The notes below the pieces were generated by a model, which saw nothing but the letters and a program-made list of their open reading frames with translations, did not search any database and was not told the DNA's origin. Positions 1-64,000 of a DNA stretch of 64,000 bases are shown in pieces (positions within the stretch are counted from its first letter, which is position 1; each line of letters starts with the position of its first letter). Position numbers and translations under genes: made by a program. The DNA lies in the NCBI RefSeq assembly GCF_051622035.1, contig NC_135360.1, positions 1,856,001-1,920,000 of the forward strand, read 5' to 3'. Source of the stretch: Arctopsyche grandis (lineage: Eukaryota; Arthropoda; Insecta; Trichoptera; Hydropsychidae).

Positions 1-668
1 TAATAAACGTTATCTTTAAATAAACAAAAATATTTAATAGTGATGTTGTGTCTGGATTGGTATTTTGATTTTGATTTATGAAATTTCAATAATTAAATTG
101 AAAAAGCGATATTCACATATTTTGCAGGAATAAAAACAGTTTTTCGAGTTTTTTGAAACGAACTTACGGGTAAAAGGTTAGTGCTTGATTATTTACGCGG
201 ATGTGGCATTATACTACAGAAAAACATGTTTTTACAATAATAAAGAAAAACCGCATGGAAATAACCACTCATTCGATATAAAAAAAATCATCTTCTCACA
301 GATAAAACACATTTTGAAATTAAAATTAAGATCATCGATAATAGAATTCGACAAACTACTCAAATCCGCCATGCATATTTTGCACTCAAGAGGAAAAAAA
401 TCTAAAGTAAGCAATTAATAAGAATTGATTAATAACCGAAAAATGTATTTTCTTCAAGATAATTTCAATGATAGTGGAAAAACCGCACAAAAAAACAACT
501 GATTATTGAAAATAGCATTGGAATGTTCGAACACGAACACGAAAATTTGAACTGGAAATTTTAAATAATGTTTATTAAATTTTAGGTCTTTTCTTAAGTT
601 TTTGGATTGAATTGTCTCATAAGCCACTCAACGGATCGAGATGAATCGTAAAAGTTATGATAACCCTT
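1..668 (+). repeat. Flank-A repeat, copy 1
   Basis: The same AT-rich sequence recurs at 10159-11063 plus 12425-12660, at 14255-15190 and at 38487-39640. Shared landmarks are a block at about 226-325 containing aaaaacatgtttttacaat and gaaaaaccgcatgg, then aaacaactgattattgaaaa, then a stretch near 600-655 containing ctcataagccactcaacgg. A short open frame at 185-418 reappears at 14584-14799 but not in the other two copies, so I do not call it a gene. Downstream of K3 and K1 this sequence separates the Kelch gene from the micro-exon gene, so it looks like part of a duplicated chromosomal block rather than a classical transposon. Confidence 0.7.
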
Positions 669-882
669 TCATTTTGAACAGGAAATCGACAGATTTTAAG
701 ACATCGACCGAACAACACCAAGATATAGAAAAATCGCGCGATTTATAAAACCCATATATCTCCGAATCTCGAGCCAATCATCATTTTTTATTACCAGATT
801 CGTGTTCACTGAGCATAATTCTATAAGAAAAGTCATATTTCGTCTCTGAAACAAAAAAAAAGTCGTCATTTGCCGAACAGTG
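669..882 (+). repeat. Repeat X, copy 1
   Basis: This roughly 215-bp sequence has a close direct-orientation copy at 62715-62934. Shared landmarks are gacatcgaccgaacaacacc, aatcgcgcgattt, ctccgaatctcgagccaatc and aaaagtcgtcattt. No coding potential or terminal repeats are evident. The other copy abuts the end of a broken pogo transposase, which suggests X is a mobile or captured fragment. 883-1470 holds no gene. Confidence 0.7.
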
Positions 883-1221
883 TAATCGATCATATGTAAT
901 GTATGTATGTACATACACGTTCACACATACCGGCTATGAGCATTTTCAATACAAATTGAACACAGACCAACGTTGAACAAGACTAACGTTGTACTTCCGG
1001 GTTACGAATTCCGTTAGTACCCCGCTTCCGGTTTATTATATTTAGTGATTTTTTTTTTATTTTCATCATATTGATTTCATCACTTTGAAAATTTTCAGTA
1101 ACCAATACTAAGATCCAGTTCAATAGGACGAACAGTGTTCAAAACTTCCCTAAAATACACTGACACACAATAAACATACAGACACTCACACAGAAACACA
1201 GACACACACACATTTTTTCTA

Positions 1222-1239
1222 GATCACGAAAACGTGATC
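1222..1239. repeat. Perfect inverted repeat
   Basis: gatcacg-aaaa-cgtgatc is a perfect 7-bp stem with a 4-nt loop, preceded by a CA-rich stretch (1150-1215). It lies in the noncoding leader between repeat X and the LINE. It could be a boundary hairpin of an unrecognised element. Confidence 0.5.
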
Positions 1240-1379
1240 AGAGGTCGATTCTGAGTTCGAATCAGGTAAAATATGCTTTAAATATCATTGCGGTTGAGCA
1301 CAATATCTGCGACACCATACAGGCCGTTCATACCATTTCGTGGAAACGGCAAGCCGGCGTCAAAACGGGTGGCAAACAA

Positions 1380-2828
1380 ATGGACTATGACTGTCATTGC
1401 TCATCCCACCATTGTTCATTATATAATGTTGTTTTATGTTTTTTTCCATATTATTTTTGTAAAAACAATATTTTTAAAGAAATATCTCCTGTTCATAAGA
1501 AAGGAAAAAAAAACGAAATTTCCAATTACAGGCCTATATCAAAGCTATGTATATTTGCTAAGATACTAGAAAAATTAGTGTACGACCAACTTTTTCCAGC
1601 TATCTCGCAATCTCTTAGTATGCAACAACATGGTTTTCAGAAAGGACGCTCAGTTACAACAAATTTACTACTATTTAATGATTTCGTTACTAATGCCATG
1701 AACGATCGGTCTCAGGTTGATACTATATATACAGATTATAGTAAGGCATTTGACAGGATTGATCACGATATTCTCCTTGAAAAACTTTTACAGATCGGTA
1801 TTCATGGTGATCTCTATAGATGGTTCACCTCATACATTACACGTCGATCACAGGCTGTCTTATTAAATGGATTTATATCGAAATGGATGAATATTCCTTC
1901 TGGTGTTCCACAAGGCTCCCTCTTGGGACCTCTATTATTCAATATTTTCATCTTCGATATTGAAAAATGTTTTCAGAATTCAAGTGTACTATTATTTGCT
2001 GATGATATGAAGATTTTCAAGAGAATAGACAACCGAAATGATGCTTTGGCCCTACAAGATGATTTGTTCAGGCTAGAGGCTTATTGCAGCATAAATAAGT
2101 TGGAAATTAATGTAGCAAAATGCTCCTGCATAACCTTCACCAGAAAACTATGTCCAGTTGACTTTCCTCATTCAATCAACGGACATAGACTCACAAGGGT
2201 ATCGGAAATTAGGGATTTGGGAGTCTTTTTAAACTCTGATCTATCCTTTAGTAAACATATTGACAATGTTGTAGCTCGAGCGTCGAAGGCCCTCGGGTTC
2301 GTCATCCGGTCCTCCAAATGCTTTACTTCTATAAAATCATACAAAATACTATATTGTGCATACGTAAGAAGTATTGTTGAGTTTGCATCCCAAGTTTGGA
2401 ACCCAGAGTACTCTGTTGCAAGAGACAGATTGGAGCGCATTCAGAAGAGATTCTTGAGGTACGTCAGTAGCCGTTTTGGATTAACCTATACTTCCTATGA
2501 AGATGCTTGTAGGTGTCAGAATCTACTTCCTCTTGTCAAAAGAAGGGAGATAGCTGACATCTCAACAATTTTGAACATCCTTAACGGCTCGATCGACTGT
2601 CCTCAATTATTGAGCAGACTATCATTGCGTGTACCAAATAGAATGACTAGATGTAATGAACTCCTTTACATACCTAATACTTTTTCTAATTATGGAAGAA
2701 GCTCATTCATCTGGCGTGCAAGCTCCACCGTCAACACACTAATCTTAACAATTTCTATGTTTGACTTATTTAATATTAATGCTATACAAGCTAGAGTAAT
2801 TATTGCAAATTTGTTTTTCGATGATTAA
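1380..2828 (+). CDS. Reverse transcriptase, partial (LINE)
   Basis: This is an open frame of 482 codons, but LINE similarity begins near codon 36 (nt 1485) with PVHKKGKKNEISNYRPIS; the upstream codons are probably chance sequence. RT motifs in order are NYRPIS, QHGFQKGRS, DYSKAFDRIDHDIL, SGVPQGSLLGPLLF and the catalytic FADD at residues 206-209 (nt 1995-2006). They are followed by the thumb and C-terminal region with the YVRSIVEFASQVWNP signature. The product copies element RNA at the target site in family members. Without an endonuclease domain this copy cannot be autonomous. The frame has no stops, so it is young or recently inserted. A related fragment lies at 26017-26343 on the other strand. 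Confidence 0.75.
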   Translation: MDYDCHCSSHHCSLYNVVLCFFPYYFCKNNIFKEISPVHKKGKKNEISNYRPISKLCIFAKILEKLVYDQLFPAISQSLSMQQHGFQKGRSVTTNLLLFNDFVTNAMNDRSQVDTIYTDYSKAFDRIDHDILLEKLLQIGIHGDLYRWFTSYITRRSQAVLLNGFISKWMNIPSGVPQGSLLGPLLFNIFIFDIEKCFQNSSVLLFADDMKIFKRIDNRNDALALQDDLFRLEAYCSINKLEINVAKCSCITFTRKLCPVDFPHSINGHRLTRVSEIRDLGVFLNSDLSFSKHIDNVVARASKALGFVIRSSKCFTSIKSYKILYCAYVRSIVEFASQVWNPEYSVARDRLERIQKRFLRYVSSRFGLTYTSYEDACRCQNLLPLVKRREIADISTILNILNGSIDCPQLLSRLSLRVPNRMTRCNELLYIPNTFSNYGRSSFIWRASSTVNTLILTISMFDLFNINAIQARVIIANLFFDD

Positions 2829-3178
2829 TTTTAATGAAAATTTACGATTGTGATTATGAATTTTTATTTTGATGTATTTATTTTGTCTTTTTGTTTTTTG
2901 TTATATATTATATTTTTTTTTATTATTTCATAATTTTTATTCTTATTATTTTGATATTTTTATTATACTGTTATTTCTATTTTTTTTCTTTTTTTGTTTT
3001 CTTTAACTATCTTACTCTATTATCATTTTTGTTTCTTATTTTAAATGTTTGAGCTTTTCTTTTTTTTTACCTATATGTGAAAATTATTAATGGCTTACTT
3101 AACATAATTATATTTTTTTTACTATCAATCTATGTAACTTAATAAACTGTAAATTTTCCAAATAAATAAATAAATAAA
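1470..3178 (+). mobile_element. 5'-truncated non-LTR retrotransposon (CR1/Daphne-like)
   Basis: An intact reverse transcriptase frame (to 2828) is followed by about 350 bp of T-rich 3' UTR and a tail of repeated AAAT units (3161-3178). Such tails are typical of CR1/jockey-group LINEs. The endonuclease domain is absent, so the copy is 5'-truncated; homology starts near 1485. The sequence after the tail (3180-3260) has accgggat-like palindromic motifs. It is followed by a second copy of the 'ataagccactcaacgg' stretch also seen at about 620, so the element sits inside duplicated flank sequence. Confidence 0.8.
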
Positions 3179-4067
3179 TTTCTGCCAGCACCGTAATCCC
3201 GGTATTCAAATTAGTTTCAGCACCGGGATTTACGGTACCAGAAAACACCGGGATCCCGGGATTGGAGGCCTTATAAGCCACTCAACGGATTGAGATGAAT
3301 AGTAAAAGTTATGATAGCCCTTTCAAAAACGTATAACTGACGCTAGCATATCTGGTAGTTATTGTATATCTAGTTTCGTTCAAAATGTCATGACACGTTT
3401 AGCCCTATAAAACCAATTCACTCTACCGTGCTTAAAAAGAGTGGAACTTTCAAAAATGAAAAAAAAAGATTAATCAAAAGAAATACCAATTCTTTAAGTG
3501 AAAATCCAAATAATTCAAATTTGTATGTGAAAAAATATATTTGAAGAAAAACACTATTACATTTCAGAAGCGCTGGTATAAAGACAATTAAAGGAAATAT
3601 TTTGATTACTTTGAATAAATAATTAAGAAAATATAAAATAAAAAATATTTAAATAATTGAGAAACGTTCTTGAAATTGTTGACAATTATTGAAAACATAG
3701 ATGAATAAAATTATCCCATAAAAATACTATTAAACTTAATAAAAGTGTGAAAAACCATCTTAAAATCAGTCGAAAATCATTGAAAACACAAAAAAATGTG
3801 TTCATCAAAATTTTTTATCGGAGAGTCTCTGGTACTATTTGAAAATTGTTTATTTACAAGAAAAATAAACGTTTACTTCGCCGAAGATAGCGTGAAAAAC
3901 AATTCTGCAAACCGTTTGAGAATAACTGGAATTTAATAAACTGACGGAAATCTGTGAAATCATTTGAATTTGTAAAGTTACATTATTTGGAAATTAGCTT
4001 TAGGATAAAACATATTAATAAAATAAAAGTTTCAGAGCCACTGACTTTACCATATTGATTATTTCTC

Positions 4068-6465
4068 ATAAAAGTTGACACTGCCCAAAAATATCGACAC
4101 CAAATGCCCTTCAAACCCTGTCGTCTGATCATCTCCCGATAATCTTCTCAATCGACGGGAAACCCGAGGAAATCATCAAGCATAGTTGGGATTACGGGAG
4201 AGCTAACTGGCGAGATTTCAAGTCGTACAGAAATGACCAAACCATTCTAACTTCTACCACACTCACAAACAAAACCGAAATCGACAGCTCCATAATACAC
4301 CTAACGGAATCAATAACTCGATCCAAACACCTTTACATACCTAAGACACAATACATTGAACACAAATTAGAGATAACTGACTTTGTTGCAAATCTAATTA
4401 AAAGTAAAAATAAACTCCGTAAAATTTGGCAAACATCAAAAAATTCAGCATTGAAAACATTAATTAATAAGCTCACATATCACATTAAAATTAGAATCAA
4501 AGAAATCAAAAATGAAGCTTGGTCTAAAAAATTAGAAAAATTGAGCTCAGTTGATGGCTCTCTATGGAAATTAGCTAAAGCGATTCGCAGGACAAAAAAC
4601 TCGATTCCTCCATTAGATGATGCAGGAATCTCAGTGACGCGTGATTGCGACAAAGCAGAACTATTATCAAAATCCTTCCAAAAACATCACACACTCACAC
4701 AACATTACAATCACATACCAACGCATAATAAAGTCAACCGGTCCATTAAAATCATCACAAAAACTCCCACTAACAGTACTAAAAATATAAAATTGGTGCA
4801 TCCGTGTGAAATCCAAAATATAATACGTAATTTAAAAAATAAAAAGGCACCTGGGCGAGATTCAATAGATAACATCACAATCAAACAACTTCCATTTAAA
4901 GCTTTAGTCTCACTATCTAAAATATTCAACGCATGTTTACTCACCGGGTATTTCCCAGAATACTGGAAAACAGCCAACGTAATTCCCATACTTAAGCCCG
5001 ATAAAAGCTCAAAAAACCCGGCCAATTATCGACCCATTAGCTTACTTTGCACGCTTTCAAAAATTCTGGAAAAAATAATCTACACACGTTTACTTAAAGT
5101 CGTAAATAAGAAATTAATAAATGAACAATTTGGATTTCGCACTGGACATTCCACGACCCAACAACTAACAAGACTAACTGAACACGTGACGAAGAACTTT
5201 AATATGAAGAGAAGTACCGGAATGGTATGTCTCGACATAGAAAAGGCCTTCGACACGGTTTGGCACGATGGACTCATTCATAAGCTCCTTATTAACAAAA
5301 TACCAAACTACCTAATTCTCATCATCAAATCGTACTTAACTCGTAGAAAGCTAGTGGTTAGCGTAAATAATGAATTATCGTCTCCAAAAATAATCGCAGC
5401 TGGCGTTCCGCAGGGGAGCTTGCTTGGCCCACTCTTGTTCTCCATATATATAAATGACATACCTATTCCAAAAAACTGTCACATAGCCCTATATGCAGAT
5501 GATACAGCTTGCTTCACAAATAGCAAAAAACCAGACACTATTCTTAAAAATCTTGAATTTGCAATTAAAACAATGACTGAACACTTCACTAAGTGGAAAA
5601 TTCAAATTAATCAAACCAAAACAGACGCCATATTCTTTAGTGTTAGAAAACATAAGCCAAGTTCAGATCTGAAAATCCCCTCTGGAGAAAGTCTGAAATG
5701 GCAGTCAGTAATAAAATATTTAGGAGTAACGTTTGATAAAAGAATGAGATGGGCACCTCACATTGAGGCAGCGAAATGCAAGGCGATGCGGGGTATATCC
5801 TCAATATATCCAATATTTAATCGCCATAGTTCTTTATCAACGCTAAATAAAATAAAATTATATCGCGCGCTCATATTACCATTATTAACCTATGCTTCAC
5901 CTGTATGGAATAACGCCTCGAATACTAACCTTTCCAAGCTCCAAGTAATACAAAATAAATCCCTTAAAATAATTTATAATACACCCATGTATACTAACCT
6001 GAAAAAACTGCATGCTATATATAATATTCCGTTTGTTACAGACATTACTAACAAACTAACCAGTAGATTCTATGAAAGAATCACTAATAACCATACTAAC
6101 ACACTTGTGAAGAGTCTCGGTGATTACAACAAAATGTCTATACCCTTCAGGTATAAACACAGATTACCTAAACACAATCTGCTTTAGGTCATCGACTTTA
6201 GATCGTCTTTAATTAATATTATGTATTAGATGTATTATGAACATTTATAAGGATTGTAAATAGGTTTTTGAGCTCTTTTTCCTATTATGCTTTAGATTAA
6301 CATTAGAATAATATAATACTGTGATTACTAACCAAATTAAATTAAAATTGTAAAATAGAAAATGATCAGTAGATCAGTAGCTATTAAAATAGATATAAGA
6401 TGTATTGTGAACATAATTTCGTAATAATAAAAAGCATTTAAAAATCAAAAAAATAAAAGTTGACA
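4068..6465 (+). mobile_element. 5'-truncated jockey-type LINE with target-site duplication
   Basis: The 13-bp direct repeat ataaaagttgaca flanks the insert at 4068-4080 and 6453-6465. The paralogous flank at about 29530 has one copy of this site and no insert, which fixes the boundaries (element 4081-6452). From 4084 on it is colinear, at a constant offset and without indels in the coding part, with the full-length copy at 17875-22187. The 5' part (ORF1 and most of the endonuclease) is missing, as expected from incomplete reverse transcription. The 3' tail is A-rich. Confidence 0.95.
4082..6187 (+). pseudogene. LINE ORF2 fragment (endonuclease C-terminus plus reverse transcriptase)
   Basis: The frame of the full-length ORF2 stays open from the truncation point to the shared stop at 6187, about 700 codons. 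It begins just before the endonuclease SDH motif, where codon 4140-4142 is CAT (His). It then carries the complete RT: NYRPISLLCTL, EKAFDTVWHDGLIHKL, GVPQGSLLGPLLFS and catalytic YADD. Differences from the full-length copy are scattered single substitutions. Because the N-terminal endonuclease, ORF1 and the promoter are missing, I call it a dead copy despite the open frame. No methionine is needed for the frame to be open; the first in-frame ATG is well inside. Confidence 0.9.
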
Positions 6466-7034
6466 ATACTAGAAAATTTCACGATTCGATAAAAACCATG
6501 ATATAACAGAATAAAAATGTAAAAGTATTTGAGAAACCTTCGTAAATCATTTGAGAGCCGTTGGAATGTAGCAAATTGCAAAAACATATATGAAATTCAT
6601 CTTCATTTTTAAATAAAAGTTATAATTATGAAAAGTTTGAGAATCACTTAATGAATAATGGAAAAGTATTTTTTAATCGACGAAGTGTGAAAAATATTTG
6701 ATAGCCACTGTTTGAAATAAATTTAAAGAAATATACAAAATTTATTTTCAATTTCGAATTTAAAGTCGTATTATTTAAAAAAGAAAAATTATAAGAAATG
6801 AAATATAACATTTCTGGATTGAATTGAATTGAATTCATTTTTATGTTTAAAGTATGTATGTATATGTTTTTGATTTTGGCCATTCTCTGATTTTTCAGTT
6901 CATTTAGATAATATTAATTATTCATGAGTAAATAAACATTAAATATTGACGGAAAAATAAAATATAGTTTGAGAAGTTGTTGCATATTATGTATTTATTA
7001 AAACATTTGGATAAATTAAAAATTCAAAAGGTAC

Positions 7035-7857
7035 TGTTACATTCGTGGGTGATGTGTATTTTGTTGTTATTAATATTTCCGCTGCCACCAAGCGTTTTTG
7101 CGGAACGCTACTCCGTAAATAAAACTCACTTTATTTTATAAGATGTTTATCTTCTTTAATAGTAGTAAGTATACACGAGATTAATGTACAAGTTTGTATT
7201 ACTAGTTACTAGTTACTAGTGAGTAGTTACTAGTTAGAGTGTTTAATCGCGAGTCACTAGTTAGACGGTTCAATTGTAAGTCAGTGATTAGTAAGAGTGT
7301 TCGATCGCAAGTCATCTTCCATATGTTTAACATCAGTATATATTCAATAGAGGTAACAATTTGGACCAATCATAGTTCGTGAGAAAATAATATTTTTAGG
7401 GGGGAACTCGAATCGTTAAAACAATATCTTAAGACTTTAATACTTTGACCCTTGGGTGTATCGAGAAATGGTTTACACACAATTAGTAACACAATTAGCT
7501 ACGCAGCTTTAAAAGGGTTTTGAGGGAATACGATTCGAGTCGAGTCGTGTGAAAAATGCTGGTAAACTAATTAAAGATAATATTTTTAGTGTTTGCATAT
7601 GTATCCCTTGAGGGTAGATTTCGATTATTTCAATTAAAGCGATAAAGTTAATTGAAAAACGATATTTTTAGTGTTAACATATGTGTCCTGAATGTATCGA
7701 GAAATGGCTGAGTAGATGCACGCAATTTGTTGTGCAGGCTTAAGAAGGGCTTTGATATTTTTGGGGGAAACATAATTCGTCTCGCAGATTGATTTAAGGG
7801 TCGTGGGAATAGAATACAGCTAACATAAAACAAATAAAGACTAATGTAGACGTAACA
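7035..7857. mobile_element. Insertion with TGTTAC...GTAACA ends (solo LTR-like)
   Basis: Compared with the uninterrupted flank at about 30095, an 823-bp block is inserted here between two copies of gtac (7031-7034 and 7858-7861). It begins TGTTAC and ends GTAACA, matching LTR-type TG...CA ends with a 4-bp target duplication. An AATAAA lies near each end. It contains a short ttactag tandem stretch (7198-7245) and no coding frame of note. A short-TIR DNA element is the alternative. Confidence 0.65.
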
Positions 7858-7919
7858 GTACATTTAATGATTATTTAATATTACATTTTTTTCAAATAAT
7901 ACAAAAAAACTCCAGTCGA

Positions 7920-8772
7920 TCAAATACTCTCGTTCTGCTCAGACTTGTTGAAGCTTTCCAAGATTTGTTCGTCTCGTCGTATTCCCAAACATCACTTAAA
8001 TAACTTTTTCCATCGAATCCAACTGAAAATCAAAACAATAAATTAATTCTACATTCAAGACCCATAAATCCAAATTAACTTGTGATACAAAACTCACATC
8101 AATATTCGATCCCCCAACCAGTGCCATTTTATATCCTTTTATTTTTCTACGAGGGGTCTCTCTTGGGATGAAAGATTTATCAATCTTGTTTATAATTTCT
8201 TGTCTAATAGTGGTCATACACTCTGCACACGAATTACAGAACGTCATTACTTTATAGACGATAAACTGAAAATATAACACATTATTCGAATGATTTTTAT
8301 CACTAAACTGCAACATTCATTTCATTTCAAATACCTCCATGGAGAGTAAGGATAACCTCACGAATCTTATCAGCTGTGCCAAATCACTTTTACGGTTCGC
8401 ATTATCATGATTTACCCACAATTTCACAGCATTGAATACGTCTTCTTCGGAAGGCACGTTCAAATAATCCGATTTCAAGATTTCGTTCACGTTGGAGACC
8501 GGCAGATTCAGAAAATCTTTAGTTTTGTGCAGCTAAAACAGAAGTGGAGTTGAAAAATATTTAAGTGACATATTCTTTTATATAATCAACACTCACCGTC
8601 TCGAAATTTCCCAGAGTCAAATCCATTGCCTCTGTCTTCAATTCGGAATCTTCCGTTGATTTCAAAACTTCCAAGCAATTGGAAAGATCGACCGTTTCAT
8701 ATCGCGGTGGAATTTTCACTTCGAGTCGATTTGCTAGCTCCATTAATTTGTCGTAGTGACGGTCAGCTATGC
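7920..8772 (-). pseudogene. Kelch-like gene K1, truncated at both ends
   Basis: Minus-strand exons homologous to K3 are 8597-8772 (end of BTB, start of BACK; 176 bp as in K3), 8335-8532 (BACK, 198 bp), 8098-8265 (BACK to Kelch linker) and 7920-8022 (part of the last Kelch exon). Splice signals are kept. Exons 1-2 and the promoter are missing: intron 2 stops at 8789, where a Helitron-like element starts. Kelch exons 6-9 are also missing, removed by a fusion of intron 9 to intron 5 near 8070-8085. The fused exons are out of phase (phase 0 to phase 1), giving an early stop soon after 8022. No Kelch propeller can be made. Decayed copy of a KLHL-type Cul3 adaptor gene. Confidence 0.88.
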
Positions 8773-8989
8773 CTAAAATTATATTTCAACTAGCTGTATT
8801 ACCCGGCTTCGCTCAGTGTTTATAATATAAACCGCTTAAACATGACTAAGCTAATTTAATTAAAAAAAAAAAAAAATTTAAAATTTAAAAAAAAAATTTA
8901 AAAAAAAATAAAAAAAAAAAAAAATCAAAAAAAAAAATCAAAAAAAAAATTTAAAAAAATCAAAAAAAATAATCAAATTTTTTTTTTTG

Positions 8990-9540
8990 CCTTCTAGGGC
9001 TTCGCCCTCGGCACCCCCCAGAGCCTTTGCCTTCTAGGGCTTCGCCCCTCCACGCCCCATGAGCAATTGCCGTTTAGGGCTTCGCCCCCATGATCAGTTG
9101 CCTTTTAGGGCTTCGCCCCTCCGCGCCCCCATGATTCAAAGCCGTCTAGGGCTTCGCCCCCCTTATTTAATGCCTTTTAGGGCTTCGCCCCCCGCGCCCC
9201 CAAGATTAATTGCCGTTTCGGGCTTCGCCCCCCTTAGTTAATGCCTTTTAGGGCTTCGCCCCTCCGCACCCCCATGATTAAATGCCGTCTAGGGCTTCGC
9301 CCCCCCTAGTTAATGCCTTTTAGGGCTTCGCCCCCCGCGCCCCCAAGATTAATTGCCGTTTAGGGCTTCGCCCCCCTTAGTTAATGCCTTTTAGGGCTTC
9401 GCCCCTCCGCGCCCCCATGATTAAATGCCGTCTAAGGCTTCGCCCCCATGATCAGTTGCCTTTTAGGGCTTCGCCCCTCCGCGCCCCCATGATTAATTGC
9501 CGTCTAGGGCTTCGCCCCCCTTAGTTAATGCCTATTAGGG
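8990..9540. repeat. GC-rich tandem array with GGGCTTCGCCC hairpins, part 1
   Basis: Units of about 30-35 bp alternate 'gccttttagggcttcgcccc' with spacers such as 'tccgcgcccccatgatt'. Each unit contains the palindrome GGGC-TTC-GCCC. Frames run open through parts of the array on both strands only because stops are rare in this composition. Confidence 0.9.
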
Positions 9541-9985
9541 CTTGCGCCCCATGAGGCTGGGCCCCCCGGGCCCCCTTCGGGGCCCCACGGGGCTGCGCCC
9601 CTTGTGGCGCCCCCTTTTGAGCCCCATGGGGCTGCGCCCCATGAGGCTGGGCCCCCCGGGCCCCCTTCGGGGCCCCACGGGGCTGCGTCCCTTGTGGCGC
9701 CCCCTTTTGAGCCCCATGGGGCTGCGCCCCATGAGGCTGGGCCCCCCGGGCCCCCTTCGGGGCCCCACGGGGCCCCACGGGGCTGCGCCCCTTGTGGCGC
9801 CCCCTTTTGAGCCCCATGGGGCTGCGCCCCATGAGGCTGGGCCCCCCCGGGGCCCCACGGGGCTGCGCCCCTCGTGGCGCCCCCTTTTGAGCCCCATGGG
9901 GCTGCGCCCCATGAGGCTGGGCCCCCCGGGCCCCCTTCGGGGCCCCACGGGGCTGCGCCCCTTGTGGCGCCCCTGGCGGGGCCCC
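9541..9985. repeat. 90-bp GC-rich tandem repeat, part 2
   Basis: The marker atgaggctgg recurs at 9551, 9641, 9731, 9831 and 9911, giving a 90-bp period with one 10-bp gain and one 10-bp loss. Units carry nested palindromes such as ggggcc-ccttcg-ggcccc-type stems. The proline/glycine-rich reading frames on both strands are composition artefacts. Confidence 0.9.
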
Positions 9986-10158
9986 ACGAAGCTACTCGCC
10001 TTGCGCCCCCGCGGGGGTGAATCCATTGAAACGAAAAAAACAAATCGGCGCCCATGGATCGAAAAAAAAAAAATCGAATCACGTGTTCGATGACGTCACC
10101 GATCTACGGACGATGACCAAGGATACATACAAAGTCTCTTTCCAAATTATAGATTAGA

Positions 10159-11063
10159 TAGTATGATCGACTTTTCTTGCCAATGCATAAAATTATTAAA
10201 AATGAAAATAATTGCGATATTTAAAATATAAAAAAAAAATTAATGGAATTAAATTGCCATTTACCCAATATATCGAATTATTGGTAGTGAAATAGGTATA
10301 AATAAAGAGTAAGTACTTTCATAGTGCATGGATAAGAATTTCATATACAAACATATCAATTTAATAAAAAAATGAGAGTGAAAATTGAAATAAAAATAAA
10401 TATTTAAGCACATCAAAATACGTGCAGGTCAACTATTTTATTTTTAAGGTAAATAAAATAAGGTTAAAATAAGCAAAGTAACGTTAAGTTATTTTCTTAA
10501 TTTATTTATTCATAATCATTGAGAAATTTGAATTTATTTTTATTCCCTCTCAATTTTGTAATAAACGTTATCTTTTAATAAACAAAAATATTTAATAGTG
10601 ATATTGGATTGTTATTTGAATTTTGATTTATGAAATTTCAATGATTAAATTGTAAAAGCGATATTCACATATTTTTGCAAGAATAAAAACAGTTTTTGGA
10701 GTTTTTTGAAACGAACTTACATGTAAAGGGTTAGCACTTGATTATTTACCCGGATGTGGCATTATACTACACAAAAACATGTTTTTACAATAATAACGAA
10801 AAACCGCATGGAAATAACCACTCATCCGATATTAAAATAATCGTATTCTCACAGATAAAACACATTTTGAAATTAAAAATAAGATCATCAATTATTACTA
10901 AAGTAAGCAATTAATAAGAATTGATTAATAACCGAAAAATGTATTTTCTTCGAGATAATTTCAATGATAGTGGAAAAAACGCACAAAAAAACAACTGATT
11001 ATTGAAAATAGCATCAGAATTGTTGACACTGGTTTTAACTCTTATCTATAATATTATATTATA
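10159..11063 (+). repeat. Flank-A repeat, copy 2 (first part)
   Basis: Colinear with 38487-39410 downstream of K3's 5' end, starting at 'gtatgatcgacttttcttgcc'-type sequence. It is interrupted at 11064 by an insertion and resumes at about 12425. It contains no gene that I can see. Confidence 0.8.
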
Positions 11064-11237
11064 CTAGTGTTAGACCCGTTGATTTCAACGGGTGGTTTCG
11101 AAAAGGAATTGAAACTCGAATAAAAATAAAGTTAAAGATGTTGAATCGACTGGTTTCGGAAAGAAATTGATGCACGAATTACGAATGACAAATTACGAAG
11201 TGATTACGAATTACGAATTACATTTTGTGTATCGACG

Positions 11238-11706
11238 ACGCCTCCGGCACCCCGGGGCCTTCGCCCCCGGCGCTTCCGTCGCTCCGGGGCCTTCGGCCCC
11301 AGCGCCCCCGATGCCTTCGGCACCCCAGGGGCTTCGCCCCCAGCGCCACCGACGCCTCCGGCGCCCCCAATGCTTTCGGCACCCCGGGGGCTTCGCCCCT
11401 AGCGCCCCCGATGCCTCCGGCACCCCGGGGGCTTCGCCCCCAGCGCCGCCGGCGCCTCTGGCGCCCCCAATGCCTTCGGCACCCCGGGGGCTTCGCCCCC
11501 AGCGCCCCCGATGCCTCCGGCACCTCGGGGGCTTCGCCCCCAGCGCCGCCAACGCCTCCGGCGCCCCCAGCGCCCCCAATGCCTTCGGTACCCCGGGGGC
11601 TTCGCCCCCAGCGCCGCCGACGCCTCCGGCGCCCCCAGCGCCCCCAATGCCTTCGGCACCCCGGGGGCTTCGCCCCCAGCGCCCCCGATGCCTTCTGCAC
11701 CCCGGG
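11238..11706. repeat. GC-rich tandem array with GGGGGCTTCGCCCCC hairpins
   Basis: The motif cggggGCTTCGCCCCcagcgcc recurs in units of about 60-130 bp with variable 'ccgatgcctccggcacc' spacers. Each unit holds a strong hairpin with a TTC/GAA apex, the same core as in the H1 arrays. Long alanine/proline frames on both strands are by-products of codon-neutral GC repeats. Confidence 0.9.
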
Positions 11707-11934
11707 GCCTGAAAAAACTGGGAAACTGAAAAACTGAAAAACTGAAAAAAATAAAAAAAAAAATAATTTTCGATTGTCGACGAAAGCCGAAGTCGATTGT
11801 CGATTGTCGACGAAAGCCGAAGTCAATTGTCGATTGTCGACGAAAGCCGAAGATACGCGAATGATTGGTTCCCCATACTTGTAAAGGGTAATCGAATATT
11901 ATGTACGTAATTTAGAGCATTTTCTCTATCGAGA

Positions 11935-12000
11935 AGGCAGTGTAGTGGTTAGCGTGAATGTTCTGAACGCGGGGACCCCAGCTCGATCCCGCGTTTTGGA
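11935..12000 (+). other. tRNA-like (SINE-type) segment
   Basis: An A-box-like TAGTGGTTAGCG is followed 30 bp later by AGCTCGATCCC, close to the B-box consensus GGTTCGANNCC. This matches a tRNA-derived SINE head. The segment cannot be folded into a full tRNA by eye, so it is not called a tRNA gene. Confidence 0.45.
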
Positions 12001-12973
12001 ATTAATTTTATTTTTCAAATATCGCTAAAATATAAATTAATTTCAAATTTCAATAATTTCAATTAAAAATATATATTTAATTGTTTTATATGAAAAGAAA
12101 AAAAAATGGTTCAAAACCTCGCTAAATGAAATTATTAAAATTACGTATTTTTATATGGCGAGAAGGAATTTTTCAATTAATGTTTAAAAAAAAAAGGCGA
12201 AATGAAAAATTGGATTTGGCACGATGTCCGAGACCATTCCCTCATTAGACCCATATTCAGGCTATTTGGGGTGATCGGTTCGAGTCGCGACAAAGTCGTC
12301 TCGTCGAAAAATGAATTAATCGATTTTTATCGATTCGTTCATTATGTTCGGCGAGAGTTAGGACACACACACACACCCACACACACACCCACACACACAC
12401 AGATTACCGTCGTTATATATATTTGCTCCAATGCTAACTCATTTTATTTTCGTTTATAAACACGAAAATTCGAACTGGAGATTTTAAATAATGTGTATTG
12501 AATTTTAAGTCTTTCTTAAGTTTTTGGATTCAATTGTCTCATAAGCCGCTTAACGGATTGGGATAAATCGTAAAAGTTATGATAGATAAAACTTATGATA
12601 GCCCTTTCAAAAACGTATTACTGACGCTAACATATCTGGTAGTTATTGTATATCTATATATTTGAATGAAAGGGACACGAAAGAAACTTGCAAAGATAAA
12701 ACGTCCATCGACTTGGAAACAATCCAATTTGAATTTGTTACATCAGCATACGATGAAATCCATTTATCCATTTATCCAGCTATCTGAGCTGAAACTGAAA
12801 TTACTGCTCAGAATTGATAATATTATGGGAATAATAAACATGTGTATGTTAATCGGTGTGACTTCCTCAGTTATTGAGGACGCAGCCTCTCCATTGGACC
12901 TGAAAGTAAAGTGGTTGTAATTGTAATTGTAATTGTCTACCATCGATATATAATATTAGCAGTTACTACTTAC

Positions 12974-13417
12974 ATTTCAGATAGCATGGCCCAGCCCCGA
13001 TTTTTGATTTCAGAACCGCTATCAGAGCTGAAATTTAAATTAATTCGATTAATAACAATAATGTGATTTACTATAAATAATCATTCGTATAATAGATGTA
13101 AGCAGTTACAAATTACGTCCCGTATAATATGATCGAGGTTCCACTTTTTATTTCAAAATCATAATCTGAGCTGAAATTTATAAGCGATTGAGATTATTAA
13201 CATATCCAAGAATTGATAATAATGCAGAAACAATATATAACTGAGTTACTCGTTTGACGACGTGTTTGTCTCGGTGATGGATCTGAAAGAAAAGTGATTG
13301 AAATGAAGAATATTGTCAGTCATTGCTAAATAATCATACTCGTACATTGAAACTTACATTTCCGATGGCGATGTCGAGCTTCGACTCTTCATTTCCACAC
13401 CGAGCTGATTTTCCAAA
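12974..13417 (-). pseudogene. Micro-exon gene, copy 1 (5' end lost)
   Basis: Four exon-like modules sit between acceptor and donor signals on the minus strand: 13358-13417 (60 bp), 13250-13282 (33 bp), 13117-13170 (54 bp) and 12974-13027 (54 bp). Read with one carried base at the start and two at the end, all are open and phase-compatible, e.g. SDSGSE at the start of the last module. The same four modules with identical lengths occur at 39952-40397. The ATG exon that should lie above 13440 is cut off by Helitron-type sequence starting at 13477. The equivalent of the terminal exon (12666-12790) carries a small indel with a stop. The product is unknown. Confidence 0.45.
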
Positions 13418-13476
13418 CTGAAATTTAAAAGCGATTGCGATTATTTACATATCCGAATATTGATATTTATTTAAAA

Positions 13477-13540
13477 CTAGCTGAACCCCGGCATGCAATT
13501 CCCGTTCCCGTTCTCGTTCTCATATGTGAAAATTGTAAAA
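13477..13540 (-). mobile_element. Helitron-like element H2, 3'-end fragment
   Basis: On the minus strand, gagaacgggaacgggaattgc runs into atgccggggttcagCTAG (end 13477-13480), as in the larger copies ending at 45598 and 52234. The terminal hairpin's left arm and loop are deleted here. Confidence 0.6.
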
Positions 13541-13559
13541 TGGTTTATTTTCTAATAAT

Positions 13560-14231
13560 TATATGTTGTTATCATTTATATATTGCTGTCGGTTCCCTCA
13601 TCACTGAGGATCGTGACTATGATGTGCGGTCAACCAGCTGCCTCCATTCAGTTCTAAATTCGGCCAGGCGAAGACTTGCTACCGTGGAAGCGCCCGTCGC
13701 TGCAGATACTTGGTCAGTCCAGCGTGCGGGGGATCTGCCTCTGGCTCTTCTGCCTTCGACGCTACCAACCACAACCAACCGCTCCAGGCTCTCCTCACCT
13801 CTTCGTGCAATGTGGCCGAAGAACTGCAATATACGTTTCAGGCATATTGTTGACAATCTATCCTTGATTTTCAATTCTTCAAGAATAGACACATTCGTGC
13901 GTTTGTCGGTCCAAGGCACGCGCAGTAGCCGTCTCCAGGACCACATCTCGAAGGCATCGATTCTCCGTCTATCCGCCGCCTTCATGGTCCACGTCTCGAC
14001 ACCATAAAGGCAGACAGAAAAAACGAGACTCTTCACGAGACGGATTTTGACAGCAGTTGTAATGGCTCTATTCTTCCAAATCTTCGTTAGTTGTGACATT
14101 GCCGATTTTGCTAATGTAATCCGGCGCCGTATTTCCAATTCGCTGCCGCCGTTGTTAGATATGAGTGACCCCAGATAGACAAAATTATCAACCACATCTA
14201 TACCGTTTAAAGCTGAGTTGTTTATAATCAA
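13560..14231 (-). pseudogene. RTE-type LINE, C-terminal RT fragment
   Basis: An open minus-strand frame (13617-14231, 204 codons) matches the C-terminal part of RTE-clade endonuclease/reverse transcriptases: FVYLGSLIS, EIRRRI, LYGVETWTM, AFEMWSWRRLLRVPWTD and the basic tail near FFGHIARR. The polymerase core with its catalytic aspartates lies upstream and is absent; the frame is cut at 14231 by flank-A-type sequence. The short 3' UTR with ctcatcactgagg (about 13598-13610) is typical of this family. Non-autonomous remnant. Confidence 0.8.
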
Positions 14232-14254
14232 TATAAAACTGTAAAATTTCCAAA

Positions 14255-15190
14255 CAAAGTAACGTTTAGTTATTTTGTTTATTTATTTATTCTCAATCAT
14301 TGAGAAGATCGAATTTATTTTCCCCTCGACTCCTCTCTATTGATCAATTTTATAATAAACGTAATCTTTAAATAACCAAAAATATTCACGAGTGATCGCT
14401 AAAATGAACAATCTGAGCTAAGATATTGTGTCTGGATTGGTATTGGGATTTCGATTTCTGAAATTTCAAATGATTCCATTGTTAATGCGATATTCATATC
14501 TTTTGCAGGAATGAAAACAGTTTTTCGAGTTTTTTAAAACGAATTTTGGGTTAAAGGACTAGCGCTAGATTGCTTACACGGATATGAAATTAAACCACAG
14601 AAAAACATGTTTTTACAATAATAATGAAAAACCGCATGGAAATAACCACTCATCCGATATTAAAATAATCGGCTTCTCACAGATAAAACACATTTTGAAA
14701 TTAAAATTAAGATCATCAATAATAGAATTCGACAAACTAGTCAAATTCGCCATGCATATTTTGCACTCAAAAGGAATAAAATCTAAAGTAAGCAATTAAT
14801 AAGAATTATGTATTTAACCGAAAAATGTATTTTCTTCAAGATATGTAAATTCAATGATAGTGGAAAAACCGCACAAAAAAACAACTGATTATTGAAAATA
14901 GCATCAGAATTGTTGACATTGGTTTTAACTCTCATCTATAATATTATATTATATACTAAATGCATTGCTCCAATGCAAACTCGTTTTATTTTCGTTTATA
15001 AACACGAAAATTCGAACTGGAGATTTTAAATCCATCCATGGTTTTTAAATTTACTGTCACTGAATTGTATTTTCAAAATTTTACGTAGAACGGAAGTGGT
15101 ACCTGCTCTTTTTATTATAAGTTTTTGGATTCAATTGTCTCATAATTGCCACTCAACGGATTGGGATGAATCGTAAAAGTTATGATACAT
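14255..15190 (+). repeat. Flank-A repeat, copy 3
   Basis: Matches 1-668 and 38800-39560 with small indels and ends with the 'gtctcataa...ccactcaacgg' stretch at about 15135-15165. The short open frame at 14584-14799 is shared only with copy 1. I see nothing else in it or in 15190-15400. Confidence 0.75.
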
Positions 15191-15402
15191 AGGTACATAT
15201 GATGCATATACACACATATAATATGTATGTATTAGTATAATATTCTTTAAATATTATTGTGTAATAGGCAGTGATGTAGTGCTAAATTTTATGTCAAAAT
15301 TAAAAATCCCCAAATTCTGCGATCATAAAAAAACATATTTAGTTATTTGGTTTTTAACAGAATTTTTTTCAAAATGAATAAAAAGAATCATTTCCATACA
15401 TT

Positions 15403-15548
15403 TTAATAACTTTTAAACAAACCAGCACTCCTGGAACTGCCAGGATCGGAAGGTGGAGGAGGGTCGATCACGATGTTAGTCCTCGGAGTCGGTGCTCCCA
15501 CACCAGATGTAGACGGAATATCTTCATTGTCTTCTGAGGCCATCACAC
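15403..15548 (-). CDS. Possible terminal exon of a small proline/serine-rich protein
   Basis: After a good acceptor (tttattttcag, exon edge at 15548) the minus strand reads ATG GCC TCA GAA... with the residues MASEDNEDIPSTS, then TPRTNIVIDPPPPSDPGSS, ending at a TAA at 15403-15405. The composition (acidic start, PPPP, SS) looks like a disordered tail of a real protein rather than translated AT-rich intron. No upstream exons or homologue are recognised, and it could be a TE-derived or chance exon. An LTR fragment begins at 15780, just upstream. Confidence 0.3.
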
Positions 15549-15779
15549 CTGAAAATAAACAAATAAAACATGAAATTGATGAAGTATTGTCACATAAGCT
15601 CAAATAGAGCGGACGTTGAAAGCATATTAACACGATTCCATGATGATTCTTTTTTTTCAGTATATGATGATCAGTTATGACTAATTCTGCATCTACACTA
15701 CTTACACGACACAAAATCAAACTTCTCGTCTTTAATTTTTGAAGCCATTGACAAAAGTCTCTTATTTTATAATACATAT

Positions 15780-15890
15780 TGTTGCGTAGGGGTGGGTTCA
15801 GGATTCAAATGAAAGGCCAAAGTCGCTTCACAGCATTTATTCAACGATTCAGGAGGTCCACACGAAATACTTGGCTTATTTTTTAGGTTG
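15780..15890 (-). mobile_element. LTR fragment (same family as 22329-22719)
   Basis: Starts TGTTGCGTAGGGGTGGG and shares aaaggccaaagtcg and ttcacagcatttatt with the solo LTRs at 22329 and 42676 (the latter inverted). The rest of the LTR is lost or diverged. 15948-16018 contains a twofold direct repeat of cgctcacgcgtatat. Confidence 0.65.
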
Positions 15891-16286
15891 GGTAATTCCT
15901 GCTTGTAAAAATTAAATAAAAAGTGTTAACACTTTACTGTCCGCTCACGCGTATATGCGTGAATAAAAACTTTGCGTAAACGTCCGCTCACGCGTATATA
16001 CGTGAATAAAATTAGCTTGCGTTTTGTGTACATACACGCACACAAAAGCAAATTCCCATTCATATATGTATGCATACATGTGTGTATATGTGTGTGTATG
16101 TATATCTATATGTATTTATTTTAACGAAGAGATGATCTCATCATCGGTTAAAGATCATCTGAAAATCTTGATTTACTTTTTTTATATAATAAAATTTTTG
16201 AATTGAGAAAAAAAATTTAAAATATTCTCATCATCTTAACGATATAATAAATTGCAAAATTTAAAATGCAATAATTTTTTGTACTA

Positions 16287-17860
16287 GGGTAACCATCCTT
16301 TTTTTATAGAAAAAATTTTTTGAAGTGGGTAAAAAAAATCTAAAAATATAGCATCGTCTTTTAGCTATAAATAATTCTAAAAATTAAAATAAAATAATTT
16401 TTTGGACTGGGGTGACCAAACTTTTTTTATACAACAAAATCAGATGAAGTCAGAAAAAAAAGAAAAAATATTAAAATCATTTTTGGGCTATAAATGATTG
16501 CAAAATTTTAAATATAATAATATTTTGACTAGGGTAACCAGCCTTTTTTATTCAAAAAATTTCTTCAAGTTGAAAATAAAATTTAAAAATATTCCTATAG
16601 TTTTTATGCCATAAATGATGACAAAATTTTAAATAAAATAGTTTTTTGGAGTAGGGTAACCAAACTTTTTTTATAACATTTTTTTTAAAGCTAGAAAACA
16701 TCTAAAAATATTACAATCATCTCTGTGATATAAATTATTGCAAAATTTAAAATATAATAATATTTTGACTAGGGTAACCAGCCATTTTTTATTCAAAAAA
16801 TTTCTTCAAGTCGAAAATAAAATTTTAAAATATTCCTATAGTTTTTATACTATAAATGATGACAAAATTTAAAATAAAATAGTTTTTTGGAGTAGGGTAA
16901 CCAAACTTTTTATATAACATTTTTTTAAAGCTAGAAAACATCTAAAAATATTACTATCATCTCTGTGATATAAATTATTGCAAAATTAAAAATATGATAA
17001 TTTTTTGACTAGGGTAACCAGGTTTTTTATACAAAAATTTTTTTCGAGTTGGAAATAAAATTTAAAAGTCTTAATGCTATAAATATTACAAGCTTAAAAC
17101 ATATTTTTTTTGAGACAGGGCTTACCAATCTTTTCATACAACAATTTTTAATGTGAAAAAACAATCAATATAATATGTAAGTAATGTTTAATGACAATTT
17201 ATTATTATTTTAATTTAAAAAATAAATAAACTTAATTTAAATTTTGAAATTTGTATATCATTGTTAAAAAATTATTTTTTAAAAAATTTGAATATTTACT
17301 AATTTTAAAATAAAATTAGATCAAATCAAGATACAGTTAATAATGTATGTATGTTTAACTTTAAGCGAGAAAAAATCCAAAAATATTCCCATCGTTTAAA
17401 TGCTTTCAATTATTCTAAAATTTAAAATAAAATACTATAATTTTTTATACAACAAAAAAAATATTAAAATATTCCCACCGTTCTTATACAAAATTTAAAA
17501 TAAAATAGATTTTCAAAATAAATTAGATTATTTTGTCAATTAAAAAAATTCGTTGTATAAAAAAGGCTGGTTACCCTAATAAAATTTATAGTATATTATA
17601 TTTTAATCATAAAGATGATGGGAATATTTTGAGATGTTTTCTGACTTAAAAAAAAATTGTTGTATAACAAGGTTGGTTGCCCTAGTCAAAAAATCTATTT
17701 TATTTTAAATTTTGCATAGGGACGATGGGAATATTTTTCGATTTTAATCTCACTACAAAAATTTTGCTGTATAAAAAAGCCTGGTTACCCTAATCAAAAT
17801 TTATAGTATTTTAAATTTTAATCATAAAGAAGATGGGAATATTTGTAGATGTTTTCTCGC
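16287..17860. repeat. AT-rich satellite of about 120-bp period, in both orientations
   Basis: The marker agggtaacca (or close variant) recurs at 16287, 16410, 16531, 16653, 16771, 16894, 17011 and 17117, a 106-123 bp period. Alternate units resemble each other most (16531/16771/17011 versus 16653/16894), giving a 240-bp higher-order repeat. From about 17560 the marker appears inverted (ggttaccct at 17569 and 17783, ggttgccct at 17675). The array continues after the LINE at 22200-22315 and after the LTR at 22720-22785. 17120-17560 is degenerate. No coding. Confidence 0.85.
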
Positions 17861-17873
17861 TTAAAAAAAAATG

Positions 17874-17908
17874 TCACTCGTCTCTCGACGCTCCGTGAGA
17901 ACGGACGT
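17874..17908 (+). promoter_or_regulatory. Internal LINE promoter: initiator plus DPE
   Basis: The 5' junction reads tCACTC. Taking A at 17876 as +1, positions +28 to +33 (17903-17908) are GGACGT, fitting the degenerate DPE consensus at every base. An initiator plus a DPE at exactly this spacing drives jockey, Doc and I elements from their own first bases, which allows full-length copies to carry their promoter along. The initiator T comes from the host target duplication. Confidence 0.7.
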
Positions 17909-18040
17909 GCCGAAGACGTACTCTCTGTGCGAGCGCTCATAATACAGCGATACGCCATACCGTCAAAAAACCCACACCTTTTAACATATACAACAAACAC
18001 CCCCCACAAAACGAACACCAAAAGAACACATGTTGGCACC

Positions 18041-19240
18041 ATGCGAGGATCCAACCTGAAAAAGCGACTTAAGAAGACACTGATAACTACAACCGAAGCT
18101 CCTCAACCAGGCTGCTCTCAGACCGCTCAGATGGAGACCGAGTGGCAGTTTCCAAAACATACGGCAAAGAACGTGAAAGATGTTGCTCCTGAATTTAAAA
18201 TTCAGGAGAAAAACAAATTTGAAGGGCTCTTGGAAGTTTCCGATGTCCCCAGAAGCGGTGGAAGAATCCCGCCCATCATCATGACAGCTACTGGCACTCA
18301 CGGCAGCATGATCGAGTCGATCAAGAAGTTTATAAAAGACTTCACAATGACTTACATTGGTCAAAATAATGTCAAGATACAATGTAAAAGTCTTGAAGAC
18401 TTTAAAAAACTTCGGGATGGATTGACACCAGACCGACAATTCCATACCTTTTCCAGGAAGGAGGAAAAGGAAATAAAAAGTGTCATACGTGGCTTGCCGA
18501 AATTGCCGGAAGCTGATATTAAAGATGACATCATCAGACAGGGATTCCCTGTAACCAAAGTCATACAGATGAAGACGAAGGAGCCTAGGAGCAACGCCAC
18601 CGAGCTATACTTGGTGTTCTTCGAGCCATCGGTATCGGCAAAGAAGATTAAAGAAATCCGGTACATCTGTTACACAAAGGTCAGTGTCGTTAAATATACT
18701 AGTAAATCACAAAATATTACTCAATGTTTCAGATGCCAAGAATATGGACACGCTGCGAAAAACTGCAATCGGCAGGCCAAGTGCGTCAAATGTGCCGGCA
18801 CTCACCTCACCGCACAATGCAATCAAGGAATAGTTACCCCTGCTGTCTGCTCAGGCTGTTCAGGATCTCACCCCGCTAACTTCAAAGACTGTCCAAAAAG
18901 ACAGAGCTATCTGAAAATGCTGGAATCGAGGAAGAATCGAGCATCAATTGTCAAAGCCAACCCTTGGAAACTCCCAGTGGTGCAGCCACAAAATATCCCG
19001 GTCGTTAACGATCATAACTTCCCAAAGCTACCGACCATTAAAACTCCTTCACCAAATATCCCTAAAAAACCCCATAAACCAACCAATCCCAACATTCAAC
19101 CAACAACAGACCTAACTTCCATGGCGTCTATGACGAAGATGTTGAAGATCCTCCAGGAGATTCGTGCCAAGGCCAGCGGTTGCACCGACAAACTAGAGCT
19201 GGCACTCATGCTCGTCGAATATCTCGATGTCTTTGATTAA
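18041..19240 (+). CDS. LINE ORF1, gag-like nucleic-acid-binding protein
   Basis: Family ORF1 proteins bind element RNA and form ribonucleoprotein particles. This frame gives 399 aa from the ATG at 18041. The frame is open further upstream to 17849, but that ATG lies in host DNA outside the element, so 18041 is preferred. A basic N-terminus (GSNLKKRLKKT) is followed by a PRE_C2HC-type region ending around VVKYTSKSQNITQCFRC. Three CCHC-type zinc knuckles then span residues 229-284: CFRCQEYGHAAKNC, CVKCAGTHLTAQC and CSGCSGSHPANFKDC. A proline-rich linker and a C-terminal helix follow. The stop overlaps the ORF2 start. No frame damage is seen. Confidence 0.9.
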   Translation: MRGSNLKKRLKKTLITTTEAPQPGCSQTAQMETEWQFPKHTAKNVKDVAPEFKIQEKNKFEGLLEVSDVPRSGGRIPPIIMTATGTHGSMIESIKKFIKDFTMTYIGQNNVKIQCKSLEDFKKLRDGLTPDRQFHTFSRKEEKEIKSVIRGLPKLPEADIKDDIIRQGFPVTKVIQMKTKEPRSNATELYLVFFEPSVSAKKIKEIRYICYTKVSVVKYTSKSQNITQCFRCQEYGHAAKNCNRQAKCVKCAGTHLTAQCNQGIVTPAVCSGCSGSHPANFKDCPKRQSYLKMLESRKNRASIVKANPWKLPVVQPQNIPVVNDHNFPKLPTIKTPSPNIPKKPHKPTNPNIQPTTDLTSMASMTKMLKILQEIRAKASGCTDKLELALMLVEYLDVFD

Positions 19241-21917
19241 CGGGAGGCGCCTGAACATTCTAGCTTGGAATGCTCGTGGACTTAAGAATAAGATTGACGA
19301 ACTAGAGTCGGCGATCGGTGAGTACTGTGTTGACATAGTTTTAATCTCCGAGACCTTCTTAAAACCTCATATCCGTATTAACCTACCTAACTTTAACTGC
19401 TTTCACGAAGACCGAGAACAGCATGGAGGGGGAGTTGCCATTTTTATAAAATCGTCAATTAAACATTGTCGCGTAATAACTCCGCCACTAAAAAATTTAG
19501 AACTAACCGCCATCGAACTAACAATTAACAACACCCGTCACATAGTAGCATCCGCTTACAATCCTCCCCAAAAACGATTATTGGCATCCGATCTTAACAA
19601 AATATTTAACATTGGTAGTTCGGTAGTGGTAGCTGGTGACTTTAATGCTAAACATCCATTATGGAGTTGTGTAAACACTGACCAACAAGGCACAACTCTT
19701 TTTAAATACATTCAAATAACAGATACAATCTTGCTTCATCCGGATACATACACACACTATCCTACAAATAACTCACAACCATCCACACTAGATCTTGTCC
19801 TCGTCAAGAACTTCCCAAAAATATCGACACCAAATGCCCTTCAAACCCTGTCGTCTGATGATCTCCCGATAATCTTCTCAATCGACGGGAAACCCGAGGA
19901 AATCATCAAGCATAGTTGGGATTACGGGAAAGCTAACTGGCGAGAGTTCAAGTCGTACATAAACGACCAAACTATTCTAACTTCTACCACACTCACAAAC
20001 AAAACAGAAATCGACAGCTCCATAATACACCTGACGGAATCAATAGCTCGATCCAAACACCTTCACATACCTAAGACACAATATATTGAACACAAACTAG
20101 AGATAACTGACTTTGTTGCAAATCTAATTAAAAGTAAAAATAAACTCCGTAAAATTTGGCAAACATCAAAAAAACCAGCATTGAAAACATTAATTAATAA
20201 GCTCACATATCAAATTAAAATTAGAATCAAAGAAATCAAAAATGAAGCTTGGTCTAAAAAATTAGAAAAATTGAGCTCAGTTGATGGCTCTCTATGGAAA
20301 TTAGCTAAAGCGATTCGCAGGACAAAAAACTCGATTCCTCCATTAGATGATGCAGGAATCTCAGTGACGCGTGATTGCGACAAAGCAGAACTATTATCAA
20401 AATCCTTCCAAAAACATCACAAACTCACACAACATTACAATCACATACCAACGCATAATAAAGTCAACCGGTCCATTAAAATCATCACAAAAACTCCCAC
20501 TAACAGTACTAAAAATATAAAATTGGTGCATCCGTGTGAAATCCAAAATATAATACGTAATTTAAAAAATAAAAAGGCACCTGGGCGAGATTCAATAGAT
20601 AACATCACAATCAAACAACTTCCATTTAAAGCTTTAGTCTCACTATCTAAAATATTCAACGCATGTTTACTCACTGGGTATTTCCCAGAATACTGGAAAA
20701 CAGCCAACGTAATTCCCATACTTAAGCCCGATAAAAGCTCAAAAAACCCGACCAATTATCGACCCATTAGCTTACTTTGCACGCTTTCAAAAATTCTGGA
20801 AAAAATAATCTACACACGTTTACTTAAAGTCGTAAATAAGAAATTAATAAATGAACAATTTGGATTTCGCACTGGACATTCCACGACCCAACAACTAACA
20901 AGACTAACTGAACACGTGACGAAGAACTTTAATATGAAGAGAAGTACCGGAATGGTATGTCTCGACATAGAAAAGGCCTTCGACACGGTTTGGCACGATG
21001 GACTCATTCATAAGCTCCTTATTAACAAAATACCAAACTACCTAATTCTCATCATCAAATCGTACTTAACTCGTAGAAAGCTAGTGGTTAGCGTAAATAA
21101 TGAATTATCGTCTCCAAAAATAATCGCAGCTGGCGTTCCGCAGGGGAGCTTGCTTGGCCCACTCTTGTTCTCCATATATATAAATGACATACCTATTCCA
21201 AAAAACTGTCACATAGCCCTATATGCAGATGATACAGCTTGCTTCACAAGTAGCAAAAAACCAGACACTATTCTTAAAAATCTTGAATTTGCAATTAAAA
21301 CAATGACTGAACACTTCACTAAATGGAAAATTCAAATTAATCAAACCAAAACAGACGCCATATTCTTTAGTGTTAGAAAACATAAGCCAAGTTCAGATCT
21401 GAAAATCCCCTCTGGAGAAAGTCTGAAATGGCAGTCAGTAATAAAATATTTAGGAGTAACGTTTGATAAAAGAATGAGATGGGCACCTCACATTGAGGCA
21501 GCGAAATGCAAGGCGATGCGGGGTATATCCTCAATATATCCAATATTTAATCGCCATAGTTCTTTATCAACGCTAAATAAAATAAAATTATATCGTGCGC
21601 TCATATTACCATTATTAACCTATGCTTCACCTGTATGGAATAACGCCTCGAATACTAACCTTTCCAAGCTCCAAGTAATACAAAATAAATCCCTTAAAAT
21701 AATTTATAATACACCCATATATACTAACCTGAAAAAACTGCATGCTATATATAATATTCCGTTTGTTACAGACATTACTAACAAACTAACCAGTAGATTC
21801 TATGAAAGAATCACTAATAACCATACTAACACACTTGTGAAGAGTCTCGGCGATTACAACAAAATGTCTATACCCTTCAGGTATAAACACAGATTACCTA
21901 AACACAATCTGCTTTAG
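19227..21917 (+). CDS. LINE ORF2, endonuclease and reverse transcriptase
   Basis: 896 aa, starting 14 nt before the ORF1 stop in the +1 frame, so translation probably depends on termination/reinitiation or frameshifting. The N-terminal APE-type endonuclease has NILAWNARGL, ISETFL, GGGVAIFIK and VVAGDFNAKHPLW. At its end, where SDH is expected, residues 210-213 read S-D-D-L: codon 212 is GAT (19860-19862). The truncated sister copy has CAT there. The conserved His is catalytic in this family, so nicking activity is probably lost. The RT follows with NYRPISLLC, EKAFDTVWHDGL, GVPQGSLLGPLL and catalytic YADD at 666-669, then the thumb. All frames are otherwise intact. Confidence 0.92.
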   Translation: MSLINGRRLNILAWNARGLKNKIDELESAIGEYCVDIVLISETFLKPHIRINLPNFNCFHEDREQHGGGVAIFIKSSIKHCRVITPPLKNLELTAIELTINNTRHIVASAYNPPQKRLLASDLNKIFNIGSSVVVAGDFNAKHPLWSCVNTDQQGTTLFKYIQITDTILLHPDTYTHYPTNNSQPSTLDLVLVKNFPKISTPNALQTLSSDDLPIIFSIDGKPEEIIKHSWDYGKANWREFKSYINDQTILTSTTLTNKTEIDSSIIHLTESIARSKHLHIPKTQYIEHKLEITDFVANLIKSKNKLRKIWQTSKKPALKTLINKLTYQIKIRIKEIKNEAWSKKLEKLSSVDGSLWKLAKAIRRTKNSIPPLDDAGISVTRDCDKAELLSKSFQKHHKLTQHYNHIPTHNKVNRSIKIITKTPTNSTKNIKLVHPCEIQNIIRNLKNKKAPGRDSIDNITIKQLPFKALVSLSKIFNACLLTGYFPEYWKTANVIPILKPDKSSKNPTNYRPISLLCTLSKILEKIIYTRLLKVVNKKLINEQFGFRTGHSTTQQLTRLTEHVTKNFNMKRSTGMVCLDIEKAFDTVWHDGLIHKLLINKIPNYLILIIKSYLTRRKLVVSVNNELSSPKIIAAGVPQGSLLGPLLFSIYINDIPIPKNCHIALYADDTACFTSSKKPDTILKNLEFAIKTMTEHFTKWKIQINQTKTDAIFFSVRKHKPSSDLKIPSGESLKWQSVIKYLGVTFDKRMRWAPHIEAAKCKAMRGISSIYPIFNRHSSLSTLNKIKLYRALILPLLTYASPVWNNASNTNLSKLQVIQNKSLKIIYNTPIYTNLKKLHAIYNIPFVTDITNKLTSRFYERITNNHTNTLVKSLGDYNKMSIPFRYKHRLPKHNLL

Positions 21918-22187
21918 GTCATCGACTTTAGATAGTCTTTAATTAATATTATGTATTAGATGTATTATGAACATTTATAAGGATTGTAAATAGGTTTTTG
22001 AGCTCTTTTTCCTATTATGCTTTAGATTAACATTAGAATAATATAATACTGTGATTACTAACCAAATTAAATTAAAATTGTAAAATAGAAAATGATCAGT
22101 AGATCAGTAGCTATTAAAATAGATATAAGATGTATTGTGAACATAATTTCGTAATAATAAAAAGCATTTAAAAATCAAAATCAAAAA
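21918..22187 (+). other. LINE 3' UTR and tail
   Basis: Nearly identical to 6188-6452 of the truncated copy, differing mainly in the number of tcaaaa units before the A run. This conserved 3' end is presumably what the RT recognises for target-primed reverse transcription. Confidence 0.8.
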
Positions 22188-22328
22188 AAAAAAAAATGTT
22201 GTATAAAAAGGATGGTTACCTTAGTCCAAAAAATTATTTTATTTTAAATTTTGTCGTCATTCATAGGCCATAGCATAAAAACAATGAGAATATTTTTAGA
22301 TTTTATTTACTACTTGTTGCAACCCTAT

Positions 22329-22719
22329 TGTTGCGTAGGGGTGGGTGGAGGATCCAAGTAAAAGGCCAAAGTCGTTTCACAGCATTTATTGGTGATTAAG
22401 GAGATACACGCACTGGCAGTGCTCCGTCCAGAATGTCTTGATATCGCCTAAGTACCGCCTTATAACGGATAGGTCTCTCAGAGCATCTTCAACGTCCGAT
22501 TTGCTTGCCTATTGTTATGGTCACGTACTAGATGTCCCACGCTACCGCTGTGGGTTCTGAGAACTCTACCGGAATGCGACCCCGAGTTACCGCTACTCCC
22601 GCTAAGTGCATTCGGGGGAGATAATCCTCGAAACCAATTATAACGGTCACACAGTCTCTGGGATGCTACTCGGCCTAATCCGATTGCACTTACTCGGCCT
22701 AATCCGAGTGTACGTAACA
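22329..22719 (-). mobile_element. Solo LTR
   Basis: 391 bp with TGTTGCG...CGTAACA ends, the reverse complement of the copy at 42676-43054. In that copy a TATA box and a polyadenylation signal are in the right order. No internal retrotransposon sequence adjoins it; satellite DNA lies on both sides. The target duplication is not clear. Confidence 0.75.
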
Positions 22720-22785
22720 ATATTTTTTGTATAAAAAAAGGCTGGTTACCCTAATCAATATTTAATCATATTTTAAATATTGCAA

Positions 22786-23870
22786 CTTCTTCAGTGGGAT
22801 TCATCATTGGTTAGTATGAATGTAAGTAATTAAAAATATGGTTTGTACGTTCAACCAGCTCACTCACTTCTGGGGTATGCTGGTATCACTTCTGGGGTAT
22901 GGTGGATGCTGGTGTTGTCTAACACTAACCATACTTTTTCAAGAACAATACTTTAAGAAACACCGAGCTTAACATTATTATTTTGACATCTTGGTCTTGA
23001 ACTTTCGCAATTTGCAAAAAAAAAATAAAATGTCGTCTCGTAATTATTAATGGCTAAAGAGTATTTTTTAAATAAAAAAGTTAAAGAATCACCGAATCAA
23101 AATTGTTAATGTATTTACATAAAAAATACAGTTTGAGAATAATTCTTGGAAAATAAATTTTATGACCTCTTAAAAATAGTTGCCTTTTTGAAAACCAAAA
23201 TATCGCTTTACAAAAATTCAAGTTAAAGAAACACTGGATCTTTAAAAAATTTAAAACACAGATGATACTGTTCTCAAAGATTCACTAGTTGATTTGGGAT
23301 ACTAAAAAAATATACTTATACTTTACGGTTAATTTAAATTAAACCCAAAAATCCTATTTAAACATTATCCTAAGCAACTATTTATTATTCCGAAGTTATC
23401 ACAAATTGTCTCATTTTCAAATGTGTGAAAAATGATTTTATTCTTAACATTTTTGTAATTTAGATTTTCCATGGTCTGTCTATTACTGTCCACTACTACA
23501 AAATTCAGTTTTATGCTATTTTTATATTCAAAGGCTATTCGGATGACATTTACGTAATTTATTATTTTTTAACATTAATTCGCGTACTCCAGTTTAAAAT
23601 CCCTGGTTTTAATTTTTAGATATTTGCAGAGTGATATAATGAACACTGTTTCAAAATATCACTACAATACGATTATTATTCTAGAAGTAATCGAATGCAC
23701 AAAAAAGGCTTTTTTTCTATTGAAACTGAAATCGGCCCGGATTCTGGTGAAAATAGTCGCGCACATTTCCGGACATGGGTGAAAACAATCCACGCGTCAA
23801 AGCGGGCAGGAAGGTGTTATCTTATATGAATATTCCATGAAAAAATATATTACAAATAAAATTCGAACGA
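22786..23870. other. AT-rich sequence without recognised features
   Basis: I see no gene, terminal repeats or tandem structure beyond a short local duplication of cttctggggtatg near 22868-22905. Confidence 0.6.
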
Positions 23871-23876
23871 ACTTCT

Positions 23877-24265
23877 GTGTTAAAAGTAACGGCTACAATA
23901 AATTCATTAGCGAATATATTAAGTCATAGATATGAAGAATCATTTCCTCCTATCAAAATACAATCTTTTTTGTCTGAAAATAAAGGAAATTTATTGCAAA
24001 GTGAAATAGATAAATTGAATTTAAATTGTATGAATTGCTATAAAAAATCGAAGGAATATTTTAATTAATGGACTAATTTTTCAATAATGCTTTCTCAAAT
24101 GGTCAGAATATTTAAAAACAAATACTATTGAGTTTCATTCGGAATTATTCAAAATTGGTCAATTTTTTTTGCAATACCTGGCCAGAATGCTAATGTAGAA
24201 AGAATATTTTCCACGATTGGCGAACAGTGAACCAAAGAAAGAAATACGTAGGTTGAAAATTTCTA
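23877..24265 (+). pseudogene. hAT transposase remnant (C-terminal)
   Basis: An open stretch (23877-24068) is followed, after stops and a frame change, by a segment near 24145-24250 reading FFAIPGQNANVERIFSTIGEQ-stop-TKERN. That is the hallmark hATC dimerisation motif (a/sNAxxERxFS) of hAT transposases. At least one nonsense change (the expected Trp after EQ is TGA) and loss of the N-terminal domains make it nonfunctional. Confidence 0.6.
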
Positions 24266-24881
24266 CTGTCCGGGGTATTTTGAGCGTAGTATGTATATAA
24301 TTACTAAAAAAAAAATATTTCATGTTTAGAATTTTATACAGAAATAATAGAAAATAAGAAACTTTTGTCCAAATTAGCAGTGTAGATAAATATAACAAGA
24401 GATGATGAAATTGTGAATGAGAATGAACATGATTAAATTCAACAATTCATTTTTAAGCGCACTTTTCATGTTCCTGTTATTAATATTAACTGTTATTATG
24501 TACATATATGTATGTGCCGGTTATTATGAAATTGGAATAAGTCATTTTTAATTGGACTTTTGCGTAAATTTGTTTTAAAAAATATTTTGATACTACAAAA
24601 AAATATATGTATACTGTATACATACATATATTTTTACATTAGAACTTTTATTTTAGAGTTTATTTTTTATTTATTTTTAACACCGCAAAGTGGGGTTCGG
24701 GAACCGTGTTAATCACTTAACTGCCGGTCTCATGCCCGGAAAAGGACGGGGGGAAACCTATTTTCTATATTTTTTTTCTAGGGGCGCCTAGAGGAAAATT
24801 GCCCGAGGGCGCCATAGGATGTAAGGCCGGCATAGGATGCTAATATTACGTAATTGTATTGATTGTGTAAAGCATTTAAAA

Positions 24882-25180
24882 TTGACAATTTACCAAATAA
24901 TTATAACGACCTACATTTTTAATTCAGTTTACTCAAAAGAAGAAAGAAAATCACGCCCACTAAAGGTTTATAATAAGTGAACAAAATAATGTTTTCTAAA
25001 TAACCAGTCATAAGGAAATTTATTCGTAAATAATAAACTTTCAAAATCTTCGTACTAATAGAAAGCATTATTTTGTGCACTTTTTTTATTATAAACCTTT
25101 AGTGGGCGTGACTTTCTTTTTTCTTTTGAGTTTGAGTGAACTAAAAATAAGTCGTTATAACGATTTTCTAAATTGTCTTA
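24882..25180. mobile_element. Fold-back MITE with long terminal inverted repeats
   Basis: Left arm elements ttataacgac, gtttactcaaaagaag, cacgcccactaaaggtttat and aataagtg reappear inverted on the right as cactttttttatt, ataaacctttagtgggcgtg, cttttgagtttgagtgaac and gtcgttataacg. The arms are about 95-120 bp with a loop of about 70 bp. There is no coding capacity. Confidence 0.75.
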
Positions 25181-26016
25181 AATTTATTTTAATTTATATT
25201 TTCTAAATTTAAATAAAAATATCATATTTGTGTTTTACTGCTTTTAATGCCAAATATATCATATTTGAATATCGAAAAAAGCTTGAAATGTGAAAAAACG
25301 AAGACACATAGGCTATTTTTATTCAAAATTTAAAGTTAAAATATTGATAGTAAGTATCTCTATATTAATTTATCAAACGTAATTTTGATCAAAAATAGTA
25401 ATATTACATAGTAAATATTACATGTACTAAAATACTTATTATTATTAAAATGTATTATTAATGAAATCGCGGACACTGCCCAGATATGTATTTTCAAAGT
25501 CGGAATTATACAATGAAAGAGATAATCGTCAACATTGACAAGATGCTCATTACTAAAAGAATTTCGTATGTCTAATTTTATAATGTTGATATCAGAAAAT
25601 GCGATTTCAGTCAAAAATGTAGAGCCAAAAGTGGATTGGGTATTTATCTATGCATAAACATTAACATTGATATGTCAGCATAACAAATACTTCAATTGTG
25701 TTTCAGGTATTTTCAGGTTACATTTGTCAAAATAAGTACATTTTAAAAATGAAACGAAGATCGACTAAAAATTATACCGCGATCTACTAGTTGGGCAGTC
25801 CTGTTATATAATATACGTAGGGGCTGCTGACCGGGACGTTTGGGAATAATTGAATGATAGAAGGCACATTGAAATGAAAAACTCATGATTTCAACAATCG
25901 ACAAATTGCAGTTTACTCGTGAGTTAATAAGACTAAATATCTATGGTTAATAAATCTGAGATCTGTAAACCACGACAAGTCCCGGTCTACTGGGAAGTTA
26001 ATAGTTAACAATTAAC

Positions 26017-26343
26017 TTAGTTCAAGTTAGTTATTAGAAATATAGAAAATAAGTACTTGATTAGAGCAACACTTCTCCTGAGTTCAAAATAAGTGTAGCC
26101 GATCATACCCATAACAAATCTTGTAGGAAATAAATATGAGCAAGTCCCATAATGCTCCTTATAAAGAAGCCGGAGAAAGCGTCTTTGGATAAGCTCAAGC
26201 TTAATAGACTGACTTTTGGCTGGAGGACTCCAGATCTTGGATGCGTACTCCATGATACTTCTCACCAAAGGATTGTACAACAGCCTCAGAAATGCCAGGA
26301 ATTGCGAACAACAAACCCTAGCATCCTTGAAGCTGAGCAACAC
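26017..26343 (-). pseudogene. LINE reverse-transcriptase C-terminal fragment
   Basis: A minus-strand frame of 108 codons contains LYNPLVRSIMEYASKIWSP, IKLELIQRRFLRLLY and RRSVALIKYLF. This is the post-catalytic region of CR1/jockey-group RTs, corresponding to YVRSIVEFASQVWNP...LERIQKRFLRY in the LINE at 1380-2828. The catalytic core is missing. 25190-26010 shows no gene; a short inverted repeat (gaccgggac at 25828, gtcccggtc at 25979) is present. Confidence 0.75.
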
Positions 26344-27017
26344 ACAGAATCAATATGATTGGAGAACCTGAGAAAGCAACTCACTCTGAAAAGAAAGTCA
26401 CTCTGAAAAGCAACTTATACATACATACGTACATATATTGGTATATGATATGAACTGATACTAAAATGATGGCTTTGCGTTATCACTCGAACAAAATATT
26501 GCTGTTACTACTTGAATACAACATAATATCTAATACATACAATCACATTTAAAAATGTTGTGTCTAACAGAGACTCCGAGATCAATAATAATACGTATAT
26601 GAATAATGTTGTCTATCCATTAGATCTTATATAAAATTATCTTTTTAATGTTATGTTCTTAACAAACGGAAAACTACAAGTTTAAAATCATTGATCATAT
26701 TACACATATAGAATACATAACAATGTACAAGATCTTTTTTTAGTTTGTCATAAGGCCCGAAGTTATTTTTCCCAGAGCATATATATATATGTATATATAT
26801 ATATACATGTATATATTTTTGGCAAAATTCCAAACATACCATTACTAACAAGTATGTTTTATCATCATCAATATGAACAGCCATTAAAGCTTTGAGGAAC
26901 AGTCTTTATCACCACCCATCATCATGGGACGTGAAGTACTATTAAAATGCTCGCAAATTGTATCGCTACAATCATGTAAAACACTTCCTGAATTTATGTG
27001 CACGATTTTATAGGGAA

Positions 27018-27110
27018 CTAGTGTTTTTACACGGCTTCGCTCGGTATTTGTAATATAAACCGCTTAACATGGCCAATCTAATATGTAGTAAACATTAAAC
27101 AAAATAATCT
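27018..27110 (-). mobile_element. Helitron-like H1, 3'-end copy
   Basis: CTAG at 27018-27021 is followed (plus strand) by acacggcttcgctcggtatt and taatataaaccgctt, matching the 3' end of H1 read on the minus strand. The other end is not identified. 26350-27000 has no gene, only AT microsatellites near 26780-26815. Confidence 0.6.
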
Positions 27111-27475
27111 CTTGATAATTACAAAATATATACAATTTGTATTCATATTAACATATTCCCATTTTATAGAAGAGTTTGTAAACATCACTGCTCCTATGTT
27201 TTGTTTTGACGTATTTGGCAGTAACAATCGAAGAAAAGCGAGATTGAGATTGATTTTTTTTCAATCTTTTTTGGCAATATGTAATTAATTTTATTTAATA
27301 TTCAAGTAACTAAATAAACTGGGAAAATGAAAGAAAATACTAGTTTATAAAAGGGTTGATTTTATAATGTTTTTTTTATCATTTTTGTAATATCGGTGCC
27401 CGGGGGGTCGGGGGGGGGGATTAAAATATCGAAATTAATCTGGCAGCCCTACCCCAGGAGGATCCCCAAATATTA

Positions 27476-27478
<3 letters not shown>

Positions 27479-27514
<36 letters not shown>
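27479..27514. repeat. (TA)n microsatellite
   Basis: Uninterrupted TA dinucleotides. A run of G and C with gggggtcggggggggg lies just upstream at 27400-27418. Confidence 0.95.
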
Positions 27515-27517
<3 letters not shown>

Positions 27518-27599
27518 GATGATGTGCATTGGCGTCACTGTGTCGATTTTAGTTAATAAATTTTGCCAATTTATAACGAATAAAGAAATTAAAGGGGGA

Positions 27600-27765
27600 T
27601 CCGAGGGGGGTGCCATGCCTCCCCCTTACCTTGGACGAATTTACGTTCAAAAAGTGGAAAAATAGGGGAGATGGGTGGATGAAATAAGATGAGATTTTCC
27701 CAATGCAGAGACGAATGGAAGAGGTCTTCGTCCAGCAGTGGATGGCGAATGGCTGTAAATTATGA
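27600..27765 (+). pseudogene. LINE 3'-end relic
   Basis: One frame reads TNGRGLRPAVDGEWL followed by a stop and tgataatacac. This is close to the C-terminus of RTE/CR1-type insect LINEs, whose last residues resemble L-x-P-A-V-D-G before a tgatgat tail. Only the last few dozen codons remain. Confidence 0.45.
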
Positions 27766-27848
27766 TAATACACACATGTGATTTAATTTTTCAGATTCAA
27801 ATAGATTTTATTCATTATACATAGATCATAAATATAGAATAATGGGTT

Positions 27849-27850
<2 letters not shown>

Positions 27851-27923
<73 letters not shown>
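27851..27923. repeat. (TA)n microsatellite, long
   Basis: About 70 bp of pure TA repeats, likely polymorphic. Confidence 0.95.
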
Positions 27924-27926
<3 letters not shown>

Positions 27927-28082
27927 ATAGATTGATTTTTTTGTAAACTTCGGTTTCTTCTATTTTAATTTAACATAATTACACGATTTTTTTTATTACG
28001 ATCTGCTGCAGGACATATGTATGTAGTTTTAGCACCTTGAAGTCTAAAAGGCACGATGTGACAGCAGCGATCTTATTACAAA

Positions 28083-28330
28083 ATTTAGCGTCGCAGCAAT
28101 TCAAAAGCCCTTGTTAGAAGCTTCTCATCAAGTGGCATATCTGTATGCTAAGGAAATAGCTGAGGAATTGGTAAAACAATGTGTATAGTAATAATTGCTA
28201 AATTTATATTAGGCTCTGAAGCACGAAAGGAAATTCAGCACATTCCGTTATTGAGCAATGTATGCAATTGCGGAATCAAGATCTCAGTGATAATATTTTA
28301 CTGTAAGTAGTAAAAGATGTCAATGCCAGT
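28083..28330 (+). pseudogene. hAT/ZBED-type transposase-derived remnant
   Basis: With frame changes the segment reads LLEASHQVAYLYAKEIAEEL, then ILGSEARKEIQHIPLLSN, then IKDLSDNILL. This order (ALEASYxxAxxIA..., LG..A..EI..IPLSNNTV..RI.DMS.DI) is characteristic of ZBED5/SCAND3-like domesticated or mobile hAT proteins. Several frameshifts and stops are present, so it is dead. Confidence 0.5.
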
Positions 28331-28910
28331 CCTCTAAAAGAGAGTATTCAACTAGACGAGTTGATTGATTGAATGTGTTGACATCAAGGAAAAATATTTG
28401 AATTTGAATTTAAAAAGTTAATTCACTTGTTTGTTTTCATTCGATTTCAGTCGAAGAAAAATGGTCGAACCTCACGCCAATTTGATCGCGAATTTTTAAC
28501 GTTTCAATTCATTATTAATTAAAATCCATCAATATGTCGTTCGCGAAAAAACCCAAAAATCAATTAAATTGTGACATAAAGTGACTTTTTATAATAATCT
28601 TCCTTCGCGTGTGAAAAACGAATAATTTTTTTATTGTTAGTGAATTTGAATTTCAAAATTAATTTTTATAATTTAATTGAAATCAAATATCAGTGTTTGT
28701 TAAATTATGTGCAACCTTTTCAAATGTGTATTGAAGAAAATGATCGGCAAATGCTTTTAAGCTACTGCTATGGAGACTACATCCAGCTGCTGAATATTAA
28801 CCTTGTTTTATATTGCTGTGCAAATTTGTTTGTATCATGTTTGCTAATTTTGAACACACGTTTTATTGATTTTTATATACTTACAATTTAAATCGTAGCC
28901 ATCTCATTCC

Positions 28911-31900
28911 AGTTTCGTTCAAAATGTCATGACACCTTTAGCCGTATAAAACCAATTTACTCTACCGTGCGAAAAAAGAATGGAACTTTTAGAAATGAAA
29001 AAATAACACGAATAATCAAAAGAAATACCAATTCTTTAAGTGAAAATCCAAATAATTCAAATTTGTATGTGAAAAAATACACTATTACATTTCAGAAGCG
29101 CCGGTATAAAGACAATTAAAGGAAATATTTTGATTACTTTGAAAAAATAATTACGAAAATATAAAAATAAAAAATATGTAAATAATTGAGAAACGTTTCT
29201 TGAAATGGTTGACAATTACTGAAAACATAGATGAATAAAATTATCCCATAAAAATACTATTAAACTTAATAAAAGTGTGAAAAACCATCTTAAAATCAGT
29301 CGAAAATCATTGAAAACACAAAAATATGTATTCATCAAAATTTTTTATTGGAGAATCTCTGGTACTACAAACCGTTTGAGAATAACTGGAATTTAATAAA
29401 CGGATGGAAATCTGTGAAATCATTTGAATTTGTAAAGTAACATTATTTGGAAATTAACTTTAGGATAAAAACATATTAATAAAATAAAAGTTTCAGAGCC
29501 ACTGACATTAACATATTGATTATTTCTCATAAAAGTTAACAACACTAGAAAATTTCACAATTCGATAAAAACCACGATATAACAAAATAAAAATGTAAAA
29601 GTATTTGAGAAACCTTCATAAAATCATTTGAGAGCCGTTGGAATGCAGCAAATTGCAAAAACATATATGAAATTCATCTTGATTTTTAAATAAAAGAAAT
29701 AATTATGAAAAGTTTGAGAATCACTTGAATGAATAATGGAAAAGTATTATTTAATCGACGAAAAGTGTGAAAAATATTTGAGAGCCACTGTTTGAAATAA
29801 ATTTAAAGAAATATACAAAATTTATTTTCAATTTCGATATTATTTAAACAAGAAAAATTATTAGAAATGAAATATAACATTTCTGGATTGAATTGAATTG
29901 AATTCATTTTTACGTAAAAAATATGTATGTATATGTTTTTGATTTTGGCTTCTGATTCTCTGATTTTTCAGTTCATTTAGATAATATTAATTATTCATGA
30001 GTAAATAAACATTAAATATTGACGGAAAAATAAAATATATTTTGAGAAGTTGTTGCATATTATGTATTTATTCAAACATTTGGATAAATTAAAAATTCAA
30101 AAAGTACATTTAATGATTATTTCAAAATACATTTTTTTCAAATAATACAAAAAAACTGCAGTCGATCAAATAATCGAATCATATGGAATGACATTTGCAA
30201 CTGCATAAGATCTCTTTCTGCTCAGACTTGTTGAAGCTTTCCAAGATTTGTTCGTCTCGTCGTATTCCCAAACATCACTTTTATTGTATCCACCTGAATA
30301 TCAAAACAATAAATTAATTCTACATTCGAGACCCATAAATCCAAATTAAGTTGTAAAAAAACTCACCCATGCTAAACAGTTTATTTTGGAAACAGCCGAG
30401 ACTGATTCCGTATGCAGCTTGCGGTAGTTTGGTGAATGCAGTCCACACATTTGCATTCGGATCGTAATGCTTCACACTGTCTAAACTAGAAGAAGTTTCC
30501 CAATCATATCCACCAGCGACGTAAAGTTTTCCTTTGAATGCGACGCTCTAAAATGGCGAAATCAAAATTTAGTTCATTTTATTTTGGAGAGTTTTATATT
30601 ATTTGCGATAGTTGTGAATAAAATTAATTGATGTTCACCGAATGATCATGTCTTCCCTGAATCATCTGAGCGCGGTAAGTCCAAGAATTGGTCTCCACTG
30701 AATACATCTGCACTTTATTCGTGGATATCCGTTCACTTGTAAACCCGCCTGTTATGTATATTTTATCGGCGATGACAGAAGCACTATGATCACTAATTGC
30801 CACCAACATAGGAGCGATGATCTCCCAATCCCCAGTGTTGCTGCTCCACCTAATCGAAATCAATAATCGTCAACTTCTCTTTCAATCGATCTGATGAAAT
30901 GATTGCAATTAATCACCTTTCCACTGAAGATAAATAGTCACCACCAATGGCGTAAACATCCGTGGACGAACCGCGCCGAAGTGTCACTGCTGAGAATAAA
31001 AAGCGAGCTTGATTTAATGGCTTCAATGGCTTTTTCTCACCGCTATTCAAATCGATGTATTCTACCTCCTAAAACAAATAAATTGGTTATATTCCGATTT
31101 CTCTAAGCAGGTACTTCGCAACACCGGAAAACGTTACTGAAGTCATTGATCCATTTGAAAAATTATATCCGCCGATGATAACTATCCAATCTCCCACGAG
31201 GACAGACGCAAAAGATGATTTATTTATTCCAATATTTTTGGATAGAGACCAACTGTTCTTTAATCCGTCAAATATATCGATGGTGTTTGCCACCTGAAAA
31301 CACGTTATGCAATAAAATAATTAATTTACAATCCAATCAAAATATTATACTTGTGATACAAAACTCACATCTAAATAATTCCCCCCAACCAGTGCCATTT
31401 TTTGTATTATTCTACGAGGGGTCTCTCTTGGGACGAAAGATTTATCTTTCTTGTCTTTAACTGCTTGTCTAAGAGTGGTCATACAATCTGCACACGAATG
31501 ACAGAAAGTTAATACTTCGTCGATGAAAAACTAAAAAAAAAAATTATTAAAATGGATTTTTTTCAATAAACTGCAACATTCAATTAATCTCAAATACCTC
31601 CATCGAGAGCAAGGATAACCTCACGGATCTCATCAGCTGTGCCAAGTCACTTTTACGGTTCGCATTATCATGATTTACCCACAATTTCACAGCATTAAAT
31701 ATGCTTTCTTCGGAACGCACAAACAAATCGTCCCATTTCAAGATTTCGTTCACGTTGAAGAGCGGCAGATTGAGAAAATCTTTAGTTTTGTGCAGCTAAA
31801 ACAGAAGTGGAGTTGAAAAATATTTAAGTGACATATTTTTTTATATAATCAACACTCACCATCTCGAAATTTCCCAGAGTCAAATCCATTGCCTCTGTCT

Positions 31901-32489
31901 TCAATTCGGAATCTTCCGTTGATTTCAAAACTTCCAAACAATTGGAAAGATCGACCGTTTCATGTCGCGGTGGAATTTTCACTTCGAGTCGATTTGCTAG
32001 CTCCATTTATTTGTCGTAGTGACGGTCAGCTATGCCTAAAATTATATTTTAATTATTAAATTTAATGACGAACACACACGCATTTTGAATTGATTATTTC
32101 AGATAATAATGAACTCGTACTTATTTCTCCAGTGTAACAATACTTCAGGATTGCATCGATAACTTCAAAGTCAAAAGGGAAAAATATCTCCTCCAATTGA
32201 TCTTTGTTTGTCCAAAAGAATTCGCTGCACGCCGATAACACGACCAAATGCACGTAGAAGCTGCAATTATGATAAATGATAATTAAACTGACAAAACAAT
32301 TTGGATTTAAGGAATATTTGGATTCGAATTTAAATACTATCGGCCTCGAACAGCAAAACTCGTGTCGCATTTCTTATCTCGTTTCATGGCGTCATAAAAA
32401 TACTCCACCCGTTTTGCCGCAAAATCGGAACTCGCCTTCACTACGAACATCTTGTTTATGATTTTCTCTTAGATTTCTCCTGAAAAACA
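28911..32489 (-). repeat. Segmental duplication unit 2 (flank B plus K2)
   Basis: 28911-30110 is the uninterrupted version of flank B (unit 1: 3371-7030), followed by Kelch gene K2. The start point corresponds to agtttcgttcaaaatgtcat, which is also the start in unit 1. At about 32490 the sequence jumps to the middle of flank B (equivalent of 29725), beginning unit 3. Confidence 0.85.
30166..32450 (-). pseudogene. Kelch-like gene K2 with a single nonsense codon
   Basis: Ten minus-strand exons match K3: 32338-32450, 32121-32260, 31860-32035, 31598-31795, 31369-31530, 31138-31293, 30917-31065, 30639-30849, 30367-30547 and 30166-30293. Splice sites are present, and two 9-bp in-frame deletions (exons 7 and 8) keep phase. 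The spliced frame would be 537 aa: BTB, BACK, six Kelch repeats. Codon 94 is TAA (plus strand 32007-32009), where K1 and K3 have TTA (Leu). The next codon is an in-frame ATG, so a BTB-less BACK-Kelch product is conceivable. KLHL proteins typically recruit substrates to Cul3 E3 ligase through the BTB, so the full function is presumably lost. Confidence 0.85.
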
Positions 32490-32668
32490 ACATTATCACT
32501 TAATGAATAATGGAAAAGTATTATTTAATCGACGAAAAGTGAAAAATATTTGAGAGCCACTGTTTGAAATAAATTTAAAGAAATAGGCAAAATTTATTTT
32601 CAATTTCGATATTATTTAAACAAGAAAAATTATTAGAAATGAAATATAACATTTCTGGATTAAATTGA

Positions 32669-35563
32669 ATTTTTTTTTTTTTAAGATATTTGCAATCGAC
32701 CCGTCGGTCATAAGCAGATTTTATAACAATTTATTTATCAGAAGATTTGGCAATTCATTAATTGCCAGCTTTTTATCCATTACTCGAGCACTCTGCGGCG
32801 CTTTAGTCTAGTGTCTTTTGCACTAGACTTTATAAGAGCTTTTGCCAACTCGTTTGAGTGGGTTTCGAGTCTACGCTTGTAGTTTTTTGTATAACTTTCT
32901 ATTTCCGTTTTAATTGTTGGTATAGATACATGTTGATGAATTTCAGTGTTTCTCGCAAGCCATGGGGCATTTGTTATTATTCTAAGGGCTTTATTTTGGA
33001 ATCGTTGTAAGATTTCCACGTTAGAGTTACTACTCGTTCCCCATAGTTGGATAACATATGTCCAGAGTGGCTTTAGGATTGACTTGTATACCAAAATTTT
33101 ATTCTCTAATGTTAGACTGGATTTTCTTCCTATCAACCAGTTCATTTTGTAAAGCCGCTAGGTGAGTTCCTGTCTTTTATTTTTGATGTGATCTTTCCAT
33201 GTCAGTCTCCTGTCAATGGTGAAACCCAGGTATTTTGCTGCGGTACTTTCAGTCAGTTCATCGTTTTTCAGTCTGACTACTGGGCAGCTCCCTCGTCGAA
33301 GTGTGAATGTGCCATGAACAGATTTGCCAGTGCTAGCCTTCACTCGCCATTTTTTCATCCACTCTTGGAAGCCATTTAATTGATCCTGTAGCACTTCCGA
33401 TGCGAGCGTGGGGTCGCTACTACTTGTTAGGAATGCTGTGTCATCGGCGTACGTTGCTACTGTGACATTTTTGTTTGGTGTTGGGATGTCTGCTGTGTAG
33501 ATCGTGTATATAATATTGGTCCCAAAATAAATCCCTGTGGAACTCCCGTTCTGATTTTGTATAGTTTTGAAAACGTCTCGCCTTGTCTCACTTGGAATAT
33601 TCTGTCCTCGATATACGATTTAATAATTGTGTATAGAGTGTGTGGGAGCTCCTTTTTGACCTTATATAGCAACCCCTTGTGCCAGACTCTGTCAAATGCC
33701 TGTTGTATATCTAAGAAGGCTGCAGAGCAGTATTCTCTATCTTCCAGAGTTTGTCTGATTTTTTGGACCACTCTATGGACCTGCTCGATTGTGGAGTGGT
33801 TTGCTCTGAACCCAAATTGGTGTTCTGGAATTATTCCTTCCTCCGTCACTACAGGTAGGATTCTACTCAGTAGTAACTTCTCAAATAGTTTTGAGTTCAA
33901 GGTCAGTAAGCTAATCGGTATATAAGAGGATACTTCGTTTGGGGGTTTGCCGGGCTTAGGTATCATCATGATTTGAGACACTTTCCAGAGCGCTGGGAAA
34001 TATGATGTTCTTAAAATACTGTTGAACAGCATAGTTAAGAACACGATTCCCTTCCTCGGCAGTTCTTTTAAAGTTACCGCAGTGATTAGATCAAATCCAG
34101 GAGCTTTTTTAGGATTTAGCATTTTTATGTGTTTCATAATCTCTTTAGGTGTTATGCTCTTTATGGGTTAACACATCTGAAAATCTGTTTTTAAAAAGTT
34201 ATCTATCTCTTCCTCGGATTCATCTTCTGCTTCATTGGGTTTAAATACATCCTGAAGAAATTCTGCATAAATTTCGGCTTTTTCATCGTCATTTCTTCCC
34301 CATCCGCCATTTGGGTTGCGTAATGGTGGAACTGACTGCTGTGGTCGCTTGAAGTTCCCAGTAGCTTTCCAAAGCGAGTATTCATTCGCTTTGGATGTCA
34401 GGTTGCTTAAATATTGGTTGAAGGATTCATTTTTAATTTCGTTTAGCATTATTTTGAGTTCTCTTGATGATTTTTGAAATGATTTGCGATCTGCTTGTAA
34501 TCGGCTTGAGATCCATCTTCGTTTTTCTTGTATTTTTATTTTTATTGCTTTGGGGTAGTTAAGATTCTGTTTTGTGTTCTCGTTTTGACAGGCCGTAGAT
34601 TTCCAGGCTGCTATTTGTATTAAGTTAGTTATATATCTAGTTGCATCTTCTATTTCATTTCCTGTTTTAAGTGGTATTTTCAAGTTAATATTTTCCTCCA
34701 AGTATGTTTTGAATGCTTCCCAGTCTGTTTGTTTATTGCACAGTGTTTGTCTTTTTTCTTTTTGAATTAGTGTTGTGCTCAATGTTATTATGATAGGACA
34801 GTGATCAGACGAACCGTCCATGCAATTTTCCACATTCATATACAGCGAAGACATCCCCTTGACTATAAAAAAGTCAATCAGGTCAGGGTTTTTGTTTACA
34901 TCGGCTGGCCAGAATGTAGGTTCTCCTATCGACAGTGTTTGCATAGAATTCATATCAATACTATTTTTCGGTTGTCTGCCTCTTGGTAGTGTAATTCTGG
35001 AGCCTCAATGAGTGTTTTTTGCGTTCGTCTCCTCCAATGATAAATCTATGTCCTAGAGTTTTAAATAAGTCATTGTACATTTTTGTAGCTATTTTGTGTC
35101 TAGGTGGGAAGTAAATTGCTGTGATCTTTAATGGTCCTCTCCAGTCCAGCACATTTATTGATGTTGCCTGGATATGTTCAGTTTTATATTCAGGTAGTTC
35201 GTAATGTTTTATTGTATTTTTTATTATTATTGCGGTGCCTGCATGTGCAGTTCCATCAGGATGATTAGTTTTGTATACCGAATGTCCATGTAATTTGAAT
35301 GTCTTTTGTACGGTGAGATGAGTTTCTGAGATCAATGCTATGTCTATAAATTGTGTTTTGATAAGGATTTCCAATTCTTCTCGGTTATTGTTTATACCAT
35401 TGATATTCCATGCTGCGATTCTAAGTGATTTAATGCCTTTGATATTTTTCGAGTATTTTTGTTTTAACTCCTAATAATAGGGATGTTATTTGTTGAGTGA
35501 TTCGTGCTTTTATTGACATAGCTTATTCACTAGCATTGTGATCAGTCCCATTAGGGTACCCTT
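32669..35563 (-). mobile_element. Degenerate jockey-group LINE, minus strand
   Basis: The element splits flank B with ttgaatt at both edges (about 32661 and 35564), a probable short target duplication. An A-run (T-run on plus, 32669-32682) marks its 3' end. It holds most of ORF2 but not a clear ORF1 and is broken by frameshifts. It differs in sequence from the two sister LINEs at 4081 and 17875. Confidence 0.85.
32780..35450 (-). pseudogene. LINE ORF2 remnant (endonuclease and RT)
   Basis: Reading downward on the minus strand: IAAWNINGINNN near 35425 and ISETHL (endonuclease); a damaged GGDERKKH where GGDFNAKH is expected; and SSDHCPIII near 34800, with the catalytic His retained. RT motifs follow: AFLDIQQAFDRVWHKGL, TGVPQGFILGP, and TYADDTAF near 33440-33455. 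The connection/thumb region is at 33158-33394 and the C-terminal tail at 32780-33145. Frame changes fall near 34955, 34150, 33470 and 33150, so the product cannot be made. It is distinct from, but in the same clade group as, the LINE at 17875. Confidence 0.85.
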
Positions 35564-35830
35564 GAATTGAATTCATTTTTATGTATAAAATATGTATGTA
35601 TACATTTTTGATTTTGGCCATTCTCTGATTTTTCAGTTCATTTAGATAATATTAATTATTCATGAGTAAATAAACATTAAATATTGACGGAAAAATAAAA
35701 TATATTTTGAGAAGTTGTTGCATATTACGTATTTATTCAAACATTTGGATAAATTAAAAATTCAAAAAGTACATTTAATGATTATTTCATGATACATTTT
35801 TTTCAAATAATACAAAAAAACTGCAGTCGA

Positions 35831-38134
35831 TCAAATAATCGAATCATATGGAATGACATGTGCAACTGCACCAAATCTAATTCTGCTCAGACTTGTTGAA
35901 GCTTTCCAAGATTTGTTCGTCTCGTCGTATTCCCAAACATCACTTTTATTGAATCCACCTGAAAATCAAAACAATAAATTAATTCTACATTCGAGACCCA
36001 TAAATCCAAATTAAGTTGTAAAAAAACTCACCCATGCTAAACAGTTTATTTTTGAAACAGCCGAGACTGATTCCGTCTGCAGCTTGCGGTAGTTTGATGA
36101 ATGCAGTCCACACATTTGCATTCGGATCGTAATGCTCCACACTGTCTAAATAAGTACGAGTTTGCCAATCATGTCCACCAGCGACGTAAAGTTTTCCTTT
36201 GAATACGACGCTCTAAAATGGTGAAATCAAAATTTAGTTCATTTTATTTTGGAGAGTTGTATATTATTTGCGATAGTTGTGAATAAAATTATAATTGATG
36301 TTCACCGAATGACGATGTCTTCTCTGAATCATCTGAGCGCGGTAAGTCCAAGAATTGGTCTCCACTGAATACATCTGCAGTTTATTCGTGGATAACCATT
36401 TTCCATTTTCACTTGGTTCCCCGCCTGTTATGTATATTTTATCGGCGATGACAGAAGCACTATGATCACTAATTGCCACCAACATAGGAGCGATGATCTC
36501 CCAATCCCCAGTGTTGCTGCTCCACCTAATCGAAATCAATAATCGTCAACTTCTCTTTCAATCGATCTGATGAAATGATTGCAATTTAATCACCTTTCCA
36601 CTGAAGATAAATTGTCACCATCAGAACCACCAATGGCGTAAACATCCGTGGACGAACCGCGCCGAAGTGTGACTGCTGAGAAGTCATAACGAGCTTGATT
36701 TAATGGCTTCAATGGCTTTTTCTGACCGCTTTTCAAATCGATGTATTCCACCTGAAAACAAATAAATTGGTTATATTCCGATTTCTCTAAGCAGGTACTT
36801 CGCAACACCGGAAAACGTTACTGAAGTCATTGATCCATTTGAAAAATTATATCCGCCGATGATAACTATCCAATCTCCCACGAGGACAGACGCAAAAGAT
36901 GATTTATTTATTCCAATATTTTTGGATAGAGACCAACTGTTCTTTAATCCGTCAAATATATCGATGGTGTTTGCCACCTGAAAACACGTTATGCAATAAA
37001 ATAATTAATTTACAATCCAATCAAAATATTATACTTGTGATACAAAACTCACATCTAAATAATTCCCCCCAACCAGTGCCATTTTTTGTATTATTCTACG
37101 AGGGGTCTCTCTTGGGACGAAAGATTTATCTTTCTTGTCTTTAACTGCTTGTCTAAGAGTGGTCATACAATCTGCACACGAATGACAGAAAGTTAATACT
37201 TCGTCGATGAAAAACTAAAAAAAAAATTTATTAAAATGGATTTTTTTCAATAAACTGCAACATTCAATTAATCTCAAATACCTCCATCGAGAGCAAGGAT
37301 AACCTCACGGATCTCATCAGCTCTGCCAAGTCACTTTTACGGTTCGCATTATCATGATTTACCCACAATTTCACAGCATTGAATACGTCTTCTTCGGAAG
37401 GCACGTTCAAATAATTCGATTTCAAGATTTCGTTCACGTTGAAGAGCGGCAGATTGAGAAAATCTTTAGTTTTGTGCAGCTAAAACAGAAGTGGAGTTGA
37501 AAAATATTTAAGTGACATATTCTTTTATATAATCAACACTCACCGTCTCGAAATTTCCCAGAGTCAAATCCATTGCCTCTGTCTTCAATTCGGAATCTTC
37601 CGTTGATTTCAAAACTTCCAAACAATTGGAAAGATCGACCGTTTCATGTCGCGGTGGAATTTTCACTTCGAGTCGATTTGCTAGCTCCATTAATTTGTCG
37701 TAGTGACGGTCAGCTATGCCTAAAATTATATTTCAATTATTAAATTTAATGACGAACACATACGCATTTTGAATTGATTATTTCAGATAATAATGAACTC
37801 GTACTTATTTCTCCAGTGTAACAATACTTCAGGATTGCATCGATTACGTCAAATTCAAAAGGGGAAAAAGTCTCACTCAATTTATCTATGTTTCTACTAA
37901 AGAATTCGCTGTACGCCGATAACACGACCAAGTGCGCGTAGAAGCTGCAATTATGATAAATGATAATTAAACTGACAAAACACTTTGGATTTTAAGAATA
38001 TTTGGATTCGAATTAAAATACTATCGGCCTCGAACAGCAAAACTCGTGTCGCATTTCTTATCTCGTTTCATGGCGTCATACAAATACTCCACCCGTTTTG
38101 CCGCAAAATCGGAACTTGCCTTCACTATGAACAT
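35831..38134 (-). CDS. BTB-BACK-Kelch (KLHL-type) protein K3
   Basis: Ten exons, all with GT-AG introns of about 65-95 bp: 38022-38134, 37805-37944, 37544-37719, 37282-37479, 37053-37214, 36822-36977, 36594-36751, 36306-36525, 36032-36212 and 35831-35958. They sum to 1632 nt, in phase throughout, giving 543 aa. The BTB domain covers about residues 20-115 (HLVVLSAYSEFF, AILKYCYTGEIS), BACK about 120-240 (FLNLPLFNVNEIL, VFNAVKLWVNHD). Six Kelch repeats with GG doublets follow (ALVGGN, VIIGGY, YAIGGS, YITGGE, YVAGGH, FSMGGF). Proteins of this plan are usually Cul3 adaptors; the substrate is unknown. A 5' UTR exon probably ends at 38223. Length fits the family. K1 and K2 are damaged paralogues. 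Confidence 0.9.
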
Positions 38135-38222
38135 CTTGTTTCTCTTAGATTTCTCCTGAAAAACAAAGTTTAAAATTAGACAATACAACTATAAGTGCTG
38201 AGCATAATAAAGTTCGACTTAC

Positions 38223-38275
38223 CAATTGGAGAGAATAGCAGCGACTGATTTGGAGCACTGTCGTTCTGCGGTTTT
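38223..38275 (-). other. Probable 5' UTR exon of K3
   Basis: On the minus strand caattg|gtaagtcg gives a strong donor (exon edge 38223). It pairs with the acceptor ttttcag at about 38155, 20 bp before the K3 ATG. An initiator-like cagtgc at about 38255-38262 could mark the start site. No convincing TATA box is placed at -30. K2 lacks this part because unit 3 begins there. Confidence 0.5.
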
Positions 38276-38486
38276 ATCTCGATAGATAAGGATATCTCAA
38301 CCCTTTCGTTGCATTGAAACGTATATTAATTATTTACTGAAGTTAATTATTTCTCATAAATGCCATGACAGGTGACCAACATACGGGGAATATATAATTG
38401 AACTTTAGTTAAGATAAGGGCTGTGGAATCAGACTCCGACGTTTTGCTATGATTCGATTCGGACTCGAATTATTATATAATATTAT

Positions 38487-39631
38487 AGTATGATCGACTT
38501 TTCTTGCCTACGTATAAAATTATTAAAAATGAGAATAATTGTAATATTTAAAATAAAATAAAAAAAAAAATGGAATTAAATTGCCATTTACCCAATATAT
38601 CGAATTATTGGTAGTGAAATAGGTATAAATAAAGAGTAAGTACTTTCATAGTGCATGGATAAGAATTTCATATACAAACATATCAATAAAAAAATGAGAG
38701 TAAAAATTGAAATAAAAATAAATATTTAAGCACATCAAAATACGTGCAAGTCAACTATTTTATTTTTAAGGTAAATAAAATAAGGTCAAAATAAACAAAG
38801 TAACGTTAAGTTATTTTATTTATTTATTTATTCATAATCATTGAGAAGATTGAATTTATTTTTATTCCCTCTCAATTTTGTAATAACCGTTATCTTAAAT
38901 AAACAAAAATATTTAATATTTAATTTGAACAAAGATGTTGTGTCTGAATTGGTATTTGAATTTTGATTTATGAAATTTCAATGATTAAATTGTAAAAGCG
39001 ATATTCACATATTTTGCAAGAATAAAAACAGTTTGTCGACTTTTTTGAAACGCACTTACAGGTAAAGGGTTAGCACTCGATTATTTACACGGATGTGGAA
39101 TTAAATCACAGAAAAACATGTTTTTACAATAATAATGAAAAACCGCATGGAAATAACAACTCATCCGATATTAAAATAATCGTCTTCTCACAGATAAAAC
39201 ACATTTTGAAATTAAAAATAAGATCATCGATTATTACTAAAGTAAGCAATTAATAAGAATTGATTAATAACCGACAAATGTATTTTCATCAAGATATGTA
39301 ATTTCAATGATAGTGGAAAAACCGCACAAAAAAACAACTGATTATTGAAAATAGCATCAGAATTGTTGACACTGGTTTTAACTCTTATCTATAATATAAT
39401 ATTATATACTAAAGCATTGCTCCAATGCAAACTCATTTTATTTTCATTTCTAAACACGAAAATTTGAAATAATGTGTATTAAATTTTAGGTCTTCTCTTA
39501 AGTTTTTGGATTCAATTGTCTCATAAGCCGCTTAGCGGATTGGGATGAATCGTAAAAGTTATGATAGATAAAAGTTATGATAGCCCTTTCAAAAACGTAT
39601 AACTGACGCTAACATATCTGGTGGTTATTGT
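38487..39631 (+). repeat. Flank-A repeat, copy 4
   Basis: Uninterrupted version of 10159-11063 plus 12425-12660, including the junction ('tatatactaaagcattgctcc' around 39405) that shows copy 2 carries an insertion. It separates K3 from the micro-exon gene and has no open frame of note. Confidence 0.8.
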
Positions 39632-40488
39632 TTATCTAAATGAGAGGAACAGGAAAGAAACCTGCAAAGATAAAACGTTTATCGACTTGGAAACAATCCA
39701 TTTTGAATTTGTTCGATCAGCATATGATGAAATCCATTTATTCATTTGTCCCCAGCTATCCGAGCTGAAACTGACATATCCGAGAATTGATAATATTATG
39801 GGAATAATATACATATGTATGTTAATCGGTGTGAGTTAATCGGCTCATTTATTGAGGACGTAGCCTCGCCAATGGACCTGAAAGTAAAGTGATTGTAATT
39901 GTATTTGTAATTGTCTACCATCGATAAATAATATAAGCAGTTACAACTTACATTTCAGATAGCATGGCCCAGACCCGATTTTTGTTTTCAGAACCGCTAT
40001 CAGAGCTGAAATTTAAAATAATTCGATTAATAACAATACATGTGATTTACTATAAATAAATCATACGTATTATAGATATAAGCAGTTACAACTTACGTTT
40101 CGTATAATGTGATCGAGCTTCCACTTTTTGTTTCGAAATCACATTCTGAGTTGAAATTTATAAGCGATTGAGATTATTAACATATCCGAGGATTGATAAT
40201 AATACAGAAACAATGTATAAATGAGTTACTCGTTTGACGACGTTGGTGTCTCAGTGATGAACCTGAAAGAAAAGTGATTGGAATTATGAATATTGTCAAT
40301 CATTGCTAAATAATCATAGTCGTACATTGAAACTTACATTTCCGATGGCGATGCCGAGCTTCGACTCTTCATTTCCATACCGAGCTGACTTTGCGAACTC
40401 AAATTTAAAAGCGATTGCGATTATTTACATATCTGAGAATTGATATTTCGCCATTTCCATTTCCACTGCCATCGTTCGCGTTGGCCAT
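39632..40488 (-). CDS. Candidate micro-exon gene of unknown function
   Basis: The minus strand shows an ATG exon (40445-40488, MANANDGSGNGNGE). Modules at 40338-40397 (60 bp), 40230-40262 (33 bp), 40097-40150 (54 bp) and 39952-40005 (54 bp) follow, then a longer exon 39632-39764 that ends in a stop (SDSWGQMNKWISSYADRTNS...). Each internal module starts after one carried base and ends with two, so all are symmetrical phase 2 and freely combinable. They encode Ser/Glu/Thr-rich peptides such as FITETPTSSN and SDSGSENKNRVW. The ATG exon reaches phase 2 at GAAAT, the same ending as two modules, but the GT donor is missing there. Module 40097-40150 has lost its AG. One further segment ending at 39877 has an acceptor but no donor. 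Real gene or fresh pseudogene; product not recognised. Confidence 0.4.
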
Positions 40489-41040
40489 CTTCAATTGCTC
40501 AAATTGATCTTTCAAACTCTCTTCACTGTCAAACTGTCATTTTGACACTTCACTGACACTCCACTCATAACGTTTACAAATCCGACCATTACCTTTTGAC
40601 TTTTTTTTTCTCTCTTCCGCTTAATTAATTCGCAAGTAGATCCAGAGTCAAGTACTATTCGAGTTGCAAATGCAATCCAAATAGTTAAAATTTCCCTCCA
40701 AAGAAAAAAAAATTACTATAAAAATTCAAAGTAAAAAAAAACCTATAAATAACGCCAACATTCTTGCATAAATGTAACGTGAAGAAGGGGGGGGGGCAGG
40801 ATTACGATTATTAAAATGGGAAAATACAGGTATTTCATGATGTATCCTTCGTATTTATGTTGAATACCCAAATTAATATTATTTTTTGTAAGTCACCGTT
40901 TTATATTTTACACCCAGGAGCTGTAGATATACATATTTTCATTTCAAATGACTTAAGTAGTAATACATTTATATTATTCCGAAACAAATCCCATTATCCA
41001 GAGAATTATATATAGAATTAATATTCTTAATCCAGAGAAT
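40489..41040. other. Upstream region of the micro-exon gene
   Basis: 40489-40610 looks like a 5' UTR on the minus strand, with repeated cagtgaag/tgacagt motifs. 40610-41040 is AT-rich with a ggggggggc run at 40788; no gene is visible. Confidence 0.4.
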
Positions 41041-41041
41041 T

Positions 41042-42175
41042 TGTTGCGTGCTGAAAATGTTTCAACTAACTTCAAATCGGTTCGGTGATCATTGCCCAAG
41101 AACTCGCCCAAAAGTCACTAAAATCTCTATAACGGAACATCTGGCAGCCGAAAAGTCCATAATTCTAACAATAACTATCATACTAATTAGAACTCGTGTG
41201 CTTTGTATGCAATAATAACCAAACCGTACCAGAAGTATTTCAGTATATTTTTGTAAAAATTATATGCGATTCCTTTCACGTTTTGACACACGTTGTTATA
41301 TTCTCGTCTCATATTATTATTCAACGATTGAACTAATTTATTATTCTGCAGCTTTGTCTTGTATGAATCTCGTCATCGTCATCGTCATCGAAACATTCGA
41401 AAATATTCCACAACAACAAACCACATTCCTTGCAGAACTCACCACACGTGCACTTCTTGGAATCAATCGCCAGTTCCTTCGAGAATGATCCACCCTTCAC
41501 ACTCGAGCGGAACGAAACCCAGACGACGCACACCTGCAGTCATTATATTAAACTCAAGCGGAACGCCCCTACCAGTCGAGTGGAACCAAAACGGTCGAAA
41601 CACGCCGCCACCATTAAACTACATCGAGCGGAACGGCGCCAATCATTCCAGAAAATTCTACCCCTCGACAAAAGCAAATTCCTCGCTTACGCATCAACAA
41701 ACCACCACCATCGGTCAGGTGATTCCAGAAACACTATAAAAGGAGGTACAACCCAAACAACGCCAGTCGACCCACAACAGCAAGCGTCGACACACAGCAC
41801 CAGACCAGTCGACCCACAGCAGTAAGCGTCGACACACAACAGCAGACCAGTCGACATACAGCTCCTGACCAGCCACCACTACACTACGCGGACTTGGAAG
41901 ATCAACCAGCCGGACGAGCCAGCAACACACTGCCGTATCCAGAGACCTTCCGAACATAGCCGAACAACGAGCCAGCAACACACTGCCGCATCCAGAGACC
42001 TTCTGAACATAGCTGAATGCCGAGCCAGCGACACTCTACCATATCCAGAGACCGCTGAACGACATACTTTTGCCAACAATTAATCATACTTGTGTATACG
42101 TGTTACTACCAAATAAATACCATATTCAACATAGCTGTATTTAATACCGAACACAGACGAACCTGTCTATAATAC
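41042..42175 (+). mobile_element. Probable LTR of an LTR retrotransposon, with tandem-repeat leader
   Basis: A block starting tgttgcgtgctg contains a TATA box (TATAAAAG, 41735-41742) with an initiator-like CCAGTCG 25-30 bp downstream, then AATAAA at about 42113 and an ending ctataataca. That is followed by tggcggactgg, which resembles a tRNA primer-binding site after a TG...CA LTR. Two tandem repeats lie in the transcribed part: about 42 bp x 2.4 (41760-41865) and about 55 bp x 3 (41910-42060). No gag or pol is found downstream (42176-42675 is noncoding). About 80 bp at 41085-41160 recur at 49575-49670. Confidence 0.5.
41735..41742 (+). promoter_or_regulatory. TATA box of the LTR-like block
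   Basis: TATAAAAG in otherwise GC-richer sequence, with CAGTCG about 28 bp downstream, fits a core promoter. Confidence 0.6.
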
Positions 42176-42675
42176 ATGGCGGACTGGTGGTGAAGAAGAC
42201 CTTCACAACTAGACTAGTCCCCATAGTCTCTATTATACATTCATATACTATTATATTATATAATTATGTAGTGGCTCTACGACATAGTTAAGTTTCGGTC
42301 ACCATCCTGTGAGTTGGACCGACTCGGCCATATTGGTTTGCTACTGTTGCACTTCCTTCCCGCCCGTCAAATTATACAGTCGCGTTTATAACATACCATC
42401 ATTTCATTTCTTACGCTCTCATAATTCTTTTTCTTTTTGCGGATCTCAACTATTTCGAAATTTCGATCCTTTTTTGCAACGGTTGAGGAATGTTATATTA
42501 TAATATGTACATATATCCCCTGCACAGAAGAAGAAAAACAACAGTTGATAAAATATTTACTGCATTATTGGTTACAGTTGTTTACATATGTGTAACATCA
42601 AAGCATGTTTGTGGTTTTGGTGTCACATCCTTTTGCAAAAACAAGATAATAATCTCGTTCAACTAAGAATAAACA

Positions 42676-43054
42676 TGTTACGTACGCCGTGGATTGAGCG
42701 GATTAGACCAACGGATATCTGTTATCGGATTAACTAGGTGCATGCACTTACTTCCAAAGATTACATCTGGACTCTAAGTGCATTTAGGCTAAACAATGAC
42801 CGTTATTAGTTATTTCTCAGAATCGGTACGGGGAGACCCAATGTCGTGGAAATACATATCCGAATACGTGACTATACAACAGGTAAACAGATTAGGCGTC
42901 CTGAGAGATCTACCCTTTATAAGGCGGTACGTAGGCGATATCATGTCATTCTGGACTGAGCACTGTCAGTACGTATATCTCCTGAATCATCAATAAATGC
43001 TGTGAAACGACTGTTGGCCTTTTACTTGGATCCTCCACCCACCCCTACGCAACA
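42676..43054 (+). mobile_element. Solo LTR, sense orientation
   Basis: 379 bp, TGTTACG...CTACGCAACA. In this direction TATAAGG (42918-42924) precedes AATAAA (42992-42997) by about 70 bp, the U3-R-U5 order of an LTR. The inverted copy is at 22329-22719 and a fragment at 15780. No internal region is attached. Confidence 0.75.
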
Positions 43055-43173
43055 ATAATAACATGCAGGACTAAAATGAAAAACAAATCTACATATACAT
43101 ATATTAGGTCGTCCCGGAATTAATGTCGTTTTTCATAGTAAAATTCAAACTTAATTTTGTTAATTATTTATAA

Positions 43174-44672
43174 CTAGCTGTATTACCCGGCTTCGCTCAG
43201 TGTTTATAATATAAACCGCTTAAACATGACTAAGCTAATTTAAATTAAAAAAAAAAAAAAAAATTTAAAATTTTAAAAAAAAATTTAAAAAAAAAAAAAA
43301 AAAATCAAATTTTTTTTTTGCCTTCTATGGCTTCGCCCTCGGCACCCCCCTGAGCCTTTGCCTTCTAGGGCTTCGCCCCTCCACGCCCCATGAGCAATTG
43401 CCGTTTAGGGCTTCGCCCCCATGATCAGTTGCCTTTTAGGGCTTCGCCCCTCCGCGCCCCCATGATTCAAAGCCGTCTAGGGCTTCGCCCCCCATAGTTA
43501 ATGCCTTTTAGGGCTTCGCCCCCCGCGCCCCCAAGATTAATTGCCGTTTAGGGCTTCGCCCCCCTTAACTAATGCCTTTTGGGGCTTCGCCCCTCCGCAC
43601 CCTCATGATTAAATGCCGTCTAGGGCTTCGCCCCCATGATCAGTTGCCGTTTAGGGCTTCGCCTCATAAGGCTGCGCCCCATGGGGCTTCGCCCCATGAG
43701 GCTGCGCCCCCTTCGGGGCCCCATGGGGCTGCGCCCCCTTGCGCCCCCTTCGGGGCCCCATGCGGCTAAGCTCCATAAGGCGGCGCCCCATAAGGCGGCG
43801 CCCCATAAGGCAGCACCCCATAAGGCGGCGCCCCATATGGCGGCGCCCCATAAGGCTGCGCCCCATAAGACAGCGCCCCATAAGGCTGCGCCCCATAAGG
43901 CGGCGCCCCATAAGGCAGCGCCCCATAAGGCGGCGCCCCATGAGGCTGCGCCCCCCTGCGCCCCCTTCGGGGCCCCATGGGGCTGCGCCCCATGAGGCTG
44001 CGCCCCCTTTGGGGCCCAATGAGGCTGCACCCCCTTCGGGGCCCCATGAGGCTGCGCCCCCTTTGGGGCCCCATGGGGCTGCGCCCCATGAGGCTGCGCC
44101 CCCTTCGGGGCCGCATGCGGCTAAGCTCCATAAGGCGGCGCCCCATAAGACTGCGCCCCATAAGACTGCGCCCCATAAGACAGCGCCCCATAAGGCTACG
44201 CCCCATGAGGCTGCGCCCCCTTTGGGGCCCCATGGGGCTGCGCCCCCTTCGGGGCCCCATGTGGCTAAGCTCCATAAGGCGGCGCCCCATAAGGCGGCGC
44301 CCCATAAGGCGGCGCCCCATAAGGCTGCGCCCCATAAGACAGCGCCCCATAAGGCTGCGCCCCATAAGGTTGCGCCCCATAAGGCTGCGGCCGATAAGGC
44401 TGTGCCCCATAAAGCTGCGCCCCCTTTTGAGCCCCATGGGGCTGCGCCCCATGAGGCTGCGCCCTCCGGGCCCCCTTCGGGGCCCCACGGGGCTGCGCCC
44501 CTTGTGGCGCCCCTGGCGGGGCCCCATGAAGCTACTTGAAAAAAACAAATCGGCGCCCATGGATCGAAAAAAAAAAAATCGAATCACGTGTTCGATGACG
44601 TCACCGATCTACGGACGACGACGACGACGACCAAGGATACATACAAAGTCTCTTTCCAAATTATAGATTAGA
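43174..44672 (-). mobile_element. Helitron-like element H1, copy 2, with GC-rich hairpin arrays
   Basis: Same ends as copy 1: minus-strand start TCTAATCTATAATTTGG (44672) and end CCGGGTAATACAGCTAG (43174), inserted between A and T inside the mariner. The edges next to the ends are nearly identical to copy 1 (gatgacgtcaccgatctacg near 44595, ttataatataaaccgctt near 43205), but the interior arrays differ in size and unit. Confidence 0.8.
43320..44535. repeat. GC-rich tandem arrays inside H1 copy 2
   Basis: 43320-43660 repeats the 'tagggcttcgccccc' unit found in copy 1. 43771-43955, 44130-44210 and 44275-44420 are runs of a 15-bp unit ccccataaggcggcg with variants. Between them are 'ccccttcggggccccatgg' blocks. 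All frames are open by composition; no protein is implied. Confidence 0.9.
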
Positions 44673-44747
44673 TTCATCAAGATATATATCATCAAGAGTC
44701 AAAATTGGATTTCCTTCGATATCAGCCTTTAAAGATGCTTAATCCTC

Positions 44748-44940
44748 TTAAATGCACCGTCCACTTCGAGGCTCGTTATCCAAGCTGAGATTGCCCGATT
44801 GAAATTTGTTAAACCAACGTTGGCACTTCCTTACACCCAGTATATAAGCCTCTACGGCATTTTTTTTCGTGTGAAACAACAATAACATACTGCTCCTTAA
44901 ATGAGCTTCTGATGGATACGTCTTTATCATTTTTTGTGGA
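44748..44940 (-). pseudogene. Mariner transposase N-terminal fragment
   Basis: The minus-strand frame reads AVEAYILGVRKCQRWFNKF, then QSGNLSLDNEPRSGRC. This is the end of the paired-like HTH DNA-binding region of mariner transposases (family pattern C-x-R-W-F-x-K-F...DEPRSGRP). The catalytic D,D,D domain is absent. The frame stops soon after, and the Helitron-like insert begins 75 bp further on. Confidence 0.75.
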
Positions 44941-45102
44941 TGGGGTACAAAAGAATATTTTTGTTCAAAAGGAACGCAAGGAATCCAGAAGTAGAAAAAA
45001 ACACAAGACACGTCTTCACTGGTCAACGAACCGAAAGAGACCGAGTCAAAATTGCATATTACAAAAACGACATACATACATACAAATTCTGGGAATACCT
45101 AA

Positions 45103-45598
45103 TATATAAAAATCAATGTTTGTCTGTCTGTCTCGAATAGGCTCCCAAACCACTGAATCGATTACGATGGAACTTTCAGGATTTGTTGAATGCATGTCCG
45201 GGCAGATTACTGTGAAAAAAAAATCTGGAAAAAACTTCTTAATAATAATATTCGTAATTACGATTTTATCGACGCGAAAGTATGAAGCGCCAGTGTGTAG
45301 TTAAGGAAATGTGTACGTTGATGCCAACCCTTGCGATGAAACTTACATGAGTTACTTACTGTAAAAAAAAAATCGGCCAAAAACGGGAACAGAAACGGGA
45401 AAAACGGGAATGATTGGAACGCAATAATTTCAAACAAATAATTGAATAATTTCAAATGTGTTCGCTGCCTGCGTTTTTCCGACAAATGGGAACGAGAATG
45501 AGAACGGGAATGGGAACGGGAACGGGAACGAGAACGAGAACGGGAACGGGAATTGCATGCGTTATTATGGCTTTGCAACGCATGCCGGGTTCAGCTAG
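45103..45598 (+). mobile_element. Helitron-like element H2 with (GGGAAC)n
   Basis: The 3' end carries a perfect 9-bp stem GCATGCGTT/AACGCATGC (45555-45563 with 45577-45585), followed by cgggttcagCTAG (ending 45598) and host T. The interior contains a gagaac/gggaac hexamer run (45487-45552). A related copy ends at 52234. The 5' edge abuts the mariner TA site. Confidence 0.65.
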
Positions 45599-45679
45599 TG
45601 TGTTATATTTCCAAGTTTACAACATAAGACAGAGAAACTTTTATATCATGTATGATGCTTCTGATCACTACTTGGTACT

Positions 45680-46150
45680 AATAAATATATTTTTTATTTT
45701 TATTTTTATTACAATCAATGTACACTCGTCATTACAGATCGCTCCAATGCGACGAGTGTACGTATACAGTACGTTCAATAAACATCGAAATACAGAAATA
45801 ATAATCATAAAGACATCTATGGATTATTTTTAGATTTTGTGCCCAATTATTATTACAATTTTTATACACACAATAAACACGAAATTATAGAGACATCTAT
45901 AGATTTTTCAGATTTCTGTGCATAATTTCTTCAAATTATACACACAGATTTTTGTGACAACAGGAAATGATCTATTACCAATTTTCAGGAATCGTTTGAA
46001 CAATGATCAGATAAAATTGGTAAACTCTTATAGAGAAACGATCGATTTTGAGTCACAAAACCCCCAAATCTAACCAGCAGTTTGACGAGTTGAACCATCG
46101 ATCGCAGTGGTGCTAAATATATACGCTACCATTAAGCCAAACTGCTGGCC
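45680..46150 (-). mobile_element. tRNA-derived SINE, copy 1
   Basis: On the minus strand the head reads ggccagcagtttggcttaatgg with an A box, and a degenerate B box follows. The body contains gtgactcaaaatcgatcg and ends in a TTTTTA-rich tail at the low-coordinate side. Closest relative: 48478-48977. Confidence 0.7.
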
Positions 46151-46373
46151 AAAATATGTATACATTATCTTAGTATGTAATTATCTTAGTACTAATAAAT
46201 ATATAATTTTTATGTTCGATCAAAGGAAACCAAATTGATACAATTTACAAATAAAATAAATAGTCTAAGTCTAAATTACTAAAATAAAACAACTCTTATG
46301 TTAATAGAATAAGATATGTGTATTCGCTTATCTTTCAATTCACATATATAGTACATGTGTAGTTCATGTCTAG

Positions 46374-46381
46374 TATAAAAG
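46374..46381 (+). promoter_or_regulatory. TATA box of Kelch gene K4
   Basis: TATAAAAG, with an initiator-like acagca/tcattg 28-36 bp downstream and the K4 start codon 143 bp further on. The 5' UTR between them shows no clear intron; a site aligning with K3's first donor reads GA instead of GT. Confidence 0.65.
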
Positions 46382-46523
46382 CCAAAGGATGTTTGCTGGA
46401 GACAGCATTCATTGCAAGGGATTCTGTCCAATCGGAAAGTCCCACTAACTACATAAACTAAACATCTATATTTCTACAGAATATTTAACTTTTTAGGAAA
46501 AAAATCTAACAGCTTGGAACAAT

Positions 46524-49500
46524 ATGTACGATATTGAAGCGAAGCCGGATTTTGAAAAAGAACGACTTGAAAAACTGCACTCTGCCGCAAAACAACACAA
46601 ATACATCGATGTTGAATTTTCTGTTCGCAACCGCAGGTTCGTACATATATTACATCTTCAAATTTTAATTAAAATGTCAATTTTAACTATCAATCTTCAC
46701 AACGTTTGCAGCATCTTTGCTCACATGGTCGTCCTGGCGGCTTGCAATGAAATCTTCATCAACGAAAGTGTGGAAAATTTAAATGCAATCTTTGCTGGTT
46801 ATGACGACGCTATCATTGATGCCATTTTTAAATTTTGTTATACTGGGATTATATGTAAGTGCGAGCTCTAAACCTCGTGGAAATACATATATAATGCAAC
46901 ATTCATTTTAATTTGATTTCAGATATTGATGAGGATCTCTACGAAAAATTCAAAGAGCTGGCCACCCAGTTGCAGATTACGAATCTGTACTACAAAACGA
47001 TCAATCTAAACAACTGCTTGGAAGCTCTCACACTCTCGAATGACCCAACATCCATAGAAAAGGCAATGGATTTGACACTTGAAAACTTTGATACTGTGAG
47101 TATATGTATAGGTATATGTCACAGTGAAATTATAACAGCAGTGAAAATATATTTTCATCAACATTTCAATGAAATAATAACCAGTTACATTTTCAGGGTT
47201 GGCTTTATTCATTTAAGATTAGGTTGTTAGGGTTGGTATTATTTAAGGGTTAGGTTTGGTTTAGGTTAAGTTAGAATTGGCCCTATTCATTTAAGATTGG
47301 GTTGTTAGGGCTAAAATTTATAGAGTGAGTGTCTTTATGACGTTTGATCACTAGGTGAATTTTTTGCTGAATTCTTTCTGTTTCAGTTGCATAAAACTCA
47401 AAATTTCCTCCGGTTGCCAGTTAACATTTTGGTCGACATTATTAAATCGGACATTTTAAACGTTTCTTCGGAAACATTTGTGCTAAATTCTGTGAAACTG
47501 TGGGTAGAAGAAGACCAAAATAAACGAAAGCCTAAATTGGAAGAGCTGTTGAGTTTTGTGAAGCTGCCAGCGCTCACGATGGAGGTACATAATTCGAGTG
47601 TTCATGCAAAATAGATTTGATGATTGTTTTTTTTATTTTTTTTTCAGATTAATTTCACTGAAATTCAGTCAGGCTATTATTCATCGTCAGAGTACATCAA
47701 AAAGGTTAACGAGGCGATCGAATGTATTTTGAAAAATCAAACAAGTACTAATCAGCGTTGGAGGAGAGAAAAAATCGCACTCGTTGGTTCTTACGATGCT
47801 AGAGTACGTTATATATAATTAGCACATTATTATGTATATAAGTATATGTAATATATTTGATTGGACGATACACATGTATGTATGTGCATATGTAATTCAA
47901 ATTGTTTAATCACACATTTCGTCTATAGGATCTTAGCACCTTTGATGTTTTTGACTCCAAATATAAAAGATGGACCCCAAGTAGGGATTTTGACTTCAAA
48001 AGATATGGCTTCGTATCAGTTTTGGTCGACGATTGGATATTGATCATCGGTGGCATCGATTCTTCAGACGTAACGTTTCAAATGGGGTGTGATTGCACGT
48101 GAGTATTTCGTGTAATTTCAATAATAATTTAAATTCACCAATTTTCAGTCTAGAGAAACAACAACCACGGTAGAGTATATTGATTTGAAAGACAATCGGA
48201 AACACGCATTGGAGCCGTTGAATCTAGCTCATATAAGCTTCACAGCGGTGGCAATTCGTGGTGATGTATCCACTGATGTATACGTCATTGGGGGTACCGC
48301 AGAGACCTACTCATTGACTAAAGTTGAAAGGTGATTATTATATATTGTAAAGGTCGTGTCATTTACGAAGGGTCATCCGTTACCCTCGAGAAAGGTGCGC
48401 AAAAGCAACGGTCAGTAGAGTTCGTTAAGCGAGTGAAGAAAATTGAGTGTGCGTCCTCGAGTGTACATATTGTTTTTTTATTTTTTTTTATTGTTACAAA
48501 TCAATATACACTCGTCATTACAGATTTGCTCCAATGCGACGGGTGTACGTTAATGAAATACAGAATACATAAACAATCAGAAATCAGAAATACAGTAATA
48601 CATATACAATCAGAATATATAGCATATAACAATTAATCAGAAATAATAATCATAGAGACATCTATGGATTATTTTTAGATTTTTTTTGTCTACAATTTTT
48701 ATACATATAATAAATACGAAATTATAGAGATGTCTATAGAGATATCTATAGATTTCAGATTACTGTGTATAATTATTACAAATTATACACAGGCAGATTT
48801 TGTGACAACAGGATTAGATCTAATAGCAATTTTCAGGAACCGTTTCAAACTCGGATAGAGAAACGATCGATTTGTAGTCACAAAACCCCCAAATCTAACC
48901 AGCAGATGGTGAGGACTCGAACCTTTGACCTCAGTGGTGCTAAATATATACGCTACCACTAAGCCAAACTGCTGGCTTATGTGTATATCATTAGTCTGGC
49001 TCCGGCTGCTGAGGTGAATCCACGTATTTTTTGCTCCTTGTTAGAGGTGTGGCTTGATAGTTACAGTGTGGTTACGAAGTTCCCGAGTTTTTCTCGAAAC
49101 TTCGACAGTTATTTTATTTTTATTTTTATTTTTACATACATATATACAAATATACCAGGAAGGACTAACAGGTAAACTCCAATGCGCCTTTCTGGTCAAT
49201 TACAAACAATGCAGCATTTTTATTACACAAGTCGCTGAAAACTTGAAATTAACGAGACGACATCTATGAATTTGAACATAATTTTTTATTGTACATTAAT
49301 CAAAGTGTATATAATCAAATAGTGGCGACATAGTAGGTAGGAAGGTTTTTAGCCAATTTAATCAGGAACCGTTTCAACAATGACATCAGAAAAATTAGCA
49401 AAATCTGATAGGAAACGATCGACCTGGAGTAACAAATATACAAGTCTGACCAGCAGCATTACAGAAAATACACAGAACAAATTATTTTCAATCGAGTTTG

Positions 49501-50860
49501 ATCGGGATCGAACCCGGCGTTCTCTCGGCGCTAAGCAAAAGCCCTACCACCGAGCCATACTGCTGGCTTATTGGTTCGGTGATTACTGGTCACAAAGTCA
49601 CTAAAATACTTCGGAACATCTGGCAGCCGAAACGTCCATCATACTAACGAGAACTTGAGTGCCAAATATTAGATTTTATTAGTAATATTTAGATTTTAAT
49701 GGCAAAAATTGTCTTTGTGACCACCGCAATGTGACTAATAATCCAATTACTGGCTTATTATATGAAATGGTTAGATGATAGATAATGCATCGTATCGCAA
49801 TAATATTTTTGACCCAGCGTCGACTTCAAATTCCAAAAAAGATATTATGAAGCTTTGAAAGATATTTAATTTTTTGGATTTTTATTTGCATTTTGTAATC
49901 TAGAAAATAAAATAAAAAATACTTTTGTTTCATTTTTGAGAAAAACTTTAAATAATTAATATATATTTGCGTAACGCATACCTTACAGTCAGCCGGTAGT
50001 TACCAACACTGTCTCAATTTTCTTCATTCGCTGAACAAATTCTACACGATGCTAGTAGCTTGCGCATCTATTCCGTGGAGTAGGAGTGGGCCTTCGTTAA
50101 AGAAATGATTATTGTATGTCTCCATTTAATTTTATTCAAGTTGAATTTGTTTCGAATAGGTGGAACAGTAAAATAAAGAACTGGGTAAACGTAGCTCCAT
50201 TGAAGCGAGGCGTTTATAACCACAGTGCATCTGTCATCGAAGACAAAATATACGTGACAGGTGGGAGAATAGCTATAAATGGAATAGAAAAGGCTATCAA
50301 CAGAGTTCAAATGTACTCGGCGAGTACCGATACCTGGTCTCATCGAAATCGAATGTCTAAGAAACGATGCGATCATTCGGTAATTATCCATTTTGGATAT
50401 CATTAGGTATCATCGTGATCACCGTTGATTTGACAGAATTTTAATTGAATTTCTTTTAGAGCGCTACACTCAATGGGATACTGTATGTTGCCGGTGGTCT
50501 GATTATTGAATCTGTGTCTTATTTATCTTTTCTTGACAGTGTGGAATCTTACAATCCCAAAGCGAACGTGTGGACACGTTTTTCCAGCCTACCAACTCCT
50601 CGAGCTGACTTCAGTCTTTGTAGTTTCCAAAATAAATTGCTTTGCATAGGTGAGCTATTTATAATGAACAACATTACCCAACTACGATAATTTGGAATCA
50701 TTCATTTTTAGGTGGTCACAATGGAAATTTTTTGAAATTAGATGAAGTTTTGGAGTACGACGTGAGAAATAACAATTGGAAACCCACAAGCAGTCTTAGC
50801 GCTCGGAAATCTGGAGCACCTTTATCTGCGTTTGTCATTCCGTATAATTCTGCCGTTTGA
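46524..50860 (+). CDS. BTB-BACK-Kelch (KLHL-type) protein K4
   Basis: Ten exons: 46524-46636, 46712-46854, 46923-47095, 47387-47584, 47648-47803, 47929-48069, 48149-48330, 50160-50379, 50460-50649 and 50712-50860. They total 1665 nt, all in phase, giving 554 aa, with every intron GT-AG. The BTB part includes HMVVLAACNEIF and AIFKFCYTGI; BACK has FLRLPVNILVDII and LNSVKLWVEED. Kelch blades carry LIIGGI, YVIGGT, YVTGGR, YVAGGL and LCIGGH; the first blade has VGS instead of VGG. Exon phases equal those of K3 and the BTB/BACK split falls at codon 143 in both, so they are paralogues, but K4 is divergent and on the other strand. Intron 7 (1.8 kb) contains two antisense SINEs. Probable Cul3 substrate adaptor; target unknown. 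Confidence 0.92.
48478..48977 (-). mobile_element. tRNA-derived SINE, copy 2 (in K4 intron 7)
   Basis: Minus-strand head: TGGCTTAGTGGTAGCG (A box) and GGTTCGAGTCC (B box, 48913-48923), both near perfect for RNA polymerase III. The body has cagcagatggtgag and a T-rich tail on the plus strand. It is antisense to K4. Confidence 0.85.
49104..49570 (-). mobile_element. tRNA-derived SINE, copy 3 (in K4 intron 7)
   Basis: Minus-strand head TATGGCTCGGTGGTAGG with B box GGTTCGATCCC (49504-49514). The 3' region includes accaggaaggactaacagg (plus strand) and a tttta-repeat tail. Downstream, 49575-49670 repeats part of 41085-41160. Confidence 0.85.
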
Positions 50861-51325
50861 TCTACATATGTATGTACATATATATTCCTTTTGAGTGATA
50901 GATGTCACTGAATCAAATTCAAATTAATCATAGATGAGTTATTATGATATTTACGAATGTATAATTAGAGTTTGTAATGATTTAAAAAATATATATTTTT
51001 CTTTTTTTTATTTATTATTTATTTTTCAAAATTATAACGGCTCAATTGAAACAATATGAATTATAGAATTATACACGAAGTGTTAAATAAAATAAAATAA
51101 GCAACTCTTCCAAGAATTAAAAGAAAAATAAACACTTGAAATAATTTTCTCATCCAAATCAAATGCTAGCTAGAAAAGCTAAGGACAGACTTTACATATA
51201 AGATACAAATCTTTGGGCTTTGTTTTTATCGATGCTTTTTCCTTCCAAAGAAATATGTTGTCACCAAATTGAACTTCAACATTGCATACTATACGTACCT
51301 ATGTAAATACATACATATACATATA

Positions 51326-51652
51326 CAAACAGGAAGGGATGATAGGTTAACCCCAAAGCGTCTTCTTGGCCAATTACAAACAATGCAGCATTTTTATTTT
51401 ACAAGTTACTGAATTATGAGACACTGAAAACTCGCAAATTAATGAGACATCTATGAATTTTGTACATAAATCATACTCAAATAATGGTGAAATAGTGGGT
51501 ATGATGGGTTTTTATCCAATTAGCAAACTCTATTAGGAAACGATCGACTTGGAGTCACAAATATCTATATAAATTATTTTCAATATATGTAGGTCAACTC
51601 ACGGGATCAAACCCAGAGACCTCTCGGCGCTAGGCAAAAGTCCAACTATGTA
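51326..51652 (-). mobile_element. tRNA-derived SINE, copy 4 (partial)
   Basis: Shares aggaagggatgataggtt, attacaaacaatgcagca and the B-box region gggatcaaaccc with copy 3. The tRNA head is cut off near 51650. 50870-51320 is AT-rich K4 3' flank with no gene. Confidence 0.7.
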
Positions 51653-51689
51653 TGTATATACATATGTAAGTATATTTGGTTGTGAACTT

Positions 51690-51859
51690 CGTAAACAAAC
51701 CAAAGTTTCTATGACGAAAATTCAATTGGTTGGATATTATATTTTTTTCGATTCAAATAAATTTAATAAAAAAACCAATGAATATTTACTATTAGATTCG
51801 CTATATTTACGCTGTTTATATTACAAATACTGAGCGAAGCCGGGTAAAACAACTACTAG
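51690..51859 (+). mobile_element. Helitron-like H1, 3'-end copy
   Basis: tttatattacaaatactgagc, then gaagccgggtaaaac, ending CTAG at 51856-51859 before T, as in the H1 3' end. The 5' end is unresolved. Confidence 0.55.
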
Positions 51860-51865
51860 TATATA

Positions 51866-52234
51866 ATAAAAATGAATGTCTGTCTTGCTCCTAAACCACT
51901 CAACCGATTACGGTGGAACTTTCAAGATTTGTTGTATGCATATCCGAAAAGCTTACTGTAAAAAGAAATCACCCAAAAACGGGAACGGAAACGGAAAAAA
52001 CGGGAATGAGTGATATTGCAACGCAATAATTTCAAATGGTTTCGCGTCGCGACCTATGTATGTTGTTAGGGTAAAATAAAAAAAAACAATTGAATAATTT
52101 CAAATGTGTTCGCTGCCTGTATTTTTTCGACAAATGGGAACGTGAACGAGAACGAGAACGAGAACGGGAACGGGAACGGGAACGGAAATTGCATGCGTTA
52201 TTGGGGCATTGCAATGCTTGCCGGGTTCAGCTAG
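51866..52234 (+). mobile_element. Helitron-like H2, copy 2
   Basis: Colinear with 45110-45598: aatgaatgtctgtc, cctaaaccactcaaccgatta, gaacgagaacggg hexamers (52138-52188) and ccgggttcagCTAG (end 52234). The terminal stem is imperfect (GCATGCGTT against AATGCTTGC). Confidence 0.65.
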
Positions 52235-52854
52235 TAAGTATATATAAAAAAGCATAGCTTTTATTTTTGGAAAGTATTTTTTCTTCCGGTAAATTATTTT
52301 AAGTCCCTAAAACGCAGCGACGAATTGTAATTAGACAGAAGAAAATAATTTATGTAAATAAATAATAAAAAAAATAGCTCAATACTTGACGATTTATCGC
52401 AAACAAATTTTTATGATTGCTCACCTTAAGAGTTACATATATATACAACTAAAAGTTGCATTTTTAAACAATTAACATAATTTGAATGAATCGTGGAGTT
52501 TCAATTAAAAAGAGAAGCAGTAGATATGTACATATGTGGGTGCACATATTACATGTACATACATGTATGTAATTGAGTGAATTCCAGCATATTTTGCAAC
52601 GCAAGCGAATTACAAATGATTTGGTTGGACACATATGTACATATTGTCGATCCTGAATTTTAACGAGAGCCCAAAACACAATCAGCATTCAGAGTCGGGA
52701 TCCAATCCTTTTTTTCACGATGCGATGCCAAAATACACTTCACTGATAACGGTATTAACGCACTTCAGACTGAATAAACATCCTCACCATTCGAGAGCCT
52801 CCATTCTCTCAATTAATATCTCTTCCGAAACATACATACATACATATTCTTTCG

Positions 52855-53110
52855 AATTTTTTTACATATTGTACACAAATCAAATTCAGATATTTGTGAC
52901 AGCGGGTAGGATGATTTTTGCCAATTCGATGGAGGAACCTTTTCAACAATGAAATCAGATAAATTGGCAAACTCTGATAAGAAACGATCGACTTGGAGTC
53001 AAAAAATATTCAAGTCTTACTAGCAGTATTAAATAATTAGCACGGGATCGAACCCGGTAACCTCTCGCTGCTAAACATAAACGCAACCATCGAGCCATAC
53101 TGCTGGCTAA
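52855..53110 (-). mobile_element. tRNA-derived SINE, copy 5 (tail lost)
   Basis: Minus-strand head gccagcagtatggctcgatgg and B box GGTTCGATCCC (plus strand gggatcgaacc near 53043). It is nearly identical to 60240-60483, including atttgtg...gggtaggatg. 52240-52850 holds no gene. Confidence 0.8.
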
Positions 53111-53821
53111 TATGTTGTAGTTAGGGAGTGGCGTGACTTGAAAAAGGTTGGGAGGCCATGAGTTAGAGAATCGCGTTTTGAATTCGTCGAAAAATATTCA
53201 CACGCGGATATGCTAGTCGGCGGATTTAAACCGGTCTATGAATTTCAGGGAAATATCAAATGAAAGTATTGTATTTTTTATATAGGTATGTATTTAAGTG
53301 TCGAGCATTAATCATCGAGTGAAACTTTTATAAATTCGGATGCAAAATTGACGATGACGATGACGATGATTAGAATCAAAACGTTGCTATTATCTTGTCA
53401 ATCAAAACTGCGTAGGATTCTTTCGACCTTTAAAATCTAAAGGTTATATTATCATTGTCGTCATTTTGTCGATCTTATATAACCCTTTGTTATTTTTAAT
53501 TAACTTACATTTCTCGTTTTAAAGGTGGATTGGACAAATGGAAGGTCGAGGTCCAAATAAAAGAATGTCACATGTTGATATTGTTCAGTATTATTTTACA
53601 AAGCATCCATTATATTTGTATGTGACAAAAAGATATTCGTATTATATCATGTTTGTATGGATGTTGGAAATTGGGTAAATCTGTTTGTGTTAAAAATTAG
53701 CTTAAACTGAAAATTTATACACTAACCTATGTATATAATAATAATATTTATTGCATACAATTAAGAGGATAACTTTAAGATAGACTTAAAAAGACAGTAA
53801 ATACTCGTAGCCATTTAATAC

Positions 53822-53860
53822 TAGCCGAATTGCCCGGCGTTCCTCGGGCGCGTGAAATTT
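53822..53860 (-). mobile_element. Helitron-type 3' terminus
   Basis: On the minus strand GCCCG-aggaacgc-CGGGC forms a 5-bp stem, followed by aattcggCTAG and host T. The rest of the element is not recognised. 53120-53820 has no gene. Confidence 0.45.
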
Positions 53861-54339
53861 GCAAATCTGTTGAACCGTGAGATTGTATAAACCAAATGTG
53901 GTGGTTTTAAATTGATAACCATATATTTGCATATCAGACTATGATAAAATTGCTGTCACGAAAGAGCCCATCAGTTTTTTTAATGTGCGTATTTGTCTAT
54001 ACTGGCAATTTTCGGTGACAGGTTCGATTTTTTTCGAGATGTACAATTTATGCACAACAACTTGTGTAAAAAGAAAATGGAAACAAGATAAAAGAAATTG
54101 AATATAATATTCGTTGTTCATAACTTATATGCAATTCATAGGCGCCGGTTCGATTTTCTTCAAAGGATTCGAAGGATTGAAGTTCGATTGATTCAAAGTA
54201 TTCGAAGGCGCCGGATTCTGGTATACATATAATTTCGAAAGAAACAGTATATATTATATGTTTGTTTGTTCGTGACAGTAAATTTAATAAAAAAAACAAA
54301 TGAGTATTCAAATAAATTTATATAAAATAAAACTATTCA

Positions 54340-54429
54340 AATAAATTGAATGAAATGTTTACTATTAGATTAGTCATGTTTAAGCGGTTTATATTACAAA
54401 TACCGAGCGAAGCCGGGTAAAACCACTAG
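54340..54429 (+). mobile_element. Helitron-like H1, 3'-end copy
   Basis: catgtttaagcggtttatat, then cgagcgaagccgggtaaaac and CTAG (54426-54429) followed by T. Same end as copies 1 and 2. Only the terminal 90 bp are recognised. 54430-55200 has no gene apart from a (CA)n run at 54905-54922. Confidence 0.6.
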
Positions 54430-55238
54430 TTATATATAAAAAGTGCATTTCTTAAGAAAAAAATGTATTTTATAGTGATTTAAAAATAATGACACAGAGC
54501 GATTTTTTTTCTCAAAAACACGTACAATGAATGATGCGACAAACGTGCAAAAATCATGCAAACAAACGTTCATCTGTATACCTATAAATATTAGGCGTTT
54601 CAACTACCAACAATTTCAAAGAACACTATTTTATATATGCTCAAAACGATGATGATTAATTGTTCAACTGTAAATTGTATATTTAAAAAGTTGTACTAAT
54701 TTTACGACTGATCGAGATTTATTGAGCTTTCTACTGATTGTTCTTCTATAAATTAGGTTAAATTTTATCTGAAAATATACATACATAGATATGTAGATAC
54801 ATTTATAATAACACTTCGCACTCAATTCGAACAACGATAAGTTTGATTGAGTTTTCCTGCTGCATAACTGCATAATCTACGATAGGTATATTACATATTT
54901 ATGAACACACACACACACACATAAAAATCTTTTTTTATGCACAAATAATTCAAATTTAGTCTGATAATGATTTGGAATGTGTACGGGATAGATACATATG
55001 TACAATAAGGAAAAAATATGATATAATTTTTAATTAGAGTTTCACGGAGATAAATCGCTGTCGGGATGGGATACCTAGAAGGAGAGTGTGTGTGATGGGA
55101 GCAAAAGTAGTGGTAGTAGAGCAGAGCAGGTGCGGTGCCACTTCCACGGACGCTTGTGATATGCCTACATTCATGTACATATGTGGTGTATATATGAAGT
55201 GAGAATGACGGAATGATCGTCACTTCGCCGCCATCATC

Positions 55239-58200
55239 ATGAGGACGACGTCCATCTTGTTGGCGGCCGCCGCTCTCGCCGTGGCGCTGCTTTCTACGTG
55301 CACTTCTGCCTTACCTCAAGTACAAACAAACACTACTTCACATAACCTCACCAACTAGACTCTGCATAATCTCATTTCCTTCAACGCACCACATCCAAAC
55401 TTACTTTTGACTCTTCTTTTCATTTATTACGCCAACTTTTCACTTTCCTTTTCAACAACTTTACTTTTCATTTATTATTACATTTGCTATGACACTTTTT
55501 GGTGCCACTTTAGTATGCGGTCTCACTGTGTCAGTTCTCGCGTGTGACAGTGAGACTGAAAAATACCGACCCCAACAACATAATCTTAAATGCACAGGGC
55601 CAACCCTAACTTAACCTAACCTTTTGCGTGCTTCCATTACCTCCACTAATTATCGTCAAAACTCTTGTATCGTCAGAGTGTGCAATTTTTACAATGGCTT
55701 TAATAAGAATATTGACCTATTTCATGTCAGTTCAATTACTATTAGGAACTTATTTGCAAGATTTTTTTTTTTAAACCGTTCTTTTTTTTCTTTTTTATCC
55801 TTTTCGCTTAATTTTCTACTGTTACTTAACATAATCTACGAATTTTTCATTATTTTTCTTTTTGTATTTTTATTTTTTTTTCTTTTTTGATAGCAAGTTC
55901 CATTTTTCATGCTATTCGAAGAAACTATTTATTTTATTATCTTTATTTTAGCTGTAAGTTTCTCTCTGTTTATTAAATAAATAAATAACCTGACCCTTAA
56001 ATAAATAGGTGTTGGCTGTTAAGATATGTTTGTTTTTTTTTGGGAAAATATTGATGAAATAAAACTTACAAAAAAAGATATCTTAGAAGCCAACACCTAT
56101 TTATTTAAGGGTCAGGTTAGGTTAGGTTAAGTTAGGGTTGGCCCTATAAAAAACAAAAATTAATAATAAACAGGTCGTTTCTACGATACAAATAGTACTC
56201 AAAAACTATACTAAAGTGGCATTAACTTTTTATACAAATTCTTTTGAACAAGTTTTAAATTGTAACCAACAATTGCAAACACTTACATATTGAATGCATC
56301 GATAGAGATTTGCGAGTGGGAATCATAAATAAAATACCCCGTCGTGAGATAAAAGTACTGTACATAACCTCGCCCACTTGCACTTACACTTTTCACCCTC
56401 CCTATCAACTGCATTTATTTTCTTTCTTTTATAATATACTAGTGGTTTTACACGGCTTTGCTCGATGTTTGTAATATAAACCACTTAAACATGGTTAATC
56501 TAATAGTGAACATTCATTTGTTTTTTTTTATTAAATTTATTTGAATAAAAAAAAATAATATTCAACGATCGTCGTAATAGCTTTGGTTTGTTTTCGATGC
56601 ATCCACCCAAACCTTACATAGTTACAAAGTCTCTTTCGAAATTATATATTAAATTGTATGTTAACTAAAGTCAATGTATTTTATTCGTGTCGATACAATA
56701 GTGATTCATTGGCGTATTTAAATTTCGTGAGGGTAATTTAAATTTGCACGCGAAAATAATCGCAAAGTCATACGAACTAAATTGTATTCCAATTCATTGA
56801 AATTCGCGCTGTAAAATTTGAATACAGCAAACGTTTCAATATATGTAACTCTTGCTGTTTACATACATATATATGTATGTATGTAAAATGAACGGGAACG
56901 AAAAAGTGTTTGATCACAAGAAATGTTTTCGTTTTAAATTCGCACAACTCTGGCATGCATGCGCTGCTTAAACTGCAGTATTTTGAATAAATAGATTCGA
57001 GTGCGGAATTTCGCTTTGCAAATTTTCAATGATCATGTTTACGTACACTACATATGTACAAATATGCGAGGGAAAAAAAGTGACAGATTGTATGTAAATA
57101 TAATACGACGACCCACGTTTATACGTATGATAATATTACGGTTATAATAATATAATAGTTTAAGAAGCTTCCTTCTTTGCCAGCGGTAGCGAACCTAAGA
57201 CACGCGTGTCACATTTGCCTCACGATGATATTTGCCTATTCTCATAAAACACTTTTAAGTGCTCTTCAGCTAAATATTTCTTTTCAACTAACTACAAATT
57301 AATACGATGGTAGGGATTGCAAAAATACCGGAATTTTTGATACCGGTATTATCAAAAAAAAAAAAAAAATGATACTGGTATTATATACTTGTACTTTAGG
57401 TATTATTTTTAAATTAATTAATTTTTGGTAAAAAAAAAGCTTTTGATTCCGATATCCCGATCATTTTTCAATTCCGACTATTATTATTAGGTTATTAGAT
57501 ACCCAATCATCGTTCACTGAAGATGCAAACGAAGAGTCAACCATTAGCTGGGGAATTAGTTGTTGTTGAAAGACAAATTATACTCTCTATCCATAGAGTA
57601 ATTAGAAATAAAAAAAGAACAATACCGGTATTACCGGTACTTTCGGTATTTTTTATAAATTAATTAATTAAAAAAATACTTCCAATATCCCGAGCACCGC
57701 TTGCATGTTTCAAAATGTTTATTGAAAAATACGCCAAATGCAAAAATTCAAATACAAGATATTCGGGTACAAAACTGTAAAGTAGGTGCGTCCCAGATAT
57801 AAAAGGATTATAATTATTCGTAGTTTTTTTTTTTTTTGCAATTACGACTTAACCTGATCAGATACCCAATCATCGCTCAATGGAGATGTAAACGAAGAGT
57901 CATCAGGAATAACCACCGGCTGGGGAATTATATTTTTTTTAAAGACAAATTATATTTTATTTCTATACACTAATTGGAATACAAATAGTCAGTACGATAT
58001 ATACCAATGTATATATCACACTGAAAAATGTACCAAATAATATATTTTATCACATTTTCAATGTATGAACATAATTTAAAAAATAAAAAGACCACAACGT
58101 TATAGTAAACATTTTTTTATTTAAATTAAAATTAAACTTCAGAAACATTGCATTAAACGATGTGTATTGGAAAACAGTACAAATTAAAACAATTTTACAA

Positions 58201-61197
58201 TATATGTAATTGGGTATGTCGTTTTCGTAGTATTTAGCCAAATGTACGAATATGAAAAAATCGTTACTATCGGTATTTCTTTTTTTAATACCGGTATTAC
58301 CAAAGTCTTATTTTCGGTCAAATACCGATACTACCGGTATTGCAGTCCCTAGTCGAAGGATATGTACTCGTATTGTAGATTTGTATTAAACAAAACTTTT
58401 ACTATTTTTATTGTTTTAAAAAGGGGGGGGGGGGGGCGGCATGGTTAAAGAAAGTGATTTTTGTGGCTTGCGATACGTTTTCGAAGGTGAATTTTATATT
58501 TTTTGTGCTTAGGATAAACGGTTGGCCACTGCTGTTCTATGCAAATGTCCGGAACGTCTTCGTCTGGGACAGTTCGGAATGCGATGTGTGACCCCACTCT
58601 CATATCTAACTGTATTGGCCGTCAAATTCGGCGACAGAAAATGACTAAGCAGTGTAAAAGAGGGGCCTCCGGGGGCCTAACGGTGCCCCCAACCCACAAC
58701 TATATTATTAAAAAAATGTATTGTCCTATTCAAGACAAAAACGAAAAACAGGCACACCCAAAACGAGTTTGCTCTATATTTTTTCGCAATAAAGGCTGTC
58801 TATTTCAGGATCGATCGAAATTCAAAATATTTTTAATATGCATATACTAATAAAAAAAATAATGTAGTGTCTGTTTTGGCGCGTTCTTTACATCATAAAC
58901 GAGCAACGACTGAGAATTAACGGTACCGTTTAAAAAGTATGCCACATTGTGATCAAACACTATGATGAATTGATTTCGACCCGACCGAAATTGGCACATG
59001 CAATATGCATCTATGTATGTATGTATGTACATATATATACATACATATAATTGGGTAAATCATAATATGTATTTCAAACATACGTATATATGTAAATATT
59101 AAAAAAACCAACGGAAATTTAAATGTTGGCCCTCACCAATCTTCTGTTATGATTCTCAGAATCATTATTATTCTTTTAACATTCTCCAACCCGATTTAAT
59201 TATCCATTGCGAAGTTCTGGGGTATGATATTTCATTGATATGAATTTCAAATGTCGGAATATCTTATATTTAAATACGAATTAAAATTGGAGAATCGCAA
59301 TATTATTAAAAATTTCACAAATATATATACATTTATTTATTTTTATTTTATATTTTATATTTTACATATATATATGTATGTATGGTTTAAATTGTGTTAA
59401 ATGCTGTATTATTTTTTAATTTATTTTTTTGTAATTTTTTGCTTTTGCTTTTTGTTCTATCTATTATTTTTTGTTATCTCCCTCTCTTATTTTATTTTAT
59501 TTTGTAGGCCATTGTGGCGCATTAGGTTCTTCCTGCAATGCCACAATGGTTCAAAACGTTAAATAAATAAATAAATAAACAAATATCAGGAAGGCCTGAC
59601 AAGTAAATCCCAATGCGCCTTCCTGGCCATTTACAAATATTTTAGAATAATTTTAACAAAGTGTCACAGTCATACATCTATGGATAAATTTTTGATAAAC
59701 TAAAATTTTCGGAGCATTTTTCTTTTATATAAATCGTCAAATTTTAAGATGCTGAAAACTCGAAATTTGCGAGACATTTATGACAAAATTTGTAGCATTT
59801 TCATACGAATCAGCGAAATCGAGATGCTGAAAACTCGAAAATTGCGAGAAATGGATAAAGGTTGCCAATTTGTTGGAACCTGTTCAATGAAAATCAGATA
59901 AATTGACAAACTCTGATAGGAAACAATCGACCTGGAGTCACAAACCAAGGTCTAGCCAGCAGCAACCGGTGAGACTCGAACCCGTGACCACCATGTTCGA
60001 AAATATATATGCTAACCACTAGTCTACGCTGCTGGTTAAATATATTTTATTTTACATAGATAAATACCAGGAAGGCCTGACAGGAAGACCCCAATGCGCC
60101 TTCCTAGACAATTAATTACAAACATTGTAGAATTTTTATTACATAAGTCACTGTATTTCGAGAGGTTGAAGAACAAGAAATTAACAATTAATTGATTAAT
60201 CTATTGAGACATCTATGCATTCAGACTTGTTGATATAAATTTTTACATTTTTTACATAAATCAAATTCAGATATTTGTGGGTAGGATGATTTTTGCCAAT
60301 TCGATGGAGGAACCTTTTCAACAATGAAATCAGATAAATTGGTAAACTCTGATATGAAACGATCGACATGGAGTCACAAATATCAAAGTCTGACTAGCAG
60401 TATTAAAGATTAGCACGGGATCGAACCCGGTAACCTCTCGCTGCTAAACATAAACGCAACCACCGAACCATACTGCTGGCTAATATGTATGAAGGTAGAA
60501 AAACAGTTGAACAGAAATTCAAACGCTAGAGCCTAAAAAATGAACTATTGTTATGAAAAATGAAGTCGAAAGACAAAAAAAAAAAAAAAAAAAGAATTTG
60601 GAAATAAAAACGTTTTATATTTATATTTTAAAGGCAATCTCTCCGACGGCTTCTGGACCAGACCAAAAAAATAGTTTCTTAGAATGGCTTTTAAATTTGG
60701 CCGGAGTAACCACAACAACCACCACTCAAGCTCCAGTGTTGACCCCCCCTGAAAATTGTCCCCCTTGCTGTGAGTATCAATTTTTATTTTTATTTTTATT
60801 CCACAATCACAATTCGATGCATCGCAATTCAAAGAATCGAATCGATAATTTGAACAATTTGCAAATTATAGCTAAACTACATATGTATGTATGTATGTAT
60901 GCTAATAGAGAGACCCCCATGCCTCAATTGGCCTAATTGATATTGCAGTCATTTGGATTCTTTCAGATAAACATAATCACAGTGCAATTTCCATAATGGC
61001 ACATAATTGATGCTAAAAAACTGTGTTTTTTCAGCGTGCGGACAGACAAATACGAGGAAAAGAATCGTGGGCGGTCAAGAGACCCAAGTCAACGAATACC
61101 CATGGATGACTTTGCTCCTCTACAATGGCCAGTTCTATTGTGGCGGTTCTCTCATCAACGATCGATACATTTTGAGTGCTGCCCATTGCGTCAGCGG
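55239..61197 (+). CDS. Trypsin-like serine protease, 5' part (runs off the window)
   Basis: Exon 1 (55239-55319) encodes a 27-residue N-terminus with an ideal signal peptide: MRTTS then a run of L/A/V and CTSALPQ. Exon 2 (60634-60769) encodes a Thr-rich stalk (GVTTTTTTQAP) and PPENCPPC. Exon 3 (61035-61197) encodes CGQTNTRKRIVGGQETQVNE, YPWMTLL, FYCGGSLI and AAHC with the catalytic His. Cleavage after R in KR/IVGG would activate it as an S1A protease. The Asp and Ser of the triad must lie in later exons; none is visible before 64000. The donor after 61197 is GT and phases agree. Intron 1 is 5.3 kb and filled with SINEs and MITEs. Likely an extracellular zymogen; substrate unknown. Confidence 0.9.
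55598..56146. mobile_element. MITE with inverted arms, left arm interrupted
   Basis: Inner arms 55989-56027 and 56078-56116 (39 bp, two mismatches: cctgacccttaaataaatag/ctatttatttaagggtcagg) enclose a 50-bp loop. Outer arms agggccaaccctaacttaac at about 55599 and gttaagttagggttggccct near 56127 are also inverted. The left outer and inner arms are separated by about 365 bp (55624-55988) that have no counterpart on the right, so something inserted there; its right edge has an AAATAAATAAA tail. A decayed relative is at 47215-47310 in K4 intron 3. Confidence 0.7.
56439..56652 (-). mobile_element. Helitron-like H1, short copy without GC array
   Basis: CTAG (56439-56442), then acacggctttgctcg and taatataaaccacttaaacat on one side, and acaaagtctctttcgaaatt near the other end, as in the two long H1 copies. 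The interior is only about 200 bp, and the 5' end reads TT rather than TC. 56653-57300 has no gene. Confidence 0.65.
57311..58351. mobile_element. hAT-type nonautonomous element
   Basis: Ends tagggattgcaaaaataccgg and (inverted) tagggactgcaataccgg. Flanks tacgatgg and gtcgaagg could be a diverged 8-bp duplication. Subterminal ataccggtatt palindromes are frequent at both sides (57335-57660, 58270-58345). No transposase. It lies in intron 1 of the protease gene. Confidence 0.65.
58424..58441 (+). repeat. Poly-G run
   Basis: About 14 consecutive Gs then cggc. 58500-58700 is less AT-rich than its surroundings but I cannot assign it. 58352-59575 holds no recognised gene. Confidence 0.8.
59578..60037 (-). 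mobile_element. tRNA-derived SINE, copy 6
   Basis: Minus-strand head accagcagcgtagactagtgg (A box) with GGTTCGAGTCTC-type B box (plus strand gagactcgaaccc near 59971). The body shares ctggagtcaca and caggaaggcctgacaagtaa with copy 7. An aaataaataaataaac tail lies at 59560-59580. Confidence 0.8.
60062..60483 (-). mobile_element. tRNA-derived SINE, copy 7
   Basis: Minus-strand head gccagcagtatggttcggtgg and B box GGTTCGATCCC (plus gggatcgaacc near 60419). Directly follows copy 6 in the same orientation, 25 bp apart. Confidence 0.85.
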
Positions 61198-61231
61198 GTA
61201 TTTACTCAATCTTAGTCCCTTATATAATAAC

Positions 61232-61392
61232 TAGAGGTAGGACCGGCAGCGTGCCGTTCATCGTGAAAATTGTTAATTGTTCGCCGTGCTTTGTTCATTT
61301 TTATGATGAACCTTTTTTTAGCACCTTAGCTTTGTAAATAGACCCAAAACGCCCTGATTCCTGGAAAAAGCACGCTTCCGGTCCTACCTCTA
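61232..61392. mobile_element. 161-bp hAT-type MITE with perfect 8-bp target duplication
   Basis: Terminal inverted repeats tagaggtaggaccgg(c/a)agcgtgc are flanked by ataataac at 61224-61231 and 61393-61400. 8-bp duplications are the hAT signature. It lies in the intron 35 bp after exon 3 of the protease. Confidence 0.9.
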
Positions 61393-62118
61393 ATAATAAC
61401 CCTTTGATAGTGACTTAGACATTCTCTAAACCTATCCTATACAGCTACTGCATCATTAAAGAACCATTTAAAGTACAGTACACTCTCGATTATCCGAGCT
61501 GATTCTGGGGAGGAAGGGCACGGATAGGTGAAAAACACGGATAATCCGAATAATCAAATTTTTACCTGGTTTCAAATCTAGTATCATATTTACAATACTA
61601 AATTTTGTTTCATAATTTTAATACTCATTATTTATTAAGAAAAACGCTCATAGTTAAGAGGGCTGGACAGCAGCGCCTTGTCCATACAAACGTACTATAC
61701 TTCTCCCTAGCTCAATTATGGCACTAGAGAAATTATTTTTTAATATGCTATGGATATCCACCATTAGGGTGCATCTATCGTTTTATTTTTTTGATTAATT
61801 ATTTTTTATAGGAGCTAGGAGCCGCCAAACATCTATAAAATCGCCTCTTTTTTACACCAACGAAAAGAGTCTAGCGTGGTTATTTAACGGTCTATTTAAA
61901 AAAAAATACGCCGATAGATGCACAGAAAATATCTTTCTCATACCGATGATGAATTTTTTTTAAAAATTGGTCCAGTTTTGGAGGAGAAAATAGTAGAATA
62001 CGAAACCTCGATTTTGTCAATTTAAAACACGTTATCTGGTCGAAGCGCAACTGTCGCATTCACTCAATATATATATTGATATATTTTGTCGCATTCACTC
62101 AATATATACATACACTCA

Positions 62119-62149
<31 letters not shown>

Positions 62150-62714
62150 AGAAAGGAACGGTAACAAAATTAAGGTTTCGGGTGTACAGTCCTCTTAAGC
62201 AGATATGTGGCCGTTAGTAGTTAGTACTAGTTTTGCCGAAATATAAAGAAATTATGATATAACACCTTGGTCCATGGGATGAATCAAAGATGTCACATTA
62301 GGAGGCAAAAATTTTGTAAGACCATCGGTTGTTTTCAATATGGCTTATAACTGGCTTACCTCGATAAAATAAACGAATTTTTGTTATTAATCGACAAGAA
62401 TAGTCGAAATATGATTTTTCTAAGTGGAATTTTATTTAATTCTCATATAAAGATAATTTAATATATTATATTATCTATTAATTCAATTCAGATTCGTGTA
62501 AATACGAGTAAACACTAATACGAGCTTTTTGCCCGCAATTTTACCGATTTAAAGTTCAGCACACTTCCAATCAACCCTTTTAAACGAAAACAAAAAATAG
62601 TGTGGCCAGAACACTATCCCAATAAACATGTTTCAATAGAAAATACTCAATATAAAATAGTATTAACAGTGGCTGCAAATGAAAGATAAAATACCCGACA
62701 ATAGATTCCAATAT

Positions 62715-62934
62715 CCATTTTGAACAGAAAATTGACAGATTTTGAGACATCGACCGAACAACACCAAGATATATATGTAGAAAAATCGCGCGATTTAAAA
62801 AACATATGTATATCTCCGAATCTCGAGCCAATCAACATTTTTTATTACCAGATTCATATTTACTGGGCATAGATCTATAAGAAAAGTCATATCTCGTCTC
62901 TAAACAAAAAAAAAGTCGTCATTTGTCGAACAGT
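62715..62934 (+). repeat. Repeat X, copy 2
   Basis: Direct-orientation match to 669-882, located inside the pogo element right where the transposase frame ends (62939). It may be an insertion into the transposase gene or replace the deleted part. Confidence 0.7.
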
Positions 62935-62938
62935 ACAG

Positions 62939-63336
62939 TTACAATTCTACGGGAAGATTTTTCATTTCAGTTCCCTTAAAAGATCGAAGTTTATTTATTT
63001 TCCCAATCACCAAAAGTTTTATTTTATGAGTTCTTGATGCGTTTCCGCAACACATGATAGTTAACCTTTCTTTGGACGATTTATGTCCAGGAATGGATTT
63101 TTCTCTCATTGAAGATAGCGGTTTTGTCGGCAAGCACTTCCAGTACAGACCTGTAGAACTATTACAATCTCTCGCGAACGCCTCTAACTTATTTTTTTTT
63201 TGTTTAACTACATACATATATCTCGAACAGTTTGAACACCAACTCTATATTCTTCAGAAAGCTTTAACGTGGATTCTCCGTTTTTGAATCTCTCAATTAA
63301 CTTAAGTTTCTGTTTTTTTGTGAGTAAAATTTTCAT
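62939..63336 (-). pseudogene. pogo/Tigger transposase remnant
   Basis: Minus strand from the ATG at 63334-63336: MKILLTKKQKLKLIERFKNG and [15 protein letters not shown], a psq/CENP-B-type HTH of this family, then a stop. A second frame (63217 down to 62939) reads [30 protein letters not shown] and KLLVIGK, the DDE-domain block around the second catalytic region of Tigger/jerky proteins. The part between (rest of the DNA-binding domain, first Asp) is deleted, and the C-terminus is lost at repeat X. Nonfunctional. Confidence 0.85.
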
Positions 63337-63674
63337 TCGTTTATTTCTCCATTTTTAAACGGTACAGATACATGTGTAAATCTGAAATATTTTCGAGTTT
63401 ATAGCAAAGCAAATAATTTCACACGGAAAATAATTAAACATACGTATGTCACGAAAAAATCTGCTCTGAATACACGCACTTGTTACTTCTTTGTTGATAA
63501 AAAGCGACTGAAAGAAGTAACGCAACAGTAAAAGACATTTAAAAAGGGAACGAAAAACATTTCTGTGTTTTTCAAGCAATCGGTGCTTCTCATAGTCATA
63601 TAAGAATAAAATTTAATTAATTTAAAATAATTAATTCATATTTTTCTAGTACGGGTAATCGAGAGTGTACCGTA

Positions 63675-64000
63675 ATTCATATAAATAATAGGGTAGAGCG
63701 GAAAAAATAGTTGTACCACTGCCAAATTAACTCGGTTGTTTCGGAACAAAACAACCGAGACTCTCACGTAATTTTAATTGTATAATTTATAATTTAATAT
63801 TATAGAAGTAATGCCTATCATCGACGTGGTCGACAGCCAAAGGGTAAAATTAAAAAGCCTTCTTATGTTCCCCTTTTTCAATCCAAAGGCCTGACGTTGC
63901 ACGGCACTCTAAAACTTAAATAGAAAAAAAGAAAGACTTTTATCGAATCGTACACACGCATTTACATAATCCCGTTCCCCTTTTTATTTTTTCTCGGGCA
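63675..64000. other. Right edge of window, no feature recognised
   Basis: Presumably still intron of the serine protease gene. I find no exon with the Asp (DIAL-type) or Ser (GDSGGP) motif before the end. Confidence 0.5.

Follow-up and report, generated by a model that had tools for sequence, protein, structure and literature searches.

Two sets of very short, splice-site-bounded segments on contig C6 of the caddisfly Arctopsyche grandis raise the question of whether they are exons of an active gene assembled from small interchangeable modules, or the decaying remains of such a gene. The window analysed here (C6:1856001-1920000) is a stretch of 64,000 nucleotides within a genome assembly of 475.7 Mb and 189 contigs, and a preliminary description of it had read the conserved lengths and phase of the modules as a sign of coding selection. 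Gene families with this general design have been described: the parts of the published reports drawn on here present the schistosome micro-exon genes (MEGs) as having very small symmetrical exons, with products found in secretions and glands (PMC4350168), and the bicycle genes as having many unusually small internal exons, nearly all of them of phase 2 (PMC9168663). Caution is required in this case, in that module lengths and an open phase shared by two young paralogues are no proof of selection, and a comparison of many copies is needed to tell an active family from a decaying array. Such a comparison leads us to conclude that the two copies in the window are very probably pseudogenes of a micro-exon gene with a live-looking form on a different contig, C2, and that the C6 array is decaying neutrally.

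The eight modules of the preliminary description were recovered at their coordinates and with their lengths (8/8, minus strand; Table 1), and all eight are open in the 1-in/2-out phase, so that the single shared phase stands. The claim that each module is bounded by AG and GT holds for seven of the eight, the exception being the segment at 40097-40150, where the acceptor reads AA (window 40151-40152 is TT). These modules are the best-preserved ones of the unit, in which two further remnants are broken; for the outermost of these (39713..39764) no matching donor was seen in the window sequence, and its indels and stops, scored with boundaries 2 nt off, differ among copies.

Table 1. Window positions of the two copies of the amplified unit, their modules and related fragments
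Feature	Position	Strand	Remarks
Copy 1, A-type 60-nt module	40338..40397	-	acceptor TTTGAG, donor GTAAGT; phase-2 open; relic similar to exon 2 of the C2 gene
Copy 1, B-type 33-nt module	40230..40262	-	TTTCAG / GTAACT; open
Copy 1, A-type 54-nt module	40097..40150	-	acceptor lost (TTTCAA); close to C2 exon SDCDSETKSESSLTLYG
Copy 1, A-type 54-nt module	39952..40005	-	TTTCAG / GTAAGT; open
Copy 1, fifth module remnant, B type	39845..39877	-	CAG acceptor kept; donor lost, reads GCCGAT
Copy 1, sixth module remnant, A type	39713..39764	-	CAG acceptor present (edge 39764/39765); left end arbitrary
Exon 1 remnant, ATG and ~13 codons, fused to former intron sequence	40447..40488	-	copy alignment
5' flank common to copies extending beyond 40448	40449..40846	.	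copy alignment
Window copy 1 of amplified unit	38472..40448	.	co-amplified DNA reaches left to 35633 in one other locus
Window copy 2 of amplified unit	10146..13468	.	split by insertion at ~11064-12422
Copy 2, A-type 60-nt module	13358..13417	-	TTTCAG / GTAAGT
Copy 2, B-type 33-nt module	13250..13282	-	TTTCAG / GTAACT
Copy 2, A-type 54-nt module	13117..13170	-	TTTCAG / GTAATT
Copy 2, A-type 54-nt module	12974..13027	-	TTTCAG / GTAAGT
Copy 2 (locus L007), fifth module remnant	12867..12899	-	donor GT changed to GG (GGAAGT)
Start of further truncated unit	14221..15191	.	sequence match to unit
Another truncated unit fragment	1..662	.	sequence match to unit

The two copies align in two segments, 38472-39406 corresponding to 10146-11063 at 92% identity and 39417-40448 to 12423-13468 at 89%. 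Their introns do differ by indels, as had been noted, with three events (1, 1 and 5 nt) over 39776-40448, none of them in a module; because the total is so small, the absence of indels from the modules is uninformative. Substitutions, counted over the four modules and the fifth remnant, are no less frequent in modules (25/234, 10.7%) than in introns (34/432, 7.9%).

Both window copies are members of a locally amplified repeat found mainly on C6, a contig of 34.75 Mb. A genome-wide search for further copies, which the preliminary description had proposed as a check, returned at least 62 matching pieces with 39400-40460 as query (40 of 163 candidate places scored), of which 39 lie on C6 at 1.80-4.35 Mb, 13 on C2, five on C9, three on C12 and two on C13; these piece counts are lower bounds, and a single copy may yield several pieces. 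Queried in the same way, the adjacent flank (38793-39392) gave at least 50 pieces, with 40 of 151 candidates scored, and 37 of these fall at 1.79-4.57 Mb of C6. Homology passes leftward beyond 38501 in many copies. Rightward it ends at 40448 in many copies, the next unit starting some 100-145 bases further on, and reaches approximately 40800-40846 in others.

This copy number permits a direct comparison of modules and introns. From 30 loci, 25 were aligned (L024, L025, L027, L029 and L030, partial or overlapping, were left out), and L026 and L028, truncated or divergent, were set aside, giving 23 copies, 21 on C6 and two on C9. Events in five modules and the introns beside them were then counted by parsimony, with a tree built in FastTree. 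Modules and introns have accumulated equal numbers of events per site (127/234, or 0.543, and 234/433, or 0.540, respectively). Nonsynonymous and synonymous events (N/S) number 92/29, against 100.9/35.4 expected from the intron spectrum (p=0.68), and a CpG-aware recount gives 91.7/29.4 against 99.7/32.9. Stops were created in modules by four events, with 6.6 expected. Indels number six in or across modules versus 22 in introns (p=0.41), and four of these six have lengths that are not multiples of 3 (34, 21, 2, 8, 15 and 38). The 20 splice-dinucleotide sites took 15 substitution events, with 10.8 expected. Purifying selection on modules relative to introns is absent in this 23-copy family, a result whose scope is the family and not the window pair alone, and an earlier conservation profile of 13 copies showed modules no better conserved than introns. 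The proposal that conserved length and phase reflect coding selection on the window copies is thereby rejected: module divergence equals intron divergence, N/S is neutral, neither indels nor splice-site losses are depleted, and frame-breaking indels, stops and lost splice sites occur in some of the copies, an outcome that the preliminary description itself had named as counting against its proposal.

Retention of splice dinucleotides across the 23 copies varies from module to module. The 60-nt A module (40338-40397) keeps its donor GT in 10 copies and its acceptor AG in 18, the 33-nt B module (40230-40262) keeps both dinucleotides in all 23, and the first 54-nt A module (40097-40150) has an acceptor AG in 16; at 39952-40005 the donor survives in 22 copies and the acceptor in 23, and the donor of the fifth module in 17. 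All four of the modules noted at the outset are intact in seven copies, namely L004, L005, L006, L007 (window copy 2), L016 and L017 on C6 and L018 on C9, as is expected of young copies. The youth of the copies (89% identity within the window pair), together with inheritance of the splice motifs, would account for the intact look that the window modules retain.

The 5' end of the unit is broken. An ATG is kept in 11 of the 11 tested copies that have the 5' region, and copy alignment shows exon 1 in these copies to be a short remnant joined to former intron sequence, nearly all of the exon being missing. Between the ATG and the first stop, window copy 1 contains GTs in phase 1 and phase 0 only and none in phase 2, for which reason an in-frame first exon starting at 40488 was rejected; phase-2 GTs are present in some other copies, in a non-consensus context. 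Window copy 2, which can be aligned with the other copies only as far as 40448, is without a 5' end. In neither window copy, then, is a start codon joined in frame to the modules. The stretch 40474-40514 matches the 5' end of the C2 gene at 90%, and short remnants of the exon 1 start are detectable in some C6 copies. Genome searches place exon 1 itself only at C2:3571645-3571947 and C2:3631562-3631864, together with a fragment near C2:533749.

The gene at the first of these C2 positions, gene 1 (locus L031, minus strand, C2:3569756-3572016), looks intact, with 14 exons, 334 codons and introns of 65-222 nt. Its first exon, of 374 nt, ends at a phase-2 donor (GTAAGT) and is followed by micro-exons of 60, 33, 54, 33, 33, 54, 51, 57, 33, 48, 33 and 54 nt and by a terminal exon of 88 nt; micro-exons of 33-60 nt therefore account for 12 of the 14 exons and for 543 of the 1005 coding nt. 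All 12 are multiples of 3, of phase 2-2 and flanked by consensus-like splice sites, and none contains a stop in the coding phase, versus seven and eight of the 12 in the other two phases. By type, the modules fall into A (~42-66 nt) and B (24-33 nt), arranged in tandem and phase-symmetric, each with its own splice sites. Judged from these sequences, the architecture of tiny interchangeable exons appears genuine in this genome, and the intact-looking C2 relatives bear out the symmetrical phase-2 micro-exons, minus-strand orientation and Ser/Thr/Glu-rich product that had been proposed for the window. Directly downstream of gene 1 lies a tandem array with a unit of ~552 bp (L031 1-3226).

A copy of gene 1 in inverted orientation, ~60 kb away at about C2:3631.5-3633.8 kb, has no indel in its exons and differs from gene 1 at 5 of 1005 exon sites and, among 1227 aligned intron sites, at 22; as 24 of these 27 differences cluster between intron 3 and intron 5, the pair says little about selection. 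Two micro-exon loci (L031, L046, L051 and L052) are each present as a mirror-image pair inside ~65 kb, at C2:3569756-3633783, which suggests that the region is a large inverted repeat or was duplicated during assembly. Used as a query, the micro-exon region of gene 1 matched C5 and C10 over short lengths and identified two more loci with several modules on C2, one of which is again present as a mirror pair. Exon 1 was not found near these genes 2 and 3 in the C2 stretches examined, so that only gene 1 looks complete. The terminal exon of gene 3 (L053, C2:2.12 Mb) is 64% identical in protein to that of gene 1, with one codon-sized gap, and dN/dS between the two genes is 0.54 over exons 12, 13 and the terminal exon, a value resting on 162 sites only. 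In the same comparison nonsynonymous divergence (25.5/124.7) exceeds noncoding divergence (31/305; p=0.005), and synonymous divergence is higher still (12.5/37.3). Genes 1 and 3 share 96% of aligned positions (124/129) in their 3' untranslated stretches and 78% (134/172) in the adjoining coding exons, the reverse of the usual pattern. Positive selection, with exons evolving faster than introns, was considered and dropped, though mismatches between C2 and C6 are more frequent in exons (58/261) than in introns (78/485; p=0.046); base composition may be the cause of the higher exon divergence.

The C2 loci were also scanned for splice-site pairs without regard to frame, each strong acceptor within a gene region being matched to the nearest strong donor that lies 21-150 nt downstream. 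The splice scores were trained on gene 1, whose own result (12/12) is not independent. Gene 3 gave 11 pairs, all multiples of 3 and all open, and gene 2 (L051) gave 10, all multiples of 3 and nine of them open, with a stop in the remaining one; two acceptors in each of these genes (out of 12 in gene 2 and 13 in gene 3) had no strong donor. Control strands yielded 0/2 opposite gene 1, 0/0 opposite gene 3 and 0/1 on the plus strand of the window. The minus strand of the window gave 8/8 multiples of 3, of which six are open and two, closed by stops, are not single modules; because these two non-modules are included in the 8/8, chance or inheritance still enters into the measure. When two control stretches of the window were scanned on both strands under stricter rules for chains, no chain of four appeared.

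The predicted product of gene 1 (334 aa) is Ser/Asp/Glu-rich overall and comprises a unique exon 1 segment of ~90 residues, with a Gly/Asn/Ser-rich N-terminus (MANPNPNPNGG); the middle is acidic and rich in Ser (SDSDSE-like) and the tail basic (KICKKRR). Cysteines stand at 36, 199, 236, 255 and 315 and tyrosines at 212, 229 and 326. By eye, no hydrophobic signal peptide is evident in the predicted product, and we would guess at a nuclear or cytoplasmic location on that account. Pfam searches with exon 1 or the whole predicted product returned nothing above cut-off (best E 0.027 for DCD_C and 0.094 for IPP-2), and no convincing relation to exon 1 was found among PDB sequences, where the best match (E 0.0005) was read as falling in the Gly/Ser-rich stretch. 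The terminal-exon peptide weakly matches a repeat on the plus strand of the window at 30231-30305, 35896-35949 and 7948-7995 (E 0.012-0.13); these three matches were disregarded as probably due to chance.

Could the window copies nonetheless belong to a live family on C6, as two active micro-exon genes on which coding selection acts? We regard this as very improbable. Such genes would be expected to look much as the window does in several respects, with all eight modules open in one phase and seven of them bounded by AG/GT, with an ATG retained in each of the tested copies (some of which have a phase-2 GT, in non-consensus context), with all four modules intact in several copies, window copy 2 included, and with splice sites held in all or nearly all of the 23 copies by the modules at 40230-40262 and 39952-40005. 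Against this stand the equal rates of modules and introns, the neutral N/S, the undepleted indels and splice losses, and the loss of nearly all of exon 1, with no phase-2 GT between the ATG and the first stop in window copy 1. Least probable of all is that the repeat is a transposable element or satellite with incidental splice-like motifs and that no such gene exists anywhere in the genome: high copy number, clustering and repeated units fit that description, yet it is contradicted by an intact-looking 14-exon gene with 12/12 modules open in one phase only, by an independent locus (gene 3) in which 11/11 modules are symmetrical and open and the terminal exon is homologous and in frame, and by the two opposite-strand controls and the window plus strand, which together give 0/3 such pairs.

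A different role for the C6 array, in which it would be non-coding in itself and would either act as a reservoir, supplying the C2 genes with modules by gene conversion or recombination, or be transcribed as non-coding RNA, strikes us as no more credible than active genes in the window. The many near-intact modules in the array would suit a reservoir, as would the patch of 24 differences in the gene-1 pair, which resembles a conversion tract; the identity of ~69-88% between C2 gene 1 and its matched C6 pieces is, however, low for recent exchange.

The reading that we prefer, a live-looking gene on C2 and neutrally decaying pseudogene copies on C6, would involve a simple series of steps. Each C2 module begins and ends in phase 2, so that its inclusion, skipping or duplication would be frame-neutral, and the modules would have multiplied as exon-intron units duplicated in tandem, a process that keeps the frame because each exon is of phase 2-2. 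The C2 gene would be spliced and translated. The C6 array would derive from a C2-like gene, one descendant of which lost almost all of exon 1 together with its donor, leaving the ATG no longer in frame with the modules. This exon-1-less descendant would then have multiplied as part of a larger repeat, mainly at C6:1.8-4.6 Mb and with a few copies on other contigs, the copies presumably spreading by segmental duplication.

Segmentally amplified arrays of intron-bearing pseudogenes are a known class, and the C6 copies resemble them in their retained introns, lost first exon, concentration in one chromosomal region and neutral divergence. The C2 gene, in turn, has most of its coding sequence in very small symmetrical exons, the main feature of the micro-exon architecture, and in this it resembles the schistosome MEGs as they are described in the part of the report drawn on here (PMC4350168); it differs from them, on the same comparison by description, in that their products were found in secretions and glands and its own predicted product has no signal peptide by eye. 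The window copies depart from schistosome MEGs in being, in all likelihood, pseudogenes. With the bicycle genes of aphids, phylloxerans and scale insects the C2 loci share small internal exons that are nearly all of phase 2, and the existence of more than one related locus, as far as the cited part of that report goes (PMC9168663). Compared by description, many, though not all, bicycle homologs have an N-terminal signal sequence, whereas the C2 product has none by eye and contains five Cys and three Tyr in a Ser/Asp/Glu-rich chain with a basic tail. The C2 family resembles MEGs and bicycle genes in exon architecture alone, and kinship to either is not implied. A literature search gave no further micro-exon family that could be tied to the C2 family, for which novelty is not claimed.

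The symmetry of the C2 micro-exons would allow frame-safe alternative splicing. We tentatively entertain, at somewhat below even confidence, the idea that the C2 loci are an arthropod micro-exon family producing a predicted non-secreted, perhaps nuclear, Ser/Asp/Glu-rich protein through phase-2 shuffling of A and B modules, the module set having been duplicated repeatedly, both in genes and in the dead array on C6. If true, micro-exon modularity would not be limited to secreted effectors: MEGs and bicycle genes have been linked to secreted products, and a family with no evident signal peptide would suggest that the same design arose outside them, via tandem duplication of exon plus intron.

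Several other features of the window and the genome were recorded. Rfam and tRNA scans of the window found none. A model of fibroin P25, a Lepidoptera family, likewise gave no match, in a search that had no positive control. GC-rich tandem repeats stand in AT-rich DNA at window 9028-9993, 11262-11707 and 43359-44464, the second of them inside the insertion that splits copy 2. Just past copy 2, at window 13617-14231 (minus strand), lies an open frame that by eye resembles the C-terminal part of an RTE-type reverse transcriptase. An apparently full-length jockey-like non-LTR retrotransposon occupies window 17849-21917, with two overlapping open frames of 463 and 896 aa that look, by eye, zinc-knuckle gag-like and endonuclease/reverse transcriptase-like, respectively; a second, partial ORF2 is at window 4451-6187. 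Elsewhere in the assembly, a COX1 frame at C1:36084329-36085669 (L041), inside a contig of more than 36 Mb, reads as arthropod-like and is intact under the invertebrate mitochondrial code; it represents either a recent transfer of mitochondrial DNA to the nucleus or a mitochondrial sequence that the assembly attached to this contig.
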